IMG/VR virus record: IMGVR_UViG_3300017743_005089
Coordinates: 36,971-100,970 of that record
Length of the DNA stretch: 64,000 nucleotides
From: a virus
Direction: 5' to 3' (one strand)
Part shown: positions 1 to 64,000 of the stretch, piece after piece
Layout: each line of letters opens with the position of its first letter
Position numbering within the stretch: the first letter of the stretch is position 1
Notes under the pieces: model-generated
Databases searched by the model: none
What the model was told of the DNA's origin: nothing
Seen by the model: only the letters and a program-made list of their open reading frames with translations
Program-made: the position numbers and the translations under genes

Positions 1-164
1 AAAATGGCGCGCATGATTTTATCAACGGCTTATTGTGCGAAGACGAACACGAGTCTGGCGTACTAATTCACCCAGAAAAAGGAAACATAATAATAGATAG
101 GATCACTTGTGTAAACTTGAATTATATTTTAACTAAATTGAAATTGATATCTAGCGGCAAGTAA
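1..164 (+). CDS. C-terminal end of an unidentified protein (partial)
   Basis: An open frame enters from the left edge (first complete codon at base 3) and runs 53 codons to a TAA. The visible tail begins NGAHDFINGLLCEDEH and ends KLKLISSGK. I do not recognise the family. The next gene starts 1 nt after the stop, so the two are probably co-transcribed. It is called a gene because the frame is intact, of sensible composition and abuts its neighbour. Confidence 0.55.
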   Translation, partial: NGAHDFINGLLCEDEHESGVLIHPEKGNIIIDRITCVNLNYILTKLKLISSGK

Positions 165-165
165 A

Positions 166-462
166 ATGAATAAACTACTCTCACTTTTTTTATTACTTAA
201 TTTACTTTCATGCGCTAGTTCTAAAATGAAAACAAATACAAAACCGAAAATAGATTTACAAAAAATTTTCAAAGATGTAGATTTAAATAATGACCTAGTG
301 ATAGACCTAAACGAATCTATTATTTATTCTGAATCCATTCCCGAATATGACTATTCTAGCCCGCTTTTAATTTTTTTCATAATAACCATTATAGTCCTTT
401 CTACTTGTTTTTCTTCGGTATTAAGCTCTTGGCTCCCTAGGTTTTTTGCAAAAAAAGATTAA
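166..462 (+). CDS. Small lipoprotein with an EF-hand-like loop and a C-terminal membrane segment
   Basis: This 98-residue protein starts with a hydrophobic signal ending in a lipobox (LLSC, Cys at 16), so it is probably exported and lipid-anchored. Residues about 39-50 (DLNNDLVIDLNE) match the EF-hand calcium loop: acidic or Asn at positions 1, 3 and 5, Ile at 8, Asp at 9 and Glu at 12. The usual Gly at 6 is Leu. A strong hydrophobic stretch covers about 66-88, followed by a basic tail. Phage lipoproteins of this size are often spanins or superinfection-exclusion proteins, but nothing here decides the role. No Shine-Dalgarno is visible. Confidence 0.6.
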   Translation: MNKLLSLFLLLNLLSCASSKMKTNTKPKIDLQKIFKDVDLNNDLVIDLNESIIYSESIPEYDYSSPLLIFFIITIIVLSTCFSSVLSSWLPRFFAKKD

Positions 463-478
463 GTTTTGATTTTTTTAA

Positions 479-507
479 TTGACTGTTTTTGTTTTTTAAG
501 GTATACT
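479..507 (+). promoter_or_regulatory. Sigma70-like promoter for the RNR beta gene
   Basis: TTGACT at 479-484, a 17-nt spacer and TATACT at 502-507. It precedes the start at 547 by about 40 nt, the longest leader among the promoters of this class. A second AT-rich element, TATAAATA (the T4 late-promoter consensus), sits at 536-543 just before the ATG. Confidence 0.65.
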
Positions 508-546
508 TAATGATCTATTAAACAATAATATTCGTTATAAATATAT

Positions 547-1560
547 ATGAAAGATAAAACAGGAGAACTTTTAACAAATAATATAGCTGGGGTCAACAGG
601 ATACTTCCCCATAAACACAAATACGCTTGGGACCTTTTTCTTAAAAGTTGCGCCAACAATTGGATGCCCACAGAGATATCAATGCAAAACGATATTGCCC
701 AATGGAAGAATAAAGAAATAACTGAAGACGAAAAACTTTTAGTAAAAAGATGTTTGGGTTTCTTTGCTGGCAGTGAATCTCTAGTTGGCAACAATCTACT
801 ACTTTCAGCTTTTAGGTACATCACCGATGCGGAATGTAGACAGTACATCTTAAGGCAAGCTTTCGAAGAAAGCTTGCACAATTTAACAGTAGTGTATATC
901 TGTGACAGCTTGGACCTAGAAATAGATGAAGTTTACGCTGCTTATCAAAACATACCAAGCATAAAAGCTAAAGATGATTTCTTAATGAGCATAACGGACG
1001 ATATAACGTCTAACGATTTTGACTCTACCACAAAATCTGGAAAGCAAGCCATCCTAAGGAATTTCTTAACGTATTGGATTATATGTGAAGGCACTTTTTT
1101 CTTTAGTGGCTTTGCAATGCTCTTAGCCCTAGGCAGACAGAACAAACTCCAAGGAGTGTCTGATCAAATCAAGTATACATTGAGGGACGAAAGCTCTCAT
1201 ATCGCTTTTGGAACGTACTTAATAAATACGCTTATCGAGCAAAATCCATCTATTTGGACTAAATCCATCCAAGAAGAGTTTGTGGAGCATATTAAAAAAG
1301 CAGTGGAACTTGAGATAAATTATGCGCACGATGTTCTTCCCACTGGAATATTAGGTTTAAATGCAGACATGTTTGTTGATTACATGCACTACATCGGAAA
1401 CAGGAGGCTGGAAGCCATAGGCTTAGATTACAGGTTCCCTAGCGACAAAAACCCATTCCCATGGCTCGGTGAAGTCGTAGACGTTCAAGCTATGGGCAAC
1501 TTCTTTGAAAGAAGGGTTAGGGAATACCAGCAAAGCGGATCTTTAGAAGACGATTTTTAG
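547..1560 (+). CDS. nrdB: Ribonucleotide reductase beta (R2) subunit, tyrosine-less class Ic-like
   Basis: The protein (337 aa, normal R2 length) would form the metal-cofactor subunit that starts ribonucleotide reduction to dNDPs. All six expected carboxylate/His ligands can be placed: E77, E108, H111, E181, E215 and H218. The first ligand is Glu rather than Asp. The position four residues after H111, where class Ia enzymes carry the radical Tyr, is Val115. Motifs such as ESLVGNN, KAKDDF and NPFPW closely resemble the chlamydial class Ic R2, which uses a Mn/Fe cofactor and Phe at that site. No alpha subunit is in the window, so it is either elsewhere in the genome or supplied by the host. Confidence 0.9.
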   Translation: MKDKTGELLTNNIAGVNRILPHKHKYAWDLFLKSCANNWMPTEISMQNDIAQWKNKEITEDEKLLVKRCLGFFAGSESLVGNNLLLSAFRYITDAECRQYILRQAFEESLHNLTVVYICDSLDLEIDEVYAAYQNIPSIKAKDDFLMSITDDITSNDFDSTTKSGKQAILRNFLTYWIICEGTFFFSGFAMLLALGRQNKLQGVSDQIKYTLRDESSHIAFGTYLINTLIEQNPSIWTKSIQEEFVEHIKKAVELEINYAHDVLPTGILGLNADMFVDYMHYIGNRRLEAIGLDYRFPSDKNPFPWLGEVVDVQAMGNFFERRVREYQQSGSLEDDF

Positions 1561-1571
1561 TGTAATATATA
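1560..1571 (+). promoter_or_regulatory. GTGTAATATATA promoter-like motif
   Basis: GTGTAATATATA overlaps the end of nrdB and lies 3 nt before the GTG start at 1575. It belongs to the recurrent GTGTA motif class of this window. No -35 is recognisable. Confidence 0.45.
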
Positions 1572-1574
1572 TAG

Positions 1575-1856
1575 GTGACGAAACTACCTATATATACATT
1601 AAGTAATATTAGCGGAGAGACTGGAATTCTCTATCAGCTAGACGCCTCTAAGATAAATTCTGCATCTGGAGTAGTTTCAGAATTCGACAGCAATAATATC
1701 TCTTGTTTGAATATAGACTGCCAAGACGTTGATACGAATAACATCTCTACAGCAAGCTTACAACTTAATTATGATTCTCTATCTACCTCCGACCCAGGCA
1801 TAAAAGGGGTAATATGGAGAGATTCTAATAATTTTTTAAAAATCAGCAGTGGCTAA
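1575..1856 (+). CDS. Small virion-like protein (tail-fibre-associated type)
   Basis: This 93-residue acidic, Ser/Asn-rich protein starts with GTG. Its C-terminal part (about 66-92) reads LQLNYDSLSTSDPGIKG followed by a Trp-containing tail ending KISSG. A 'TSDPG..G.W.....LKIS' tail is common in small structural and fibre-associated phage proteins. No Cys pair pattern, signal or membrane segment is visible. The GTGTA motif 3 nt upstream would give a leaderless message. The function is inferred from composition and the tail motif only. Confidence 0.5.
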   Translation: MTKLPIYTLSNISGETGILYQLDASKINSASGVVSEFDSNNISCLNIDCQDVDTNNISTASLQLNYDSLSTSDPGIKGVIWRDSNNFLKISSG

Positions 1857-1862
1857 ACATAG

Positions 1863-1882
1863 TAGTTATTTTATAATAACTA
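1863..1882 (+). promoter_or_regulatory. Perfect hairpin abutting a TTG start codon, with embedded -10
   Basis: TAGTTATT (1863-1870), loop TTAT, then AATAACTA (1875-1882) form a perfect 8-bp stem ending exactly where the TTG start at 1883 begins. The same bases contain TATAAT (1872-1877). It could therefore be a -10 for a leaderless message, or a hairpin affecting initiation. There is no T-run, so it is not a terminator. Confidence 0.35.
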
Positions 1883-2419
1883 TTGTTGAGAGACTATAAA
1901 GACAGAATACTTATAAAACTTAAGAAGAAGTGTTCCGAAGTGAACGCTGAACTTAAGGAAGTTGAGTGTATATACGATGCAGCGTTACCTATGTTTTGCG
2001 ATTCTGTAAATTTTTTTTGCAGAAACCATTCTGTCGAAAATCCACTCGACTCAATAGAAAAAGAAGACGAAAAGAGCAAAAAAGAAATAAGCTCCAACTT
2101 TAAGTCTCTTTATAGAAAGATAGCAATTCAAACCCACCCAGATAAAGGAGGACAAAATCAAGATAATATAAATAAATATCAACAAGCCACCAACGCAAAA
2201 AAAGATAGTCAAATAGATAAACTTGTATCTATAGCTAAAGATTTAAAAATCAACCTTTCGGAGTTAAAATACAGAGACATCAACTTGATTGAAGAAAGCC
2301 TAAAAGATACTGAAAATAAAATATCTCAAATCCGAGACACCTTTGTTTGGCATTGGTTTTTTTCGAACAAAAACAAAAGAACTGATATTATAGCTAAATT
2401 TGTATATAAAAAAGTGTAA
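1883..2419 (+). CDS. J-domain (DnaJ-like) co-chaperone protein
   Basis: The 178-residue protein has a J-domain core in its middle: LYRKIAIQTHPDKGG at about residues 76-90, with the HPDK tripeptide at 85-88, as in co-chaperones that stimulate Hsp70 ATPase. The surrounding regions are charged and helical, and the G/F and zinc-finger parts of true DnaJ are absent. The only in-frame start that fits the upstream hairpin is TTG at 1883. Phage J-domain proteins are thought to recruit host DnaK for replication or assembly. The client here is unknown. Confidence 0.65.
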   Translation: MLRDYKDRILIKLKKKCSEVNAELKEVECIYDAALPMFCDSVNFFCRNHSVENPLDSIEKEDEKSKKEISSNFKSLYRKIAIQTHPDKGGQNQDNINKYQQATNAKKDSQIDKLVSIAKDLKINLSELKYRDINLIEESLKDTENKISQIRDTFVWHWFFSNKNKRTDIIAKFVYKKV

Positions 2420-2535
2420 TTTATCTACTGATGTACTGTAGGCTTTTATCTTTTTTTTATTATATAATTTTTGACACTTTTAATATACTTAAGAGCCAAT
2501 GGTTTTGCATGTAAAAATACTAATAACAAAACTCA

Positions 2536-2637
2536 ATGGCAATCCTAATTATAAAAAAAACTGCTCAACTGGTAGCTAAAAAGCTTTCTAAGATCAGGGT
2601 TATTCAGGAAAAGCCTCCACCCCCTCCTCCTACATAA
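2536..2637 (+). CDS. Microprotein with a poly-proline tail
   Basis: A 33-codon ORF, MAILIIKKTAQLVAKK..., ends in KPPPPPPT. It is basic and amphipathic at the N-terminus, with six consecutive prolines near the end. It lies in a 220-nt gap otherwise without genes, 2 nt before the next start. No Shine-Dalgarno is visible. A TTGACA hexamer at 2471-2476 has no well-spaced -10. Poly-Pro motifs can stall ribosomes or bind WW/SH3-like folds, but no role can be assigned. Confidence 0.35.
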   Translation: MAILIIKKTAQLVAKKLSKIRVIQEKPPPPPPT

Positions 2638-2639
2638 TT

Positions 2640-3281
2640 ATGCTTGGATATGTAAAAAACAGTGTAAATAAAATAAAATATTTCTACGAATCTAATTCAT
2701 TAAAAATATTAAACTATTTAGATAAGGAGCTAGCCTACGAAGATTCCTTAAAGTATTACACGGAACAATCTCACATAAATAAATTAAACATGAATTATAA
2801 ATCTTACATTTTTTCTCAAGACATATGCAGCTTAAGTTCAATGCCAGAACCTTCCATAGAAGAGATAATAAGGATAAATAAAAAAATAACCGATCACACA
2901 TGGGGCGTAATTCTAGAGTCAGAAAAAATAAATGATATAAACATTTATATAGCTCAAATGAACAAAGTACAAATAAACGCAAGAAAGTCTAATTTTTTTG
3001 TCGTAACAGATTGTGAAGATGTATTATTAAAATTAAATGATGTTTTTAACTGGATGGGGAAGTTCCATTATATAGTTCCAAACACCTACAATGATAATAT
3101 TGACTTGGAGTATCGCCCCAGCATTAACTTTCACTGCCTCAAACATTTAGACAAGCATATATCTACCCCAAATTCTAAATATATGAAAATGCTTAAATCT
3201 ATAGGCGGCAAACAAGTAACAGTTCCAAATCCGTCAAGGGTGTTCTGTTTTAATTCAAAAAAATTGGTTCCAGGAAAATGA
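2640..3281 (+). CDS. Protein of unknown function at the head of the glycan island
   Basis: 213 residues, soluble, with no signal or membrane segment and no motif I recognise. The N-terminal half is helical and charged. The C-terminal half has a possible alpha/beta pattern (SNFFVVTDCEDVLLKL, then FHYIVPNTYND), and the protein ends in a basic tail. The gene overlaps the following glycosyltransferase by 4 nt (ATGA), so it is probably translated with that operon and may serve it. Confidence 0.5.
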   Translation: MLGYVKNSVNKIKYFYESNSLKILNYLDKELAYEDSLKYYTEQSHINKLNMNYKSYIFSQDICSLSSMPEPSIEEIIRINKKITDHTWGVILESEKINDINIYIAQMNKVQINARKSNFFVVTDCEDVLLKLNDVFNWMGKFHYIVPNTYNDNIDLEYRPSINFHCLKHLDKHISTPNSKYMKMLKSIGGKQVTVPNPSRVFCFNSKKLVPGK

Positions 3282-4207
3282 AAAGGATATCGTACGTTTT
3301 AGTTTCCAGGAATGACAGGTACAACGGGGATTCTGTTGGTAGGTGTACTAATACTATCAATCACGCATGTGAGATCATTCAAAAAAACAACGTCGCAGAA
3401 GAGTCCGAAGTTGTCTTGGTAGATTGGTGTTCTAAAAAAGAACCCCTAAAAGATGCTATAAAGCATAGGTTATCCCCTCAATGCAAAGATGTTTTAAAGA
3501 TTGTTACAGTGCCACCAGACATCGCCGACAAACATCAGGGTGATTCGCCTTTTTCTGAAGTGCATGCAATGAATGTTGGTTTTAGACAAATGAGCGGCAA
3601 ACACTTTGCCAGAATTGATCAAGACACTTTGATTGGTCAAAGATTTATGGATTGGTTTTATAAAGAGTATGAGGTAAAGGATTATGGCTGGCCCTGGCCT
3701 AGGGCATCATTTTGCAGTAGAAGAAATTTGAGTGAAGATCAATCCCACCATTCAGTTTTTCGAGATTATGTATATGACCAAGCCTTATCCAAACAAGTAG
3801 AAATATGCCATGAGCACAACCATTACAGTAGATTAATGCCCAACGAGCAAATATACCCTTTTTACGGGGGGGCTGTTGGGGTAATGATGGTTGAAAAGGA
3901 TTGCTACTTAGAGCATAAAGGCTTCAACGAAAGTTTAGTTTACATGAATAGTATGGACACAGAATTCATGAATAGAATTGCTCAGAAAGAAGACGTATAC
4001 AATTTATGCCTATCCATTGATGCGGATTTTTATCACCAACACCACGACAGAGGGGACGGCGCCTCAAACGACACAACTCAACCACATGCCCAACAAGAAG
4101 GGGTTAGAAAAACCAACGAGTTAGATGTTAGAAATAAAATGATAGAAAACCCAAACCCAGACAACTGGGGCTTAATTGACGAAAATTTAGATGTAATTTT
4201 ACTATGA
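3278..4207 (+). CDS. GT-A fold glycosyltransferase (family 2-like)
   Basis: This 309-residue protein opens with a nucleotide-sugar-binding strand (RISYVLVSRNDRYNGDS) and has a DxD-like metal site in RIDQDTLIG (about residues 113-121). A C-terminal acceptor region (FYGGAVGVMMVEKDCY, then a GFNES segment and MDTEFMNR) resembles the galactosyltransferase C-terminal module of GT2/GT7 enzymes. Such enzymes move a sugar from an NDP-sugar to an acceptor in the cytoplasm. It overlaps both neighbours by 4 nt. Donor and acceptor are unknown. Confidence 0.7.
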   Translation: MKRISYVLVSRNDRYNGDSVGRCTNTINHACEIIQKNNVAEESEVVLVDWCSKKEPLKDAIKHRLSPQCKDVLKIVTVPPDIADKHQGDSPFSEVHAMNVGFRQMSGKHFARIDQDTLIGQRFMDWFYKEYEVKDYGWPWPRASFCSRRNLSEDQSHHSVFRDYVYDQALSKQVEICHEHNHYSRLMPNEQIYPFYGGAVGVMMVEKDCYLEHKGFNESLVYMNSMDTEFMNRIAQKEDVYNLCLSIDADFYHQHHDRGDGASNDTTQPHAQQEGVRKTNELDVRNKMIENPNPDNWGLIDENLDVILL

Positions 4208-5055
4208 AAAACGTAGTTTATATAATAAATAATCTCCCATCGGACACCGATTTCGCGAACCCTGGTTACAAAAATGTAGCATGGGTCCCTCACTGCTTAA
4301 AGTCCTTGGAATCCTATTGTGATAAAATTAACGCAGATCTAAAGATCATATCCTCTAAAGATTTTCCAGCCTTTGCAGAGATAAATGATTACAATTTTAG
4401 CTTTTATCAAAAAAGCACTTTCATAAAGGTTTTAATGCTTCATGAATTCATGAAGACGGATTATGATAAATTTGCGCTTCTCGACCTGGACATGGTTGTA
4501 AGCAAGGATGCTGAAGATATTTTTGAAAGATACAAGGATGACCATTTTGTAATGCAGTATGGATTCAATGAAGCCGTAGTAAAAAAGAATGAAATATTTC
4601 TAAAGCAGTATTTAAAATCAATCCCTGCTGATGAATCTGTATACAGGTACAATGAAAAAACAAAAAGAAACATGCCTAAGTACAATTTAAACTTAGGATG
4701 CTATATAATGAGTAAAAAAATTGTTAGCAAGTTGACTAAAGTATTACCAGACCAGTATAGTTTCGTCTCTTTCTTAAAGGATAACAATTTAATAGACAAC
4801 CCCGTGTTAGAAGTTTTCGGAGAAAGAAAAGATTTTATAGATCAAGATTTATACGGTTTCGCTTATTCAAAAACAGACGCCCTAGATTACCACAAGCCCA
4901 TGGATTGGGTTTGGAATGCAAACTATCAGGCCTGCTTCCAAAAAGGAGATCAAAACAAAGATTTCAACCTGTGTCACCTTTGCGGCGAAGACGGCAAGCA
5001 GTTTCTTTTAGATAATTTAAATAACCCAGAAGTTATTTCTAGAATCGATGTATAG
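4204..5055 (+). CDS. GT-A fold glycosyltransferase (GT8/GT32-like)
   Basis: 283 residues. A central DxD (FALLDLDMVVSKDAEDIF, about residues 91-108) fits Mn-dependent retaining GT-A enzymes. It is followed by NLGCYIMSKKIV, typical of the segment after the donor site in GT8-like proteins. There is no membrane segment, so it probably acts in the cytoplasm. It lies inside the continuous glycan operon and overlaps the following sulfotransferase by 8 nt. The exact family is uncertain. Confidence 0.6.
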   Translation: MKNVVYIINNLPSDTDFANPGYKNVAWVPHCLKSLESYCDKINADLKIISSKDFPAFAEINDYNFSFYQKSTFIKVLMLHEFMKTDYDKFALLDLDMVVSKDAEDIFERYKDDHFVMQYGFNEAVVKKNEIFLKQYLKSIPADESVYRYNEKTKRNMPKYNLNLGCYIMSKKIVSKLTKVLPDQYSFVSFLKDNNLIDNPVLEVFGERKDFIDQDLYGFAYSKTDALDYHKPMDWVWNANYQACFQKGDQNKDFNLCHLCGEDGKQFLLDNLNNPEVISRIDV

Positions 5056-5734
5056 CCACAAACATAAATTCATATACGTACATATACCCAAGTCTGCAGG
5101 CACCTTTGTAAAACATTATTTGCTTTCAAATATAGATTCTAACTATGAAAGTAATCAGAACCAACAGGACTATGATGATAAATACTGCGTTACCTGCGAA
5201 AGACCCCTATCATCTATAGTAAAAGAAATTCCAAATCACAAAGATTATTTTAAATTTACAGTTGTGAGAAATCCTTTTGATAGGGTCGTTTCAATGTTTT
5301 GTTACCTAGGGGGCTGGAAGTTTGACTATTTTGTCGAAAATAATATAGACTCTCCAATGATGCCCTACGTACAAGAATTCCACAAGTACTATATGTCTAA
5401 TGATTTTGATGGTTTCATAGACTGCGCCTACAAAGAAGGTCTCATTAAAAAATTTCATACTGGTTATTTCGAAAACTACATAGATAGAATAAGCGTTGAG
5501 GGAAAAATATGCATCAATAAATACTATAAGATGGAAAAGATTAAACTTTGCATTTCTGATTTGCGCAAAACTTTTAAGTTTAAAAGCAAAAAAGGGTTTA
5601 CAGATTGGAGGCAGAATAGTAGCTCAGAATATAAAAAAATAAAAAAATATAAGGACTACTACTCCCAATACAGTCGAGACTTTGTAGAAAATCATTTCGG
5701 CAGAGATTTGGATTATTTTGGCTATGGATTCTAA
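5048..5734 (+). CDS. Sulfotransferase (PAPS-dependent, family 2-like)
   Basis: 228 residues. The PAPS 5'-phosphosulfate loop is HIPKSAGT (12-19), and the 3'-phosphate-binding motif is RNPFDRVVS (74-82), as in carbohydrate sulfotransferases related to heparan-sulfate 2-O- and chondroitin enzymes. These transfer sulfate from PAPS to a sugar hydroxyl. The N-terminus (M.SHKHK.I..HIPK) is almost the same as in two other sulfotransferases of the island, which suggests recent duplication. There is no signal peptide or membrane anchor, unlike Golgi relatives, so it acts in the cytoplasm. It overlaps both neighbouring genes. Confidence 0.8.
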   Translation: MYSHKHKFIYVHIPKSAGTFVKHYLLSNIDSNYESNQNQQDYDDKYCVTCERPLSSIVKEIPNHKDYFKFTVVRNPFDRVVSMFCYLGGWKFDYFVENNIDSPMMPYVQEFHKYYMSNDFDGFIDCAYKEGLIKKFHTGYFENYIDRISVEGKICINKYYKMEKIKLCISDLRKTFKFKSKKGFTDWRQNSSSEYKKIKKYKDYYSQYSRDFVENHFGRDLDYFGYGF

Positions 5735-6524
5735 GTTTGTAATATTTGGCCAAGAAAGAGCTGGAACGACTAGTTTAATCTCAGCATTAAACAAGAATGA
5801 TCGGATTGTCCATGAACCAATATCTTCTCTAACTGGTGATTTAGAACACAATCCTAGATATGCTAAAATAATTCAAGAGCATAAAATGGACCCCAATACT
5901 TTGCCTTATTCTAAAAACATACCTTATTTTAATAAATTTAATAATATCGCAGAAGACAAAGATAAGCTTTGGAGTTTTTTAGACTCCCTATTTTCTACCT
6001 TCGATGGAGTTAAGCACGTATGGTGCACTTCCTCAGAAGAAGGTAATGAAAATTTTCTTTATTATTGCCAGGCTCATGGAATTAAAATTATATTTCAATA
6101 TAGAGAAAGCGCTTTTTACCCTGCAGTTTCCTGGCAATTAGCTAACCAAGTTCAAGTTTGGCAACTCGGAGAAAACAAAGAGTATAAAAGTACAGTCGAC
6201 TCTTTTGATTATAAAGAACTTGAAGAACCACCCATAAAACGAAGGGTGGCTTGGTACAAAAAATACATCCCTTACTATCACTCCTTATTACCACCTGATT
6301 CTTTTACTTCTAAATACGAAGATCTTTATGGTTTGGAAAGTTATACAGAAAGGTTGAATAGATTTAACGATATAATTTATTACCTTGACGTTGAGGTTGA
6401 CATTAGTAACGTAGAAAATTTTTTATCTACAGATAGGAGGGTTTTTGGCAAAAAAGCTTACAATAAAATACCTAATTACCAAGAAATGTTTGAAAGATAC
6501 GGTCAAGAAAAAATTAAATTATGA
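5724..6524 (+). CDS. Divergent sulfotransferase / P-loop transferase
   Basis: The ATG at 5724 is preferred over an upstream TTG and overlaps the previous gene by 11 nt. The 266-residue protein begins DSKFVIFGQERAGTTSL, a PAPS-type phosphate loop (GQERAGTTS, 9-17). A later arginine/serine segment (FQYRESAFYPAVSW) can serve as the 3'-phosphate site. It resembles the broad Sulfotransfer_3-type group more than the HIPK group of its neighbours. The substrate is unknown. Confidence 0.6.
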   Translation: MDSKFVIFGQERAGTTSLISALNKNDRIVHEPISSLTGDLEHNPRYAKIIQEHKMDPNTLPYSKNIPYFNKFNNIAEDKDKLWSFLDSLFSTFDGVKHVWCTSSEEGNENFLYYCQAHGIKIIFQYRESAFYPAVSWQLANQVQVWQLGENKEYKSTVDSFDYKELEEPPIKRRVAWYKKYIPYYHSLLPPDSFTSKYEDLYGLESYTERLNRFNDIIYYLDVEVDISNVENFLSTDRRVFGKKAYNKIPNYQEMFERYGQEKIKL

Positions 6525-7408
6525 ATAATTATTACTATTTTTCTCGCGATACTGGTTGGGGTGACACTTTATGGCACCTTACTAATGCCTTGATGTATTG
6601 CGAGCAGAATAATAAAGGAATACTTATTGATATGCGCGGACATTGGGCAAGTAAAGGTAATAGTAATTTATTTGGTGAATATTTTCTCAGTATAGACACA
6701 GATATAGAAGTTATAATAAATGAAGAATGTATAGATCAGCTCAAAAAAGATGCTGAACAACATTCTGACTCTAGATTAGTAATAAAAAACCCACTTAAAT
6801 CCAAAGAAGATTCTAAAAAATTTTATGATACATTTAATAGAATTAGCGTTCACGGGACTATCGCCAAAGAAATAGATGAGATACGCAAAAAATATTTCGC
6901 AGGAAATTATATAGTTGGAATTCATGCTAGAACATCAAACGGAGAAGTTTTACCATCAAAAACTGGAAACTCAAATCGTTTTCAGGGGGAAAGAAATGCA
7001 ATACAAACTATTTTTGACGTATATAAAGAAAAAATAGATCATGTATTATTTGATTCGCCTCGTGCATTCTTAAAATCTTGTGACAACTATAAGTTTTTTG
7101 TTGCCACAGATTCAAAACAATTTGTTGATTTGTTTAAAAAAGAATACGGCAACACAATCGTAACCGAAAGATACTTCGCTCCTCCAGGTTGCGGCACTGG
7201 CCACGAAAAAGGGGATCAGTCTACAGATTTACAAATTCAGATGGAAGAAAAATACGGACGCATAAACATAGCTAAAGAAGCGTTGGTTGATTTCTACTTA
7301 CTACAGTATACAAATTTTCTATTTAAAAACTTTAGTAGATTTAATGAGTTTTGTTTGTACAAGGGTATACCAAATTTCCATATTAACTTTCAGCAAAAAT
7401 GTTATTAA
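6521..7408 (+). CDS. GT-B fucosyltransferase-like protein (NodZ/GT23-like)
   Basis: 295 residues. Two features suggest the NodZ / alpha-1,6- and O-fucosyltransferase fold: IVGIHARTSNGE (about 142-153), matching the GDP-sugar-binding HxRxxN-like site, and a later FFVATDSKQFVDLF. This group uses GDP-fucose or related GDP-sugars, consistent with the GDP-mannose epimerase at the end of the island. Its first 19 nt (start codon onward) are duplicated at 10155, marking a past rearrangement. It overlaps the previous gene by 4 nt. Confidence 0.5.
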   Translation: MNNYYYFSRDTGWGDTLWHLTNALMYCEQNNKGILIDMRGHWASKGNSNLFGEYFLSIDTDIEVIINEECIDQLKKDAEQHSDSRLVIKNPLKSKEDSKKFYDTFNRISVHGTIAKEIDEIRKKYFAGNYIVGIHARTSNGEVLPSKTGNSNRFQGERNAIQTIFDVYKEKIDHVLFDSPRAFLKSCDNYKFFVATDSKQFVDLFKKEYGNTIVTERYFAPPGCGTGHEKGDQSTDLQIQMEEKYGRINIAKEALVDFYLLQYTNFLFKNFSRFNEFCLYKGIPNFHINFQQKCY

Positions 7409-8047
7409 ATGATTAGCCATAAACACAAATGTATATTTTTACATATCCCAAAAGTAGCAGGCACATCTGTTGAAAGGTTTTTGCGAAATGTTGACCCAAA
7501 TATACCAGCAAAAGTTTTAAGGAAGCGAGGCTTTTCTCATTTTTTAAATGACTATTTAGATTATTATGTATTTTCATTTGTCCGCAACCCATATGACCGT
7601 TTAGTTTCTGCTTGGAAATGGGGGCAACTTAAATTTGGGAAAGAAGGCGACTTGCCTTTTTACAACAAAGAACGTGCGGTATCATTCCAAGAATATGTTT
7701 TATTAACTACCGACTTTGGATATCGAAAAGACAATCAAAACTTATGGAGTGAATACGACGAATATCATACATTGCCTCAATTTAAATTTTTTCCTAATTT
7801 AAACGGAGGTCATTATTTTACAGATAAAATTAATCCTAATTTTACTTGTAATTTCATTGGGCGCTTTGAAAATTTACACGAAGATTTTAATAAGGTTTGC
7901 CCTAATATAGGGACAAAGGAATTTAAACTTCCCCATGCATACAACTCAAAAACTTTCAAAAAAACTTTTGACTGGACTGATTCATTAAAAGATAAAGTTC
8001 ATAATTATTATAAAAAAGATTTTGAATTATTTAATTATGACAAATGA
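7409..8047 (+). CDS. Sulfotransferase (PAPS-dependent, family 2-like)
   Basis: 212 residues with the 5'-phosphosulfate loop HIPKVAGT (12-19) and the 3'-phosphate motif RNPYDRLVS (59-67). The start ISHKHKCIFLHIPK is nearly identical to those of the sulfotransferases at 5048 and 9562. It immediately follows the fucosyltransferase-like gene, so the two may add and then sulfate one residue. Soluble, with no leader. The substrate is inferred only as carbohydrate. Confidence 0.8.
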   Translation: MISHKHKCIFLHIPKVAGTSVERFLRNVDPNIPAKVLRKRGFSHFLNDYLDYYVFSFVRNPYDRLVSAWKWGQLKFGKEGDLPFYNKERAVSFQEYVLLTTDFGYRKDNQNLWSEYDEYHTLPQFKFFPNLNGGHYFTDKINPNFTCNFIGRFENLHEDFNKVCPNIGTKEFKLPHAYNSKTFKKTFDWTDSLKDKVHNYYKKDFELFNYDK

Positions 8048-8931
8048 AATTTTGTATATTTACTCATTTATTTTTTAGACCCAATCTTTTTCACTTTGAA
8101 GAATGGCTAAAGTATCATATTGATTTTGGCGTAGATCATTTTTATTTTTATGAAAGTTCTCATGCAGGTATTCCCTGCTTACAAAGAGATACTAAACGAG
8201 ATATAGATATCTCTATGGTTGGAGATATACCTTACAAAGAAATTTATCGACACTTTGATAAAATAAGGGAAAAATACAATAATTACTGTACTTTTATTAA
8301 ATGGTTGCCCAAGGATAAAAACGGCAATTATCTAGAGCATGATCAAATTAATGCTTATGAACAGGTTACCGCTTTTGACCACTTCTATAAAAATTACGCT
8401 AAAAAACATGACAGAGTATCAACTATAGATTGTGACGAATTTTATTATAGCGAAAAATACGACAATATAAAAAGCTTTGTCGCCCAAAACCAACAAAATA
8501 TTTTGTTATTAGGTTGTAAATTTTTTGAATCTGTATTCATCAACGTCGGCGGCCTAGTAACACAAAAAACAAAGTGCCTAGATAAATTCTCAAGGGTTGG
8601 CTCTAAGTATATATTTAATCCTAAAAACGCAAACTTAATATACAATCATTCACCTCATTTTCCGCCCGCTAAAAACAAAACTAGTGTAAATATAAACCAA
8701 GAAGAACTTTGCTTATATCATTATAAAGTTAATAAAAATGCAAAAATTTCAATAGAGCACCACGGTAAACAAAAAATGGAGTACACAGAAGACAAATCAA
8801 TTAGCGAAAAAGCTTTATACTTAAAAGATTACAACTTTATAGAAAAGCCAAAAATACAACAAAAGTTTATTGATTCAAAACAAGATATATTGGGATTAGG
8901 TTCATTTAAATGGGATGAAATACAAAATTAA
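8044..8931 (+). CDS. Glycosyltransferase, GT92 (DUF23)-like
   Basis: 295 residues. The pattern of GT92 enzymes is present: an N-terminal EEWLKYHIDFGVDHFYFYE segment, then a metal site STIDCDEFYY (about 126-135) and a conserved C-terminal HY region (CLYHYKVNK). Animal GT92 members add galactose to core fucose, but bacterial specificities are unknown. It overlaps the previous gene by 4 nt and the next by 17 nt. Confidence 0.65.
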   Translation: MKFCIFTHLFFRPNLFHFEEWLKYHIDFGVDHFYFYESSHAGIPCLQRDTKRDIDISMVGDIPYKEIYRHFDKIREKYNNYCTFIKWLPKDKNGNYLEHDQINAYEQVTAFDHFYKNYAKKHDRVSTIDCDEFYYSEKYDNIKSFVAQNQQNILLLGCKFFESVFINVGGLVTQKTKCLDKFSRVGSKYIFNPKNANLIYNHSPHFPPAKNKTSVNINQEELCLYHYKVNKNAKISIEHHGKQKMEYTEDKSISEKALYLKDYNFIEKPKIQQKFIDSKQDILGLGSFKWDEIQN

Positions 8932-9565
8932 AATACCGAAAGTTATTCATCAGATTTATATTGGCGAAAAACGAATTCCAGATCAACAATTAATATGGCA
9001 GCGAACCTGGAAAGATTATAACCCTGGATGGCAATTTATTTTTTGGGATGACGCAAAATTAAAAAATATAGGCTTTATTAATAAAGACGCATTTAAATAT
9101 TGCAAAAGCATAGCTTCAAAAGTTGATTTAATAAGGTATGAAATTATTTATAAATTTGGAGGCCTTTATATTGATACAGACTTTGAATGTCTAAAAAGTA
9201 TCGATTCATTTTTTCATGATAAAGATTTTATTGCATGCCGCCAAAACCCAAGTGGACCGACGATTGCTAATGGTTTTATTGCCGCTACCCCTCAACACCG
9301 AATTATCGAAAAATTAATCAATGATACTCCAAAAAGATGCGTTACTCATAAATCAAAAGGTTGCGTAGAAAAGTTCGGGCCACGTTTTCTTACCGATGTT
9401 ATAGATGAAATCTACGGTTCAGAATTTAAATATTCCAAAAATTTTGATCCAAAAAATATTTACCCTTATATGTGGACAAAAAGACATAGCCTTAATGATG
9501 ACTTTAAAAAGATTTACCCTGAATCATATGCAGTCCATCATTGGTCTAAAAGCTGGCAAAAATGA
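8915..9565 (+). CDS. Glycosyltransferase, GT32 (OCH1/capsule type)
   Basis: 216 residues. Clear GT32 marks are IPKVIHQIYIG at the start, SKVDLIRYEIIYKFGGLY with its DTD metal site (about 70-90), and the C-terminal YAVHHWSKSW. Family members transfer mannose, galactose or other sugars from nucleotide sugars in capsule, O-antigen or yeast mannan synthesis. No membrane anchor is present. It sits directly before a sulfotransferase, overlapping it by 4 nt. Confidence 0.85.
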   Translation: MKYKIKIPKVIHQIYIGEKRIPDQQLIWQRTWKDYNPGWQFIFWDDAKLKNIGFINKDAFKYCKSIASKVDLIRYEIIYKFGGLYIDTDFECLKSIDSFFHDKDFIACRQNPSGPTIANGFIAATPQHRIIEKLINDTPKRCVTHKSKGCVEKFGPRFLTDVIDEIYGSEFKYSKNFDPKNIYPYMWTKRHSLNDDFKKIYPESYAVHHWSKSWQK

Positions 9566-10158
9566 TCGACCATAAAAACAAAATTATATTTGCACATATC
9601 CCAAAAACTGGCGGTACTAGTGTGGAAAAATTATTTCCTGAAGGTTTTGGTCCTCAGCACCATCCGCTATCTTGGTTCAAAAAACAGCGCCCCCATATTT
9701 ATAAAAAATATTTCAAGTTCTCCATATGCAGAAATCCTTATGACAAAATAGTTTCTGAATATTTTTGGCATGTGCATGATCCACTTAATCAATTCAAAGG
9801 TAGATTTCAATTTTTATCTTTTAATGAATTCGTTAAATTATTTTTTAAAATAGATGGTTCTTTTTTGGAATTTAAATACGATGGATGGTTTGAAATGCAT
9901 TTTGAAACACACCGCATGCCTCAAACGTTTTTCTTAGATCCCGTTTCGGATTTAGATTTTATTATAAGATTTGAAAATTTCCAAGAAGACTTCGATATCG
10001 TCTGCGAAAAAATTGCAATCCCCCAACAACAACTTCCACATCAAAACAAAACCAAACACAAATGCTATACCGAATACTACGACGACGAAACGCGAGAGAT
10101 CGTCGCAAAAAAGTACGCAAAAGACATTGAGTATTTCGGATATGAGTTTGGGTCATGA
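9562..10158 (+). CDS. Sulfotransferase (PAPS-dependent, family 2-like)
   Basis: 198 residues with HIPKTGGT (12-19) as the PAPS 5' loop and RNPYDKIVS (57-65) as the 3'-phosphate site. The N-terminus IDHKNKIIFAHIPK is a close variant of the two paralogues upstream. It ends with FGYEFGS. This is the third glycosyltransferase-then-sulfotransferase cassette in a row. The stop codon overlaps the ATG of a truncated gene scar. Confidence 0.8.
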   Translation: MIDHKNKIIFAHIPKTGGTSVEKLFPEGFGPQHHPLSWFKKQRPHIYKKYFKFSICRNPYDKIVSEYFWHVHDPLNQFKGRFQFLSFNEFVKLFFKIDGSFLEFKYDGWFEMHFETHRMPQTFFLDPVSDLDFIIRFENFQEDFDIVCEKIAIPQQQLPHQNKTKHKCYTEYYDDETREIVAKKYAKDIEYFGYEFGS

Positions 10159-10224
10159 ATAATTATTACTATTAAACCCCTTGATTATACTAATGTCGAA
10201 TTCCTAGACAAGCCAAATTGGTAA
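10155..10224 (+). pseudogene. Recombination scar: start of one gene fused to the end of another
   Basis: The first 19 nt of the fucosyltransferase-like gene at 6521 (start codon onward) recur exactly at 10155, but the frame stops after MNNYYY. The remaining bases read, in another frame, as a gene tail (IKPLDYTNVEFLDKPNW, then TAA at 10222). This looks like what remains after deletion of most of one or two genes between the flanking cassettes. Confidence 0.5.
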
Positions 10225-10225
10225 T

Positions 10226-10972
10226 ATGAATCTTAAAATTATATCATTTTGCAATTATCCTTATAGAGAAATAGCTTTAAATTGGGTCAAACATTTAAAA
10301 GCTTTATCCATAGAAAATTATGAAGTATTGTGTTTAGATCCTGAGTCTGATGAATATTTAAAGTATTATGATTGCAACTCAAGGGTTCTCGATGAATTTA
10401 ATGATGACTGGATTTCTGGATGTAAGCATACAATGCGTCGCACTTTTATATTCAAAAAGTATTTAGAAGATGGTTTTGATATTATTCATTCAGATACCGA
10501 TGCGCTTTGGCTTAAAAATCCAGTTCCTCAATTAATAGAGTCTAATAACGAAGATGTTATTGTTTCAACCGTTCGTCATAGTGAAGCATTTCCGCCAGAA
10601 GTTCGTGAAGCTTTTGGATTTACATGCTGTATGGGATGGATCTTTTTTAGAAGCAATCAAAAAACAATTAGCTACCTTGATAGGTTCTTAAACACTCGTG
10701 AGATCAAAGGGTCAGACCAGAAAAACTTCAACCAATTTCTATTGCATAATCATCCTACAACTCAACCCCATAAGTTTGGTGATAGATTAATTATAGATAA
10801 TGTCGCGGATCAGGATTACAACTACAACGAACTATCTTTATTAGCTTTAAATAAACCACTAGTTAAGCGTGGACCAATAGAAGATGACACATATGTCTGG
10901 CACCCTAATACAAGAAAAGAAGCTCAGCACAAAAAACAGTCATTCATAGATAGAAAAAAATGGCTTCTTTAG
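10226..10972 (+). CDS. Nucleotide-diphospho-sugar transferase, GT77-like
   Basis: 248 residues. DIIHSDTDALWLKNP (about 86-100) holds the DxD metal site in the context typical of the Nucleotid_trans (GT77) family. It is followed by CCMGWIFFRSN and a late HPN segment. GT77 enzymes include plant and amoebal xylosyl-, galactosyl- and arabinosyltransferases. Soluble. It overlaps the next gene by 13 nt. Confidence 0.65.
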   Translation: MNLKIISFCNYPYREIALNWVKHLKALSIENYEVLCLDPESDEYLKYYDCNSRVLDEFNDDWISGCKHTMRRTFIFKKYLEDGFDIIHSDTDALWLKNPVPQLIESNNEDVIVSTVRHSEAFPPEVREAFGFTCCMGWIFFRSNQKTISYLDRFLNTREIKGSDQKNFNQFLLHNHPTTQPHKFGDRLIIDNVADQDYNYNELSLLALNKPLVKRGPIEDDTYVWHPNTRKEAQHKKQSFIDRKKWLL

Positions 10973-11652
10973 ATAGAAAAATAATAGCAGCATTAGTTTC
11001 TGTAAATTATTCTGATTTCCTGGAATTAGTTTTACCATTTAACACTAAAATATTTGACGCTATATATGTTATCACCGCAAAAGAAGATAAAAAATGTATA
11101 GATATATGTTCAAAATACGATAATGTAAATTGCTTTATAGTTGAAAATCATATTGTAAAAAAACACGGCAACTTTAATAAAGGGGCAATCTTTAATAAAT
11201 TTTTCGATTTTTTAAATGATCGAAATTTTAATGATCTAATCTGCTTAACTGATTCTGATATCATTTTTCCACCTGAGTTTAAGTCTTTATTATGTAATCT
11301 AGAAGACCAAAACTTATACTCGCTGTCGAGGGCTTTCTGCCAAAACGAAAATCAATTCAATAGATATTCAGAGCATATTAAGTCAGGCAAATCTCATAAT
11401 ACAGGGATCGATAGAAGGGCTAGTCCAAATCTAGCTGGAATCGGATATATGCAGCTTTTTAAATTTCGAAAAGATATTCGAATGTCTGAAGATTTTGGTC
11501 ATGCTGGAAAATCAGACCACCTTTTTGTCTCCGAAAACTTTAAGCGAAAAGGTGGTGAATGCATTAATTTGAAAGAAGGCCAGTACTGCGTTCATTTAGG
11601 GGCAACAGGCACAAACTGGAAGGGAAGGCGCAGCAGAAAATGGAAAATTTAA
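10960..11652 (+). CDS. GT-A fold glycosyltransferase-like protein
   Basis: 230 residues. The alternating strand/helix start (KIIAALVSVNYSDFLEL) and a DSDI metal site in DLICLTDSDIIFPPEF (about 87-102) indicate a small GT-A enzyme. A later FKRKGGECINL and a basic C-terminus are unassigned. It lies in the island operon and overlaps the next gene by 13 nt. The family is not certain. Confidence 0.5.
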   Translation: MASLDRKIIAALVSVNYSDFLELVLPFNTKIFDAIYVITAKEDKKCIDICSKYDNVNCFIVENHIVKKHGNFNKGAIFNKFFDFLNDRNFNDLICLTDSDIIFPPEFKSLLCNLEDQNLYSLSRAFCQNENQFNRYSEHIKSGKSHNTGIDRRASPNLAGIGYMQLFKFRKDIRMSEDFGHAGKSDHLFVSENFKRKGGECINLKEGQYCVHLGATGTNWKGRRSRKWKI

Positions 11653-12113
11653 TATCACATCTTGAGGGCCCCAATAAACATATTATTAATTTAATAAAAC
11701 TCAATGATGGGAAGGTTGTCAATTCAACAAGTAAATGGTTAAGTGATCGTTGGTTTTTACGAGAAACAAACTTTGAAAAAAACCTAACATGTGTCGAAAT
11801 TAGCCCATTTAAGAGCTCAAAAGATTCGAATGTTTTCGTTGGTAAGAAATACTTAAACCACAAAATACACAAATCTTTCCCCAAAACTCTTTTGAATATT
11901 GATTTTTTGTCAATACTTGGTCCCGATATAGCCTTAGAAACTCTATGTAAAATAAATTTTACAAAACAAAAGATTAAATATTTTTGTATAGCCATCAACC
12001 CAGTAAAAACAAAAGATTTTAAACAAAACAAAAAAGATATAGAATTATTTATGAAGGATAAGGCTAAATTTGTAAAACAAAATAGAACAGAGCTTTTGTA
12101 TAGTGTAATATAA
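11640..12113 (+). CDS. Unknown protein, possibly a trimmed methyltransferase-like fold
   Basis: 157 residues, soluble and basic. LLNIDFLSILGPDIALETL, then KIKYFCIAINPVK, resembles the late strands of FkbM- or class I-type methyltransferases, but no SAM-binding glycine motif is visible. It may therefore be a remnant or something else. It shares 13 nt with the previous gene and ends inside a GTGTAATATAAT promoter-like motif. Confidence 0.35.
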   Translation: MENLISHLEGPNKHIINLIKLNDGKVVNSTSKWLSDRWFLRETNFEKNLTCVEISPFKSSKDSNVFVGKKYLNHKIHKSFPKTLLNIDFLSILGPDIALETLCKINFTKQKIKYFCIAINPVKTKDFKQNKKDIELFMKDKAKFVKQNRTELLYSVI

Positions 12114-12114
12114 T
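12103..12114 (+). promoter_or_regulatory. GTGTAATATAAT promoter-like motif before the GHKL gene
   Basis: GTGTAATATAAT lies 4 nt before the ATG at 12119 and overlaps the end of the preceding ORF. The same 12 bases with the same 4-nt gap recur at 23113. TATAAT at 12109-12114 is a consensus -10. No -35 is seen. Transcription from it would be essentially leaderless. Confidence 0.5.
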
Positions 12115-12118
12115 TACT

Positions 12119-13819
12119 ATGAACAATATACAAATAAAAACAGGGGCAAATTTAAGCCGCCTACTTCAATCTACAGTAAATATTCCTCAAGCTTTTACGG
12201 AGTTAGTTAAAAATTCCATACAAAATTTTTCTACATTTTGTCGCATTGATTTCAATAGCTCAAACGTAGTCATAGTTGACGACGGGCAAGGATTTGATCA
12301 TGAAAAAGACGAAAATGGCATGAATGGATTTGAGAAGTACTTTGTTTTTGGAAATTCATACGATTTAACTGGCGGCCAAGGAGTTAAACTTGGTCAAATG
12401 GGCATAGGCGGGAAGCTTGCAAACGATAAACTTTCCCATGAAACAGATATACATTGGACTATTGAAACAAAAAACAAACACGGCAAGTGCTTTCTTGTTG
12501 AGTATAAGCCTTCTGGCACTGAATTTCTAAATGAGTATTCGCCTTCCTTAACTGAAATTACCGAAGATGATTGTTCTATTGAAACTAAATCTGGAACTAA
12601 AATTACTATAGTTACATTAAAAGAAAATATACAAAAAGATGGCTGGCCATCTGGCGCAATCAAAGGAGAGCTCTGTACATTTTTTGGCTTCCTATTGCCT
12701 CAATTGGAAAAAGAAGGCAAGAAGTTTAATATCCACCTAAATGGTGAAAGTTTAGATTTTTCTTACAAACTCCCAGGGTCTAACATTCCAATTATTAGAC
12801 GCACGTTCAATTACGATTATTACGGAGAAATAAAAACAGGAAATATTGAGTTTAGATTATCTTTGATATACAACCGTGGCATAATTAAAAATCATCCTTT
12901 AAAAAACATTGACATTATATCAAAAGTTAAGATTTGCCCATTTTATTTATCAGATCAAGACATGCTTGAATCAACCTTAAGATGGATGGAAGATAAAAAT
13001 GGTGAAGAAATTGAATTTAAAGATAAAATTTACAACGTATTCAATCAATTGATTGGTTTTATATCTTGCGATGAGTTATCAGAAGTTATGGATAACACAG
13101 GTATGCCCGCTAAAGACTTATCTCACCATGGCCTGCGAAATGACCATCCTATTACTATTCCGTTTTACAACAGAGTATACAAGGTTATAGTCGAATGGAT
13201 AGTTGAATATATAAAGTTAAATCAAGAAGAAAAAATGAATATACTTGACGCCTTAGCTAATGAAATCTCTTCAATGTTGGCTGAATATTTTGAAGACGAG
13301 GATTTCTCTGACTTATGGGACGATGAAGAAGAAGAGGAAGATGATGACGAAATCATCGAAGAAACCCCAGAAGAAGAAGAGCGTAGAGAATTAGAAAAAT
13401 TTGCTGAATATGCTATCGAAAAAGAATGGAATTTTGAACCAGAGCCCGAAGAGGAGGAAGAGGAGCCTAAACCCGAAAATAATATTCCGCCTCTTTGGAA
13501 TAAATACAAAAATCAAAAGCCAAAACAATCCAAAAGACTAAGGTATAGGATTATTGATTTCGGAGAAGAACAGAAAAAATTAATGTCTAAGGTTGATGAT
13601 ACGTCTGACTTTACTATTTTAATTAATAATAGCAATCCAAAATTCCAAAGATTTTATAAAGAAAACTCACCTTTTCTTTTATCACTGCATATATCTGAAA
13701 TGTTAATCAGGGAAATTTCTATGTACAGAAACCCACTAGCTAGACCCTCAGATATAGATGAAAGCATTAGTGATTTTTATGAAAATAAGTATTCTCAAGT
13801 AAAAGAAAAAAGTGAATAG
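12119..13819 (+). CDS. GHKL-type ATPase (Hsp90/MutL/MORC-like)
   Basis: 566 residues. The Bergerat fold is clear: N-box FTELVKNSIQN (about 26-36), G1 box VDDGQGF (about 52-58), G2 box GQMGIGGKLA (about 92-101) and an SGTKITIV strand (about 157-164). It most resembles HATPase_c_3/MORC proteins rather than histidine kinases, as there is no kinase dimerisation domain. Residues about 394-460 are extremely acidic (runs of Glu/Asp), followed by a short C-terminal domain. MORC-like ATPases act as DNA clamps or in defence. It is embedded among glycosyltransferases behind its own promoter motif, so its link to them is unclear. Confidence 0.7.
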   Translation: MNNIQIKTGANLSRLLQSTVNIPQAFTELVKNSIQNFSTFCRIDFNSSNVVIVDDGQGFDHEKDENGMNGFEKYFVFGNSYDLTGGQGVKLGQMGIGGKLANDKLSHETDIHWTIETKNKHGKCFLVEYKPSGTEFLNEYSPSLTEITEDDCSIETKSGTKITIVTLKENIQKDGWPSGAIKGELCTFFGFLLPQLEKEGKKFNIHLNGESLDFSYKLPGSNIPIIRRTFNYDYYGEIKTGNIEFRLSLIYNRGIIKNHPLKNIDIISKVKICPFYLSDQDMLESTLRWMEDKNGEEIEFKDKIYNVFNQLIGFISCDELSEVMDNTGMPAKDLSHHGLRNDHPITIPFYNRVYKVIVEWIVEYIKLNQEEKMNILDALANEISSMLAEYFEDEDFSDLWDDEEEEEDDDEIIEETPEEEERRELEKFAEYAIEKEWNFEPEPEEEEEEPKPENNIPPLWNKYKNQKPKQSKRLRYRIIDFGEEQKKLMSKVDDTSDFTILINNSNPKFQRFYKENSPFLLSLHISEMLIREISMYRNPLARPSDIDESISDFYENKYSQVKEKSE

Positions 13820-14738
13820 AGTTATTGGTAATCCTGAAAACTTTGATTTGTCTTGTGAAGAAGATCGATTTAGGTTTGGAAAAGTTGTCATAGAGAAACA
13901 AAACGGACAACTATTAAATCATTATTACGATCACTCGCCCTGGAAGTTTAGCGCAAAAAATTCAAAAGCAGTTAGTTTTATCAAGCAAATAGAAAGAGCT
14001 GATACGTCTCTTTGTTTTCCAGATTTTGAACCAATTAAAATTTATTTTATTGATTTCCCGCCAAAAGCTCAAATCATTCATGAATCAAAAGAAGCTATTT
14101 TATTCCAATCATATATAGACAAACATGAGCCAGAATGCCCACCGAATCTAAAACTTCATCCTGATTTTATTTGCTGTCCTGATTTTACTTTCTGGGATTG
14201 GTGTGGAATGAAGTATGATCAATATTTTCCTAAGGTTCAAAACGCAGGAAAATTAAAACCAACTTCTCAAAAAATGTTTTGGCGTGGTACAAAATATCCC
14301 AAGCTTCGTGGTCCATTGGTGAATCTCAGCGAAAAATATCCAGACTTAATTGACGCTCAATTCTCAAAGCCTAATAAAAATGATGCTAATTTTATATCCC
14401 TGGAAGATGCTGTTGCTGGTTATTCTTATTTTATTGACCTACAAGCTTCTGGATGGAGTCCAAGAGTTAAATATTTTCTTCAATCACATCGTTTGACTTT
14501 CTTACAAGAACGCTTTCACAAAGCTTATTATGAAAAGTATCTAGTTCCAATGGAGCATTATATTCCAATCAAAAAAGATCTTTCTGATCTTGTGGAAAAA
14601 ATTAATTGGGCAAACGATAACCCTGAACACGTTAAAGAGATTATTGATAATGCTTTTGACTTTAGTTTGACTCATTTTTCTATTGATGCTGTAAATAAAA
14701 AATGGCTTGAAGTAATTAAGGCTTCTCAAAATGCATGA
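13812..14738 (+). CDS. Glycosyltransferase, GT90 (CAP10/LPS-modifying)
   Basis: 308 residues. GT90 hallmarks appear in order: KMFWRGTKYPKLRGPL (about 155-170), DLQASGWSPRVKYFLQSHRL (about 213-232, the donor-binding segment), then FHKAYYEKYLVPMEHYIPIK and a WANDNPE tail. Family members include cryptococcal CAP10 xylosyltransferase, POGLUT and LPS-modifying enzymes using UDP-sugars. It lacks the usual signal peptide, so it is cytoplasmic here. It overlaps both neighbours by 8 nt. Confidence 0.8.
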   Translation: MNRVIGNPENFDLSCEEDRFRFGKVVIEKQNGQLLNHYYDHSPWKFSAKNSKAVSFIKQIERADTSLCFPDFEPIKIYFIDFPPKAQIIHESKEAILFQSYIDKHEPECPPNLKLHPDFICCPDFTFWDWCGMKYDQYFPKVQNAGKLKPTSQKMFWRGTKYPKLRGPLVNLSEKYPDLIDAQFSKPNKNDANFISLEDAVAGYSYFIDLQASGWSPRVKYFLQSHRLTFLQERFHKAYYEKYLVPMEHYIPIKKDLSDLVEKINWANDNPEHVKEIIDNAFDFSLTHFSIDAVNKKWLEVIKASQNA

Positions 14739-15390
14739 TTTATACATATTAACTACGGCAATCGATAGGCCTGATTTACATAATCAGACATTACCACCAT
14801 TTTTTGACATACTTCAAAAACAAGGCATTAATTATAAATGGTTTATTAATTTAGACTCTCCATTTAAAAAAACACAAGAAGCTGTAGATAATTTCAAAAA
14901 CTTTACTTTAGGTACTCAAGATTTACATATATCAGACAAGGCTTGTTTTTATTCAGCAGCAAAACATGTGATCACCTCGGCTTACAAGGAACTCCAAAAC
15001 TTGGATGGTTATATTATGTGGCTTGAAGATGACTGGGACTTACTTATTCCATTTAATATGAGAGAATTAATTGACGGTAATTATGAATACATTGGTTTTC
15101 ACTTTCATCACTTTTTTGAGTTTTCATTTAACCCGACTATATGGAGTAAAGATTTCTTTGTTAAAAATGTATACGAACCCTTTGCAGCCTCAGAAGAGTC
15201 CATTGATCCAGAGCAACTACTCATTAATCACCATAAACAAACGAGATCTAAAAACCCCAATCACTTAAAAAATGTGAATCGAATTAATTTCAATGGAGTA
15301 TTTGAAGACGCTGGGAGAAAATGGGGGCAACAATATAATTTAAAAAAATGGAACAAAAACAAAGTAGGAGGAAGTGTTAGTTATGCCTAA
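14731..15390 (+). CDS. Glycosyltransferase-like protein, GT-A fold
   Basis: 219 residues. It starts DLYILTTAIDRPDLHNQTL and has an acidic metal site in GYIMWLEDDWDLL (about 91-103), both typical of small GT-A enzymes that handle nucleotide sugars. The C-terminus is basic. The family is not identified. It ends 8 nt inside the next gene, in the middle of the continuous operon. Confidence 0.5.
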   Translation: MHDLYILTTAIDRPDLHNQTLPPFFDILQKQGINYKWFINLDSPFKKTQEAVDNFKNFTLGTQDLHISDKACFYSAAKHVITSAYKELQNLDGYIMWLEDDWDLLIPFNMRELIDGNYEYIGFHFHHFFEFSFNPTIWSKDFFVKNVYEPFAASEESIDPEQLLINHHKQTRSKNPNHLKNVNRINFNGVFEDAGRKWGQQYNLKKWNKNKVGGSVSYA

Positions 15391-16114
15391 AGCCTCCATA
15401 ATATTATCGTCCCATAATAACTTATCCGAACTTGAGTTAAGTATTGAAAGCTTAAAATACCAAACAGAAAAAGATTTCGAAATCATTATAGCGGATGATG
15501 GATCAACGGATGGCACTATAGAATATTTAGAAGAGCAAGGCGTAAAATATTTTAGCCGCCCAAATGAAGGGTATAGATTAGCCTACATATGGAATCGTGG
15601 CGCAGAATTAGCATCTGGAGATAGATTTATCTTTGGTAACTCAGATATTATATCTCATCCCAAAAGAATCGAAGAGCATTTATTGTGCGGTGATAATCTA
15701 GTTGCTGGAATTTATCCATCAATACCCATTGATTATGTGCATACCATAACCAAACACAAGATAAAATATGATTTTTGGTCGATAGATTTAATAGCTACAG
15801 AAGACAGAAGAAAAGATTATATTTCTGGCCTAAAAAAGCCTCAGTTAAATCATGGTAAAAAAATACCACCTCGATACATGTATGGAGGGAACTGGTCTTG
15901 CCCTGCTAATGTCTTTAAAAAACTTGGTGGACTTGACGAAGGATTTAAGGGCTGGGGTGGAGAAGATTTTGATTTAGCTAGAAGAGCTCAGCTAGATGAT
16001 CGCGACGTGATACTAAACATCAACTGCATGGGCTACCACCTCGACCATGATACGGTCAATAGGGATGAAACTAGATCACTCGGCAAAGGTTACTTTAATA
16101 AAAAATGGTCATAA
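15383..16114 (+). CDS. Family 2 glycosyltransferase with galactosyltransferase C-terminal module
   Basis: The ATG at 15383 is preferred over the GTG at 15374 because AGGAGG (15367-15372) lies 10 nt before it, one of the few good Shine-Dalgarno sites in the window. The 243-residue enzyme has a classic GT2 start (ASIILSSHNN, ADDGSTDGT), a metal motif near GNSDII, and a Glyco_transf_7C-type acceptor module, WSCPANVFKKLGGLDEGFKG then GGEDFDLARRAQ. This is chondroitin-polymerase- or beta-4-GalT-like chemistry. Donor unknown. Confidence 0.85.
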   Translation: MPKASIILSSHNNLSELELSIESLKYQTEKDFEIIIADDGSTDGTIEYLEEQGVKYFSRPNEGYRLAYIWNRGAELASGDRFIFGNSDIISHPKRIEEHLLCGDNLVAGIYPSIPIDYVHTITKHKIKYDFWSIDLIATEDRRKDYISGLKKPQLNHGKKIPPRYMYGGNWSCPANVFKKLGGLDEGFKGWGGEDFDLARRAQLDDRDVILNINCMGYHLDHDTVNRDETRSLGKGYFNKKWS

Positions 16115-16131
16115 CACTAACATAAAATATA

Positions 16132-16932
16132 ATGAAACCTCAAATAATAGATGCATTTATGCTGAACAACGAATTGGACGCTCTCAACTTCAGGCTCCAT
16201 GAACTAAACAAATATGTAGACAAGTTCGTAATCTATGAGAACTCATGGACTCATAGCGGCAATAAGAAACCTCTCCATTTTGAAGAAAACAAGCAAATGT
16301 TTTCTGAATTTTCTAATAAGATAGTTCACATAAAAAGCAATACACGAGGGAAAGACAACTGGAAAAGGGAGTTTGCTCAAAGATATGAAGTTTTGCTTAA
16401 AGGTGTATCTTCTCTTAATTTAAATGATAACGATATTGTTTCACTTTGTGACTTAGATGAAGTCATAGACCCTAAATTAATCTTAAACTACAAAGAAGAA
16501 TTGCCCAGCAATAGCCCGCTTTTAGTTTGCCCTCATTGGTTCAATGTTTCTTGGGATTGCTATCTTGGGGCATGGAATCATCACAGCATTGTATTTTCTT
16601 ATTGGGGGGAACTGAAAAAAAGATTAGGCCACTGGAGGGGTACGCATTGCGGATGGCGATGGGACCACCCTAAATTCCCCAAGCCAATCCAAAGAAAAGA
16701 ACTTTCTGGCTGGCATGCATCTTGGTTTATGGATCCTGAAGATTTAATTGTGAAGCTTAAAAGCTTTGCTCATAATGGCGAAGATTGGGTTTCGAAGATA
16801 TTAAAAGATATTAATATAATTGACAGCAGAATTAAAGAGGGCAAAGATGTGACTGGAAGATTTAACATTAAAAAGTTTGATTCCCCTTATCCTAGATATA
16901 AGGATTTAATTAATTATGGAATTAAAAAATAA
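16132..16932 (+). CDS. Glycosyltransferase, GT17 (N-acetylglucosaminyltransferase III-like)
   Basis: 266 residues. IIDAFMLNNELDALNFRLHE, then YVDKFVIYENSWTHSG, is the GT17 signature. A DLDEVID metal site (about 107-113) and a late GWHASWF segment also fit. Animal GT17 adds bisecting GlcNAc to N-glycans, and bacterial members are uncharacterised. Soluble. It overlaps the next gene by 17 nt. Confidence 0.8.
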   Translation: MKPQIIDAFMLNNELDALNFRLHELNKYVDKFVIYENSWTHSGNKKPLHFEENKQMFSEFSNKIVHIKSNTRGKDNWKREFAQRYEVLLKGVSSLNLNDNDIVSLCDLDEVIDPKLILNYKEELPSNSPLLVCPHWFNVSWDCYLGAWNHHSIVFSYWGELKKRLGHWRGTHCGWRWDHPKFPKPIQRKELSGWHASWFMDPEDLIVKLKSFAHNGEDWVSKILKDINIIDSRIKEGKDVTGRFNIKKFDSPYPRYKDLINYGIKK

Positions 16933-17656
16933 AACTGCTTCTATTTGTGGCTGTGCGAAAAATATAGCAGAACACTTACCTTTATCAATTTCTAAAATTG
17001 AAATGATTTCTTCTGTTTTTAAAGAAGTAAAAATTTTTATTTTCGAGAACGATTCAACAGATGATACGCTGGTAATACTTAATCAATGGGCAAGCGATAA
17101 TAAATCAGTAGAAGTTATATCGGAAAACAACATCCCACTTAAAGCCACTAAAGGGTGGTATAAAAGAGTTGAAACACTGTCTTATGCGCGCAATAAGGTT
17201 TTAGAAGCCACAAAAAAATATGAACCCGATTATTATATTATGATTGATCTGGACGAAGTTATTAGCAAGCTGAGTCTAGATGGTTTTTTAAGTTCTTTTA
17301 ATCTTGAGGTTGACTGGGACATGGTTGGAGCAAATCAAACAGGCCACTATTACGACTTGTGGGTCTTAAGAACCTTTGATGATTGGATGAATTATGACTG
17401 TTGGGAAGAATGCGTACCAAAGCATGGTTATGAAAAATGCATAGAATCAAAAAAACGAAACATTCCAATTGACTCAGAACCCATAGAGGTTTTATCCTGC
17501 TTTGGAGGCCTTGGTATCTACAAGTTCAGCCATGTAAAAAATTGCAACTATACTAAATCAGGAAAAAGAACAGTTGAACACACATATTTACACAACCAAA
17601 TGAGAGAAAAAAATAATTCTCGTTTTTTTATCAACCCCAAGATGATAGGATACTAA
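16916..17656 (+). CDS. Glycosyltransferase, CAP59/CMT1 (GT69)-like
   Basis: 246 residues. IFIFENDSTDDTLVIL, a RVETLSYARNKVLEA helix and the metal site YIMIDLDEVI (about 103-112) match the cryptococcal mannosyltransferase (CAP59_mtransfer) group. Family members add alpha-mannose from GDP-mannose, consistent with the GDP-sugar enzymes encoded here. No membrane anchor. The stop overlaps the next start by 1 nt. Confidence 0.65.
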   Translation: MELKNKTASICGCAKNIAEHLPLSISKIEMISSVFKEVKIFIFENDSTDDTLVILNQWASDNKSVEVISENNIPLKATKGWYKRVETLSYARNKVLEATKKYEPDYYIMIDLDEVISKLSLDGFLSSFNLEVDWDMVGANQTGHYYDLWVLRTFDDWMNYDCWEECVPKHGYEKCIESKKRNIPIDSEPIEVLSCFGGLGIYKFSHVKNCNYTKSGKRTVEHTYLHNQMREKNNSRFFINPKMIGY

Positions 17657-18303
17657 TGAAAAAAATTTTTAAAGTTTTTGTGTGTTGTCATAAATATATC
17701 CACAGGGTTAAAGATATAAAAGCTCGTGTCAACAAATGGAAGCTTGGTGATTACTTAATTTTTGTCGGCGGCCAAGAGCAAAAACAGTTGGAAGAAAATG
17801 TTATTCAGTTAAAATGCCGCGATCTATACGAAGATCTGCCAGAAAAAATGTTTACTATTTATAGGTATTTAGCAGGTAACGGATACGCTGATAAATATGA
17901 CTATTTCTGGAAAATAGATGATGATATTGATTTCATTAGGTGGAACGCTCATAGAGAAACACAACTCTCAGATTGTTTGGTGAATGATTACTGCGGATTA
18001 AAAGTCTTAGACAAGCCAGGAAAAAGAGGGTGGCATATCGGTAGAGTGCAAAAAGATTCGCCATGGTATAACAAAAAATACAATGGAAAATATGTTGATT
18101 GGGCTGACGGAGGATCTACTTATTTCTTAAGTTCTAATTCTATAAATAAATGGAAGAATTTTTATGAACTTTCAGATATAAGATTACACCATATATACGA
18201 AGACCTTGCAGTAGGTTTGTTTTTAAAAAAATGCAATATATTACCCATGCAAATAGACCCTTGGAAGGATAAACCTATACTGAGGTTTAATATAAATAAA
18301 TGA
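17656..18303 (+). CDS. Glycosyltransferase, GT31-like (beta-3-galactosyltransferase type)
   Basis: 215 residues. The DDD-type metal site YFWKIDDDIDF (about 84-94), WADGGSTYFLSS (about 153-164) and IYEDLAVGLFLKK (about 178-190) reproduce the GT31 order: DxD, then the GGxxY acceptor loop, then the EDVxxG box. Eukaryotic members build beta-1,3-Gal/GlcNAc linkages. Here it is soluble and in an operon, overlapping the next gene by 4 nt. Confidence 0.75.
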   Translation: MKKIFKVFVCCHKYIHRVKDIKARVNKWKLGDYLIFVGGQEQKQLEENVIQLKCRDLYEDLPEKMFTIYRYLAGNGYADKYDYFWKIDDDIDFIRWNAHRETQLSDCLVNDYCGLKVLDKPGKRGWHIGRVQKDSPWYNKKYNGKYVDWADGGSTYFLSSNSINKWKNFYELSDIRLHHIYEDLAVGLFLKKCNILPMQIDPWKDKPILRFNINK

Positions 18304-19073
18304 AAGTGTTTAGCTCCAGCGACCAAGGTCTTTTTGGTAGTTCTTTATTTTGGGTATTGAACAGGCTGCCTTATTTTTATGATAAAAAGATGTACCCTAA
18401 CTGGGAAATACTAAACATTAACCATGGCGACCCTAATAATAATGATAATATAGTTCCTGAAATTATATATCCTATAAAATTATCAGATTTACCTTCAAAA
18501 AAAGTAAACTTAAACACGGTACCAACTCATAATTTTACAGACTTCAATCAAGCTAATTTTTATTTTAATCATTTTTTTCAATTTAATTTTGAAATAATTC
18601 AACTAGCAGACAGCATTTCTAAAAATTTTAAAAACACTCTTGGTATACATTTTAGAGGCAATGACAAAACAAAAACTAATCACGAATCTATCTGCATAAA
18701 TGAAAATCAGTTCTTTAAAAAAATAGAAAAGTTTGCTGAATCAAATAAGTTTGATAGTATTTTCTTATTGTCTGACGACATACAAATTAAAAACAATATA
18801 AAAAATCTATTGTTTGAAAAATTTAAATGCGACATCATTCTTAATGACTTCCCTTTTACTTTCCATATGGATCAAAAAAATATGGATAATAGACTTGAAT
18901 TAACCAAGCAATCTGTTGCAGAAATGCTCGCCTTATCAAAATGCAAATCAGTTCTAAAAAGCCACTCCGCCTTTTCAAGCTGGGCAAAGATAATCAACCC
19001 TGAACTCGAAATGTATCGAGTGAATGAATGCAAAAATAATTGGTTTCCTGATTACTATTTACCTGAGCTGTAA
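18300..19073 (+). CDS. GT-B fucosyltransferase-like protein
   Basis: 257 residues. LGIHFRGNDKTK (about 115-126) fits the GDP-sugar-binding HxRxxD motif. IFLLSDD and EMLALSKCKSVLKSHSAFSS (about 212-231) give the late motifs of the O-/alpha-fucosyltransferase superfamily. It is distinct from the NodZ-like gene at 6521. GDP-fucose or a related GDP-sugar is the likely donor. The last base of its stop codon is the first base of the next start. Confidence 0.5.
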   Translation: MKVFSSSDQGLFGSSLFWVLNRLPYFYDKKMYPNWEILNINHGDPNNNDNIVPEIIYPIKLSDLPSKKVNLNTVPTHNFTDFNQANFYFNHFFQFNFEIIQLADSISKNFKNTLGIHFRGNDKTKTNHESICINENQFFKKIEKFAESNKFDSIFLLSDDIQIKNNIKNLLFEKFKCDIILNDFPFTFHMDQKNMDNRLELTKQSVAEMLALSKCKSVLKSHSAFSSWAKIINPELEMYRVNECKNNWFPDYYLPEL

Positions 19074-19774
19074 TGAAAGCTCTTTGTTTTACTTTTGACC
19101 GCAATATGCCAATAATGGAATATGTTTTATATACATATTTTAAGTGCTGGCCAGATAATCCTTTTGTTTTTTACGTTCCGTGGAATGAAGTTAAACCCAG
19201 CTACTTAGTTGATAAATATGGGTCCAATAAAATAAAATTGTTACAAACAGATAGCGCGGTAAAGCCTACAATCCGAACTCTACTTTCGGCAGTTGAGCCC
19301 AATGAGTTTATATGGTGGGCTCAGGACGATAAATACATAATTGATTTTAAAAATAAACAAATTATACAAGACTTACACCAATACAATTCTCAAAATATTG
19401 GCGGATTTATGTTTACTAAAAATTCTGATGCCGAAAAAAGTCACCTTAAAACAAAAAATAATTTTGGTAAGCACGAATTGATTAAGAAAAAAAATCATCA
19501 CCAAATATTTCAGCCACAATTAATTAAAAAGGAGGTTATAGAATATCTTTACCTTCACGATTCCTTAAATGAGCATTACCCCTTACATAATCTTTATAAA
19601 ATTATGAGCTTTAAACCCATTAAAGACTTATACTCCACACAAGTTAACCACATAAGTATCGCTGAATCACTTGACCAAGGTAGAATAACATCAAATTTAG
19701 TGTATCATATGAATGAGGATAATTTTGAAATACCAGATTTACCTCGATGCAACAAAACAATGATTTATTATTAA
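19073..19774 (+). CDS. Probable glycosyltransferase of unassigned family
   Basis: 233 residues. It begins ALCFTFDRNMPIMEYVLYTY, a typical donor-binding strand-helix, and contains IWWAQDDKYIIDF (about 85-97), an acidic DD site in the place of a DxD. The C-terminus carries HISIAESLDQGRITSNLVYH. It is classed as a glycosyltransferase mainly by these features and by its neighbours. No family fits well. Confidence 0.4.
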   Translation: MKALCFTFDRNMPIMEYVLYTYFKCWPDNPFVFYVPWNEVKPSYLVDKYGSNKIKLLQTDSAVKPTIRTLLSAVEPNEFIWWAQDDKYIIDFKNKQIIQDLHQYNSQNIGGFMFTKNSDAEKSHLKTKNNFGKHELIKKKNHHQIFQPQLIKKEVIEYLYLHDSLNEHYPLHNLYKIMSFKPIKDLYSTQVNHISIAESLDQGRITSNLVYHMNEDNFEIPDLPRCNKTMIYY

Positions 19775-19775
19775 A

Positions 19776-20306
19776 ATGGGCTTGGGAAACAAAAAAACTT
19801 TACAATTTATAAAACATGATGCAGTATGCGTTGAGGTTGGAGTCTGGAAAGGTGATTTATCTAGACAGATAGCCCAGCTCCCAATCTCAAAACTTTACTT
19901 AGTAGATCCATGGAAAACAATAAATGACGTTGAAGGCAGGCTACACAATAGAGAGCAAAAAGAACTTGATGACATATATAACATTGTAAGAAGAAGATTT
20001 TTCTTTAATAAAAAAATTCAAATACTTCGGAAATTTTCTACAGAGGCTATGTTGGATATACAAGATAATTCTGTTGACTGGATATATGTTGACGGCAACC
20101 ACAGTTATGAATACGTTAAAGAAGATCTTGCGGGCTGGTGGCCAAAGTTAAAAAGTGGTGGATTTTTATGTGGAGACGATTACGTCAAGCAAGATGACTT
20201 ACAGTTCGGAATAATTCAGGCAGTAGATGAGTTCTCTGAAGAATACAAAGATCAAATCAACCACTCAGAACTTATAAAAGATCAATTTGCCTTCCAAAAA
20301 AAGTAA
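19776..20306 (+). CDS. Class I SAM-dependent methyltransferase (Methyltransf_24 type)
   Basis: 176 residues. SAM motif I is CVEVGVWKGDLS (about 18-29), the acidic strand LYLVDPW follows, and VDWIYVDGNHSYEYV, then KLKSGGFLCGDDY, give the later motifs, where DGNHSY is typical of sugar O-methyltransferases of this group. It is a clear paralogue of the gene at 20909, with a sulfotransferase between them. Probably methylates a glycan hydroxyl. Confidence 0.75.
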   Translation: MGLGNKKTLQFIKHDAVCVEVGVWKGDLSRQIAQLPISKLYLVDPWKTINDVEGRLHNREQKELDDIYNIVRRRFFFNKKIQILRKFSTEAMLDIQDNSVDWIYVDGNHSYEYVKEDLAGWWPKLKSGGFLCGDDYVKQDDLQFGIIQAVDEFSEEYKDQINHSELIKDQFAFQKK

Positions 20307-20315
20307 GATTTCAAA

Positions 20316-20906
20316 ATGGTTTCTGCTGATTTAAAATGTGTTTTTATACACATACCTAAATGTGCTGGCAGCTCTATAAACCAAGATTTAAAACTTCAGT
20401 CTATTGGTTTCTCAGGTCATTCCCCAGCCTCCTGTCATTTTGATTATCTTGGTGATTATTTTTCATTCACTTTTATTAGAAATCCCTATGATAGGGTGGT
20501 TTCAGCTTATAAATATTTTCAAAAATTAACCCCTGGCCACAGGTGGTACAAAAGAAATAGCATTATAGCAGATGTTGCATCAAAAATGGACTTTAATGAG
20601 TTCGCCAACCATATCGTAGATTTCCAAAAACTAATGGTAAGAGAAGAAGGTTCTTTTGAGTCTGGAATACATTTTCAACCTTTTGATTACTTCTTAGATA
20701 AAGAGATTAATTATATAGGTAGATTTGAAGATATTCAAAAAGATTATAGTTACATTAGATCAAGGCTAAATTTGCCTGTTAAAATTTTACAAAAAACAAA
20801 TTCCACAAATAATAATCATTACCAGAAAATATACGGTGGAGATGCAGAAAGAATAGTGTATAATATATATAGCCAAGACATTAAAAAATATAAATATCAA
20901 TTTTAA
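20316..20906 (+). CDS. Sulfotransferase (PAPS-dependent, family 2-like)
   Basis: 196 residues with HIPKCAGS (12-19) as the 5'-phosphosulfate loop and RNPYDRVVS (55-63) as the 3'-phosphate site. FTFIRNPYDR closely matches the other island sulfotransferases, but the first residues (MVSADLKCVFIHIPK) differ, so it is an older or separate branch. It sits between two paralogous methyltransferases, suggesting sulfation and methylation of the same unit. Confidence 0.8.
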   Translation: MVSADLKCVFIHIPKCAGSSINQDLKLQSIGFSGHSPASCHFDYLGDYFSFTFIRNPYDRVVSAYKYFQKLTPGHRWYKRNSIIADVASKMDFNEFANHIVDFQKLMVREEGSFESGIHFQPFDYFLDKEINYIGRFEDIQKDYSYIRSRLNLPVKILQKTNSTNNNHYQKIYGGDAERIVYNIYSQDIKKYKYQF

Positions 20907-20908
20907 AT

Positions 20909-21478
20909 ATGGAACCTTTACCTTACGAATTTGAACTAGATGATTCAAGATTATCTTTACTTGAAAAAATTAAACCTGGAGACGTTTGTGTAGAGATTGG
21001 AACCTTTAAAGGTGATTTCGCCGACTTTATCTTAAAAATGGAACCATCAAAGCTTCATTTGATTGATCCCTGGATTAGCATTATGGATGTTCCAGCTAGA
21101 TGGCATGCAATTCCTCAAGATCAAATGGATGAAATAAAATCTCAAGTTTACTCTAGATTTGCCTCAGATGCCAGGGTACAAATAATTGAAAAATATTCTA
21201 TAGATGGCCTGGATGATTTTGACGATGACTCTATCGACTGGATATACCTTGACGCAAATCATTCTTATTCTTTTATAGAACAGGATTTAACAAATTGGTG
21301 GGATAAGCTAAAGCCAGGAGGTTTTTTATGTGGGAATGCATATCAAGATGACGAGGCGCAAATTAAGTTGCTTGATTTTGGGATAATACCTGCTGTAGAT
21401 TCTTTTCTTGAAGATCTCTTTGAAGAGATTGCAAATTTTGAAACTTTTAAATACCAATTTATCTTAACAAAAAAATGA
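20909..21478 (+). CDS. Class I SAM-dependent methyltransferase (paralogue)
   Basis: 189 residues. Motif I is CVEIGTFKGDFA, the acidic strand is LHLIDPW, and later motifs are IDWIYLDANHSYSFI and KLKPGGFLCGNAY. It aligns end to end with the methyltransferase at 19776. The GDDY that follows the GGFLC strand there is GNAY here, which may change metal or substrate use. It overlaps the epimerase gene by 4 nt. Confidence 0.75.
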   Translation: MEPLPYEFELDDSRLSLLEKIKPGDVCVEIGTFKGDFADFILKMEPSKLHLIDPWISIMDVPARWHAIPQDQMDEIKSQVYSRFASDARVQIIEKYSIDGLDDFDDDSIDWIYLDANHSYSFIEQDLTNWWDKLKPGGFLCGNAYQDDEAQIKLLDFGIIPAVDSFLEDLFEEIANFETFKYQFILTKK

Positions 21479-22467
21479 AAATATTAGTTGGTGGCGCAGG
21501 CGGTTTTATCGCTGGATACTTAGTTAAAGATTTATTGGGCCAAGGACATGAAGTTGTTGCTGCTGATATTAAACCTTTTGATCAATGGTATCAGACTTTC
21601 CCAGAAGCAGAAAATCATGCTGACTGCAATTTACAACAAAAAGAAAACTGCTATAATTTAAGTGTTGGTGTTGACAGAACCTACAACCTTGCCTGCAATA
21701 TGGGAGGCATGGGTTTTGTAGAAAACAATCAGGCGCTTTGCATGGAGAATGTTTTAATTCAAACTCACATAATGATGGCTGCACGAGACAATGGCGTCAA
21801 AGAAGTTCTTTATAGTTCAACAGCCTGTGTCTATCCAGCTGCAATTCAGTCTGAAATCAAAGATGAATCATCTCAGGCTTTAAAAGAATCCGATGTATTT
21901 CCCGCTAATCCAGATGATGGTTATGGTTGGGAAAAATTGTTCAGTGAATTAATTACTTATTATTACGGAAAAGATTTTGAGATTGATTCTCGAACTTGCC
22001 GTTATCACAATGTATATGGGCCCTTTGGCACATGGCGAGGAGGTCGTGAAAAAGCTCCTGCCGCAATCTGCCGTAAAGTTATTGAAGCAAAAATGAGCGG
22101 TAATCATGAGATTGAAATTTGGGGTGACGGAGAGCAGACCCGTTCATTTATGTTTATTGATGATTGTATTACTGGCATGGAATTGATGTGGGAAAAAGGA
22201 GACTCTCGACCATTAAATCTTGGTAGTGATCGCATGGTATCTATCAATCAATTAGTTGATATTATTGAAGGTATAGGAGGATTAAAATTGAAGAGAAACT
22301 ACAATCTTGATGCACCCCAAGGAGTTCGCGGCAGAAATAGCGATAATACCATGATAAAAGAGGTTTTAGACTGGGCTCCATCAATCTCTTTAGAAGAAGG
22401 TTTAGAAAAAACATATGCATGGATCTATAATCAAATGCAAAACTGCAGTGAATCTTCAGGGTATTAA
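21475..22467 (+). CDS. gme: GDP-mannose 3,5-epimerase-like NAD-dependent epimerase
   Basis: 330 residues, extended SDR fold. The NAD loop is GGAGGFIAG (6-14). Markers of GDP-mannose 3,5-epimerase follow: NMGGMGFVENN (75-85), SSTACVYP with C118, the YxxxK pair Y150/K154, and GPFGTWRGGREKAPAAICRK with K193. These match the plant enzyme's catalytic Cys, Tyr, Lys and second Lys. It would convert GDP-mannose to GDP-L-galactose or GDP-L-gulose in the cytoplasm. It closes the island operon and likely supplies donor sugars to it. Confidence 0.85.
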   Translation: MKILVGGAGGFIAGYLVKDLLGQGHEVVAADIKPFDQWYQTFPEAENHADCNLQQKENCYNLSVGVDRTYNLACNMGGMGFVENNQALCMENVLIQTHIMMAARDNGVKEVLYSSTACVYPAAIQSEIKDESSQALKESDVFPANPDDGYGWEKLFSELITYYYGKDFEIDSRTCRYHNVYGPFGTWRGGREKAPAAICRKVIEAKMSGNHEIEIWGDGEQTRSFMFIDDCITGMELMWEKGDSRPLNLGSDRMVSINQLVDIIEGIGGLKLKRNYNLDAPQGVRGRNSDNTMIKEVLDWAPSISLEEGLEKTYAWIYNQMQNCSESSGY

Positions 22468-22480
22468 GTGTAATATATAT
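22468..22480 (+). promoter_or_regulatory. GTGTAATATATAT promoter-like motif
   Basis: It follows directly on the epimerase stop codon and lies 4 nt before the ATG at 22485. It shares the GTGTAATATA core with the motifs at 1560, 12103 and 23113. Confidence 0.5.
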
Positions 22481-22484
22481 CACT

Positions 22485-22679
22485 ATGATAGAATTTTACA
22501 ACGTAAAAAAGAAAGAAAAAGTTTCTATTAATGAAGCTTCAGTAACAAAGCATTCTTACGAAAAAACCACCAAAACAGGCAAACAGTCTATTAGGTACGC
22601 TTTAAAAGCTGTAGACGACGATGGCACAAAACTAACTAAATTTTGTAACAAAGCCGATTACGACAAAATTTCGGACTGA
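22485..22679 (+). CDS. Small phage protein of unknown function
   Basis: 64 residues, Lys-rich and soluble: IEFYNVKKKEKVSINEA... ending DYDKISD. Small beta-rich proteins of this kind recur in large phages without known function. The stop TGA overlaps the next gene's ATG region by 1 nt, so they are translated together. Confidence 0.55.
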   Translation: MIEFYNVKKKEKVSINEASVTKHSYEKTTKTGKQSIRYALKAVDDDGTKLTKFCNKADYDKISD

Positions 22680-23113
22680 TGGGTCCAATTTTTAATACTG
22701 TTTTAGGGGCTGGCATAAAGCTTCTTTGCAATTTGATTAATTCTTGGCTTGAGCAAAAAAGGCAAGATCAAATGATTCTGGCCGCCAGAGATAACGAAAT
22801 GCTTCAAGCTATGATTGACAACCAATCAAAGCAGGCTAGTGATCCATTTGTGAAAATATCAAGAAGGATCCTTTTTATGTCTATAACATTTACAATGTGT
22901 TATTTAATGATTTACTACGCGCACAACCCAGATATAACTTATAATATTATTGTTCCGAACGGAGATGGTCACAAGTGGGGCTTTTTCTCTTGGGTTACTG
23001 GGGGTAAAGATTGGTCTGTAGTTGAGCTAACTGGAGGCCTTCTTTTGTCTTCGTTTATGGATCTCTGCTTTATGGTTGTGGGTTTTTATGCCGTGCCAAG
23101 CAAAAAAAGATAG
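22679..23113 (+). CDS. Membrane protein, possible holin
   Basis: 144 residues. A helical, charged N-terminal half (WLEQKRQDQMILAARDNEM) is followed by a transmembrane segment at about 65-80, a loop with a Trp-rich GWFFSW-like patch, and a second hydrophobic segment at about 117-138, ending in a basic tail. The layout resembles GTA/phage 3TM holins, but no diagnostic motif is seen. An alternative is a generic virion or membrane-remodelling protein. Confidence 0.4.
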   Translation: MGPIFNTVLGAGIKLLCNLINSWLEQKRQDQMILAARDNEMLQAMIDNQSKQASDPFVKISRRILFMSITFTMCYLMIYYAHNPDITYNIIVPNGDGHKWGFFSWVTGGKDWSVVELTGGLLLSSFMDLCFMVVGFYAVPSKKR

Positions 23114-23124
23114 TGTAATATAAT
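23113..23124 (+). promoter_or_regulatory. GTGTAATATAAT promoter-like motif
   Basis: The same 12 bases as at 12103, again 4 nt before the ATG (23129). The first G is the last base of the previous gene's stop codon. The -10 is TATAAT at 23119-23124, with no -35. Confidence 0.5.
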
Positions 23125-23128
23125 TTAT

Positions 23129-24505
23129 ATGCCAGATAATTTACCAAATTTATTACAAGAAATTCATTCTGTAAAAACTGCCGATGAAATGGCCTCTAAA
23201 TTTAATGACTTTAGATCTAGAATTGCTCTATTAATCTACACAAACCCAAGAGAAACAAATTATTACAGAAATCATACGGGTAGAGAGCTCTTTAGAAAAC
23301 TTTATAATTTTGGCTTAAGCAACTTGATAACGGACACATATGATTCAGGGTTTAGGCCTGACTTAAGCCAGGGCTTAAGCACATTCACGGTATCTCTTAA
23401 CGGTGAAAATGGCCAAGAGTCAGGTTCAGGAAATTATTTAATAGGATCAAGCATTTCAATACTAGCAACTCCAGATGATTGTTATAAATTTGTTGATTGG
23501 GTAGTTTCGGGGCCAGGAACCCTATCAGACCCGACTAGCCCATCGACTTCTTTTATTGTTGGCGCAGGTCATGCCACAGTAACCGCAAACTATTCGTTTA
23601 AAACCATTTTCGTTTCAGTAAATGGCGACAACGGAGTTGAAACATTAAATCCATCTCAAGGAATTTGCGGAGATACCGTTTCAATTTCCACTACACCAGA
23701 AGATTGCTATCAATTTGATAAGTGGGAAGTTGACGGCCCAGGATCAATCAACAATCCTACAAGTATATCAACTACTTTTACTATTGGCCCAGCAGACTCA
23801 ACCATTACAGCTATTTACTCCTTAAAAACTTTTAACATTTCCACGGTTGGTGATAATGGAACAGAGAGTTTGAGCGCTACTCAAGGCACTTGTGGAGACA
23901 CAGTTTCTATTTCAGCCACCGCAGATGATTGTTATAAGTTTGACAGTTGGACTCTTACTGGGGAAGGCTCGATAGTGGATATTACTAGCGCGTCTAGTAC
24001 ATTTACCATTGGGGCGGGTGACGCTACATTAACGGCCAACTACTCGCTAGACACATTTTCGGTATCTGCTAGCGGTACCAATGGAACAGAAACATTAAGT
24101 GCTACCCAAGGTACTTGCGGGGACGAAATTCATATTTCGGCAAGTCCAGATGATTGTTATGAGTTTGACGAGTGGACCTTAAATGGTCCAGGAACTATAA
24201 CTCATGCAACCAATAAATCTACTAAATTCACAATTGGTTCAGGAAACTCCACGCTAACAGCCAATTATTCTTTGAAAACTTTTCACATCTCAGCAAGTGG
24301 AGATAATGGAGTAGAAACATTAAGTGCTATAACTGGAAATTGCGGAGACTCGATAACCATATCCGCTAACCCAGGAAGCGGTTTTATTTTTGACAGTTGG
24401 ACACTAGAAGGAAAAGGAACCATAACCAATTCGTCAAACGCAGAAACTACATTTACGGTTGGAGCGGGGAACGCAGAGCTTACAGCAAATTACTCGTCAG
24501 AGTGA
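23129..24505 (+). CDS. Repeat adhesin with five InlB/bacterial-repeat modules
   Basis: 458 residues. The N-terminal 85 residues are helical. From about residue 86 five tandem copies of a roughly 75-residue module follow (starts near 86, 161, 234, 308 and 383). Each contains G.NG.E, a GxCGD-like turn, a DDCY.FD.W core and TFTIGAG..TLTANYS. This is the 'divergent InlB B-repeat' beta-grasp type seen in bacterial surface proteins. Conserved Cys pairs could form disulfides. There is no signal peptide or anchor, so it is more likely a virion surface fibre than a secreted protein. Confidence 0.65.
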   Translation: MPDNLPNLLQEIHSVKTADEMASKFNDFRSRIALLIYTNPRETNYYRNHTGRELFRKLYNFGLSNLITDTYDSGFRPDLSQGLSTFTVSLNGENGQESGSGNYLIGSSISILATPDDCYKFVDWVVSGPGTLSDPTSPSTSFIVGAGHATVTANYSFKTIFVSVNGDNGVETLNPSQGICGDTVSISTTPEDCYQFDKWEVDGPGSINNPTSISTTFTIGPADSTITAIYSLKTFNISTVGDNGTESLSATQGTCGDTVSISATADDCYKFDSWTLTGEGSIVDITSASSTFTIGAGDATLTANYSLDTFSVSASGTNGTETLSATQGTCGDEIHISASPDDCYEFDEWTLNGPGTITHATNKSTKFTIGSGNSTLTANYSLKTFHISASGDNGVETLSAITGNCGDSITISANPGSGFIFDSWTLEGKGTITNSSNAETTFTVGAGNAELTANYSSE

Positions 24506-24514
24506 TTTAATTAC

Positions 24515-24543
24515 TTGACTTTTGTTGGCGTATGTGCTATTAT
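24515..24543 (+). promoter_or_regulatory. Sigma70-like promoter of the recombination operon
   Basis: TTGACT (24515-24520), a 17-nt spacer and TATTAT (24538-24543). The GTG start at 24551 is 7 nt after the -10, so the transcript would begin at or beside the start codon. Confidence 0.7.
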
Positions 24544-24550
24544 TTTGTCA

Positions 24551-24883
24551 GTGAAGCATGCTGATAAAAAAAATATAATAGAAAGCTTACTTGTAGTCCC
24601 AAAGTCTCAAAAAAGATTGTTTTGGGGAAGAGAGATTAAACATTTAAATTTTTTATTAAAATCCTTTCCTTGCGATTTGTTCTGGAAGGGGCTTTCTTTC
24701 TCAAAGCAATTTGAAAGTTTGGCCCTGCTTAGGTCTGGCCACTTCCTCAAAGAGCTCAAAAAAAAATACAAAAGGTTCAACTATAAGATACCTAATAAAA
24801 AAGAATTAAAACTGGGCAAAAAAAGCGGAGACGATTATATAACAAGTAAAACATTAAAAACTAAAAGGGATTTTCTGTCATGA
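24551..24883 (+). CDS. Basic protein of unknown function, upstream of recA
   Basis: The GTG at 24551 is chosen because the longer frame would begin inside the promoter's -35. The 110-residue product (VKHADKKNIIESLLVV..., rich in Lys and Phe) is strongly basic, with a C-terminal half such as KELKKKYKRFNYKIPNKK that could bind nucleic acid. It overlaps recA by 4 nt (ATGA), implying coupled translation and a possible recombination accessory role. Confidence 0.5.
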   Translation: MKHADKKNIIESLLVVPKSQKRLFWGREIKHLNFLLKSFPCDLFWKGLSFSKQFESLALLRSGHFLKELKKKYKRFNYKIPNKKELKLGKKSGDDYITSKTLKTKRDFLS

Positions 24884-26001
24884 GTAAAAAAATAGAAACA
24901 GAAGGTGAATCAATAGATTCACTTAAAAGCTTTTTAAAGCAAAACCAAGAACACCACTATAACTTTGAGGAAGACATAGATTATAAAGTTTCGTCTGGAA
25001 GTCTAAAAGTTGACTTCGAGCTAAATGGCGGTCTTGGGCCAGGCCTACATAGGTTCATTGGAATAAATGAAGGTGGTAAAACATCTGAGGCGCTTGAAGT
25101 TACGAAGAACTTCCTCAAAATGCCTAAATCAAAAGCTGTTTACATAAAGGCTGAAGGCAGGCTTTCTTCCGAGATGAAAGAAAGGTCTGGAGTTAAATTT
25201 GTAAACTCTGAAGACGAATGGGTCCAAGGCACGTGTTTTGTTTTTGAATCCAATATATATGAAACCGTCTTAGATTTAATGAGAGTTCTGATAGCTAAAA
25301 CTCCAGAAGAGATTAAATATTGTTTCCTTTTGGACTCTTTAGATGGACTAATTATGAAAGATGACTTAAAGAAAAACTTTGAAGATTCACATAAAGTTGC
25401 TGGTGGGGCACTACTAGGGGCCAAGTTCATGCAAAAAATGAGTATAGCTTTGGCGAAAAGAGGGCATATGGCTATTTTTGTATCTCAAGTTAGGGCTGAC
25501 ATCAAACTTGACCCTTACAGTAAAGCTCCAATAAGGCAAACTACAGCTACAGGCGGCAATGCTTTACTTCATTTTGCAAATTATATACTAGAGTTTGAGC
25601 CTAGATTTAAAAAAGACCTTATCTTAGAGAATCCCTCTGCCCCACTTGATCATGATAAAAATAAAATCATAGGCCATATCGCAAAGGTCACAGTCAAAAA
25701 ATCACCCAATGAAAAAACTAACTACGTATTAGAGTACCCTATAAAATACGGCAGAAAGAATGGAACCTCTATATGGGTGGAAAAAGAATTGATAGATATG
25801 CTTTATCTATGGGATTACATTACTAAAAAAGGAGCTTGGATATCTGTTGATGAAGACTTTATCGCTCTCCTCAAAAAAGAAGGCCATGAATTTCCTCCTA
25901 AATTTCACGGAGAGCCTAGGATCAATGACCTGCTTGAGTCGAACAAAAGCCTGTCTGAATTCTTAATCAAACATTTTTCTGAAATTATATATCAAAATTA
26001 A
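24880..26001 (+). CDS. recA: RecA/UvsX-family recombinase
   Basis: 373 residues. The Walker A is GINEGGKT (61-68), a variant of RecA's GPESSGKT. Walker B is in YCFLLDSLDGL. The DNA-binding L2 region is ATGGNALLHFANYILEF, matching RecA's TGGNALKFYAS. It would form filaments on ssDNA and drive strand exchange in replication and repair. It is followed by a nuclease gene 3 nt downstream. The first 40 residues are charged and lack the usual RecA N-terminal helix sequence, as in phage UvsX-type relatives. Confidence 0.85.
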   Translation: MSKKIETEGESIDSLKSFLKQNQEHHYNFEEDIDYKVSSGSLKVDFELNGGLGPGLHRFIGINEGGKTSEALEVTKNFLKMPKSKAVYIKAEGRLSSEMKERSGVKFVNSEDEWVQGTCFVFESNIYETVLDLMRVLIAKTPEEIKYCFLLDSLDGLIMKDDLKKNFEDSHKVAGGALLGAKFMQKMSIALAKRGHMAIFVSQVRADIKLDPYSKAPIRQTTATGGNALLHFANYILEFEPRFKKDLILENPSAPLDHDKNKIIGHIAKVTVKKSPNEKTNYVLEYPIKYGRKNGTSIWVEKELIDMLYLWDYITKKGAWISVDEDFIALLKKEGHEFPPKFHGEPRINDLLESNKSLSEFLIKHFSEIIYQN

Positions 26002-26004
26002 ATA

Positions 26005-26415
26005 ATGATTTTTACCACACTTATTGGTTCAAAAAAAAGAGTAAAAAAACCCAAAAACTATATAGTCAAATGGGACTCGCAAAGTAGAAGTAAAATGCAG
26101 TACAACATAAAGCAATTCATTAAGAGTTACTGGCAAAACGATATTGTTTTTGAAGAATTCCCTATTGTAGGAACAAGAATGAGTTTAGACTTTTACAATG
26201 GCAATAAAAATATAGCAATAGAAGTACAAGGCGCTCAACATATAAAATATACTCCTTTTTTTCATGGAAAATCTAAATCCACCTTCCTTAGTCAAGTCAG
26301 AAGGGACAACGAAAAACAAGAGTTCTGTAAAATAAATAACATAAAACTTGTTGAGATTTACCCAGACGACAAAGTGTCAAAAGATTTATTTAAAAGCTTC
26401 GGCGTTATCCTTTAA
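26005..26415 (+). CDS. PD-(D/E)XK-type endonuclease, recombination-associated
   Basis: 136 residues. The restriction-endonuclease core is visible as SLDFYNGNKNIAIEVQGAQH (about 55-74), with D57 and the E-V-Q motif E69/Q71 in place of ExK, followed by RRDNEKQEFCKINNIKLVEI, the helix-strand typical of VSR and phage recombination nucleases. It probably nicks branched or damaged DNA. The start lies 3 nt after recA, so it is co-expressed. Confidence 0.6.
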   Translation: MIFTTLIGSKKRVKKPKNYIVKWDSQSRSKMQYNIKQFIKSYWQNDIVFEEFPIVGTRMSLDFYNGNKNIAIEVQGAQHIKYTPFFHGKSKSTFLSQVRRDNEKQEFCKINNIKLVEIYPDDKVSKDLFKSFGVIL

Positions 26416-26418
26416 AAT

Positions 26419-26431
26419 GTGTATATATAAT
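26419..26431 (+). promoter_or_regulatory. GTGTATATATAAT promoter-like motif
   Basis: GTGTATATATAAT directly precedes the ATG at 26434 by 2 nt, and TATAAT is at 26426-26431. It is a member of the GTGTA class. Confidence 0.45.
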
Positions 26432-26433
26432 AT

Positions 26434-26706
26434 ATGAGCGAAAATATCGATCCAGAAAATATGAGGTCTTTTTCTATTCCAGAAAATTTATTACAACAAA
26501 TATTTGAATTCACTGGTGGAGCTGACCATAGCAAGGGATTTATTTTAGCTTATGCAGACCAAGATGGTAAGCCTTTAATATACATTAATGCTCAAAATCA
26601 GATCATAGAAATGGGTTTGCGCAAATCTTTAGAAAAATACCTAATAGGTATCGAAGAAGCTGAAGCTATGCGTAATCTAGAAAGCGAAGATCCAGATTCA
26701 GATTAA
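26434..26706 (+). CDS. Small acidic protein of unknown function
   Basis: 90 residues, with a mixed strand/helix middle (GFILAYADQDGKPLIYINAQ) and an acidic tail ending EDPDSD. No family was recognised. It lies between recombination and replication genes with its own promoter motif. A replication accessory role would be a guess. Confidence 0.5.
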   Translation: MSENIDPENMRSFSIPENLLQQIFEFTGGADHSKGFILAYADQDGKPLIYINAQNQIIEMGLRKSLEKYLIGIEEAEAMRNLESEDPDSD

Positions 26707-26714
26707 TAAAAAGC

Positions 26715-26743
26715 TTTACAAACTTGTTTTTTTCTGCTATTAT
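26715..26743 (+). promoter_or_regulatory. Sigma70-like promoter for the helicase-primase operon
   Basis: TTTACA (26715-26720), a 17-nt spacer and TATTAT (26738-26743). The ATG of the helicase gene is 8 nt further on, at 26752. Spacing and geometry are the same as the promoter at 24515. Confidence 0.65.
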
Positions 26744-26751
26744 AAAGTTAA

Positions 26752-28251
26752 ATGATTTTTTCTATAGAATTAGAGCAACAATTTTTAGGCGGCTTACTTA
26801 ATAATCCCAAGAAATATATAGAACTGCATTCGTGCCTATCTAAAAAAGATTTCACTCATGATGCGAATCAAGTTATCTTTACATTTTTGAGCTCAGAGTA
26901 TTCCGAGGGCAACTTTATAGATGAAGTCATATTGTCTGAAAGAATAAAAAACTCAGGCATTTCTTTTGAAGATGTTTCAAATATATCTGAATATTTAAAA
27001 TTTTTAAAAATGATAAAAGTGTCGGAGGATTCCGTCATTGAAACTGCAAAAGAGTTATGCAAACTTACAGTAAGAAGAGAGCTTCAAGAAACAGGAAGGT
27101 CTTTGTCTAAAAAAATGGAGTCAATAAGCAGTTCTGCATCTTACAATGAGATCATAGACGTATCTGATTCTATTTATAACTCTACAATTTTAAATTACGA
27201 AAACGGAGAGAATAGCGCTCAAAATATTTTCGCAGATATGGAAGAGGAAATTGAGCTTAGAGGCAACAACCCTCAAACGGAATTTGGCCCATCTGGGCCT
27301 CACCCTAGATTGCATGAACTTTACGGCTCACTGCTTCGCCCAGGAAATATAACAGTTATAGTTGCCAGGACAGGCGTTGGAAAAACTCAATTTGTTATGG
27401 ATTTTTGCCTTAAAACATCTATCGAATACCAAATACCAGTTTTACACTTAGACAATGGGGAGATGAGCAAAGAAGAGTTGATGATGAGGCAATGCTCTGC
27501 TTTATCTCAAGTTCCAATGCATCATCTTGAGACGGGAAAATGGAGGCAATTAGGGGACGAAACGGTCAACAAAGTCAGATCTGTTTGGAAAAAAATAAAA
27601 GATTATAAATTTTACTATCAAAACATCGGAGGGATGAGTGTTGATTCGGTGATTTTAGCGATAAAGCATTTTTATTACGGCCATGTTGGAAGGGGCAAGC
27701 CAATGATATTAAGTTATGATTATATTAAAACGACCTCAGAGCAATCAAAAAATAAAAGCGAATGGCAGCTGGTTGGCGAAATGGTAGATAAGTTCAAGAA
27801 GCTTGTTCAAAAAGACATTACTGTCGACGGAAAACCCTTGATAGGGATGATGACCAGTGTTCAAAGTAATAGATCGGGTATAACAAATAATAGATCTGCA
27901 GATACTATTGTTGAAGACGAAAGTATAGTTTCTCTTTCTGATAGAATAACTCAGTTTTGCTCTCATCTTTTTGCCCTCAGGCAAAAAACTTTGGATGAAA
28001 TAGCTGCAGAAGAAGGTTTCGGTACTCATAAATTAACCTGTTTTAAGAACAGGCATTTGGGGGAAAACATACATAGGGCTATACAACCAGTTAGAATGCC
28101 CAACGGAGACTTAAAAAGAAATTATATTAATTTAAATTTTGAAAATTTCAATATCACAGAGGTGGGAGATCTTCAAGACTTAGTTGATAGTCAAGTTAGT
28201 GTGGAATTAACTGCGGACCAAGGTTTATTCAATATGGATATTGAGCTATAA
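26752..28251 (+). CDS. dnaB: Replicative DNA helicase (DnaB/gp41 type)
   Basis: 499 residues. The N-terminal helical domain (about 1-150, starting IELEQQFLGGLL as in DnaB) is followed by a RecA-like motor. Walker A is ARTGVGKT (205-212), Walker B is PMILSYDYIKT, and later motifs include MMTSVQSNRSG and FKNRHLGENIH. It would be the hexameric 5'-3' helicase at the fork. The stop codon overlaps the primase start by 1 nt (ATAATGA), so the two are coupled. Confidence 0.88.
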   Translation: MIFSIELEQQFLGGLLNNPKKYIELHSCLSKKDFTHDANQVIFTFLSSEYSEGNFIDEVILSERIKNSGISFEDVSNISEYLKFLKMIKVSEDSVIETAKELCKLTVRRELQETGRSLSKKMESISSSASYNEIIDVSDSIYNSTILNYENGENSAQNIFADMEEEIELRGNNPQTEFGPSGPHPRLHELYGSLLRPGNITVIVARTGVGKTQFVMDFCLKTSIEYQIPVLHLDNGEMSKEELMMRQCSALSQVPMHHLETGKWRQLGDETVNKVRSVWKKIKDYKFYYQNIGGMSVDSVILAIKHFYYGHVGRGKPMILSYDYIKTTSEQSKNKSEWQLVGEMVDKFKKLVQKDITVDGKPLIGMMTSVQSNRSGITNNRSADTIVEDESIVSLSDRITQFCSHLFALRQKTLDEIAAEEGFGTHKLTCFKNRHLGENIHRAIQPVRMPNGDLKRNYINLNFENFNITEVGDLQDLVDSQVSVELTADQGLFNMDIEL

Positions 28252-29315
28252 TGACTTCTGAAAAAATAAAAAGCATACTTGAGAAATTGGGTTACAAGCT
28301 TACAGATTTTGGTAACCACTGGAGGACAAATGCGCTTTACAGGGGTGGCAAGAATTCAACCGCCCTTCAAGTCTATAAGAATTCAGGGGTTTGGGTGGAT
28401 TATGTAGAAAACAGTAAGCACCTACCATTAAAATCTCTAGTTGAAGCTACATTGCAAACAAACGATGAGTCAACAATAAAAGAAATGCTTGGCGGTTTTG
28501 ATTTTGATTTACCAGAGAACAGCGCCGAAAAATTAAACATTAAGCCAAAAATCGACATGGAAAAAATTTATCCAAACTCAATACTTGAAAAACTTTTGCC
28601 TCATTATAAGTTTTATAATGACAGAGGGGTTGGAGACGAAACTCTTTCATTTTTCAAATCAGGTTTAGCTACAGAAGGCTCTATGTATCAAAGATTCGTA
28701 TTCCCAATATACAATTCCAATTTAGAAATACATGGTTTTAGCGGCAGGGATATGATTAAAACTGCCAACAATAAAGAGCGTCCAAAATGGAAACATGTTG
28801 GTAAAAAATCGAAATGGGTTTACCCTTATTACGTGCAAGATTCTTTTGGCAAATTTCCAATACAAGACGCCATACTTGAATCAAAAGAGGTCATTCTAGT
28901 TGAAAGCATTGGGGATTTAATAAGACTTCACGATAGAGGTTTTAAGAATGTGATCTGTGTTTTTGGAACTTCTGTTTCTAGTTATCTATCCTTTCACTTG
29001 ATGTCTCTACTGCCTCAAAGGATAGTGCTATCACTCAACAACGACTCTGATAAAGAAAAAAATAGAGGTCAAATAGGAGCCCTCAAAAGTTACTTGAAAT
29101 TATTAAGCCTTTTTGATAAGAAAAAAATAATCATTCACCCTCCTAAATCCTGTGATTTTGGAGAAATGAAAGATGAAGAATTTTCTTCCTGGAAGGAAGA
29201 GCTTAATGACTTCGACGTAATAGAGGGTATCAATAAAAACCATCAAAACTTGCTAGATTTAATAGATTCCAAAGATATACCGAGCTCCTCCTACAAGAAA
29301 AAATATTTCTTATGA
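28251..29315 (+). CDS. dnaG: DNA primase, DnaG-like, without zinc ligands
   Basis: 354 residues, shorter than DnaG. The first 60 residues have the layout of the CHC2 zinc-finger domain (HWRTNALYRGG, then SGVWVDYVE), but the metal-binding Cys are absent. The catalytic part has FPIYNSNLEIHGFSGRDM and a TOPRIM start VILVESIGDLIRLHDRG with its conserved Glu. The usual downstream DxD is weaker (SLNNDSDKEKN). It would make RNA primers. Loss of the finger suggests altered template recognition or dependence on the helicase. Confidence 0.75.
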   Translation: MTSEKIKSILEKLGYKLTDFGNHWRTNALYRGGKNSTALQVYKNSGVWVDYVENSKHLPLKSLVEATLQTNDESTIKEMLGGFDFDLPENSAEKLNIKPKIDMEKIYPNSILEKLLPHYKFYNDRGVGDETLSFFKSGLATEGSMYQRFVFPIYNSNLEIHGFSGRDMIKTANNKERPKWKHVGKKSKWVYPYYVQDSFGKFPIQDAILESKEVILVESIGDLIRLHDRGFKNVICVFGTSVSSYLSFHLMSLLPQRIVLSLNNDSDKEKNRGQIGALKSYLKLLSLFDKKKIIIHPPKSCDFGEMKDEEFSSWKEELNDFDVIEGINKNHQNLLDLIDSKDIPSSSYKKKYFL

Positions 29316-30379
29316 AAAACAAAGATATAGTACCCCTTTCCGCAAGTAAAATAAAAACCGCCCAAAGTTGCTCTTGGAAATACTGGGCTACATATCATTT
29401 AAAAGTCCCAGATAGAGGCAATGATGGCTCAAGTAGGGGCTGGATTTGCCATTTAATATTTGAATTACTTGGGGAGCCAAAGCACAAACATATTTATGAT
29501 GAGATAATTTTAAAAGATTCCATTTATCGGTGCGAGCCAATAAGAAGATTGGTGGGGTACCACGCAAAGAAACTAAACGTAAACGACGAAGAGAATTTAG
29601 AATTAATAAATAATATGACTCTAGCAGGTCTTCATTTTGATTTTTTCGGTGGAGGTGATCACGGAGACCCCGATGAAGGAATATCCGAGCAGGCATTCGA
29701 TATCACCGTCGACGAAGGAGATAAGCTTTATAGATTAAGGGGTTTTATAGATAAGCTATTCCTGTATGAAGAAAGTGGTACAGCGGTAATAAGAGACTTT
29801 AAAAGTAGTAAGCAAATCTTCAAAGGCAAAGAATTGACTGATAATTTGCAAGACTTACTGTACACTCTTGCTGTTAAAAAATTGTTCCCTCATTTCAGAA
29901 AACGTCAAGTAGAATTTCTTTTTTTAAAATTTGACCTAAACTCTAATGGCAGAGTCAAAATGAAAGATATATCAGAAGAAGAGCTTGATGGTTTAGAAAT
30001 TCATTTGACACAAATACAGAGGTTTCTAGACGACTTCGATGAGGATGATGCTATATCAAATTATGCTGGATCACAACCTTACCCTTCGGACGGTAGTTTT
30101 GGAGGTCCTTTAATGTGTGGTAAAGATGGTTACAAAATATACAAAGGGAAGCCCTTGCTAAATAAAGACGGAGACCCCGTGGTTGCGTTTATATGTCCAC
30201 ATAGAAAGCCTTTCTCTTATTATGTGTTAAAAGATTCTACTGGCAAGGTCATCAAGTCCGCCTTCGAAGAAAATAAAGATTCTTTGGTGGCTAAAGATGG
30301 AGAAAAAGTAGAATTATTTAAATACGAAGGTTGCCCCTATTGGAACAAGCCAAAAAGTGAAATAGACGACTTCTTTTAA
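29312..30379 (+). CDS. RecB/Cas4-like PD-(D/E)XK nuclease
   Basis: 355 residues. The start LSASKIKTAQSCSWKYW is the RecB-nuclease helix with a Cys (C20). The catalytic core is RGFIDKLFLY, then AVIRDFKSSKQ (D, D and K), followed by a DLLYTLAVKKLFP QhxxY-like helix. Three later Cys, in MCGKDG, ICPHRKP and EGCPYW, could complete an iron-sulfur cluster with C20, as in Cas4 and AddB. The likely role is 5'-3' DNA processing in recombination or late replication. It overlaps primase by 4 nt. Confidence 0.7.
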   Translation: MKNKDIVPLSASKIKTAQSCSWKYWATYHLKVPDRGNDGSSRGWICHLIFELLGEPKHKHIYDEIILKDSIYRCEPIRRLVGYHAKKLNVNDEENLELINNMTLAGLHFDFFGGGDHGDPDEGISEQAFDITVDEGDKLYRLRGFIDKLFLYEESGTAVIRDFKSSKQIFKGKELTDNLQDLLYTLAVKKLFPHFRKRQVEFLFLKFDLNSNGRVKMKDISEEELDGLEIHLTQIQRFLDDFDEDDAISNYAGSQPYPSDGSFGGPLMCGKDGYKIYKGKPLLNKDGDPVVAFICPHRKPFSYYVLKDSTGKVIKSAFEENKDSLVAKDGEKVELFKYEGCPYWNKPKSEIDDFF

Positions 30380-30406
30380 TTTTTTTTGTGTACTCATTTA
30401 TTGAAA

Positions 30407-30676
30407 ATGAATACAGTGGAAAATATTTGCTATGAATACTCGGAAGATGTTATTTTTTCTCAAGACGTTTCCTTCAATGGGTACCCAGTTTTAATAATAG
30501 CAGACATTGAGTCTAAATATGTGAAAGAGTTGTCTGAATTTCTTTCTAATCATGGCTACAAGATATCGCAAAGAAAAAAAATAAATGAAAAATTTTCTTT
30601 AATTAGATTTGAGTTAATTAATTTAAGCAAATATGATAAATTTTTTAAAAACAATAAGGAAGATATAGGGGAGTAA
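30407..30676 (+). CDS. Small protein of unknown function
   Basis: The ATG at 30407 is taken rather than an upstream TTG inside a T-rich stretch, giving 89 residues (MNTVENICYEYSED...). It has an alternating strand/helix pattern (PVLIIADIESKYVKELSEFL, then RFELINLSKYD) that suggests a small alpha/beta fold. No motif is recognised. It lies between a nuclease and a membrane protein. Confidence 0.5.
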   Translation: MNTVENICYEYSEDVIFSQDVSFNGYPVLIIADIESKYVKELSEFLSNHGYKISQRKKINEKFSLIRFELINLSKYDKFFKNNKEDIGE

Positions 30677-30681
30677 CCTTT

Positions 30682-31857
30682 ATGTTTTTGGTATTGTTTA
30701 TATTTTTGTCGGCTGTATCTATATCTATTACAGCCGCCTACTTTAGTATTATAGGGCTTGCTACAATGTTTCCTGGATCTAAAGAAGCCATTATAATCAT
30801 GGGCGCAACACTAGAAATAGGTAAGCTTGTTGCAGCGGTATGGTTGCATAAGGAATGGCATACAGCATTCAAGTTCATTAGAAACTATTTGCTAATAGCT
30901 GTTATTGTTCTTAGCGCCATAACTAGCATGGGCATATTCGGTTTTTTATCTAGATCTCATGTTGAACACGAAGCCTCTATAGAAAAAGAACAGGCAATGC
31001 TTTCACAAATTGAGGTTAAAATACAAAGAGAAAAAGATTTTATAAATAGGAAATCAGAATTAATTAAGAAGATAGAGTTCAAAGAATCTAATGTTAATGA
31101 CCAAGGCCAAGACATAGTAAAAAGATTAGAAGAAAGAATAAATGCAATAAAAGAAGAGTCAGAATTAAACATAAAACAACAGCAAGATTTAATATCTAAA
31201 AATGAATTAAAATTAAAACAGCTTGATGAACAATTAGAATCAGCCAAAGGCTCAGGCTTATTTTCTAATGACAAAAATTATAAAAAAACTTTATCTGAAC
31301 AAAAAACCCAAAGAGAGTCTGCAACTTCTTCGATATCAGAATCAGAATCAGAAATAAAATCTATACAGAGTAGAACCCTTTCTTTGCTTGAAAGCACAAG
31401 GACTCAAATAGACTCTGCTAGCGCGCAAAAAGACATTGCGGTAGAATTAAATCCAGATATTTCAAAGTATAATAAAGAAATACAAGATGCGCAAGATAAG
31501 ATAGCTGCATTAGAATCAGAATCATTCGAATATGGTCAGGGCCTAAGGGCTCTAGAGACAGAAATGGGGCCAATCACTTATATTATTGAAGCTATTAAAG
31601 ATTGGACTGGAGCAGATCTTGATACAGGCAAGGGAATTAGGATCGTTATTATTACTTTGATATTTGTTTTTGATCCTTTGGCGATATTATTGTTAATTGC
31701 GGCAACAATGTCTTACGCAGAGATAAAAAGAAAAAAAGAAGCTGGCAATATCCCTCCTGACGTTAGAGCCATTAGGAATAAATTACTTGAAGAGATGGAA
31801 GAGTATCTGCAAGAGGGTGGCATAGCTGAACATTTTATAGAAAGAGCAAAGAAATAG
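30682..31857 (+). CDS. Membrane-anchored coiled-coil protein
   Basis: 391 residues. Three hydrophobic segments lie near the N-terminus (about 2-28, 35-55 and 70-92). A long Glu/Lys/Gln-rich coiled coil spans about 95-285, and another transmembrane segment (IVIITLIFVFDPLAILLLIA) spans about 316-340, before a soluble acidic tail. Similar proteins occur in large phages without known role. Candidates are membrane tethering of replication or a superinfection function. Confidence 0.55.
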   Translation: MFLVLFIFLSAVSISITAAYFSIIGLATMFPGSKEAIIIMGATLEIGKLVAAVWLHKEWHTAFKFIRNYLLIAVIVLSAITSMGIFGFLSRSHVEHEASIEKEQAMLSQIEVKIQREKDFINRKSELIKKIEFKESNVNDQGQDIVKRLEERINAIKEESELNIKQQQDLISKNELKLKQLDEQLESAKGSGLFSNDKNYKKTLSEQKTQRESATSSISESESEIKSIQSRTLSLLESTRTQIDSASAQKDIAVELNPDISKYNKEIQDAQDKIAALESESFEYGQGLRALETEMGPITYIIEAIKDWTGADLDTGKGIRIVIITLIFVFDPLAILLLIAATMSYAEIKRKKEAGNIPPDVRAIRNKLLEEMEEYLQEGGIAEHFIERAKK

Positions 31858-31858
31858 C

Positions 31859-31887
31859 TTGACTATTTTAGTTATTTATGGTACTTT
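31859..31887 (+). promoter_or_regulatory. Sigma70-like promoter of the DNA polymerase operon
   Basis: TTGACT (31859-31864), a 17-nt spacer and TACTTT (31882-31887). The ATG at 31894 follows 6 nt after the -10, again a leaderless geometry. Confidence 0.6.
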
Positions 31888-31893
31888 ACCTAA

Positions 31894-32688
31894 ATGACAA
31901 TTCCTATATTTAAAAGCCATTTCTCGATAGGTAAAAGCATACTTACTCTAGATTTTCCACAAGAGCTTAAAGACCAAGAAGTCAACGAAAGTCCTTGTAG
32001 TGTTTTCGACATAGTCAAGAACAATAACCTAAAAGACTTAGTATTAATAGAAGATTCATTTATAGGCTTCCTTCAGGCTCAAAAAGTATGCCAAGAATTG
32101 GGCGTCAAATTAATCTTCGGCATAAGGTTTGATGTTTGCGAAAATGCACTAGACGAAGATTCTATTAAAAATTCTAAATGTAATCATAAAATCATCATTC
32201 TCCCCAAAAACGGAGAAGGCTGCAGGGATTTAAATAAAATCTACACTGAATCAAAAACAAGATACAATAATTTTTTAGACATGAACGTTTTAAAAGACAT
32301 GTGGAATAAAGATTCTCTGTGCCTAGCTATACCTTTTTACGATTCCTTTATACACAGAAACATATCTTCCTTCAACTCTTGTGTTTTGAATTTTGACTTC
32401 ATCAATCCTACGTTCTTCCTAGAAGATAACGGGCTACCTTTTGATAATTTAATTTTAAATACAGTCGAAAAGTATTGCAGGGTTAACGATTTTAAAACAG
32501 AAAAAGTTCAATCTATTTACTATGAAAATAAAAAAGATTTCCCTTCGTATTTGGCTTACAAATTAGTTTGCTCAAGAGGTTCTTACGCTGGAAGGCAGTC
32601 GTCTCTAGAAAAGCCAAACCTTGACCACTTAGGTAGCGATGAGTTTTGCTGGGAAAGCTACGCAGACAAACATTTGAATTTAAAATGA
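31894..32688 (+). CDS. PHP domain of a split C-family DNA polymerase
   Basis: 264 residues resembling the N-terminal PHP module of DnaE/PolC. FKSHFSIGKSILTL stands where DnaE has HxHSxxSLLDG. LVLIEDSFIGFLQAQKVCQE corresponds to the ALTDHGNMxG helix, ELGVKLIFGIRFDV to KAGIKPIIGCE, and KIIILPKNGEGCRDLNKI to the next strand-helix. Most metal-binding His of active PHP domains are missing, so it is probably structural. The ATGA overlap with the exonuclease gene and the polymerase core two genes on indicate one replicase made of separate chains. Confidence 0.65.
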   Translation: MTIPIFKSHFSIGKSILTLDFPQELKDQEVNESPCSVFDIVKNNNLKDLVLIEDSFIGFLQAQKVCQELGVKLIFGIRFDVCENALDEDSIKNSKCNHKIIILPKNGEGCRDLNKIYTESKTRYNNFLDMNVLKDMWNKDSLCLAIPFYDSFIHRNISSFNSCVLNFDFINPTFFLEDNGLPFDNLILNTVEKYCRVNDFKTEKVQSIYYENKKDFPSYLAYKLVCSRGSYAGRQSSLEKPNLDHLGSDEFCWESYADKHLNLK

Positions 32689-33326
32689 AAGAAAAATTAC
32701 TTAGATTTGATAATTCCCAAAGGTACATGGTCTTTGACTTTGAAACATGTAATCTAAATTTGGTCTCAAAGGACAACAAGCCATGGCAGCTAGCTTTCTT
32801 AATATATGAAGGCGAAAAACTTATAGAGTCTAATGATTACTATATTCAATGGGATGATTTAAAAATGTCAGAAGGAGCCAGAAAAGTCACAGGCTTTAAA
32901 GATTCTGTTTATAAAAAAAAATCAGTTGACCCGATTAAAGTTCTAAATCATTTTGAAAAATATTTATACGATGACTCATACATTAAGTTGGGGCACAACA
33001 TCCTTGGTTTTGATATTTATATACATAATATATTTAGAAAGTTACTGCGTCGCCCAACCGATTACTCCTATTTAAGAAAATCAATAGATACGCTTTGCAT
33101 TGCTAAAGCTATAGCTAAAGAAATTAAGTTAAACGAAGACGATGACTTTGTATCTTGGCAATTAAAATTAAATTCAGTCCATGAAAGGGGGCTAAGATTA
33201 AACCTAGGAGCATGTTGCAAAAATTATGATATAGATTTTGACCCCAAAAAACTTCATGATGCGCTTTACGACATCCAAAAAAATTATCAAGTATTCAGGA
33301 AAATGTTATGGAAAATAGAGATATAA
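32685..33326 (+). CDS. DnaQ-like 3'-5' proofreading exonuclease (DEDDh)
   Basis: 213 residues from the ATG at 32685. Exo I is YMVFDFETCNLN, Exo II is LGHNILGFDIYIHN, and Exo III is HDALYDIQKNYQVF with the His-Asp pair of the DEDDh group. It would proofread for the C-family polymerase encoded downstream. The order PHP, exonuclease, polymerase mirrors the domain order inside Gram-positive PolC, here as separate genes. It overlaps the next gene by 19 nt. Confidence 0.8.
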   Translation: MKEKLLRFDNSQRYMVFDFETCNLNLVSKDNKPWQLAFLIYEGEKLIESNDYYIQWDDLKMSEGARKVTGFKDSVYKKKSVDPIKVLNHFEKYLYDDSYIKLGHNILGFDIYIHNIFRKLLRRPTDYSYLRKSIDTLCIAKAIAKEIKLNEDDDFVSWQLKLNSVHERGLRLNLGACCKNYDIDFDPKKLHDALYDIQKNYQVFRKMLWKIEI

Positions 33327-33550
33327 AAAACTTAGACAATATTTTATTAAATTACGAGCTTGAACTTTCAAGCCTCAAAAACAAAACCTCTAAAGTTTTA
33401 AGGCGTTTTGTGCAAAAAGACAAGTCTTACTGGTCAAAAAACCCAAAAGAATTTGAATTCATGGTTAACAACTTGATAGAAATAACTTCGGATATAAAAT
33501 GCATTGATAAATGCAGGAATGATTCTATAATAGAATTGACTTATGAATAG
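33308..33550 (+). CDS. Small helical protein in the polymerase operon
   Basis: 80 residues, charged and predicted helical (NILLNYELELSSLKNKTSKV, then FEFMVNNLIEITSDIKCIDK). It overlaps the exonuclease by 19 nt and the polymerase by 8 nt. Its position suggests a linker or small replicase subunit (compare theta of Pol III), but no sequence similarity shows that. Confidence 0.5.
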   Translation: MENRDIKNLDNILLNYELELSSLKNKTSKVLRRFVQKDKSYWSKNPKEFEFMVNNLIEITSDIKCIDKCRNDSIIELTYE

Positions 33551-36119
33551 TTTTTTAGATAATTTTTCTGAATATGAAGACTGCTCACCTCCTGGCGTCC
33601 GACTCCCAGAAATTAAAATAACGAAACAAAATTACAAAAGTCTAGATTTAGACCCCGAAACATCCAACTTTAATTTCCTTAGAGAGCTGTGCCTAGACGG
33701 AGTCAAGAAAAAAGGCATAGACAAGCTTCCCAATAAAAAAGAATATTATACTAGGGCTAAAGAAGAGCTTAAAATATTAGATGAGTTAGGGTTCACTGAT
33801 TATATATTATTAAATTGGGATATACTTGACTTTTGCCACCAAAATAATATACCCACAGGGCCAGGTCGAGGCAGTGCGGCTGGTTCGCTAGTTCTATATT
33901 TAATAGATGTCACAAAAATTGATCCAATAAAATATGGTTTATTTTTTGAAAGGTTTGTTAGCAAGAGCAGGGCAAAGAAAATAAAAAAAGATGGCGTAAC
34001 TTATTTGGACGGAAGCTTATTGGCCGATGTTGACAATGATATTGCTTATGAACACAGGGACAGGGTAATAGAGTATATTGAAAATAAATACCCAGGAAGA
34101 ACGGCTAAAATCTTAACATTAAATACCCTGAGTAGTAAGTTATGTATTAGGGAATGTGGAAAAATTGTTGCGAACTATACAGAAATGGACATCAATTCTA
34201 TTACGGCCCACATACCTAAGACTTTTGGCAAGGTTGCTAGTATATCTTCATCTATTGATCAGTCTGAAAAATTCTCAGAATGGGCTGATCAAAACGAAGA
34301 AGTAATTAAAATAGCAAAAAAAATAGAAGGGTTGAATAAAAACTCAGGAGTACACCCGTCTGGTATCGCTATCTCTTTTGATGAACTCATAAATTTCTGC
34401 CCAATTCAAAAGGCTAATGATGGTTCTCTAGTTACAGGTTATGATATGAACTGGGTTTCCGAACTCATGGTTAAATTTGATATACTAGGCTTGAGAACTC
34501 TTAGCGTGATCTATAATACCTGTAACGCTATAGATTTAGACCCATTAAATATACCTTTGGACAAAGACGAGACGTACTATCCACTTGCTGAACTAGAATG
34601 CCCCCATGGCTTATTCCAGATAGAGGCTAGCACAAATTTCAGTGTTTGTAAAAAAATAAAACCCAGGACTCTGGAGGAATTAAGTGCTGTTATAGCTATA
34701 GCAAGACCAGGAGCGCTTGATTTCGCAGACAGCTATTCTGAATATGTGAGGTTTGGAGAATTTCAAAGTGTACATGAGTTATTTGATGAAGAGCTTAGTT
34801 ATACTGGGGGTATACCTTTGTACCAAGAACAGTTAATGAAAATGGCCGTTAAAATAGGCTTTACCCTCGATGAATCTGAGCAGCTAAGAAGGATTGTGGG
34901 TAAGAAAAAAGTAGATCAAATGCCCGAATGGAAACAGAAAATTGAGTCAAAAATAGAAGAGAATAATCTTCCAATAGAAGCTGGTGACGTGCTATGGAAG
35001 GTCGCAGAAGATAGCGCCAACTATAGTTTTAATAAATCTCACTCAATAGCTTACTCAACATTGGCGGCATGGACAATTTACCTCAAGTTTAATTATCCGA
35101 AGGAATTTTTCTTGGCTTTATTGAAAATGACTCATTCAGAGCCTACCCCTCAAGCTGAAGTTTCTAAAATTAGTCAAGAACTCTCAAGGTTTGATATTAA
35201 ACTTTTGCCCCCAAACCTCGTTAAATCCAGCATGGATTTTTCTATCGAAGGGAAAAACATAAGGTACGGATTAAGCAGTATAAAAGGTATAAGTGACAAA
35301 TCTTTAGATTCTTTACGGAAATTTCGTTCCGAAAATAATTCAACTAAATTTGATTTATTCCTGGCAGCCAAACAATCTGGACTTAATATAGGGGTTCTTT
35401 CTGCCTTAATACAGGCGGGAGCCCTAAGTGATGACTTAACTTCTGATAGATCAAAGCTTGTATTAGAAGCTCAACTATTTAATATATTAACAGATAGGGA
35501 GAAAAGGAATTTTATGACGCTTGCTGAGGCAAATGACATTGATCTTTTTGAAATATTCAAAGACGTCAAAGAGTCGTCTTTTGAAAAGATTGGGGACGAT
35601 GGAAAAGTCTTAATTAAAGAGTCTAGATACCAAACATTAAAAAAGAAATATTCTCCGTACAAAGACATATACTATAAAAATAGTAAAAGTCAAAACTTTG
35701 CTAATTGGTATTTTGAAAAAACCTTACTAGGTTTTAGTTACTCTTCTGAATTATCAAAAGTTTTCAAAGACAAAGATCAGTCCCCAAAAAATTCTCTTCA
35801 TTTTAAATCGCTGAATCCTAGGGAGTCTGCTAAATATATATTCACTGTTGTTTTTTCTAAAAAAGATAAGTCTAGAAACGGCAACCTGTACATAAAATTG
35901 GAGCTAGAAGATGAATTTGGTTCTATTGACGCTATACTTTGCGACACGCCCAGAGAGAAAAAATGCACGGCTTACTTAAAAAATAATCAAATCCCTAAAG
36001 AGGGTAGTATAATAACCCTCCATGGAGACAAAACAAACGATGGAGACGCAATATTTATAAATAATATGAAAGTAGTAGACGAAATGATTTATATGAACTT
36101 AAAAGATTTAAAAGCTTAA
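33543..36119 (+). CDS. dnaE: C-family DNA polymerase catalytic core (DnaE-like)
   Basis: 858 residues, lacking the PHP part found in 1,100-residue DnaE. The nucleotide-binding GPGRGSAAGS (106-115) is followed by ITKIDPIKYGLFFERFV-like sequence and a palm site ADVDNDI whose aspartates D162, D164 and D166 match the PDxDxDF triad. Fingers (YQEQLMKMA, SFNKSHSIAYS), a helix-hairpin-helix region (YGLSSIKGISDKS) and a C-terminal OB-like fold (about 745-840) follow in order. It would be the phage replicase. A beta-clamp-binding motif was not clearly identified. Confidence 0.88.
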   Translation: MNSFLDNFSEYEDCSPPGVRLPEIKITKQNYKSLDLDPETSNFNFLRELCLDGVKKKGIDKLPNKKEYYTRAKEELKILDELGFTDYILLNWDILDFCHQNNIPTGPGRGSAAGSLVLYLIDVTKIDPIKYGLFFERFVSKSRAKKIKKDGVTYLDGSLLADVDNDIAYEHRDRVIEYIENKYPGRTAKILTLNTLSSKLCIRECGKIVANYTEMDINSITAHIPKTFGKVASISSSIDQSEKFSEWADQNEEVIKIAKKIEGLNKNSGVHPSGIAISFDELINFCPIQKANDGSLVTGYDMNWVSELMVKFDILGLRTLSVIYNTCNAIDLDPLNIPLDKDETYYPLAELECPHGLFQIEASTNFSVCKKIKPRTLEELSAVIAIARPGALDFADSYSEYVRFGEFQSVHELFDEELSYTGGIPLYQEQLMKMAVKIGFTLDESEQLRRIVGKKKVDQMPEWKQKIESKIEENNLPIEAGDVLWKVAEDSANYSFNKSHSIAYSTLAAWTIYLKFNYPKEFFLALLKMTHSEPTPQAEVSKISQELSRFDIKLLPPNLVKSSMDFSIEGKNIRYGLSSIKGISDKSLDSLRKFRSENNSTKFDLFLAAKQSGLNIGVLSALIQAGALSDDLTSDRSKLVLEAQLFNILTDREKRNFMTLAEANDIDLFEIFKDVKESSFEKIGDDGKVLIKESRYQTLKKKYSPYKDIYYKNSKSQNFANWYFEKTLLGFSYSSELSKVFKDKDQSPKNSLHFKSLNPRESAKYIFTVVFSKKDKSRNGNLYIKLELEDEFGSIDAILCDTPREKKCTAYLKNNQIPKEGSIITLHGDKTNDGDAIFINNMKVVDEMIYMNLKDLKA

Positions 36120-36132
36120 GTGTACATATAAC
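36120..36132 (+). promoter_or_regulatory. GTGTACATATAAC promoter-like motif
   Basis: GTGTACATATAAC begins right after the polymerase stop and ends 1 nt before the ATG at 36134. It is a variant of the GTGTAATATAAT motif. Confidence 0.4.
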
Positions 36133-36133
36133 T

Positions 36134-38542
36134 ATGGAAAACTTTCCCAATTTCACACCGAGTTGCCAAAAAATAATATCAGATTCTAAACTTTTAGCTG
36201 AGGCATGGAATCATGAAGAAGTAAATTGCGGCCACCTGCTGGTCGCTATAATGTCTTCCTCTTTGACATTTGTTAATGATTTAATGGTAGGCTTTAATGT
36301 TCCTGTCGACTCTTTTATAGAATACATAGAAGATTTTTATGCACTGGAACCTTCGAACAAAAAAGCTAAAGATTTTTATTACGGAGAAGAGGTTAAACAC
36401 TTGCTCTCTGAGGCCCATGAATTTGCAATCGAATTGGGCAACGATTATATATCTGCGGAGCATATATTTTTTATATACCTAAATAACTCTAATGGCCCCT
36501 GTTATCACTTCTTAAAGTTGCAAAAAGTTTCTCCATCAAAAGTGATGGAAGCCTTTTTGATAATATTTAAAAATCAACAAGTTTATAGTAGGAATGAATC
36601 TGGTTTAGTTCAGCCAATCGAGGAAGAGGCGGCTGGCGTTACCTCGCAATCGGGCAATGACTCCAATAGCATGCTTGAGTCTTTCTGTACAAATCTTCAC
36701 GATTTGAATGCAAAAGGTTCTTTACCTAAAGTTATAGGTAAAGATTTTGAAATGGATAGAATGTGTGAAATTTTAGGCAGAAAAATCAAAAACAATCCCC
36801 TTCTCATAGGTGATCCTGGCGTTGGTAAAACCGCAATCGTGGAAGGTTTAGTTCAAAAAATAGATGAAAGCAAGGCTCCCCCATTCTTATTAGGCAAAAA
36901 GATTTACTCAGTAGATTTGGCTTCAATGATTGCTGGTACAAAGTACAGGGGTCAATTTGAGAAAAGGCTAAAACTTTTGCTGAAAGAATGCTCCGAACTA
37001 GGGAGTATAATTTTATTTATAGATGAAGCTCATACTATTGTGGGAGCTGGAAACGCTGAAGGAACAATGGATGCATCAAATATACTGAAGCCTGCTTTGG
37101 CAAGAGGGGATCTTACAGTAATAGGTGCTACAACTTTCCCTGAATACAAAAAGAATATTGAAAAAGATATAGCTCTTAGTAGGAGATTCGAAAACATTGC
37201 AGTGGAAGAGCCCTCAACTTTAGAGTGCTACAAAATACTCAAAGGTATTAAATCCTCCTATGAAAAATTTCACGGAGTATCTTACGACAACTATATTCTC
37301 AAAAAAATAGTTTCTCTATGTGATGACTACCTGCCTCAAAGAAAGTTTCCCGACAAAGCTATAGATATAATGGACGAAGTTGGAGCTAAATTAAAAATTA
37401 AAAACTCCATGCCCACAAAAGAGATGCAAATAACTGAGGATAAAATATATAACCTCAGCGCGCAAGCTGTTGGGACAAAAAGAGAAGATGACTTGATCGA
37501 TAAATATGTTTCACTTTCTAATGATTGGGAAAAATCTTCAAGAAAAAAAGTTAGTGAAAATGATGTAATAGATTGTCTTTCCGTAAAGGCAAAGCTACCC
37601 AAAGATAACTTCCATCAAGACAAAGATGATAAGTCTTTAAGTCTTGGAAGAAAATTAAACAGAGATGTAATAAATCAAAAAGACGCCGTATCAAATATAC
37701 ATAAGTCGATATTAAGGTTTAAGCTCGGCCTTAAAGATTTAAACAAACCTATAGGCTCTTTCTTGTGCCTAGGTGCTAGCGGGGTTGGTAAAACCTGGAC
37801 AGCTAAAATGCTAGCCAAACATTATTTTGGATCAGAAAAAAACATTATAAGGTTTGATATGTCCGAGTACTCTGACAAGGTCTCTTCTGCAAAGTTAACT
37901 GGAGCATCCCCAGGGTATATAGGCTACGAAGAGGGGGGCGTTTTAATAGAAGCAATAAAAAAGAAACCTCATTGCGTCCTGCTTTTTGATGAAATAGAAA
38001 AATCCCATCCAGAAGTTCAACAACTTTTACTACAAATATTAGAAGAAGGAGAGATTCAAGATAATATAGGTACCACAGTTTACTTCAAAGACACTATTGT
38101 AATACTTACTAGTAATATTGGTTCAGAAATTACAACCAAAAGTTCTCTTGGTTTTTCCCCAAACCCAGAGTCGAATGATTCTAAAATCTACGAAGTTGCA
38201 AAAAAAATACTTAGTCCAGAATTAGTAAACAGATTGGATTCGGTTATAGTCTTTAATCACTTAGATCAAAAAGATTTATTTAAGATATTTAAATCCGAAA
38301 TAAGAAAACTTTGCTCCAAATTAAAAAAGAAAAATGTATCAATTAACATATCTGATGATGCAGCTAATTTTCTTTGCGAAGTAGCTTCGGTAGAAAAAAT
38401 GGGGGCAAGACCATTAAAAAGGTTAATAAAGTCGGAGATAGAAGACGTAATTGTTGAGCATTACTTTAAAAAGAAACAAGACAAGCAGGTTAATTTTAAT
38501 TTTTGTTTAGATGAAGATTCTATAAGTCATTCTATTTATTAA
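36134..38542 (+). CDS. ClpC/ClpA-like AAA+ unfoldase
   Basis: 802 residues. A Clp N-domain with two repeats spans about 1-145. AAA1 has Walker A GDPGVGKT (226-233) and [17 protein letters not shown]2 has Walker A GASGVGKT (547-554) and [15 protein letters not shown]. The middle region is short, as in ClpC/ClpA, not the long coiled coil of ClpB. An LGF tripeptide at 672-674 lies where ClpA/ClpC carry the IGL/VGF loop that docks on ClpP. It could direct host ClpP to chosen targets. No phage ClpP is seen here. Confidence 0.8.
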
Positions 38543-38569
38543 TAAAATATAATTCTGATCGGTAAATAT

Positions 38570-38582
38570 GTGTATAGTATAT
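38570..38582 (+). promoter_or_regulatory. GTGTATAGTATAT motif before the fibre operon
   Basis: A GTGTA-class element, GTGTATAGTATAT, lies 44 nt before the first fibre gene (ATG 38627), with an AT-rich leader. It is the only candidate promoter seen ahead of the 11-kb fibre block. Confidence 0.35.
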
Positions 38583-38626
38583 ATGCTATGCTACATATAA
38601 AAAATAGTCAAAATTAATTATATATT

Positions 38627-41515
38627 ATGGCTGAAAATAAAAAAATTACCGAATTAACTTCAGCAACTCCTTCAGGAGGCTTTGCTTTTGTTGTAGCTAC
38701 AGGTCAAGACAATTATAGAGTTTCTTATAAAGATTTATCTGAACAAAGCTCTATAGATGCTAAAACAGGATCTTTTTTAGATACTTTAACAATCAGCGGA
38801 ACCCAAGTATTGACTGGAGTTGCCGATGACCCTGCATTTCAAGACTTACAAGATCAAGTTGATCAAGGTGGCGGAGGCGGTGGAGGCGGCATAGATACCA
38901 GTACATTTGTATTTTTTTCAGATGCAGATAATTTAAACGGTTCAATATTCAAAACCTATCATTCTACTCCTACATCTGACACTCATCTTTCAGGGGTAAC
39001 AGTTGACAATACCAATGATATAAAGTTAAATATTAGATGGGATGGGCCATCTAATGATTATATGGGTACTGGCTATATTGACGGACAACAAATACCCTTA
39101 GAAAATATAGTTGAGCTTGGAGACAAAACAAGAAGATTTGAGGGCTATCTAGATAATTTAAATCTACAGGGCAAAACATCAATTGTAGCAGAAGCTAATG
39201 GGGCGACTGCAGAATTAAACTTTTCGAGTCTTGGCGCTGGACCTCAGCCTTCTTCTGTTATTATTGATGATATAACTAATGCCACTCCAGTCCAAGGCCA
39301 AGAATTAGGAACAACTTCTTTAAAAGCTGGAGACACAATAAACGTTTTTGTTGATTTTGATTTTTCTCAATACCCTGATCAACTTCAAAAACCAACTGAA
39401 ATTAAAGTTTTTAATTATGAGCTAGCAGAAGAGATAGAATACGACACTTACAACTTTGTAAATACCAATGGAGATATTCATAGAGCTACGATTCCAGTTA
39501 CCGTTTCCAACAATTCTGGAGATTTAAATGTTAGAGTTGTAGCTAAAAATGGAATAGGTACAATAGGCACAATTACAACTTCTTCTAATACGGTAAATGT
39601 AGACCAAGTGTATCCTGCGATTTCCATATCTGCACCTTCTTCTTATAATGGTAGAACAGATGGCTTAAGGCAAGGCGAGAACACGTCATTTTCTAATACT
39701 ATTTCTAATTTTGACCCTTCTTCTGGGGATACAGTTTCTTATACTATTATAGGATCTGAAATATCCATAAATGACCCCGCTACATATACAACTCAAAAAA
39801 CGGTCCAATATGTGCAGGGTATATTTTCTAATTCACCAAATGTAAATGTAGAAGCATTAAAAGTTTCAAATGGCTCCAAAAGTTCAGCTCAAACAACTGT
39901 CAGGGTTGCAAATGGACCTGTAATAAATACTTTGTCTATTGATACTAATTCAGTTTCAGCTCAGTCTCCAAATATTGCTGGAACTGGTGCTGTAAAAGGC
40001 GGTGACACAATAAATCTTTTAGCGCAAATTGATACAAATGGAATTTCTCAAAACAATATTTCAATTCAAGTATATAATGAAGGCATCTCTAATTTAGTAA
40101 ATTTCAGCAATTTCTCTAGCATTCTGCTTGGAGGAGATGTTTATCGATACACTATACCAGTAACTGTAACATCTAGCAGGAATGGATCTCTCACCGCTAA
40201 AATTATATGTAGAAATAATTACGGAACTCTTAGCGATGATCGTACCAGTTCCGACAATTATACAGTAGATAACGTTTACCCAAGTGCTTCCATAATATCA
40301 AAATCTTATCCTGCACTCAATGCGTCTACTAAAAATTATACTTTAACAGCAAATGGATCTTCAGACTATGTTTTTGCTGGAGACGCAACTGGTAATGATC
40401 CAACTCTAAACGTTAATGTTGGTGACACGCTTGTTTTTCAAAATAATACAGGCAGTCATCCTTTAGCGATAAAAGATTCTAGCAATTCTGACGTGGCAAC
40501 CCAATCTGGAACATCCTTGAACTGGACCCCAACTTCCGCTGGAACATATACTTATTATTGCGTCTCCCACCCTGGCAGCATGCTTGGAACTATTACCGTT
40601 TCATCTGTCCAGTCATTCCAACAAGCTATTAAATCTAGCGAGTCAGCCGTTGTCACAAATACTGCTTCAGGTTTTGATCAAATAGAATACTCTAGTCAAT
40701 CAAACCAGCTAACCATATCTAATCCAACAACCTTTGAAGGGCAAAAAACCGTTACATATAATAGCGGAAATTACAATATATCTTCAAACAATTTTCAAGT
40801 TAAAGCCACCAAGACTTCTAATGGAGCCGTAGTTATAGCAAATTCTAATGTAAAAATTGCTAACACTCCAATAGTTCTTTCTATTCAGAATCTAGCTTCA
40901 ACTCTTGATAGTTCTGTGGTCGGAATGACTGATGATTTTACACTGCATGGAACTCAAAACTTCCTATCAATACCATCGCTATCTACCGACGCATCTCAAA
41001 ATCCAGTCTCATCCTTATCGATTATAAGTTCTGGAACAAATCAATCTAGCAATACATTTAGAATAACAGTGAAAGATGTTGACCAAAAAGGTCAATTCAA
41101 CTGGCAAGCATCTTCTTTTAATTTAGCTAATATACCAACAACTATTATAGCAAATAATCCAAATTATAATTTAGCTGGATTTCAGCCAAGAGATATTTTT
41201 GCAGGTCCAAACAGTCTGGCTCAGGGTCTAGCGCCAATAGGAACTACAGTTTCAAATACCTCGAATTTAGTTTTGGAAAATGTTAGTAAAGGAGGTTCTG
41301 GACCAAATGGTGGAACAATGTTTACCTATAAATCTTATACAGACGGAATTCAATTAGATGCAAGCTATGATGAAGCAGATCACTTCACCGTTTGTAATTC
41401 TAATGGAGTCACAGACTCCCAAGGTGATTATGCTTTCAACCTAGACCTAAGTAATAGATCAGCTAATACCAGTACCGCAAATCCTGCTAAATTTATAATC
41501 CAAGAAACTATTTAA
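38627..41515 (+). CDS. Large fibre/baseplate protein with Ig-like and cupredoxin-like domains
   Basis: 962 residues. A short N-terminal head (ITELTSATPSGGFAFVVATG) of the type that attaches small fibre proteins to the particle is followed by an eight-glycine linker at about 80. Two similar Ig-like beta blocks follow (about 200-420 and 425-560). At about 568-660 is a cupredoxin-like domain with GSHPLAIKDSSN and YYCVSHPGSM, the His...Cys..His...Met copper-site order. Further beta domains end the protein. No signal peptide; a virion component. Neighbours are fibres. Confidence 0.65.
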   Translation: MAENKKITELTSATPSGGFAFVVATGQDNYRVSYKDLSEQSSIDAKTGSFLDTLTISGTQVLTGVADDPAFQDLQDQVDQGGGGGGGGIDTSTFVFFSDADNLNGSIFKTYHSTPTSDTHLSGVTVDNTNDIKLNIRWDGPSNDYMGTGYIDGQQIPLENIVELGDKTRRFEGYLDNLNLQGKTSIVAEANGATAELNFSSLGAGPQPSSVIIDDITNATPVQGQELGTTSLKAGDTINVFVDFDFSQYPDQLQKPTEIKVFNYELAEEIEYDTYNFVNTNGDIHRATIPVTVSNNSGDLNVRVVAKNGIGTIGTITTSSNTVNVDQVYPAISISAPSSYNGRTDGLRQGENTSFSNTISNFDPSSGDTVSYTIIGSEISINDPATYTTQKTVQYVQGIFSNSPNVNVEALKVSNGSKSSAQTTVRVANGPVINTLSIDTNSVSAQSPNIAGTGAVKGGDTINLLAQIDTNGISQNNISIQVYNEGISNLVNFSNFSSILLGGDVYRYTIPVTVTSSRNGSLTAKIICRNNYGTLSDDRTSSDNYTVDNVYPSASIISKSYPALNASTKNYTLTANGSSDYVFAGDATGNDPTLNVNVGDTLVFQNNTGSHPLAIKDSSNSDVATQSGTSLNWTPTSAGTYTYYCVSHPGSMLGTITVSSVQSFQQAIKSSESAVVTNTASGFDQIEYSSQSNQLTISNPTTFEGQKTVTYNSGNYNISSNNFQVKATKTSNGAVVIANSNVKIANTPIVLSIQNLASTLDSSVVGMTDDFTLHGTQNFLSIPSLSTDASQNPVSSLSIISSGTNQSSNTFRITVKDVDQKGQFNWQASSFNLANIPTTIIANNPNYNLAGFQPRDIFAGPNSLAQGLAPIGTTVSNTSNLVLENVSKGGSGPNGGTMFTYKSYTDGIQLDASYDEADHFTVCNSNGVTDSQGDYAFNLDLSNRSANTSTANPAKFIIQETI

Positions 41516-41519
41516 AATT

Positions 41520-43043
41520 ATGGGAGCTTTTGAAGATTTTGTAAACGCCAACTTAGGTTTAAGAAAACCTATGATACAGGACAATGTTCCTCCTTCTCAA
41601 AGCTCTTTAGCAGCAGGTCAACCAGGATCACACTTTTTAGATACTAATACAAATTTTTTGTACGAAAAAACTGGTTATGGATCTACTGATTGGGTAAAAA
41701 TTGCTGAGTACCTAGGCCAACCAAGAGGTGGCAAGCCTAGCGGAATAGAAGGCTCCATACAATTTAATAGTGGGGAAAAATTTGCAGGTGTTAGTGATTT
41801 TTTATATTCTTCTCAAGAAAGCGTCTTAAGCGGCGTCAGTGGTAGGTTTGAATATATGCATATTGACCACGTTACTGGAGAAACTGGTCATTTTAAAGAA
41901 GAGTTAATTATCGGTGATCAAAATGCCCCAGCAAGTGATGACGTTTTTGTGGTAGACGAAGGCAATATTGAGGCGGCTGGAAAAGCTAATTTTTCTGGAC
42001 CTGTTTTTGCTCCAACACTTCGGTCGGATAATTTCTATGTTTCTGGAGATGGTCATATTTCAGGAGATCTACACATTGATGGCACGGCATTCATACACGA
42101 GTTAACAGATCAAACTTTTGCTGGAACCATACAAGGGTACACAGCAGTATTTCAAGAAGATCTTTTGCTAGGATCTAATCAGATAAACGTAGAAGATAGC
42201 TTAAATTATGTGAGCGGCAAAGTAGATACGGTCAGTGGAAATCTTGATACGGTCAGTGGAAATCTTAATACGGTCAGTGGAAATCTTGATACGGTCAGTG
42301 GAAATCTTGATACGGTCAGTGGAAACCTTGATACGGTCAGTGGAAACCTTGATACGGTTAGTGGAAACCTTGATACGGTCAGTGGAAACCTTGATACGGT
42401 TAGTGGAAACCTTGATACGGTCAGTGGAAATCTTGATACGGTTAGTGGAAATCTTAATACTACTGGTCAAAATTTACTATCCCAAATAGGTTCCTCATCT
42501 TCGTCTTTATGGACTGAAGGATCTAATAACGATATTTATTACAATAATGGTAAAGTAGGGATTGGAACGATTACCCCAAGTGCAAGGCTAGAAATTGTTG
42601 GCCCATCTGAAATATCACAATTTTTTAATGCTTACAACAATGGCGCAGGCGGCGCAACGTTTTCACGGGTAGCTAACGTCTCTCCATACAATCATTTTAT
42701 ATTCCAAAATGGGTTTGTAGGAATTGGTACTGGAAATCCTACATCAGAACTTTATGTTCATACTACAAGAGATGGAGTGGCCGCTTCTGAGGGTGGAGAT
42801 TCTGAAATAATACTTGATACTGGATCAGGTAGCGTAATTGGGAAAAATTCCATAATTAATAGTTATAGGTTTAACGCAGATTTAGTATTGAAAGTCAATA
42901 ATGCAGACGCCTTAATATTAACACGCGATGGAAAAGTTAAACTTATAGGAAAGCTAGACGATGGAACAGGTTCCACCATAGATAATTTATTGCAAACAAT
43001 TTCAGAACTGGAGAGTAGAATTTCAGCGTTAGAAAATGCTTAA
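41520..43043 (+). CDS. Tail fibre protein with a 21-bp/heptad repeat
   Basis: 507 residues. The N-terminal part (to about 235) has short beta turns such as HISGDLHIDGTAF, typical of fibre shafts. Residues 236-312 are 11 copies of DTVSGNL (one starts with Asn), a 7-residue unit suited to a trimeric coiled or beta-helical rod. Then come GKVGIGTITPSARLEI and FVGIGTGNPTSELYV units, as found before chaperone or collar ends, and a final short coiled coil (LESRISALENA). There is no recognisable receptor tip. Confidence 0.65.
   Translation: MGAFEDFVNANLGLRKPMIQDNVPPSQSSLAAGQPGSHFLDTNTNFLYEKTGYGSTDWVKIAEYLGQPRGGKPSGIEGSIQFNSGEKFAGVSDFLYSSQESVLSGVSGRFEYMHIDHVTGETGHFKEELIIGDQNAPASDDVFVVDEGNIEAAGKANFSGPVFAPTLRSDNFYVSGDGHISGDLHIDGTAFIHELTDQTFAGTIQGYTAVFQEDLLLGSNQINVEDSLNYVSGKVDTVSGNLDTVSGNLNTVSGNLDTVSGNLDTVSGNLDTVSGNLDTVSGNLDTVSGNLDTVSGNLDTVSGNLDTVSGNLNTTGQNLLSQIGSSSSSLWTEGSNNDIYYNNGKVGIGTITPSARLEIVGPSEISQFFNAYNNGAGGATFSRVANVSPYNHFIFQNGFVGIGTGNPTSELYVHTTRDGVAASEGGDSEIILDTGSGSVIGKNSIINSYRFNADLVLKVNNADALILTRDGKVKLIGKLDDGTGSTIDNLLQTISELESRISALENA
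42225..42455 (+). repeat. Eleven tandem 21-bp repeats encoding DTVSGNL
   Basis: Eleven in-frame copies of GATACGGTCAGTGGAAATCT plus T, differing only at a few positions (G/A at the first base, C/T in GTC, T/C in AAT). A twelfth unit at 42456 has diverged. High identity suggests recent expansion, and gain or loss of copies would change the rod length by whole heptads. Confidence 0.9.
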
Positions 43044-43053
43044 TTTTTAAATT

Positions 43054-45339
43054 ATGGGTGGCAAAAGTTTAGTACCAAGAAATAGCGGAGAAGGAGGGAT
43101 AGGTAAATCCGACACCTGGTGGGGCACGGGTTATTTTAATAATATTTATTGTGACACTGGCTACTTCGGCGATGAGCTGCTTCTTTCAGGCAGGGATGTT
43201 ATGGAAATTATTGACACCACCGTTGAAGAAAAAATAGAAGAAGTAGGTGGCGGTCCAAGGTGGGAAAGAGCAGAAACAGAAGGGAATATTTACTTCCTAA
43301 GTAATGTCGGTATAAATAACACCAACCCATCTGAAAAGCTAGATATTTCAGGTAGCGTTTTAATTTCAAATAATTTAACTGTAAGTAATTTACTTTCAGG
43401 TAGGTCTATAAATACACAAAGTTTGTCTATTAGTGGGACAGGTTTCAGTATAGTTGCCAAAGATTTAAGTCTGGACATATTGAAGGCTGGCAGCAATGTC
43501 TTCATAGAAAAAGACGAACTTCGTAGAACTGCAAAAATTCACACCTTGCATGAGCCTATAGATGAAGCCGCCGAAAGTACATCGAATACTAATAGAACTT
43601 ATGTGCAGAATATTGATCTTGATGAATATGGGCATATCATAAACATAACAACCGAAACTGAAACAGGTATAGACACCCAAAGAACTGATGATGATATAAA
43701 AGATATTGGAACTGGATTAATTGAAGAAGGCGCAAATATCACTATAGATAAAAATGCTACAAATAAAACTTTAACTTTAAATTCGCATCATCCAGTCGTA
43801 CCTAGGTCTCTAGAGAATTCTAATAATGAAGGTAGGGACTACATTCAAAATATTAAATTTGATGACTACGGACATGTCACAGGTTTAGAAATAGGAACTG
43901 AAACTATAACATCTTCACAAGTTCTTTCTGATATACGGGCTGGAGATAATGTTCGAATTTTAGAAAACAATAATGATGGAATAGATATTTTTTCAGATCA
44001 TCCAGCTACAGAAAATGTCGCAGGGTCAACACATAACCTTTTTGAAAGTAGACTTTACATAAAAGACATAAAACTTGATGAATTTGGTCACGTAACTGGA
44101 ATTTCTTCAGAAGCAGAAACGATCACTGTCGCTGATTTAAGCGACTATGTAACAAACAAATTAGTTGCGGGCGATAATATAGATTTAAACAACCATAGAG
44201 AGTTCATTAATTATAATTCTTCATTTAACTTTTCAAACTTAGATTCTAATTCTGATTTTCTATACTTTGGCGAAGGCACTGCTTGGCAAGATCCTATAAA
44301 TGGATTTTTTGTAGATTTTGGAGGTGGTAATGGTCACGACACTTTTGTTTCAGATGGAGAATCTGGATTATCTATAAATTATGAAAGCGCAAGCGTTACA
44401 ATATCTCAAAGTAGTCCATTAGTTAATAACGGCGTTCCCCCAGTATCATTATCTGGTCAGTATACAAGTTATATAGAAACAGATAGAGTATCTATTTCCT
44501 CTTCCCATGTTATCGTTAATAATGTTCCACCAAGTTCTAATAATCAAAACAGAACTTATATTCAAAATATAGATTTAGATGAGTTTGGGCACGTTAACGG
44601 CTTATCTGTTGGAACAGAATCATTTACTAAAAAAACAGACTCAGAAATCACAGATTTAGTTTACAATTTACTATCGGGAGGAGACAATATTTCTATAAAT
44701 AAAGATGACGCCAATAAAACTGTCACCATAAATTCCTCGCACATAAATATTAGCAGCCCTGCAACGAACACTAATAATTCAGGAAGGCAATATATTCAAG
44801 ATATAACTTTTGATAGTTACGGACATGCTAAATCAACTAGCTCTTCTAGTGAAAGAACTAACTCGCAAATAATCAATACAGTAGGATCGGCTTTAGTTGC
44901 TGGGGACAATATAACTATAGACACAAACACTACTGATAAAATTAAAATAAATTATGATTTAGCTAGTGAAATTCTAGAATCTGCTTATCCAGTTGGTAGC
45001 ATATATATATCCGTCAGTAACGCTAACCCTCAATTGACTTTTGGGGGCACTTGGGTTAGATTTGCGGAAGGAAGATGCCTTATTGGTTTAGATTCAAACG
45101 ATCCTGACTTTAATAATATATCTGAAACTGGTGGATCAAAAACCCACGCCCTGAATATAAACGAAATGCCCGCTCATAATCATGGAGCTACACCAGAATT
45201 CAACAATGCTTCTTCCAGGGGTACGCTCTCCTCAAACTTTAGTCTGGATGGCTCAAATATTATTGCTGCGGGAGGCGGTGCGCCTCATAATAATATGCAG
45301 CCATATATTGTCGTAGCCATGTGGAAGCGTACAGCATAA
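43054..45339 (+). CDS. Tail fibre with C-terminal phage tail-collar domain
   Basis: 761 residues. It starts with a shared head (LVPRNSGEGGIGKSDTWWG). Five copies of an xYIQNIxxDxxGHV module follow at roughly even spacing. The end (about 645-761) is a collar/T4 gp12-like tip: YPVGSIYIS, then FGGTWVRFAEGRCLIG, GGSKTHALNINEMPAHNHG and PHNNMQPYIVVAMWKR. Such tips bind host surface glycans, and the HNH motif often holds metal. A likely short tail fibre or receptor-binding protein. Confidence 0.85.
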   Translation: MGGKSLVPRNSGEGGIGKSDTWWGTGYFNNIYCDTGYFGDELLLSGRDVMEIIDTTVEEKIEEVGGGPRWERAETEGNIYFLSNVGINNTNPSEKLDISGSVLISNNLTVSNLLSGRSINTQSLSISGTGFSIVAKDLSLDILKAGSNVFIEKDELRRTAKIHTLHEPIDEAAESTSNTNRTYVQNIDLDEYGHIINITTETETGIDTQRTDDDIKDIGTGLIEEGANITIDKNATNKTLTLNSHHPVVPRSLENSNNEGRDYIQNIKFDDYGHVTGLEIGTETITSSQVLSDIRAGDNVRILENNNDGIDIFSDHPATENVAGSTHNLFESRLYIKDIKLDEFGHVTGISSEAETITVADLSDYVTNKLVAGDNIDLNNHREFINYNSSFNFSNLDSNSDFLYFGEGTAWQDPINGFFVDFGGGNGHDTFVSDGESGLSINYESASVTISQSSPLVNNGVPPVSLSGQYTSYIETDRVSISSSHVIVNNVPPSSNNQNRTYIQNIDLDEFGHVNGLSVGTESFTKKTDSEITDLVYNLLSGGDNISINKDDANKTVTINSSHINISSPATNTNNSGRQYIQDITFDSYGHAKSTSSSSERTNSQIINTVGSALVAGDNITIDTNTTDKIKINYDLASEILESAYPVGSIYISVSNANPQLTFGGTWVRFAEGRCLIGLDSNDPDFNNISETGGSKTHALNINEMPAHNHGATPEFNNASSRGTLSSNFSLDGSNIIAAGGGAPHNNMQPYIVVAMWKRTA

Positions 45340-45351
45340 CTTTAATTAGAT

Positions 45352-48300
45352 ATGCCCACTCAAAATTTTCTACCAAGCTCTAGCGGTGAAAACTCCTTAG
45401 GGGCTTCAGATCTAAAATTTTCTGATGGTTACTTTAATTCTGGCGCTTTTGAGTCAGGAATAATAGCCGAGGCTTTTTACCTTAGAAGCAAGTTGTATCC
45501 CCATAGCTTTCTGACCATTGATGGTTTAGTTGAAGAATCCTCAGATATAAATGTTGAAAAATATTTAAATTTCCCAAAATGGAAAAGCGGAATAAATGAA
45601 GGAGGAACATTAAGCGCCGAAAACATATACAGAAATGAAAATGTCGGAATTGGCACAGATGATCCGTCCGAAAGATTACATGTACAGGGTAATTCATCAA
45701 TCACAGGAGATGTCACCGTCAAAAATTTTATGTTTTTATCTTCTTTGGATTCTGAAGATTTTTCTCTTGGCAACGAGGATTTAATTGAAAAAACAAATGA
45801 TGCGTCTGCTTCAATATATAGAGAATCCCCAACTACTTCTTTAGTTAAAAATGATGGATTAAATTTGGTTAGGTTATCCTCGCTTCACCCCCTTGTTGTT
45901 TCTGAATTCTCCAGTTCAAACAATGGTAGGTCCTATATACAGAACATAGACTTGGACAGATACGGCCATGTTACTGGACTGTCTAGCAGTCGAGAATCGT
46001 TTATCGACACTCAAGTTAGAAAAGAAAAAGTTGAAGATTTAATTGAATCTACTATTTTAAATGGTAATGAAATATCAATTATAAAAAACTCCAAAGGAAG
46101 ATTAGTTGTAAATTCAGAGCATACTTTCGTTAATTCTTGTGGAAATTCTTTTAATTCAGGCAGGACTTATTTGCAAAATTTATTTTTTGATGAATATGGC
46201 CATTGTGTATTATCCTCAAACTCTTTCGAAGATTTTGAAGCAATAGATGTTATACAGTTAATTACTGCTCAAGGAAATATGTCTTCTTCCTTGTCTAATA
46301 ATACGTTTACATTATCTTCTACTCATCCTAATGTATCTCCAGTTGCCTCTGATTCCAGTAACCCTTCAAGAACTTATATCCAAAATATTGAATTAGATGA
46401 ATTTGGACATGTATCAAGTTACTCTTCTAATTCTGAAACACTAACGATAGACGAAACTACTGATGAAATTTTAAGATTAAACCCTCCAGGAGACAATATC
46501 GAGATGGTAAAAATCGAACCATCAAATAGTATTTTAATATCTTCTAGCCATGAATCAATTTTGTCTTCAGTTAGCACAAATAACGCAGGCAGAACTTACA
46601 TAAAAGATATATCATTAGATCAATATGGCCATATTACGTCATTAAGTACTCATACTGAAACTTTTGAGCCAAGAACTGATTCTGAAATTATCAATTATGT
46701 CTCTAATAGCGCACTACAAGAAGGTTCAAATATAACTTTATCAGAGCTATCTCCATCGCCATTAAATGGTCCTCTTGATAATACTAATAGTTTCCCAAAT
46801 AATAAAACAATTCATTTGCAGCACACTTCACCCGATCTTTCAAGCATAATCAATCATGGCTCGATTAGCTATATATATTATTCGGGCATGGGTTTTGATC
46901 AACAAAATCTTCTCTTTAATCAAGGTGCGCTAAAATTTTCTGAAAATTCTTTTATAGCTCTTCCCTGGCAGGCTGCCTCATTCAGTAATGGAGAGAATTT
47001 TACGATTGACTTTTGGGTTCTAAAAGATTTTGTGAATTCACAATTTGACTACGAACACTTTATAGCTACACATAGCCCTGCAGTAAATCCAGGCTGGATT
47101 TTACAGTATCCAAATTGGTCTATAAGATTTAATACAAGCACTAGTGTTTTCGAATTTATATTTGGAAAAGGTAAAGTTTTAACCTCAGGAAGTTTTACTT
47201 TAAATAAATGGAATCACATAGCTATTGAAAGAAAAAATGGAACCATTCGTTTGTACCTTAATGGCGTATCGATCCAAGCGGCAACATACCCTGATGCCTT
47301 TAATGTTTTCGGTCTTAATGGCTCTCAGTTTCCAAATATCCCTAACACTGGGGGCAGCGGAAATTTTGAACTTGGAAATGTTGACGGAGTAGTTGGAGAT
47401 TATGGAAGCTTTAATGGTTATATCCAAGACTTTAGAATTATAAAAGGGGTGTCAGCTTATAACGGTGCTAATTTTAATCCTCAATTAATTATTTCGTCAA
47501 CTCATTCAACAAAAACAGTTGCGAAAAACAATCCAGGCTCTAATAGATTTATCCAAAATTTATCATTTGATAATCATGGCCACATCGAATCGATATCATA
47601 CAAAGAACGAACAACGGATGCAGAAATACTAGAAGCGTTCAGTGAATCTCTTAATCAGGGCACCGTTCAAACCTCTATAAATTCAAATAAAGATGAGCTT
47701 GAAATGTATGCGGTTGAAAAACTGCCAGATATTAAACCTCCTGGGTTTGTATATCTGACCGTTAATAATGATTTTGACCCAAATGATTTTAAAATAATCG
47801 TAAGTAGCGGAACTTCTAAAGTTTTGATATTATTAGATCATACAGATCCTCTAATTGATGGAGTGAACTCTAATACTATAGCTGAATTTAGTCTAAGTCC
47901 TGGGGCGACAAGAGTTGATTACATTTCTGGTGAAAATACATTAAAATTCTTGCTTAAATCTACATCCGATACTTTGTCTAGTTTTGCTGATGATTTTAAT
48001 AATATTATAGGCATGGGCCACGTAAAAACCTCTTTATTACAAGGGGGTGGCCAGGAAGATTTCCCTTTTGGCGAAACTTTTCCAGTCTCTCAAAACTTCC
48101 CAGGAAGTTGGTCTTTATTTGGCGCTGGCCAGACTTTGGTTGGCCAAGGTTCAGGTTATACTGCTGGTGATACTGGTGGATCAAAAACCCACACTTTGAC
48201 TGCAAGTGAAATGCCCATCCACAATCATGGCAATACGCCTATAATGGGCACCGATTTTGATGCTGCGGGAGGTGGATTAATAATGCATCTCAACTCTTCA

Positions 48301-49842
48301 GTTAAAGAGTCCTATGACCCTTCTAGTCCAGCGATCTGGAAAGATCTTACAGGCAATGAAAATCATATGACATTGAATAGTGTTGAGTCTAGTAACGATG
48401 ATTTAGTTTATAATCTTTTTTTTACTATTGGAGAGTCCCGAGCTTCTGTTACTTTTACTGATAGAAACTTAGATTCTGTCACAACAATAAGGTTTGAACA
48501 ATTAAACTCTGGCACTCCTCGCTGGGATTTGTCTGGCACCCAGCTCGTACTAAAATACATAAACTTTAATAACTTATCTGATTTGTCTAACTCGAACCCA
48601 GATGGCTTGACATCAGACCATTCTCTTCAATATGGAAGGGGTCTAGAGTCTTTTGACTTCGGTCAGCAAGTCGTTAACTTGAGCAACAATAATCTTGGCC
48701 TAGAATTCCAAAAAGTATATAGTAGTGGTTTAAATTTTGATAATTTGAATGCTAACGGTGTTACTGTTGAAACTAAGTCCATCTATGGACAGTCTTGGAA
48801 CCCAGAAGATCAACACTGTATGGATATGTGGGTTCGGTTTAACCCTGTAAAATTCAGAATTACTATTTATACAATGAACTCCACCTTTCCCGTAAATAAT
48901 AAAGATACCGATAAATCTGGCCTAGGAGTACAAATAAGGTTTAAAATAGGCACACAACTTACAAATTACCAAACCTTTTTTCACACAGCAGACTATAACG
49001 AAGTCATATACAAAGAGTTTACTGCATACCATCAAATTCCAACCGAAGTTCATATTAAAAATTTTGACGATGACGGCTATGGTTTTTGGAAATTGACTAT
49101 AACTCTTTATGACAGCCTAGTAGCCACGTCAGGAAACGTGCATATTTTAGCTGAGCATCCAAATGGTGCAACAGGCCAAGCTTTTGCCCGAAGTAGATTT
49201 TTTGTCGACGGAAATCAAGATAGTGGAACCCCGAAAGAGTCAATTTTTAAACTTAATGGTGCGGGAGATGTTCGTAAGAATAACCCCGACACTGGTGGAG
49301 TTGAATCATTTACTAGTGACACGCCCATGGTCTCTAGGTGGTGGCTTGGAACATTTGGGGGCCATCAGACAGGCTCAATTCATTATTTAAGAAATCAATT
49401 TGGCATATGGGGAAAAGGGCACCAGTATTCTTTAGGGCTCGGTCAAGACGGTAATTGGCATCATATAGCTGTGCAAATTGATCATGATGGTCATATGAAG
49501 TGGTTTTTAGATGGCACCCTTAAACATACTAGGACAGATGACGCTCGACCCCACACTAGTTTCGCAAATAAAAAACTCGACATAAATCCTAGCGTTGATT
49601 ATAATCAAGGAAACCCCGATGTAAACATATCCTCTATCAGGCTTTGGAATAATGGCCTAAGTACTCAAGCCATAACTTTTCTTTATAACTTAGGCAGAGA
49701 CATTTCTTTGCTTGAAAATAACCCCTGGAGAGGGCTTTTTGATACGCGCTCAGCTGGTCAAACAACTTCTAGTGGTGGCAGTCAACCCCATAATAATTTA
49801 CAGCCCTATACAGTTGTAAAAATGTGGAAGAGAGATTCTTAA
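45352..49842 (+). CDS. Giant tail fibre with LamG domains inside a split collar fold
   Basis: 1,496 residues, with the same head as the previous gene (FLPSSSGENSLGASDLKF). Five GHV modules occur: four span about 190-430 and one follows the first LamG-like domain. That concanavalin/LamG-like domain spans about 520-710 (FTIDFWV, WNHIAIERKNGTIRLYLNG). The collar begins near 942 (GGSKTHTLTASEMPIHNHG) but its last strand (GGSQPHNNLQPYTVVKMWKR) is only at the C-terminus. About 510 residues are inserted between, including a second LamG domain at about 1331-1446 (WHHIAVQIDHDGHMKWFLDG). The insert probably displays a carbohydrate-binding head. The longest gene in the window. Confidence 0.8.
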   Translation: MPTQNFLPSSSGENSLGASDLKFSDGYFNSGAFESGIIAEAFYLRSKLYPHSFLTIDGLVEESSDINVEKYLNFPKWKSGINEGGTLSAENIYRNENVGIGTDDPSERLHVQGNSSITGDVTVKNFMFLSSLDSEDFSLGNEDLIEKTNDASASIYRESPTTSLVKNDGLNLVRLSSLHPLVVSEFSSSNNGRSYIQNIDLDRYGHVTGLSSSRESFIDTQVRKEKVEDLIESTILNGNEISIIKNSKGRLVVNSEHTFVNSCGNSFNSGRTYLQNLFFDEYGHCVLSSNSFEDFEAIDVIQLITAQGNMSSSLSNNTFTLSSTHPNVSPVASDSSNPSRTYIQNIELDEFGHVSSYSSNSETLTIDETTDEILRLNPPGDNIEMVKIEPSNSILISSSHESILSSVSTNNAGRTYIKDISLDQYGHITSLSTHTETFEPRTDSEIINYVSNSALQEGSNITLSELSPSPLNGPLDNTNSFPNNKTIHLQHTSPDLSSIINHGSISYIYYSGMGFDQQNLLFNQGALKFSENSFIALPWQAASFSNGENFTIDFWVLKDFVNSQFDYEHFIATHSPAVNPGWILQYPNWSIRFNTSTSVFEFIFGKGKVLTSGSFTLNKWNHIAIERKNGTIRLYLNGVSIQAATYPDAFNVFGLNGSQFPNIPNTGGSGNFELGNVDGVVGDYGSFNGYIQDFRIIKGVSAYNGANFNPQLIISSTHSTKTVAKNNPGSNRFIQNLSFDNHGHIESISYKERTTDAEILEAFSESLNQGTVQTSINSNKDELEMYAVEKLPDIKPPGFVYLTVNNDFDPNDFKIIVSSGTSKVLILLDHTDPLIDGVNSNTIAEFSLSPGATRVDYISGENTLKFLLKSTSDTLSSFADDFNNIIGMGHVKTSLLQGGGQEDFPFGETFPVSQNFPGSWSLFGAGQTLVGQGSGYTAGDTGGSKTHTLTASEMPIHNHGNTPIMGTDFDAAGGGLIMHLNSSVKESYDPSSPAIWKDLTGNENHMTLNSVESSNDDLVYNLFFTIGESRASVTFTDRNLDSVTTIRFEQLNSGTPRWDLSGTQLVLKYINFNNLSDLSNSNPDGLTSDHSLQYGRGLESFDFGQQVVNLSNNNLGLEFQKVYSSGLNFDNLNANGVTVETKSIYGQSWNPEDQHCMDMWVRFNPVKFRITIYTMNSTFPVNNKDTDKSGLGVQIRFKIGTQLTNYQTFFHTADYNEVIYKEFTAYHQIPTEVHIKNFDDDGYGFWKLTITLYDSLVATSGNVHILAEHPNGATGQAFARSRFFVDGNQDSGTPKESIFKLNGAGDVRKNNPDTGGVESFTSDTPMVSRWWLGTFGGHQTGSIHYLRNQFGIWGKGHQYSLGLGQDGNWHHIAVQIDHDGHMKWFLDGTLKHTRTDDARPHTSFANKKLDINPSVDYNQGNPDVNISSIRLWNNGLSTQAITFLYNLGRDISLLENNPWRGLFDTRSAGQTTSSGGSQPHNNLQPYTVVKMWKRDS

Positions 49843-49850
49843 TTTTTTTC

Positions 49851-49879
49851 TTGACATTTCATAATGCGCATGCTAACAT
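49851..49879 (+). promoter_or_regulatory. Sigma70-like promoter
   Basis: TTGACA (49851-49856), a 17-nt spacer and TAACAT (49874-49879). The ATG at 49886 lies 6 nt after the -10, as at 31859. Confidence 0.65.
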
Positions 49880-49885
49880 GTATGG

Positions 49886-50425
49886 ATGTCAAATTTATTA
49901 TCAAAAACTAAAACTTATTTAGTTGGCCACATGCAATATTTAAGTGGCCGTGATTGGAGAGAAGAAGTCACGAAAAAACTAAAAGACATAAACATCACAT
50001 GTTTTGATCCTTATAAAAAACCTTTCATTAAAGATGTTGAAGAAGATGAAGCATCAAGAATAGAAATGGAAACATGGATGAAGACAAAACAATACGACCG
50101 AGTCTCAGAAAGAATGAAAACTGTTAGATCATATGATTTAAATTTAGTAGATAGAAGTGATTTTATCATCGCAAATTTAGTTCCCGACGTTGCTAGTTGG
50201 GGGTCAGCAGAAGAAATTGTCACCGCGATCAGAATGAAAAAGCCGACATTTATCAGTATGGAAGGCGGTAAATCTAAAGCGCCTTTATGGTTGCTTGGAA
50301 TGCTCCCCCATAAATATATTTATAATTCGCTTGACGAAATCATAGAAATGTTGTATGCTATTGACAATGGAATTAAACCGATAGACTCCGATAGATGGAG
50401 ATTACTAAGAAAGGAATACAGATAA
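49886..50425 (+). CDS. Nucleoside 2-deoxyribosyltransferase-like protein
   Basis: 179 residues. TYLVGHMQYLSGRDWREEV (about 11-29), an internal CFDPYKKPF, the acidic DLNLVDRSDFIIANL (about 85-99) and WGSAEEIVTAIRMKKPTFI (about 105-123) match the Nuc_deoxyri_tr family. The Rossmann-like fold carries the catalytic Glu in SAEEI. It may exchange bases on deoxynucleosides for salvage, or cleave nucleotides. A distinct promoter lies immediately upstream. Confidence 0.7.
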   Translation: MSNLLSKTKTYLVGHMQYLSGRDWREEVTKKLKDINITCFDPYKKPFIKDVEEDEASRIEMETWMKTKQYDRVSERMKTVRSYDLNLVDRSDFIIANLVPDVASWGSAEEIVTAIRMKKPTFISMEGGKSKAPLWLLGMLPHKYIYNSLDEIIEMLYAIDNGIKPIDSDRWRLLRKEYR

Positions 50426-50427
50426 TT

Positions 50428-50538
50428 ATGATTACAGTTTTAGCATCAACAATTCAAGAACCAATTTTTATACTTTTCTCTATAGTCGTGGTAGCAGTTA
50501 TTTTGATTGCAAAAGGCGGAGAAGTTAGAAAATTTTAA
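50428..50538 (+). CDS. Single-span membrane microprotein
   Basis: 36 residues: a short polar start (ITVLASTIQEP), a strongly hydrophobic segment (IFILFSIVVVAVILIA) and a charged end KGGEVRKF. It begins 2 nt after the deoxyribosyltransferase-like gene, so the two are probably co-transcribed. The role is unknown. Confidence 0.45.
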   Translation: MITVLASTIQEPIFILFSIVVVAVILIAKGGEVRKF

Positions 50539-50568
50539 TTTTTTTATTAACATATACATATTATACTT

Positions 50569-50829
50569 ATGAGCGATACCGAAAAGAAAAACACAGAGTG
50601 GGATGACAGGGAGCTAGGCGCCCTTTGGATTAACGTAAAACCTGGAGGAAACGACAAATACCTCACAGGTCATATCAATAATGAAAAAGTTATTGTATTT
50701 AAAAACAAGTTTAAGGATGAAAATCCCAAAGCTCCAGACTTTAGAGTTTACAAGCAAAAAGAAATGAACTCTACATCTTCTGATTCAAATGTAGAAAAAA
50801 AAGAAGAAGCCGAAGAAGACTTGATTTAG
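50569..50829 (+). CDS. DUF736-like small protein
   Basis: 86 residues. WDDRELGALWIN, then KYLTGHINNEKVIVFKNKF and KAPDFRVYKQ, form the compact beta pattern of a small family common in phages and plasmids (similar to DUF736). An acidic tail (EKKEEAEEDLI) is added. Function unknown, although such proteins are often near replication genes. Confidence 0.5.
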   Translation: MSDTEKKNTEWDDRELGALWINVKPGGNDKYLTGHINNEKVIVFKNKFKDENPKAPDFRVYKQKEMNSTSSDSNVEKKEEAEEDLI

Positions 50830-50840
50830 TGTAAAATATA
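50829..50840 (+). promoter_or_regulatory. GTGTAAAATATA promoter-like motif
   Basis: GTGTAAAATATA starts on the last base of the previous stop codon and lies 9 nt before the ATG at 50850. Confidence 0.4.
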
Positions 50841-50849
50841 TTTACATAT

Positions 50850-51941
50850 ATGAATACAAAATACGGACTGATCTGCAATTCAAAAATCTTAAAAGAGGAA
50901 GACCCTTCTAAAGATTTTATTGGCTTAACGAGAAAAGACTTTGGTAAAATATCTTCGGAAGAAGGTGACCAAAAAGCTCTTCAGAAATTAGGTCAAGACG
51001 TGATGCATAATTTAAACCTAACGGTTGAGATTATTGATCATTGCAGGTCAGTCGGTATTGATCATTATAGATTAAACACTTCTATTTTTGGAATTGTTTC
51101 TGATCCTGGGTTTGACATTGATTTTAAAGACCTTCCGAATGTTCCCGCTTTAACCGAAGCGATAAAAAACATTGGCAGAACCTCTATAACAAAAGGCGTG
51201 TCATTATCTATTCAACCTGATAAGTTTTGCAAGCTTATAGACGAAGAAGAGTCTGTCGTAGAAAAATCTGTTAAAGAATTGAATTTCTACTCTTGGTTTC
51301 TTGACACTCTCGGGGGTCAACCAAATATATCTTGCCCTATAACCCTTCACTTAAATTCTCAACCAGAAAAAGACGACCATGAATCTTACTGTAATTTTGC
51401 GGATAGATTTTTTGAAAATTTCCAAACTCTTGATTCTGGTACTAGAGATCGATTGGTTTTAAAGAACGCTGATCATGGTTCTTGGAGCGCGTTTAACTTA
51501 TTCAAATACATGCATGTTTATTGTTTTGAAGAACATGATTACGGATTCCCCTTGTCTTACAACAATTTGTTTGATGCTCTTAACCCCTCCAAGATTGACG
51601 ATTCAATCGTAGAGCAGCAGATTAATGTTGGAGCATTTAATGAAACTTGGAAAGGTGTTGTTCCTGTTTTTACTTGGAGCGAATCTAAAAGCGCCGAAAA
51701 CAGAAGGGCTCACGCGGAAGAGCTTTCTGGACCAATTAATGATTTCGGCTACCAAATAAAATGGGAGGTAGATGTAACAGGTAAAGACGTTTCCATTATA
51801 AAACTTTTTGACTCCGATGAAAAATCTAGAATTTCTCAAGAAGAATTAGTTAAGCTAACTAGAGGTAGATACCAAAGAGTTACCAATAATTATAATGCTT
51901 TGTATGAAGCCGCAAGAAAATCAAAAGATATTTCTGAATAA
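50850..51941 (+). CDS. UV-damage endonuclease (UVDE/UvsE)-like protein with altered metal site
   Basis: 363 residues. The TIM-barrel UVDE layout is recognisable: KYGLICNSKILKE at the start, EIIDHCRSVGIDHYRLNTSIF (UvsE has HGI.FYR.SS.LFP), VEKSVKELNFYSWFLDTLGG, RDRLVLKNADHGSWSAF (UvsE has RLVLENDD), and SESKSAENRRAHAEEL. Several metal ligands appear changed: HPGQF is QPDKF, LENDD is LKNAD, and the FDxHHH strand lacks His. It may be a binding or structural relative rather than an active nicking enzyme. Confidence 0.65.
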   Translation: MNTKYGLICNSKILKEEDPSKDFIGLTRKDFGKISSEEGDQKALQKLGQDVMHNLNLTVEIIDHCRSVGIDHYRLNTSIFGIVSDPGFDIDFKDLPNVPALTEAIKNIGRTSITKGVSLSIQPDKFCKLIDEEESVVEKSVKELNFYSWFLDTLGGQPNISCPITLHLNSQPEKDDHESYCNFADRFFENFQTLDSGTRDRLVLKNADHGSWSAFNLFKYMHVYCFEEHDYGFPLSYNNLFDALNPSKIDDSIVEQQINVGAFNETWKGVVPVFTWSESKSAENRRAHAEELSGPINDFGYQIKWEVDVTGKDVSIIKLFDSDEKSRISQEELVKLTRGRYQRVTNNYNALYEAARKSKDISE

Positions 51942-51963
51942 CCTTTGTTCTTTAAAATTTTAT

Positions 51964-52332
51964 GGGCGTGTACTGGATTCGATTTAATTTGGATTAGTGC
52001 ACTGCAAGCGGGAGATTGTGTTCGGCTCCCAAAAAAAACACAACTTTTGTAACTGGCAATAAAGCTCGTGCAAAAACTTTTGGTTTCCGCAAGGCTTCCA
52101 AGGTTGCTTTAGCAGCTTAAGCGCTGCTACCTCTCCCTTCTCGACGCAGATAAAGAAGACGAGGGGTCATCTATCTGCAAGACAGAAAAGGTTTACTTGT
52201 TAATAATCTGTAAATAATTGAAACAAGTAGTTAGATGTTAATATCAATAACTATAAAAAAAATTAACTAAGCTTGTAGATGTGTATTTTTGAAGATTTAA
52301 AGACGGCGGTTCAACTCCGCCCACGTCCACCA
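51964..52332 (+). ncRNA. ssrA: tmRNA
   Basis: A complete transfer-messenger RNA of 369 nt. The acceptor stem is GGGCGTG (51964-51970) with CACGTCC (52322-52328), including the G3-U70 alanine identity pair. Discriminator A and an encoded CCA end it. The T arm is GGCGG/CCGCC with TTCAACT. Pseudoknot 1 is seen as GGGAG/CTCCC interlaced with TTGTG/CACAA. The tag probably starts with GGC at 52055, 11 nt after the pseudoknot, and runs 21 codons (GNKARAKTFG...SKVALAA) to the TAA at 52118. It rescues stalled ribosomes and marks proteins for proteolysis. Confidence 0.93.
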
Positions 52333-52344
52333 TTTTAAATATTA

Positions 52345-52374
52345 AGCCCCCTATTTCTAGGGGGCTTTTCTTTT
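52345..52374 (+). terminator. Rho-independent terminator of the tmRNA
   Basis: AGCCCCCT and AGGGGGCT form an 8-bp stem with a 6-nt loop (52345-52366), followed by TTTTCTTTT. It lies 12 nt after the tmRNA CCA and between convergent genes. The reverse side has only a weak T-rich tail. Confidence 0.9.
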
Positions 52375-52409
52375 GGAGTGTTGGCTTTAGCCGATCTAAA
52401 TATCTTATT

Positions 52410-53216
52410 TTATTCGGGGCGCTTTCCTAGTGGTTTTCCATCTTGTCCGATTTCACCCGCTCTAATTTTTGTGGCGGATACTTCTTGTAATTCTTTACTT
52501 AGTTCAATCATCTCTATGTTGTACCCAACCCCTCTTCCGTAAAAAATATCCATAATATTGGGGAGCTCGACAACTTTAATTTTATTCCCGAATTCAATGC
52601 AAGCAGATTCTATTTCTTTCTTAACTTGCTCGAAATTATATGGATTCTTATCGTCAATTCCGCCGACATCTCTTAGCGCTATACAGCATTGACCTGTTCT
52701 TCTTACAGCTTCTGCCACAAGATTTTTGTGACCAACATGAAAAGGTTGGTACCTACCAATTAAAAGCGCCGTTGGAGCCTGATTGTCCCAAGCTTCGGTT
52801 TTATTCAATTCCTTTAAGGTTTTCTCTACCCATTCTTCTGGCGTTCCAGTTGTAAGCCTTAAATCATAATTCATAGGTCTTTGAAACATCTTATTAGTAT
52901 CTTCGTATCTACCCTCCATTATACGGTCCACCCATATAACAAAGTCTGCATTAAAAGCGGCTCTAGTTTCTTGAGTCGGGCATACAAAGTCAGCTATAAC
53001 ATAAGATCCCCCCATTTTTGCCCAATCACATAGTTTCCCCATCCTTGTGGCATGAGCAAGCCTATCTTCGGCTGAAAAGCCTAGCTCGGAGTATATGTCC
53101 TGCCTTACGGCATCTGCATTGAACCATGCTGCGTTTAACTTAGATACTAATTTTTCAGCTAATGTAGTTTTTCCTGATCCAGGAAGACCCATTATGAGAA
53201 TCTTTCTTTTTGTCAT
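52410..53216 (-). CDS. APS kinase fused to a nucleotidyltransferase
   Basis: 268 residues, the only minus-strand gene. Residues 1-140 are APS-kinase-like: Walker A GLPGSGKT, FNADAVRQDIYSELGFSAED (compare DGDNVRxGLNxDLGFS) and MGGSYVIADFVCPTQETRAAF. The rest is a HxGH nucleotidyltransferase, GRYQPFHVGHKNLV, then SATKIRAG, like NMN adenylyltransferases. PAPS synthetases also join an APS kinase to a HxGH enzyme (ATP sulfurylase). It could make PAPS for the sulfotransferases. Alternatives are an NAD-salvage or polynucleotide enzyme. Confidence 0.7.
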   Translation of the reverse strand: MTKRKILIMGLPGSGKTTLAEKLVSKLNAAWFNADAVRQDIYSELGFSAEDRLAHATRMGKLCDWAKMGGSYVIADFVCPTQETRAAFNADFVIWVDRIMEGRYEDTNKMFQRPMNYDLRLTTGTPEEWVEKTLKELNKTEAWDNQAPTALLIGRYQPFHVGHKNLVAEAVRRTGQCCIALRDVGGIDDKNPYNFEQVKKEIESACIEFGNKIKVVELPNIMDIFYGRGVGYNIEMIELSKELQEVSATKIRAGEIGQDGKPLGKRPE

Positions 53217-53257
53217 ACTTATTGTTACATTTATTTTTATATTTTAGGAAAAAAAAC

Positions 53258-53286
53258 TTGACTTCGATTGTATATTGTGCTAATAT
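53258..53286 (+). promoter_or_regulatory. Sigma70-like promoter in the divergent intergenic region
   Basis: TTGACT (53258-53263), a 17-nt spacer and TAATAT (53281-53286). The ATG at 53297 lies 10 nt after the -10. It shares the divergent gap (53217-53296) with the 5' side of the APS-kinase gene. Confidence 0.7.
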
Positions 53287-53296
53287 ATGTCTCATA

Positions 53297-53509
53297 ATGA
53301 AAACAATTTCTAAAAACTTAGTAAAAAACGAAAATGTCGTATTCGTCGTTACCAGAAGAGGCCGAAGAATTGAAGAGACAAATTATAAAACTCAGCCCGA
53401 AGCTTTATATAGAGCCGACTGCCTTTACTCAACGCTGAAAGAATGGGATCCAGGCGACCTCGATAAGATAAATATCGTGAAGACCTCCCGTCCATATAAA
53501 ATATTTTAA
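53297..53509 (+). CDS. Small basic protein of unknown function
   Basis: The ATG at 53297 is used because an upstream in-frame extension would begin before the promoter. 70 residues (MKTISKNLVKNENVVFVVTR...), with a strand-helix pattern and many Arg/Lys. It is 3 nt from the dUTPase start. No family identified. Confidence 0.5.
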   Translation: MKTISKNLVKNENVVFVVTRRGRRIEETNYKTQPEALYRADCLYSTLKEWDPGDLDKINIVKTSRPYKIF

Positions 53510-53512
53510 TTA

Positions 53513-53941
53513 ATGAAAGTTAAATTCACTAAAACCAATCCATTAGCAAAAACTCCAGAAAAAGCAAATGCAACTGATGCGGGCTTTGATCTTACAGCTA
53601 TAGCAGTGACCTATCCTTCTGACTCTTTAGGGGTGTTCATTGAGGTCTGCACTGGAATATGTCTTGAGATCCCAAAAGGTTATGTTGGTTTAGTTTTTCC
53701 TAGATCCAGCATAAGCAATACAAAGCATTTCTTGAGAAATTCTGTAGGGGTTATTGATAGCGGCTACAGAGGTGAAATAAAATTGAGGTTTTCCACTGAT
53801 GATACTAATACTTGCTATCAAATTGGAGATAAAGTAGGGCAAGTAGTTTTCATTAGGCTCCCTGTGGTTGAAATGATCGAATCAAGTGTTCTTTCTGATT
53901 CTGACAGGGGGTTAGGAGGTTTTGGGAGCACGGGCAAATGA
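53513..53941 (+). CDS. dut: dUTP diphosphatase
   Basis: 142 residues, typical length. All five motifs are present: DAGFDL (22-27), PRSSIS (63-68), GVIDSGYRGEI (79-89), GDKVGQVVF (105-113) and RGLGGFGSTGK (132-142). It hydrolyses dUTP to dUMP and pyrophosphate, keeping uracil out of DNA and feeding thymidylate synthesis. A trimeric cytoplasmic enzyme. It overlaps the next gene by 4 nt. Confidence 0.95.
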   Translation: MKVKFTKTNPLAKTPEKANATDAGFDLTAIAVTYPSDSLGVFIEVCTGICLEIPKGYVGLVFPRSSISNTKHFLRNSVGVIDSGYRGEIKLRFSTDDTNTCYQIGDKVGQVVFIRLPVVEMIESSVLSDSDRGLGGFGSTGK

Positions 53942-54138
53942 TTCTGTTTAATTATATTTTAAATAAGTTTTGCCCTTATGTAGCTATAATTTTTACTATG
54001 TCTACTTGCTTACCTTATGATCGCTGGCAGTTATATGTTATATCAGGAATGATATTCTTTATAGACAGGTTTAGCTTTAACGCGGGTTATAGTTTGGCTT
54101 ATTGCCATTCGAACAATATTGATTTAAGCAAAAAATGA
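53938..54138 (+). CDS. Small membrane protein
   Basis: 66 residues. Two hydrophobic stretches (about 2-20 and 33-50) flank a short polar loop, and it ends NNIDLSKK. Its ATGA overlaps the dUTPase stop and it overlaps the next gene by 4 nt. Unknown role; a two-span topology is likely. Confidence 0.45.
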   Translation: MILFNYILNKFCPYVAIIFTMSTCLPYDRWQLYVISGMIFFIDRFSFNAGYSLAYCHSNNIDLSKK

Positions 54139-54380
54139 GCATGGTTAAAAAATTTGCTCTTAAATTAAAAGAAAAACTTTTTGGCAACAAATATTACGTT
54201 GTCTATCGAAATAAAGACCAAAAGATTAAGACTTATCTGATAGGTGATATAGATTTGTACAAATCTTTTGGCAACTCAAATGAAAAAAGAGATAATGCTG
54301 GATTTAGAGCTTACTGCTTTGCTAGAAAATCCGTTAGGTCTTTTCGCCACGACAGGATAGTGTCTATTTCTAAAAAATAA
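54135..54380 (+). CDS. Small basic protein with a WYL-like strand pattern
   Basis: 81 residues. YYVVYRNKDQKIKTYLIGDI, then GFRAYCFARKSVRSFRHDRI, resembles the strand pair of WYL domains, which end with RxFRxDRI. Full WYL domains bind nucleotides in regulators; here only the mini-barrel is present. It is strongly basic (K and R at both ends). Identification is tentative. Confidence 0.4.
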   Translation: MSMVKKFALKLKEKLFGNKYYVVYRNKDQKIKTYLIGDIDLYKSFGNSNEKRDNAGFRAYCFARKSVRSFRHDRIVSISKK

Positions 54381-54382
54381 TT

Positions 54383-54991
54383 TTGGATATATTTTTGTGC
54401 GTTCTTTTGGTCCTTCTTGGGTTTGGTTTCGTTTTTTACAACTTAACTAATAGTGGTAGTAACAATGATGAGATACAGCAACAAGACAAGCAAGACTTCT
54501 TGGACCAAATAAATAAATTTGTTGAAAAAGATAGAGAAAAAGATATAATACATCAAACAAGTGTAAATAATTTAACGCAAGAAATAACTTCTTTAAAAGA
54601 AAAACAGTCAGAATTATTATTAAATAACAAAGACTGGGAAAAAAATTACAATAACTTAAACGCCGAGTACTTAAAAAGAGTAGACTCACTTGAAAAAACA
54701 ATACTAGAACTTTCCGAACAAAAGAAAAAAGTCACGTCACAAAAGAAAAGTAGCGAAGTAAGACTTGGACATATAGCGGAAACCCTAGCCCCATTTTTAG
54801 AACAATTCGAATTTGACCCAGAAACCTGCACTTTCTTAGGTAAACCTATAGATTATATTTCATTTGGAGACGAAGGAATAACATTTATAGAAGTTAAAAG
54901 CGGTAAAAGCCAACTTTCAGCTAAACAAAGACACATAAGAGATTTGGTTAAAGCAAAATTGGTCTACTGGAAAGAAGTAAGGATTAAATAA
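54383..54991 (+). CDS. Membrane-anchored Holliday-junction-resolvase-like nuclease
   Basis: 202 residues starting with TTG. A transmembrane segment (about 3-20), a coiled coil (about 28-115), then a nuclease-like end: RLGHIAETLAPFLEQFEF, PIDYISFGDEGITFIEVKSG (D and E-V-K as in PD-(D/E)XK) and LSAKQRHIRDLVKAKLVYW. It matches the Endonuc_Holl-type family, predicted relatives of archaeal resolvases. It may act on phage or host DNA at the membrane. Confidence 0.6.
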   Translation: MDIFLCVLLVLLGFGFVFYNLTNSGSNNDEIQQQDKQDFLDQINKFVEKDREKDIIHQTSVNNLTQEITSLKEKQSELLLNNKDWEKNYNNLNAEYLKRVDSLEKTILELSEQKKKVTSQKKSSEVRLGHIAETLAPFLEQFEFDPETCTFLGKPIDYISFGDEGITFIEVKSGKSQLSAKQRHIRDLVKAKLVYWKEVRIK

Positions 54992-55016
54992 ATTTTATTA
55001 ACAACAATAATACAAT

Positions 55017-55664
55017 ATGAAAACGAAAATCGTATCATTATTACTCGCCTTCGGGCTTTTTATTAACGTCGGATCTGCTGCATCTGCTAACTTAGGTTAT
55101 GCTTCTGATTATTTCTACAGAGGAATTCAAAAATCTGAAGAATCTATTCAAGCATCTTTGGAGTTTGAGAAATCAATTGCTGGACTTAACGCAAGCGCAT
55201 CAGTTTTCACCAACCAATCTGTTGATTCTAGTGCAGACACTTACATCGTTTCTGGTGGAGCCTCAAAATCTTTTGCGGACGGCTTGCTTGGCGCTTATGC
55301 AGGCTTAAATCACATTGAAGATGTAGTAGGTTTAGCTAGTTCTGAAGTAGAAATTACCGTTTCTATTAATTCGGTGCTCAGCCCCACCTTGTCTGCTTAT
55401 AGAGATCTTGATGACTCTTTGTATACGTTTGAATTGGGTTTATCTCATGGAATTGATTTAGGTTTTGCTGATCTTGGCTTAGGCGCCCTAGCTGGCAACA
55501 CAGAGACATCCAGCACTGATTCAAGAACTTATTATGTAGCTGGAGCAGAACTCAGTAAATCTCTAAACGATTCAGCTTCCATCTCAGTTTCTTCAGATTA
55601 TGTTGACGCGGAAGACATTGACAGAGAATTTGTTTTCTCTTCTGCTTTAACTCTTAAATTCTAA
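55017..55664 (+). CDS. TorF-like outer-membrane beta-barrel protein
   Basis: 215 residues. A signal peptide (about 1-22, ending SAASA) is followed by ANLGYASDYFYRGIQKSEES, the opening of TorF/TIGR02001-type putative porins, then alternating beta strands and a C-terminal Phe (LTLKF), the outer-membrane assembly signal. It would be exported and inserted in the host outer membrane during infection. Possible roles are receptor masking or solute uptake. It pairs with the small membrane protein downstream, then a terminator. Confidence 0.7.
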   Translation: MKTKIVSLLLAFGLFINVGSAASANLGYASDYFYRGIQKSEESIQASLEFEKSIAGLNASASVFTNQSVDSSADTYIVSGGASKSFADGLLGAYAGLNHIEDVVGLASSEVEITVSINSVLSPTLSAYRDLDDSLYTFELGLSHGIDLGFADLGLGALAGNTETSSTDSRTYYVAGAELSKSLNDSASISVSSDYVDAEDIDREFVFSSALTLKF

Positions 55665-55683
55665 CCCAAACACAATATATATT

Positions 55684-55932
55684 ATGAAAAATACATTGGA
55701 CACAATTAAAGCCTATGCTGGAGGTATTACCAGCGTTTTATTATCATTCATTGGATTACTTGTCATTTCTCAAGTTATCTTTGGCGCTTCTGCTCCTTTA
55801 AATGTAATCTCGAACCTTCAAGGAATCGTTTCTGGTTTCGTAGGTGAGGGCGCCAGCTTGGCTGGAGTTATCACCTTACTTCTTCTAGTTTCCCTACTAG
55901 GAGGTTGCGGTTCATGCTCGAAGAGTAAATAA
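55684..55932 (+). CDS. Small two-span membrane protein with a Cys-rich tail
   Basis: 82 residues with hydrophobic segments at about 17-33 and 58-72 and a GCGSCSKSK tail. It lies 19 nt downstream of the outer-membrane protein and just upstream of a strong terminator, so the two form one transcription unit. No known family. Confidence 0.5.
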   Translation: MKNTLDTIKAYAGGITSVLLSFIGLLVISQVIFGASAPLNVISNLQGIVSGFVGEGASLAGVITLLLLVSLLGGCGSCSKSK

Positions 55933-55944
55933 ATAATTTTATTC

Positions 55945-55973
55945 TTGACTTGCCCAAGGGGATCGACTATAAT
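55945..55973 (+). promoter_or_regulatory. Promoter-like sequence nested in a terminator
   Basis: TTGACT (55945-55950), a 17-nt spacer and TATAAT (55968-55973), a near-perfect hexamer pair. However, the -10 forms the hairpin loop of the terminator and the T-run lies just past the expected start. It may be coincidental or may make a tiny RNA. Confidence 0.35.
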
Positions 55974-55994
55974 TAGTCGGTCCCCTTTTTTTTT
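55956..55994 (+). terminator. Strong Rho-independent terminator
   Basis: GGGGATCGACTA and TAGTCGGTCCCC form a 12-bp stem (one G-T pair) with a TAAT loop, extended by A-T pairs into nine Ts (55986-55994). It ends the outer-membrane protein unit. Confidence 0.92.
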
Positions 55995-56033
55995 GGAAAA
56001 ATCAAGGTTTCAAAAAATTTTCCAAACAAGAGG

Positions 56034-56062
56034 TTGAATTATAGTGGACTATATATTATTAT
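56034..56062 (+). promoter_or_regulatory. Sigma70-like promoter for the small acidic protein and dNMP kinase
   Basis: TTGAAT (56034-56039), a 17-nt spacer and TATTAT (56057-56062). The ATG at 56070 is 7 nt after the -10. The spacer holds AGTGGACTATATAT, which recurs at 56866. Confidence 0.6.
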
Positions 56063-56069
56063 AAGTTAT

Positions 56070-56279
56070 ATGAAAGATGATTTTGAAGAGCCTAGCGGAC
56101 CAGGAGATTATGACGAGCAGACCGACTCATTCCGCTTCGAATTAGATGATTTAGTAGAAAGATACCTTCAGGAATTTGATATTAATACTATAACTATGAT
56201 TGGGGCTTTGACAGAAAAAATGCACGAATTAATTTCTTCTGGTAACGGGGAAATGGATATTAACCTAGACGAAGAATAA
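56070..56279 (+). CDS. Small acidic protein
   Basis: The ATG at 56070 is favoured, since the longer frame would begin at the promoter's -35 TTG. 69 residues, strongly acidic (KDDFEEPSGPGDYDEQTD..., ending MDINLDEE), with a helical centre DLVERYLQEFDI. It is 2 nt from the dNMP kinase gene. DNA mimicry or a small scaffold is possible but unproven. Confidence 0.55.
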   Translation: MKDDFEEPSGPGDYDEQTDSFRFELDDLVERYLQEFDINTITMIGALTEKMHELISSGNGEMDINLDEE

Positions 56280-56281
56280 AC

Positions 56282-56854
56282 ATGAAAAATAAATTAATAG
56301 GCTTAACTGGTTTTGCTAGAACAGGTAAGGATACTTTTCAATCAAGGAGTTCTACTTTATTAAAAAAAATGAATGCGAATTTTATTTGCCATAGGTTTGC
56401 TTTTGCAGATGCATTAAAGCAAGAATGCGACTCCTTCCTGCTTAAAAACATAGGCATATCTTCTTTTACCGAGTATACGCCTGATAAGGAAATAATTAGA
56501 CCTTTTTTGGTTACATATGGAACCCACTTGAGGAGAAAAATGGACCCAAACTGTTGGATTAAAAAAATAGATCCTTTGATTAAAAAAATCACCTCAGACG
56601 AGTCTTGTCAAAATTTTATATTTATAACTGACGTCCGTTTTAAAAATGAAGCGGAGTGGATTAAATCACTAGGAGGGTACTTAATCAACATTCACAGGGA
56701 AGGGTTTGGACCAGCAAATATAGAGGAAAAGGATCAATCTAAGCTTATTGATCCGCTTGTTGATCATAAATTGTCTTGGCCTACCTTTGGACCGAATGAA
56801 ATACAGTCCTGCGATCCTTTTATGCTCCCTATATTGAAAAAAATTTCTGAATGA
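56282..56854 (+). CDS. Deoxynucleoside monophosphate kinase
   Basis: 190 residues. The P-loop is GFARTGKDT (10-18), the GKDT variant used by T4 gene 1-type and related dNMP kinases. An FADALKQECDS lid region, IFITDVRFKNEAEWI (Walker B-like DVR) and IHREGFGP complete the pattern. It phosphorylates dNMPs to dNDPs for phage DNA synthesis, fitting the RNR and dUTPase in the same genome. Confidence 0.82.
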   Translation: MKNKLIGLTGFARTGKDTFQSRSSTLLKKMNANFICHRFAFADALKQECDSFLLKNIGISSFTEYTPDKEIIRPFLVTYGTHLRRKMDPNCWIKKIDPLIKKITSDESCQNFIFITDVRFKNEAEWIKSLGGYLINIHREGFGPANIEEKDQSKLIDPLVDHKLSWPTFGPNEIQSCDPFMLPILKKISE

Positions 56855-56878
56855 ACCCAGCAACACAGTGGACTATAT

Positions 56879-57050
56879 ATGAAATATAAATCACAAAAAA
56901 AAATACCATCAAACAGAAAAAGGTAAAAAGTCCCTATCTAAAGCTCAAAAAAAATACGATGAAGAAAATTTAGAGAAGCGTCGCGAACAAAAAAGAGAAT
57001 ATATGCGCAAAAAACGCTCTGAAAACCCTAATTATTGCAAATGGAAATGA
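56879..57050 (+). CDS. Small basic ORF broken by a nine-A run (possible frameshift)
   Basis: ATG at 56879 opens MKYKSQKK and stops soon after, but a one-base shift at the AAAAAAAAA run (56895-56903) continues as YHQTEKGKKSLSKAQKKYDE... to a TGA at 57048. That TGA overlaps the next gene's ATG (ATGA). The long frame has no other ATG before 57003. It may be programmed slippage, a base-call error or a decayed gene. Confidence 0.35.
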
Positions 57051-57169
57051 CAAAGAGTAAAACAAAAACAAAAAGCGGAAACGGCAAAGGTGATGCGCCA
57101 AGAAATAATACATCTAAAAAATTTAAATCTAACTACGAAAAGATAAACTGGAAGAAGAAAAAGGCTTGA
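57047..57169 (+). CDS. Small basic protein
   Basis: 40 residues (TKSKTKTKSGNGKGDAPRNN... ending WKKKKA), very Lys-rich, without hydrophobic segments. ATGA overlap with the preceding frame implies translation coupling. The stop lies within the -35 box of the next promoter. Unknown function. Confidence 0.4.
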   Translation: MTKSKTKTKSGNGKGDAPRNNTSKKFKSNYEKINWKKKKA

Positions 57170-57194
57170 CTTGATTGGCTCTATATTGTATAAT
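57166..57194 (+). promoter_or_regulatory. Sigma70-like promoter, near-consensus
   Basis: TTGACT (57166-57171), a 17-nt spacer and TATAAT (57189-57194). The ATG at 57205 is 10 nt beyond the -10. One of the best matches in the window. Confidence 0.78.
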
Positions 57195-57204
57195 AATCAC
57201 CACA

Positions 57205-57651
57205 ATGGATAAATTCGTAAAAGAAGAAACTGCAGCCAAAAGAGAATATCAGACTAATTATTATATAAAAAATAAAGAATCAATAGCTGCTTATAACAAA
57301 TCTTACAGAAAAGCCAAGAAAAAAGAGTCCACAAAACTTGACTCAAAAAAAACATTCCCATACTCTCAATATTGGAAAGTTTCGTATTCATGCCTTTTTC
57401 CCAAAGGCAATTCAATCAAATTCAAATCCGTCATAATAGCTAGATCAGAGGCTAATGCAAAAAAATTTTTATTTAAAAAAATAAAAGAAGATACCCCTGA
57501 TTTAGAAGTTTCAGGCATTCGCATATCTATGTTTGACAAGTCAACCCTAATACGTGGTAAGAAAATATCCACCTTAAATTGGCTTGATATCAAAAATTCA
57601 GCTTTTCCTAATGAATTAAACGTACTCTTTAAATACAATGAAAGTAACTAA
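57205..57651 (+). CDS. Basic protein of unknown function
   Basis: The start is ATG 57205, downstream of the promoter, giving 148 residues. The N-terminus has a Lys/Tyr-rich helix (REYQTNYYIKNKESIAAYNK) like those before HNH nucleases or in DNA-binding phage proteins. The rest has strand-helix units (SVIIARSEANAKKFLF-like) with no catalytic motif. It overlaps the sigma-like gene by 14 nt. Confidence 0.5.
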   Translation: MDKFVKEETAAKREYQTNYYIKNKESIAAYNKSYRKAKKKESTKLDSKKTFPYSQYWKVSYSCLFPKGNSIKFKSVIIARSEANAKKFLFKKIKEDTPDLEVSGIRISMFDKSTLIRGKKISTLNWLDIKNSAFPNELNVLFKYNESN

Positions 57652-58315
57652 AAATCAAAAAAACGAGTACATGAATCTCCTTTCAGAGCATCAGCTTGAT
57701 ATTAAATATATCGTACTAAGGTATAGACTTCCAGGACATAAACTTTCTGTCGAAGAAATTATTTCTGAAATAAATTTTAAAGCAGCTAAACATGCAGAAA
57801 CAGCCATCATTAAAAATCTAGCCTGCTTAACTAAAGAAGGTTTCAGCAAGTTAATGTTTGCAATATGTTATAATAACATAATGAGGACTGCTCACGGGCT
57901 AAGCCAAAGAGATTTCGACAATCGCCACAAAATAGTTCCTGATAAAATAATAAATCATGACAACGGCGAAACTTTATTGAGTTTAGCTTTAAAAAGCTTA
58001 AGTTCCAACTTGTATGAAGCTTCAGAGCAGGATCTAAACCTTGAATCCAAGCAGGTGAATATTGTAAAATGGATAGAAGATTATTCTGACTTTTTGAACG
58101 AAAATGAATTAAATGTTTTCAAGCAAATGCGCAAAGGTTATTCGAAAAAAGAAATATCTAATAATATGGGCGTTAGCCACCAAATGATTTCGGTCTATCA
58201 AAAAACTTTATTTGAAAAAATTAAATCTTATATTAAGTTAGATTTTTGCACCCATTCTGATAAATCAAAAATTAAAGCGGCTTCCGAATCTATAAATCGT
58301 TTATTTTCCAAATAA
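57638..58315 (+). CDS. Sigma-factor-like regulator
   Basis: 225 residues. A C-terminal helix-turn-helix spans about 154-200: LNENELNVFKQMRKGYSKKE, then ISNNMGVSHQMISVYQKTLF. It matches sigma region 4 (promoter -35 recognition). The middle (about 35-85) has weak region-2-like helices. It could direct host RNA polymerase to the phage's GTGTA-type promoters, though a region-4-only anti-sigma or late activator role is possible. Cytoplasmic. Confidence 0.55.
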   Translation: MKVTKNQKNEYMNLLSEHQLDIKYIVLRYRLPGHKLSVEEIISEINFKAAKHAETAIIKNLACLTKEGFSKLMFAICYNNIMRTAHGLSQRDFDNRHKIVPDKIINHDNGETLLSLALKSLSSNLYEASEQDLNLESKQVNIVKWIEDYSDFLNENELNVFKQMRKGYSKKEISNNMGVSHQMISVYQKTLFEKIKSYIKLDFCTHSDKSKIKAASESINRLFSK

Positions 58316-58331
58316 TTGTGTATATATTTAC

Positions 58332-58418
58332 ATGCATGATAAAGCTTTTTTTTATTTTTTAATAGTTTTACTTTTCTTTTGTTTTTACAAGGATAACGTT
58401 GGCGAACACGAAAGCTAA
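58332..58418 (+). CDS. Membrane microprotein
   Basis: 28 residues, HDKAFFYFLIVLLFFCFYKD ending NVGEHES: one aromatic-rich hydrophobic span and a polar end. A GTGTATATATTTA element at 58318 lies 1 nt before the ATG. Too short to classify. Confidence 0.35.
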   Translation: MHDKAFFYFLIVLLFFCFYKDNVGEHES

Positions 58419-58439
58419 TACGATTATATTTTTATAAAA

Positions 58440-59195
58440 ATGCCAGAGCAAAACTTAAATTTATTTATTAATACGGCTCATAAATGTGCATCCACAATGA
58501 TGCATAGAATTTTTTCGTTTATAGCTAAAAAAAACAACCTCAAATTTTGTCATGGTTTTTGTAAATCAGACCTCAAACCTTGGGCAAACATTTTTATGGC
58601 AAGAAACCCTCATGGAGAGAGCATATTGTTTGATCAACCAGCAATCAATCTAATTATATCAAGACACCCAATAGGGTCATCAATATCAAAGTATTATTCT
58701 TTTGGGTGGACGCACGAAGTGCCCCAAGGAGACGCAGACCATTTTATTGAAAGTGTACGAAAACCCATTCAAGAAAAAAGTTTAATTGAATTCGTAAAAG
58801 AAGATGTATCAGCAACAGTAAAGCATCCAAATATAACCCTTACAAATATCATAAACAAAAAAGACCTAAATGAAAAATATATATTTTTACCCTATGAACT
58901 AATTATATCCAAAAAGATTAATTTTTACGAAATAATTAAACAGGCTTGTAATTTTGATATTAATATTTCAGAAGAAGATTTTTTTAAAAAATTCTCAAAA
59001 GACTTCGATCCAGTAGAAGACAAATCGGAAGATATAGTTAACCTTCGAAGCGCTCCTCATAGAAGGTGCAGCGACCCAATGGAGTTTAAAAATAAAATTC
59101 CAGCTAATATCAGGCAAGGCATATTACTAGATTATCCAATCATAAAAGAATATGAAAACATTTTAATGAAAGAAAAAATTATAACAAACCTATGA
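58440..59195 (+). CDS. Sulfotransferase-like protein
   Basis: 251 residues. The 5' loop is HKCASTMMHR (14-23) and the 3'-phosphate motif is RHPIGSSIS (75-83), in correct order and spacing for sulfotransferases. A later YELIISKKINFYEII helix follows. It is more diverged than the island enzymes and has Cys in the loop. It stands outside the main glycan operon, near sugar-supply genes. Substrate unknown. Confidence 0.65.
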   Translation: MPEQNLNLFINTAHKCASTMMHRIFSFIAKKNNLKFCHGFCKSDLKPWANIFMARNPHGESILFDQPAINLIISRHPIGSSISKYYSFGWTHEVPQGDADHFIESVRKPIQEKSLIEFVKEDVSATVKHPNITLTNIINKKDLNEKYIFLPYELIISKKINFYEIIKQACNFDINISEEDFFKKFSKDFDPVEDKSEDIVNLRSAPHRRCSDPMEFKNKIPANIRQGILLDYPIIKEYENILMKEKIITNL

Positions 59196-59211
59196 AACCT
59201 AAAATAGCACC

Positions 59212-59649
59212 ATGACTCTCAGGGAGCTAATAAAAGAATGCACTTATAAAGATGTATTCAACATTATATATAAAAAATTCCTTCAGAAAAAAAAATGTTC
59301 TAATTCAAAAATTATAGAGTATGACATACAATACAATAAAATATTTAAAGAATTAATGAACCTCCCATATAACCCAAAAGATAATTTAAAAATTTATTTA
59401 GCCAATGTTGGTCCAGAAAAAAAAATTGACATTGATGCATGCTTATTGGACGAGCTTGAAGATGAGCTTTTTTCGCTTGATTTTGTTGATTGGTCCGATA
59501 TAATAGACTTAGAATTATACGACTCAGTGAAAATGACTCGAGCCGAATGCTTGGCTCATATATTATGGGAAATAACCTTCTGGGGCTTCTCAAGAGAGGC
59601 AATCAATAAACAAAAGAAAAAAACATTCGATACAGAAAATGAAAAATGA
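59212..59649 (+). CDS. DUF6557-like protein
   Basis: 145 residues. The start (TLRELIKECTYKDVFNIIYK), a middle Y.KIFKELMNL and the end ECLAHILWEITFWGFSREAI match the order of a small uncharacterised bacterial family (DUF6557-like). It is helical and acidic in the centre. It overlaps the cupin gene by 11 nt. No function can be given. Confidence 0.5.
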   Translation: MTLRELIKECTYKDVFNIIYKKFLQKKKCSNSKIIEYDIQYNKIFKELMNLPYNPKDNLKIYLANVGPEKKIDIDACLLDELEDELFSLDFVDWSDIIDLELYDSVKMTRAECLAHILWEITFWGFSREAINKQKKKTFDTENEK

Positions 59650-60058
59650 TGACAGTATACGTCCTTGGGGGCATTATGAAATTTTACTTGACGAAGATTA
59701 CTGCAAAGTAAAAAGGATTTACGTCAAACCAAATCAAAGATTAAGCTACCAGTACCACCATAAAAGACAAGAAGCTTGGACCGTTGTTTCGGGTATAGCC
59801 AGAATAACTATAGACGATGAAACAAAGGATTACCATGCTGGAGATACGGTCTTGATTCCATTGGGGGCAAAACACAGAATGGCAAATCCTGAAAGTGATC
59901 AAAATATGATTTTAATCGAAGTTCAAACGGGCACTTATTTCGGAGAAGACGACATCGTAAGGGTTCAGGATGATTATGACAGGCCTGAATCTCACGAAGT
60001 TATTAACTTATGGAAACCTAAATGGGATGTAATTGAAGATGAAAAAAGTAGCGATTAG
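59639..60058 (+). CDS. Mannose-6-phosphate isomerase-type cupin (type II)
   Basis: 139 residues. IRPWGHYEILL, then KRIYVKPNQRLSYQYHHKRQ, EAWTVVSGIARI, GDTVLIPLGAKHRM and EVQTGTYFGEDDIVR form the cupin of the ManC/type II phosphomannose isomerase C-terminus, with the metal-site His in YHHKRQE and AKHR. It would interconvert fructose-6-P and mannose-6-P, the first step to GDP-mannose. It overlaps the nucleotidyltransferase gene by 20 nt. Confidence 0.8.
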   Translation: MKNDDSIRPWGHYEILLDEDYCKVKRIYVKPNQRLSYQYHHKRQEAWTVVSGIARITIDDETKDYHAGDTVLIPLGAKHRMANPESDQNMILIEVQTGTYFGEDDIVRVQDDYDRPESHEVINLWKPKWDVIEDEKSSD

Positions 60059-60437
60059 TGGTTATTTTGACCCAATACATATTGGTCATTTAGAATATAT
60101 TCGTTTAGCGCGAGAACTTGGCAATCATCTGATCGTCATAGTCAATAACGATAAACAAGCCTCCCTTAAAAAAGGTAAATCTTTCATGTGTGAAGATGAT
60201 AGGCTCCAAATAGTTTCCCAAATCAAAGGAGTTGACGAAGCAATATTATCTATTGATGAAGATAAAAGCGTATGCAAGACCCTTGATTTAATCAAGCCTG
60301 ATGTATTTGCTAATGGAGGCGATAGAAGCAATTCAGAAATACCAGAATTTAAAATTTGCAAACAAAACAACACTGAAGTTGTAGATGGTCTCGGTTCTAA
60401 AATCCGCTCCTCTTCAGAGCTTACGGGTATTAAATGA
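60039..60437 (+). CDS. Cytidylyl/adenylyltransferase (TagD/HldE-C-like)
   Basis: 132 residues from the ATG at 60039. GYFDPIHIGHLEYIRLA (about 7-23) is the HxGH nucleotide-binding start, and RLQIVSQIKGVDEAI and IKPDVFANGGDR follow as in glycerol-3-P cytidylyltransferase and heptose-1-P adenylyltransferase. The RSSSEL end gives the conserved S/T motif. It activates a small sugar or polyol phosphate. It overlaps the pyrophosphatase gene by 4 nt. Confidence 0.75.
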   Translation: MKKVAISGYFDPIHIGHLEYIRLARELGNHLIVIVNNDKQASLKKGKSFMCEDDRLQIVSQIKGVDEAILSIDEDKSVCKTLDLIKPDVFANGGDRSNSEIPEFKICKQNNTEVVDGLGSKIRSSSELTGIK

Positions 60438-60943
60438 ATTTATATAAACTACCAACTCACCAAAAATCTCCCAAGATAGTCTACGGAGTTATCGAAATAG
60501 AGGAAGGCTCTAAAAATAAGTACGAGTACGATGGTGGCTTAGGGGTTTTTATGTACGACAGGTGCTTAACCTCTGCCATGGTGTATCCAGCAAGTTACGG
60601 GTTTATACCTGGAACTCTATGCGAGGATGGAGACCCTCTTGACATATTAGTTATAAGCCCAGAACCTATAAAAAGAGCAACTATTGTTGAGTGTAAAGTT
60701 GTCGGTTGCCTAGATATGGATGACGAAGGGGATAAAGATTACAAAATACTAGCAGTGCCTAATTTTTATACTCGAAAATATTGCGGACTTAAAGATATAG
60801 AAGAGTCTTTCCTTTTGATCGCAAAGAATTTCTTCGCTCATTATAAAGATTTGTCAATGAGTGGAGATAAAGTTAATATTAACGGCTGGATAGACAAAGA
60901 AGAAACCCTTAAAATAATAGAAGACAGGATTATAAAAAAATGA
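60434..60943 (+). CDS. ppa: Soluble inorganic pyrophosphatase (family I)
   Basis: 169 residues, a normal length. KYEYDGGLGVFMYDRCLTSA, then YPASYGFIPGTLCEDGDPLD with the signature DGDPLD (65-70), VVGCLDMDDEGDKDYKILAV and FFAHYKDL correspond step by step to bacterial PPases. It hydrolyses pyrophosphate and would drive nucleotidyl transfer by the adjacent gene. Rare in phages. The stop overlaps the next ATG. Confidence 0.92.
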   Translation: MNLYKLPTHQKSPKIVYGVIEIEEGSKNKYEYDGGLGVFMYDRCLTSAMVYPASYGFIPGTLCEDGDPLDILVISPEPIKRATIVECKVVGCLDMDDEGDKDYKILAVPNFYTRKYCGLKDIEESFLLIAKNFFAHYKDLSMSGDKVNINGWIDKEETLKIIEDRIIKK

Positions 60944-61017
60944 CATTAATTACTATAGCGGGATTGGCGCTATTATACGCCTTTTGCTCTTGGGAAAAAT
61001 ATAATTGGCATAAATAA
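60940..61017 (+). CDS. Membrane microprotein
   Basis: 25 residues (TLITIAGLALLYAFCSWEKY...). One short hydrophobic span with an aromatic end. ATGA overlap with the pyrophosphatase stop supports translation. Function unknown. Confidence 0.4.
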   Translation: MTLITIAGLALLYAFCSWEKYNWHK

Positions 61018-61033
61018 TAGTGTAATTTAGTGT

Positions 61034-61243
61034 GTGCTAAGGTTTTTGCCACTATTTTTCTTAAGTGGTTGTATTGTAAAATACGACCCGAGTCCATCTG
61101 ATACGAATTTTGACCCCAACAAAAGGGATTGGGTCAAAGTGTATGAAAGAGAAATAATTATAGCTATTGAAAATGACGACAGGGACGCCTGGAATTTTTT
61201 CTGGAGAGAATATATGCTGGAAAAATCTAAAATTAATCGATAA
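61034..61243 (+). CDS. Small lipoprotein
   Basis: 69 residues, GTG start. The signal LRFLPLFFLSGC ends in a lipobox (LSGC, Cys13), so the protein is probably lipid-modified. The mature part is polar and acidic/basic mixed (DWVKVYEREIIIAI...WREYMLEKSK). GTGTAATTTAG lies just before the start. A spanin or surface role is possible. Confidence 0.55.
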   Translation: MLRFLPLFFLSGCIVKYDPSPSDTNFDPNKRDWVKVYEREIIIAIENDDRDAWNFFWREYMLEKSKINR

Positions 61244-61286
61244 TTTTTTATTTAAAATATACTATAAATATTTTATCATATAAGAT

Positions 61287-63110
61287 ATGGAATATACTAA
61301 ACAACTAGCAGTTTGTTACTTTTGTACTAAAGCCGAATACTTGTCTGGAGAATTAAAAGACTCTATGAATCGCTTCTTATCTATGAAGCCTTCAAAAAAA
61401 CATTGTTTTGATCTTTTTTTTGTGTTTGATCAGGGGGATGAATCAGATTATTCTTCTATTTTAGATTTTGAGTCTCATAATAATGTTAATTCCATAACCA
61501 TTCATTCTCTGGATATTGAAGCCAAAGATAATATCTACGTTAGAAGTAGACATTCATTGAGGAAATTTAAAGAGCTTGGTGAGCCATCACTAGGGTTATC
61601 CTCTGGGCCAAATAATTTGTTTTTTAATGGTATGAATTTTTTATCAAATAAAGATTACGAAAATTATATGGTGCTCGAAGCCGACACTAGACCAGTCAAA
61701 TATTTTTGGTTTGATTTATTGATTAAAAACTCTCAAGAAGATTTTTTGATAGCAGGAAGCACTTACAAAGGAAGTCGAGAAATTCCAAAAGGAGCTCTTT
61801 GGGCTAACCATTTAAATGGTGTGGCTATTTATAAAAACTCAGAGAAAATGCATAACTTATTAAAAGACTCAAGGCAGTTGATTTTAGATAAAGTTAAAAA
61901 TCTTGAAGACAGCTGTATGGTTAATTATGATGTAGCAATTTTTTACTCAGCAAAAAATAATAATCTTGAGTCTAGTTTAATTGATACCGATTTTATCACA
62001 AACATTTCTTTAGGAGCCGACCTTAAAATAAAAGAACAAGAAATTCTTTTAAAATACAGAAAAACAATCGTGCTTCACCAAAAGATTTATAGACCCAAAA
62101 AAAAGTTTACCCTACTCACAACGCTTTATTACGACCATTCAGAAGAAAGAAGAAAAGAGTTAGCTTATTGTTTAGAGAAAAACATTAAAAATAAACATAT
62201 AGAGGATATAATAATACTTACAGAAGTTCAGAATAATAAAGGCTTTGGATCAGAAATAGATTCTTTAATAATAGATCATGGTATAGAAGTTGTTCGGGTT
62301 AAAAAAAGACCCACTTATTTTACATTTTTTGATTATGCTAATGATAACCTTTATGGCAATAAAATTATTGTAGCGAATTCAGATATTTATTTTGACAATT
62401 CTCTTGGTTTAGCTGGTGAAAATCACCATTCTCAAGATTTTTACGCCCTAACTAGATGGACGAAAACTGATGATAATAAAAGCTACTTGCCTCACGTCTT
62501 TAATTCTTCTTTTCCTATTGATAAAATTAACCATCAAGATATGGTTGGATTAAGATGGTGGTCTCCAGGAATGCATCCAGATGGTAAATGGATATCTAAA
62601 TCTAAACCTGTTAGCGCTAAATACGTAAATCTTACTGATGAAATTTGGGCAAAAGATTGTGGGATTTTTGATCAGTTTTATAATTACGAATCTAAGCATG
62701 AGTCCGCCAATTCGCCTGGAATCAATAAGGCAACAGGCGAAGCGATTATATGGAGAAATGAACATAGTGCGGATGCGTGGATTTTCGAAGCTCCATTTAA
62801 CTGCAACAGTAAAAATTATAAAATTCCGTTGGGAACTTTTAGATGCGATACTTACCTGAATTATTACTTAATTCAGGCTCATTTAAATGGCAAAATTAAT
62901 CTGTCAAACCCTTGTCTTTCGGTTAAATCTTTTCATTATGATTATTTGCGTTCTGAAGAAGATAAAAATTACGTAGAAGATAAAATAAAAAAAGATGGAA
63001 AAGATAAATTTGTTGATAATTATGAATTTAGCCCTCAATATGACAAAGATGTATCTGAAGACCCTGATCAAGTTTTACATCGATGTTTTTTGCCTTGGCA
63101 AACCTTGTAA
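61287..63110 (+). CDS. Two-domain glycosyltransferase
   Basis: 607 residues with two GT-A-like halves. The first has an acidic site in YENYMVLEADTRPVKYFWF (about 127-145). The second begins FTLLTTLYYDHSEERRKEL and has IIVANSDIYFDNS (about 361-373) as its metal-site strand. A late RSEEDKNY helix and WQTL end it. No membrane anchor. It may add two sugars in sequence. It lies next to the sulfotransferase at 63140, repeating the GT-ST arrangement of the island. TATAAATA at 61263-61270 lies before the ATG. Confidence 0.6.
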   Translation: MEYTKQLAVCYFCTKAEYLSGELKDSMNRFLSMKPSKKHCFDLFFVFDQGDESDYSSILDFESHNNVNSITIHSLDIEAKDNIYVRSRHSLRKFKELGEPSLGLSSGPNNLFFNGMNFLSNKDYENYMVLEADTRPVKYFWFDLLIKNSQEDFLIAGSTYKGSREIPKGALWANHLNGVAIYKNSEKMHNLLKDSRQLILDKVKNLEDSCMVNYDVAIFYSAKNNNLESSLIDTDFITNISLGADLKIKEQEILLKYRKTIVLHQKIYRPKKKFTLLTTLYYDHSEERRKELAYCLEKNIKNKHIEDIIILTEVQNNKGFGSEIDSLIIDHGIEVVRVKKRPTYFTFFDYANDNLYGNKIIVANSDIYFDNSLGLAGENHHSQDFYALTRWTKTDDNKSYLPHVFNSSFPIDKINHQDMVGLRWWSPGMHPDGKWISKSKPVSAKYVNLTDEIWAKDCGIFDQFYNYESKHESANSPGINKATGEAIIWRNEHSADAWIFEAPFNCNSKNYKIPLGTFRCDTYLNYYLIQAHLNGKINLSNPCLSVKSFHYDYLRSEEDKNYVEDKIKKDGKDKFVDNYEFSPQYDKDVSEDPDQVLHRCFLPWQTL

Positions 63111-63139
63111 AAAATTATTAATCTTGGAGAATAAGAATC

Positions 63140-64000
63140 ATGCAATTTAATAAAAACCCTAGCCTACTGCCAGTTTTTCATCACATCGCTAAAAGCGCGG
63201 GAACCTATGTGCTAGGTTGGATGTTTTTTTTATGCCGAAAATATTACAGTTCTTTTGGCTGCGACCCCGATTGTTGCAAAATGATTTCAATTACCTTGCC
63301 GAATGGAAAGAGTTTGTCTGCACTGTGCCATATTAATAAAAATTTAAATGACTTAGGCGATCAAATTGAAATTATTAATAGCGGTAGCTTAAAAACAAAT
63401 TCTGAATTTTTTTTAGATTTACTTTTAGCCAAAGAATTAAACCTATTTTCTGTATCGGTAGATCCTTCCTCTCCAGGATGGAATTGTGCAAAAAATTATC
63501 TATTACAAATTTTAGATATTTTAGATTTAGATCATTTGCTTAACTTTATGGTTATTAGAAACCCATACGATAGAGCGCAATCTTTATTCAACTATATTAA
63601 AAGCAATGACAGCTCACATGAACCAACACATCAATCTTATGCTTCAGATAATTTTTTAGATTTCATTTGTAGTCACGAGATGGAAGATTCGTGGATTATT
63701 AGAAATTTAATTGATTTAGACAATACTGAGGTTATCCTACCTGATCATTTTACTATTTGTGACGATGCTTATCTACAACATTTTAAAATAAAAGATATTG
63801 CTTATGCAGATGACCTCATAAACGAGGTCTTCTATAACGCTTATGGCATAAATCAAAACCACCTAAATAGGTCAAAAGTTTTAAAAAACATTAATAAAAA
63901 TAAATCTTCAGCTATTCCTAAAATTGAATTTGATGATTTACCTAAAGATGTCCAGCAAAAATTTCTAGATCGTACATGTTTGGATATAAAATTATGGGAG
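63140..64000 (+). CDS. Sulfotransferase (partial, open at the right edge)
   Basis: At least 287 codons, no stop before the end. The 5'-phosphosulfate loop is HIAKSAGT (15-22) and the 3'-phosphate motif is RNPYDRAQS (140-148). Between them is an unusually long insert (about 120 residues) containing CDPDCC (41-46), possibly a metal-binding loop. It follows the two-domain glycosyltransferase by 29 nt. Confidence 0.7.
   Translation, partial: MQFNKNPSLLPVFHHIAKSAGTYVLGWMFFLCRKYYSSFGCDPDCCKMISITLPNGKSLSALCHINKNLNDLGDQIEIINSGSLKTNSEFFLDLLLAKELNLFSVSVDPSSPGWNCAKNYLLQILDILDLDHLLNFMVIRNPYDRAQSLFNYIKSNDSSHEPTHQSYASDNFLDFICSHEMEDSWIIRNLIDLDNTEVILPDHFTICDDAYLQHFKIKDIAYADDLINEVFYNAYGINQNHLNRSKVLKNINKNKSSAIPKIEFDDLPKDVQQKFLDRTCLDIKLWE

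What the first reader, a model, noticed from the sequence alone, without database searches (positions are those of the whole stretch)
51964..52332. Complete tmRNA with a long basic tag in a phage
All core tmRNA parts are present, including the G3-U70 pair, pseudoknot 1 and encoded CCA. The tag (21 codons by my resume-codon call) is rich in Lys/Arg before the standard ALAA end, unlike the short acidic/polar tags of many bacteria. A phage tmRNA with its own tag could redirect degradation of stalled host or phage products. The ClpC-like ATPase in the window is a possible partner.
Basis: partly seen in the sequence, partly recalled or inferred. Interest (0 to 1): 0.78.

Follow-up and report, generated by a model that had tools for sequence, protein, structure and literature searches.

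The report
Phage tmRNA with long basic tag
A large uncultivated phage carries its own complete tmRNA (the RNA that rescues stalled ribosomes and adds a "destroy me" tag), a known kind of phage gene, but its tag is long and positively charged, and sister phages carry the same RNA with a basic, acidic or near-neutral tag.

Summary
In detail: window 51964-52332 (+) is a full-length one-piece tmRNA (Rfam RF00023, 133 bits, E 6e-52; ARAGORN agrees) with G3-U70, pseudoknot 1, encoded CCA and a 21-residue tag GNKARAKTFGFRKASKVALAA (net +6). It lies in a phage record (IMG/VR, 101 kb). Phage tmRNAs are known (about 2% of isolate genomes), so this is a new member of a known kind. New here: tmRNA recurs across this uncultivated phage group (17 of 50 record fragments; 7 of 8 records of at least 120 kb), with no SmpB found. 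The scaffold is conserved and covaries. The tag is under purifying selection within a class, yet its class switches among sister phages from basic (20-33 aa, up to +12) to acidic (34-41 aa, to -11). A GNKxR tag was not found in 84,980 bacterial and archaeal species. All relatives that could be checked have a ClpC-like unfoldase next to DNA polymerase, with a ClpP-docking-like xGF loop. Tag charge seemed to track ClpC N-domain charge in two sets of phages but failed in a third, so a dedicated partner is not supported. Best reading: phage ribosome rescue using host SmpB and proteases. Side find: TLD-only mini-tmRNAs in four phage sequences.

The parts
51964..52332 (+). complete one-piece tmRNA gene (ssrA), CCA encoded
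   Evidence: ARAGORN; RF00023, 133.3 bits, full length; covariation in 15 sisters
51964..51970 (+). acceptor stem, 5' strand GGGCGUG, with G3 at 51966
   Evidence: sequence; G3-U70 in 15 of 15 sisters
52305..52332 (+). T-arm (52305-52321), acceptor 3' strand CACGUCC (52322-52328, U70 at 52326) and ACCA
   Evidence: sequence; covarying pairs
52010..52043 (+). pseudoknot 1: GGGAG/CUCCC and UUGUGUU/AACACAA
   Evidence: sequence; second stem covaries in sisters
52050..52051 (+). UA at -5/-4 before the resume codon (frame signal)
   Evidence: present in all 18 compared; role from PMC2481249
52055..52120 (+). tag reading frame, 21 codons and stop: GNKARAKTFGFRKASKVALAA
   Evidence: ARAGORN; third-position bias and pN/pS below 1 across sisters
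52344..52367 (+). hairpin with T-rich tail, likely intrinsic terminator of the tmRNA
50850..51941 (+). UvdE-like endonuclease, directly upstream neighbour
   Evidence: Pfam PF03851, 76 bits
33543..36119 (+). DNA polymerase III alpha subunit, marker used to find related phages
   Evidence: Pfam; 51 related loci
36134..38542 (+). ClpC-like AAA+ unfoldase with LGF at the place of the ClpP-docking loop; possible, unproven partner
   Evidence: Pfam; best solved relative ClpC, 535 bits; general in related phages

Best explanation
It is a working phage-encoded tmRNA. Shown: complete anatomy, alanine identity pair G3-U70, conserved frame-setting UA, a tag peptide under purifying selection, and recurrence in related phages. 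Inferred: during infection it is charged by host alanyl-tRNA synthetase, binds host SmpB (none was found in the phages), frees ribosomes stalled on broken mRNAs in the infected cell, and appends the basic tag. The hydrophobic ALAA end is then read as a degron by host ClpXP, or by another unfoldase with host ClpP, possibly the phage's own ClpC. The basic middle part is selected as peptide, but its reader is unknown. The gene or its tag is exchanged or replaced among related phages.
For: Full-length RF00023 hit and ARAGORN call; compensatory changes in 33 of 64 pairs, invariant G3-U70; UA at -5/-4 in 18 of 18; pN/pS 0.17-0.69 within tag classes and third-position bias; 17 of 50 related records, and 7 of 8 of at least 120 kb, hold a tmRNA; terminator after the gene; no SmpB in 51 records while the same search finds it in 10 control bacteria; phage tmRNAs are an established kind.
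Against: No expression, charging or tagging data. The host is unknown. The record and its relatives are fragments, so smpB could lie in missing parts. In E. coli the tag itself is not needed for growth of the test phage, only ribosome release (PMC2481249), which leaves the selected tag unexplained by rescue alone.
Confidence: 0.78

Rival explanations
1. A dedicated phage tagging-and-degradation pathway: the phage's own ClpC, docked on host ClpP, reads the charged phage tag, so phage-tagged products leave the host route.
For: ClpC follows DNA polymerase in 50 of 51 related loci; xGF at the ClpP-loop place in every aligned copy; tag peptide selected within class; tag charge against ClpC N-domain charge negative in the discovery set (rho -0.46, p 0.056) and in a first replication (rho -0.70, one-sided p 0.026).
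Against: A second replication reversed the sign (rho +0.65, n 6); all 33 phages: rho -0.24, p 0.18; tree-corrected p 0.14. ClpC is general in the group whatever the tag. The ALAA end already suits host ClpX.
Confidence: 0.1
2. Ribosome rescue only: the phage needs extra tmRNA to recycle ribosomes; the tag merely has to end in a degron, and its charged part drifts.
For: Tag function is not critical for phage growth in the E. coli assay (PMC2481249); tags differ greatly between close relatives.
Against: pN/pS below 1 and third-position bias within tag classes; charged motifs repeated in the longer basic tags; drift would not readily give two strongly charged, internally conserved classes.
Confidence: 0.3
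3. A captured host tmRNA or an integration-site relic carried by the phage.
For: tmRNA genes are common integration sites (PMC11915505).
Against: No tyrosine integrase in the record; gene complete at both ends; present with maintained structure in many related phages; no genome of 84,980 species has a GNKxR-type tag behind this 5' end, though the pattern matches 34 of the fetched loci.
Confidence: 0.04

Closest known systems
Phage-encoded tmRNAs: mycobacteriophages Bxz1, Cali, Wildcat and others, Bacillus phage G (PMC4131195), huge phages (PMC7162821), 402 of 18,146 phage genomes (PMC9004378)
   Same: complete tmRNA gene in a phage genome with its own tag frame
   Different: no close relative of this sequence or tag among 50,697 phage records; here the tag is long and basic and changes class among related phages. 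I could not compile a full census of known phage tags.
Chromosomal tmRNA of Flavobacteriaceae (possible host family)
   Same: one-piece tmRNA, Gly resume codon, ALAA end
   Different: 9-residue tags GENNYALAA and close variants; 5' end CGGUUUUGA or CUGGUUUUGA instead of CUGGAUUCGA; no basic stretch. The host assignment is only inferred.
Two-piece tmRNA of marine phage Melnitz and relatives (PMC9004378)
   Same: marine phage tmRNA without phage SmpB discussed; proposed rescue or tagging role
   Different: permuted two-piece gene of alphaproteobacterial type, not one-piece

Membership tests
tmRNA (RF00023) | tRNA-like domain with 7-bp acceptor stem, G3-U70, T-arm, CCA | tested here: met
tmRNA (RF00023) | covariance-model score above gathering threshold over full length | tested here: met
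   133.3 bits against 47, model 1-374
tmRNA (RF00023) | tag frame with resume codon after conserved A at -4, hydrophobic end and stop | tested here: met
tmRNA (RF00023) | pseudoknot 1 between acceptor domain and tag | tested here: met
   second stem covaries. Pseudoknots 2-4 not examined one by one
tmRNA (RF00023) | aminoacylation with alanine and SmpB binding | not testable with these tools
   needs biochemistry
Phage-encoded trans-translation | gene lies in a phage genome | tested here: met
   IMG/VR virus record; tail and replication genes; related phages carry it
Phage-encoded trans-translation | own smpB (found in some huge phages) | tested here: not met
   0 of 51 records; records are fragments
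ClpC-type unfoldase as tag partner | Hsp100 with ClpP-docking tripeptide xGF | tested here: met
   all aligned copies; below NCBIfam equivalog cut-offs for ClpA and ClpB; docking not shown
ClpC-type unfoldase as tag partner | tag and ClpC N-domain charges co-vary | tested here: inconclusive
   suggestive in two sets, reversed in the third, not significant overall

The most novel reading that the evidence does not exclude
These phages run their own tag code: a phage tmRNA marks products with a charged tag that a phage ClpC, on host ClpP, reads in preference to host unfoldases, and the code is switched between basic and acidic by exchange of the tag cassette, perhaps to keep a phage's products apart from those of its host or of competing phages.
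Probability: 0.1. Interest if true: 0.85.

Novelty: new member of a known kind. Interest (0 to 1): 0.45.

Why it matters
Phage tmRNAs are known but their use is not. This group gives a natural series: one scaffold with selected basic, near-neutral and acidic tags of 19 to 41 residues in related phages. That makes the question whether a phage cares what its tag says directly testable by swapping tags in vitro. It also shows that ARAGORN alone misses or misframes many such genes, so surveys based on it undercount them.

Tried and rejected
(1) Tag charge against ClpC N-domain charge: seen in 18 phages, written down as a fixed test, replicated in 8, failed in 6 more and not significant overall. 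Rejected as evidence. (2) Host capture or integration relic: no integrase, no bacterial or archaeal genome with the tag. (3) Phage ClpP partner: only two of 50 records hold a ClpP-like gene, below every ClpP cut-off and also similar to head-maturation proteases. (4) Bacteroidota promoter motif: 7 sites against 4.3 expected, no signal. (5) Close isolate relatives: none by DNA or by tag. (7) Mycobacteriophage Bxz1 as a tag yardstick: accession not held; the two SaltySpitoon regions fetched list no tmRNA.

Full report
What is there. Window 51964-52332 (+) is a complete one-piece tmRNA gene. ARAGORN and Rfam agree to the base (RF00023, 133.3 bits, E 6.2e-52). The acceptor stem GGGCGUG/CACGUCC holds the G3-U70 alanine pair, pseudoknot 1 and the T-arm can be read by eye, and CCA is encoded. 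A hairpin with a T-rich tail follows at 52344-52367. The gene starts 22 bases after a UvdE-like gene and faces a minus-strand gene. The tag is GNKARAKTFGFRKASKVALAA, 21 residues, net +6.

Where it is. The window is part of a 100,970-base IMG/VR virus record. The record has minor tail proteins, a central tail fibre J, a UvsX-like recombinase, DnaB-like helicase, primase and DNA polymerase III alpha, no tRNAs, no SmpB, no ClpP and no tyrosine integrase.

Relatives. The DNA polymerase finds 51 related loci in IMG/VR. Of 50 records searched, 17 hold a full tmRNA, and so do 7 of the 8 records of 120 kb or more; the records are fragments, so the true share is probably higher. SmpB was found in none of the 50. 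An alignment of 15 tmRNAs of the group shows conserved ends and core; 33 of 64 consensus pairs have compensatory changes and G3-U70 never varies. The structure is therefore maintained by selection.

The tag. In all 18 tmRNAs compared, U and A stand at -5 and -4 before the resume codon, the positions that set the frame in E. coli (PMC2481249). A further one, L021, has C at -5, a change tolerated in E. coli. The tags fall into classes: basic ones of the form GNKxRVKxFGFK...LALAA, 20-33 residues, net charge about 0 to +12, the longer ones repeating the basic motif; acidic ones GEGYxx(I/V)(E/K)(E/D)L(L/I)EAA(R/T)EEY..., 34-41 residues, net -9 to -11; and a few others. Within classes of equal length pN/pS is 0.17-0.69 and differences favour third codon positions (1230 against 854 and 745), so the peptide is selected. 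Between classes the tag switches: on the DNA polymerase tree each of six acidic phages needs its own change, on the ClpC tree of 33 phages at least 10 changes are needed, well-supported sister pairs differ (L093 +11, L098 -11), and distances of the tmRNA scaffold do not follow those of the polymerase (Mantel rho 0.07, 661 of 2000 permutations as high). The gene or its tag is exchanged or replaced among these phages. ARAGORN missed or misframed many of them.

Is the tag bacterial? A pattern joining the 5' end CUGGAUUCGA to a GNK.R-like tag start finds nothing in 84,980 bacterial and archaeal species, while it matches in 34 of the fetched loci. Tags behind other 5' ends were not covered. The host is unknown. 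Hints: few Shine-Dalgarno sites (15 of 88 genes, 17%, against 13% background) and A-rich leaders, as is known of Bacteroidota; polymerase relatives co-binned with two Flavobacteriaceae assemblies (84% identity in one), a Woesebacteria assembly and one unnamed bacterium. Flavobacteriaceae tmRNAs mostly encode GENNYALAA and close variants, so if that is the host the phage tag differs in length and charge.

ClpC. The ATPase at 36134-38542 is most like ClpC among solved structures (535 bits). It follows the polymerase directly in 50 of 51 relatives; the exception ends there. Every aligned copy has an xGF at the place of the ClpP-docking loop, so docking on host ClpP is plausible but not shown. A link between tag and ClpC was tested. 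In the first 18 phages tag charge and ClpC N-domain charge ran opposite (rho -0.46, p 0.056). I fixed the test in writing. Eight new phages agreed (rho -0.70, one-sided p 0.026; -0.65, p 0.039 after realignment), six further ones did not (rho +0.65), and all 33 give rho -0.24, p 0.18, tree-corrected p 0.14. The claim is not supported.

Mechanism. By established knowledge of trans-translation, a tmRNA with intact tRNA-like domain, frame signal and ALAA end should rescue stalled ribosomes and mark products for ClpXP-type proteolysis, using host alanyl-tRNA synthetase, SmpB and proteases. This is inferred, not shown. Phage tmRNAs are known: ten phages in PMC4131195, huge phages in PMC7162821, 402 of 18,146 genomes in PMC9004378, which also proposes upkeep of the translation machinery or tagging of host proteins. 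This one is a new member of that kind. What goes beyond the literature I read is the series of selected, class-switching, long charged tags on one scaffold.

Side finding. The same searches showed 73-85-base tmRNAs reduced to the tRNA-like domain in four different phage sequences, all above the RF00023 cut-off; one such phage (L118, L130) also has a full tmRNA. Among phages only DS6A was named with this form in the papers read; its mini-form inhibits tmRNA in E. coli (PMC4131195; PMC11915505).

Noticed in passing
L130:1501-1573 (same sequence in L133 and L137), L134:3234-3318 (same in L135, L138), L136:5110-5189, L139:806-887: tmRNAs reduced to the tRNA-like domain, 73-85 bases, with G3-U70 and CCA but no tag, in four different viral sequences; RF00023 56-70 bits. 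Like mycobacteriophage DS6A; possible decoys that titrate SmpB.
   Followed up: partly
IMGVR_UViG_3300009104_001827 (211 kb): L118, L130, L192, L088: One phage of this group carries a full tmRNA (tag ANNIVRFEDFTACGEELALAA), a mini-tmRNA, a ClpC and a ClpP-like protein about 2 kb upstream of its DNA polymerase.
   Followed up: partly
L140:1439-1764 (OR529408.1, Stenotrophomonas phage BUCTxx99, about 98583-98908): Unannotated permuted two-piece tmRNA, tag ANDDVYVVALAA, RF04321 100 bits.
   Followed up: partly
L121, L122, L115, L116, L117, L123, L126; L007, L016, L035, L120: ARAGORN misses the first seven full-length tmRNAs and gives a wrong or shortened tag for the others, judged by the conserved UA and aligned frame.
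   Followed up: yes
L157 (contig C10 of a Woesebacteria assembly, L144's genome): A second tmRNA in this assembly with tag GESYNSNPELLPFEEELAMAA and a scaffold like those of the phage group, probably a co-binned phage.
   Followed up: partly
window 52410-53216 (-): Neighbour facing the tmRNA: a P-loop kinase domain (APS-kinase-like) joined to a nucleotidyltransferase-like domain, far below any curated cut-off of a named enzyme in NCBIfam.
   Followed up: no
window 2640-22467 and L003:3874-13812: A long run of similar-sized genes on one strand; those identified include a sulfotransferase, a sugar epimerase and a protein close to bacterial GDP-mannose dehydratase-like genes, suggesting a phage-borne glycan cluster.
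   Followed up: no
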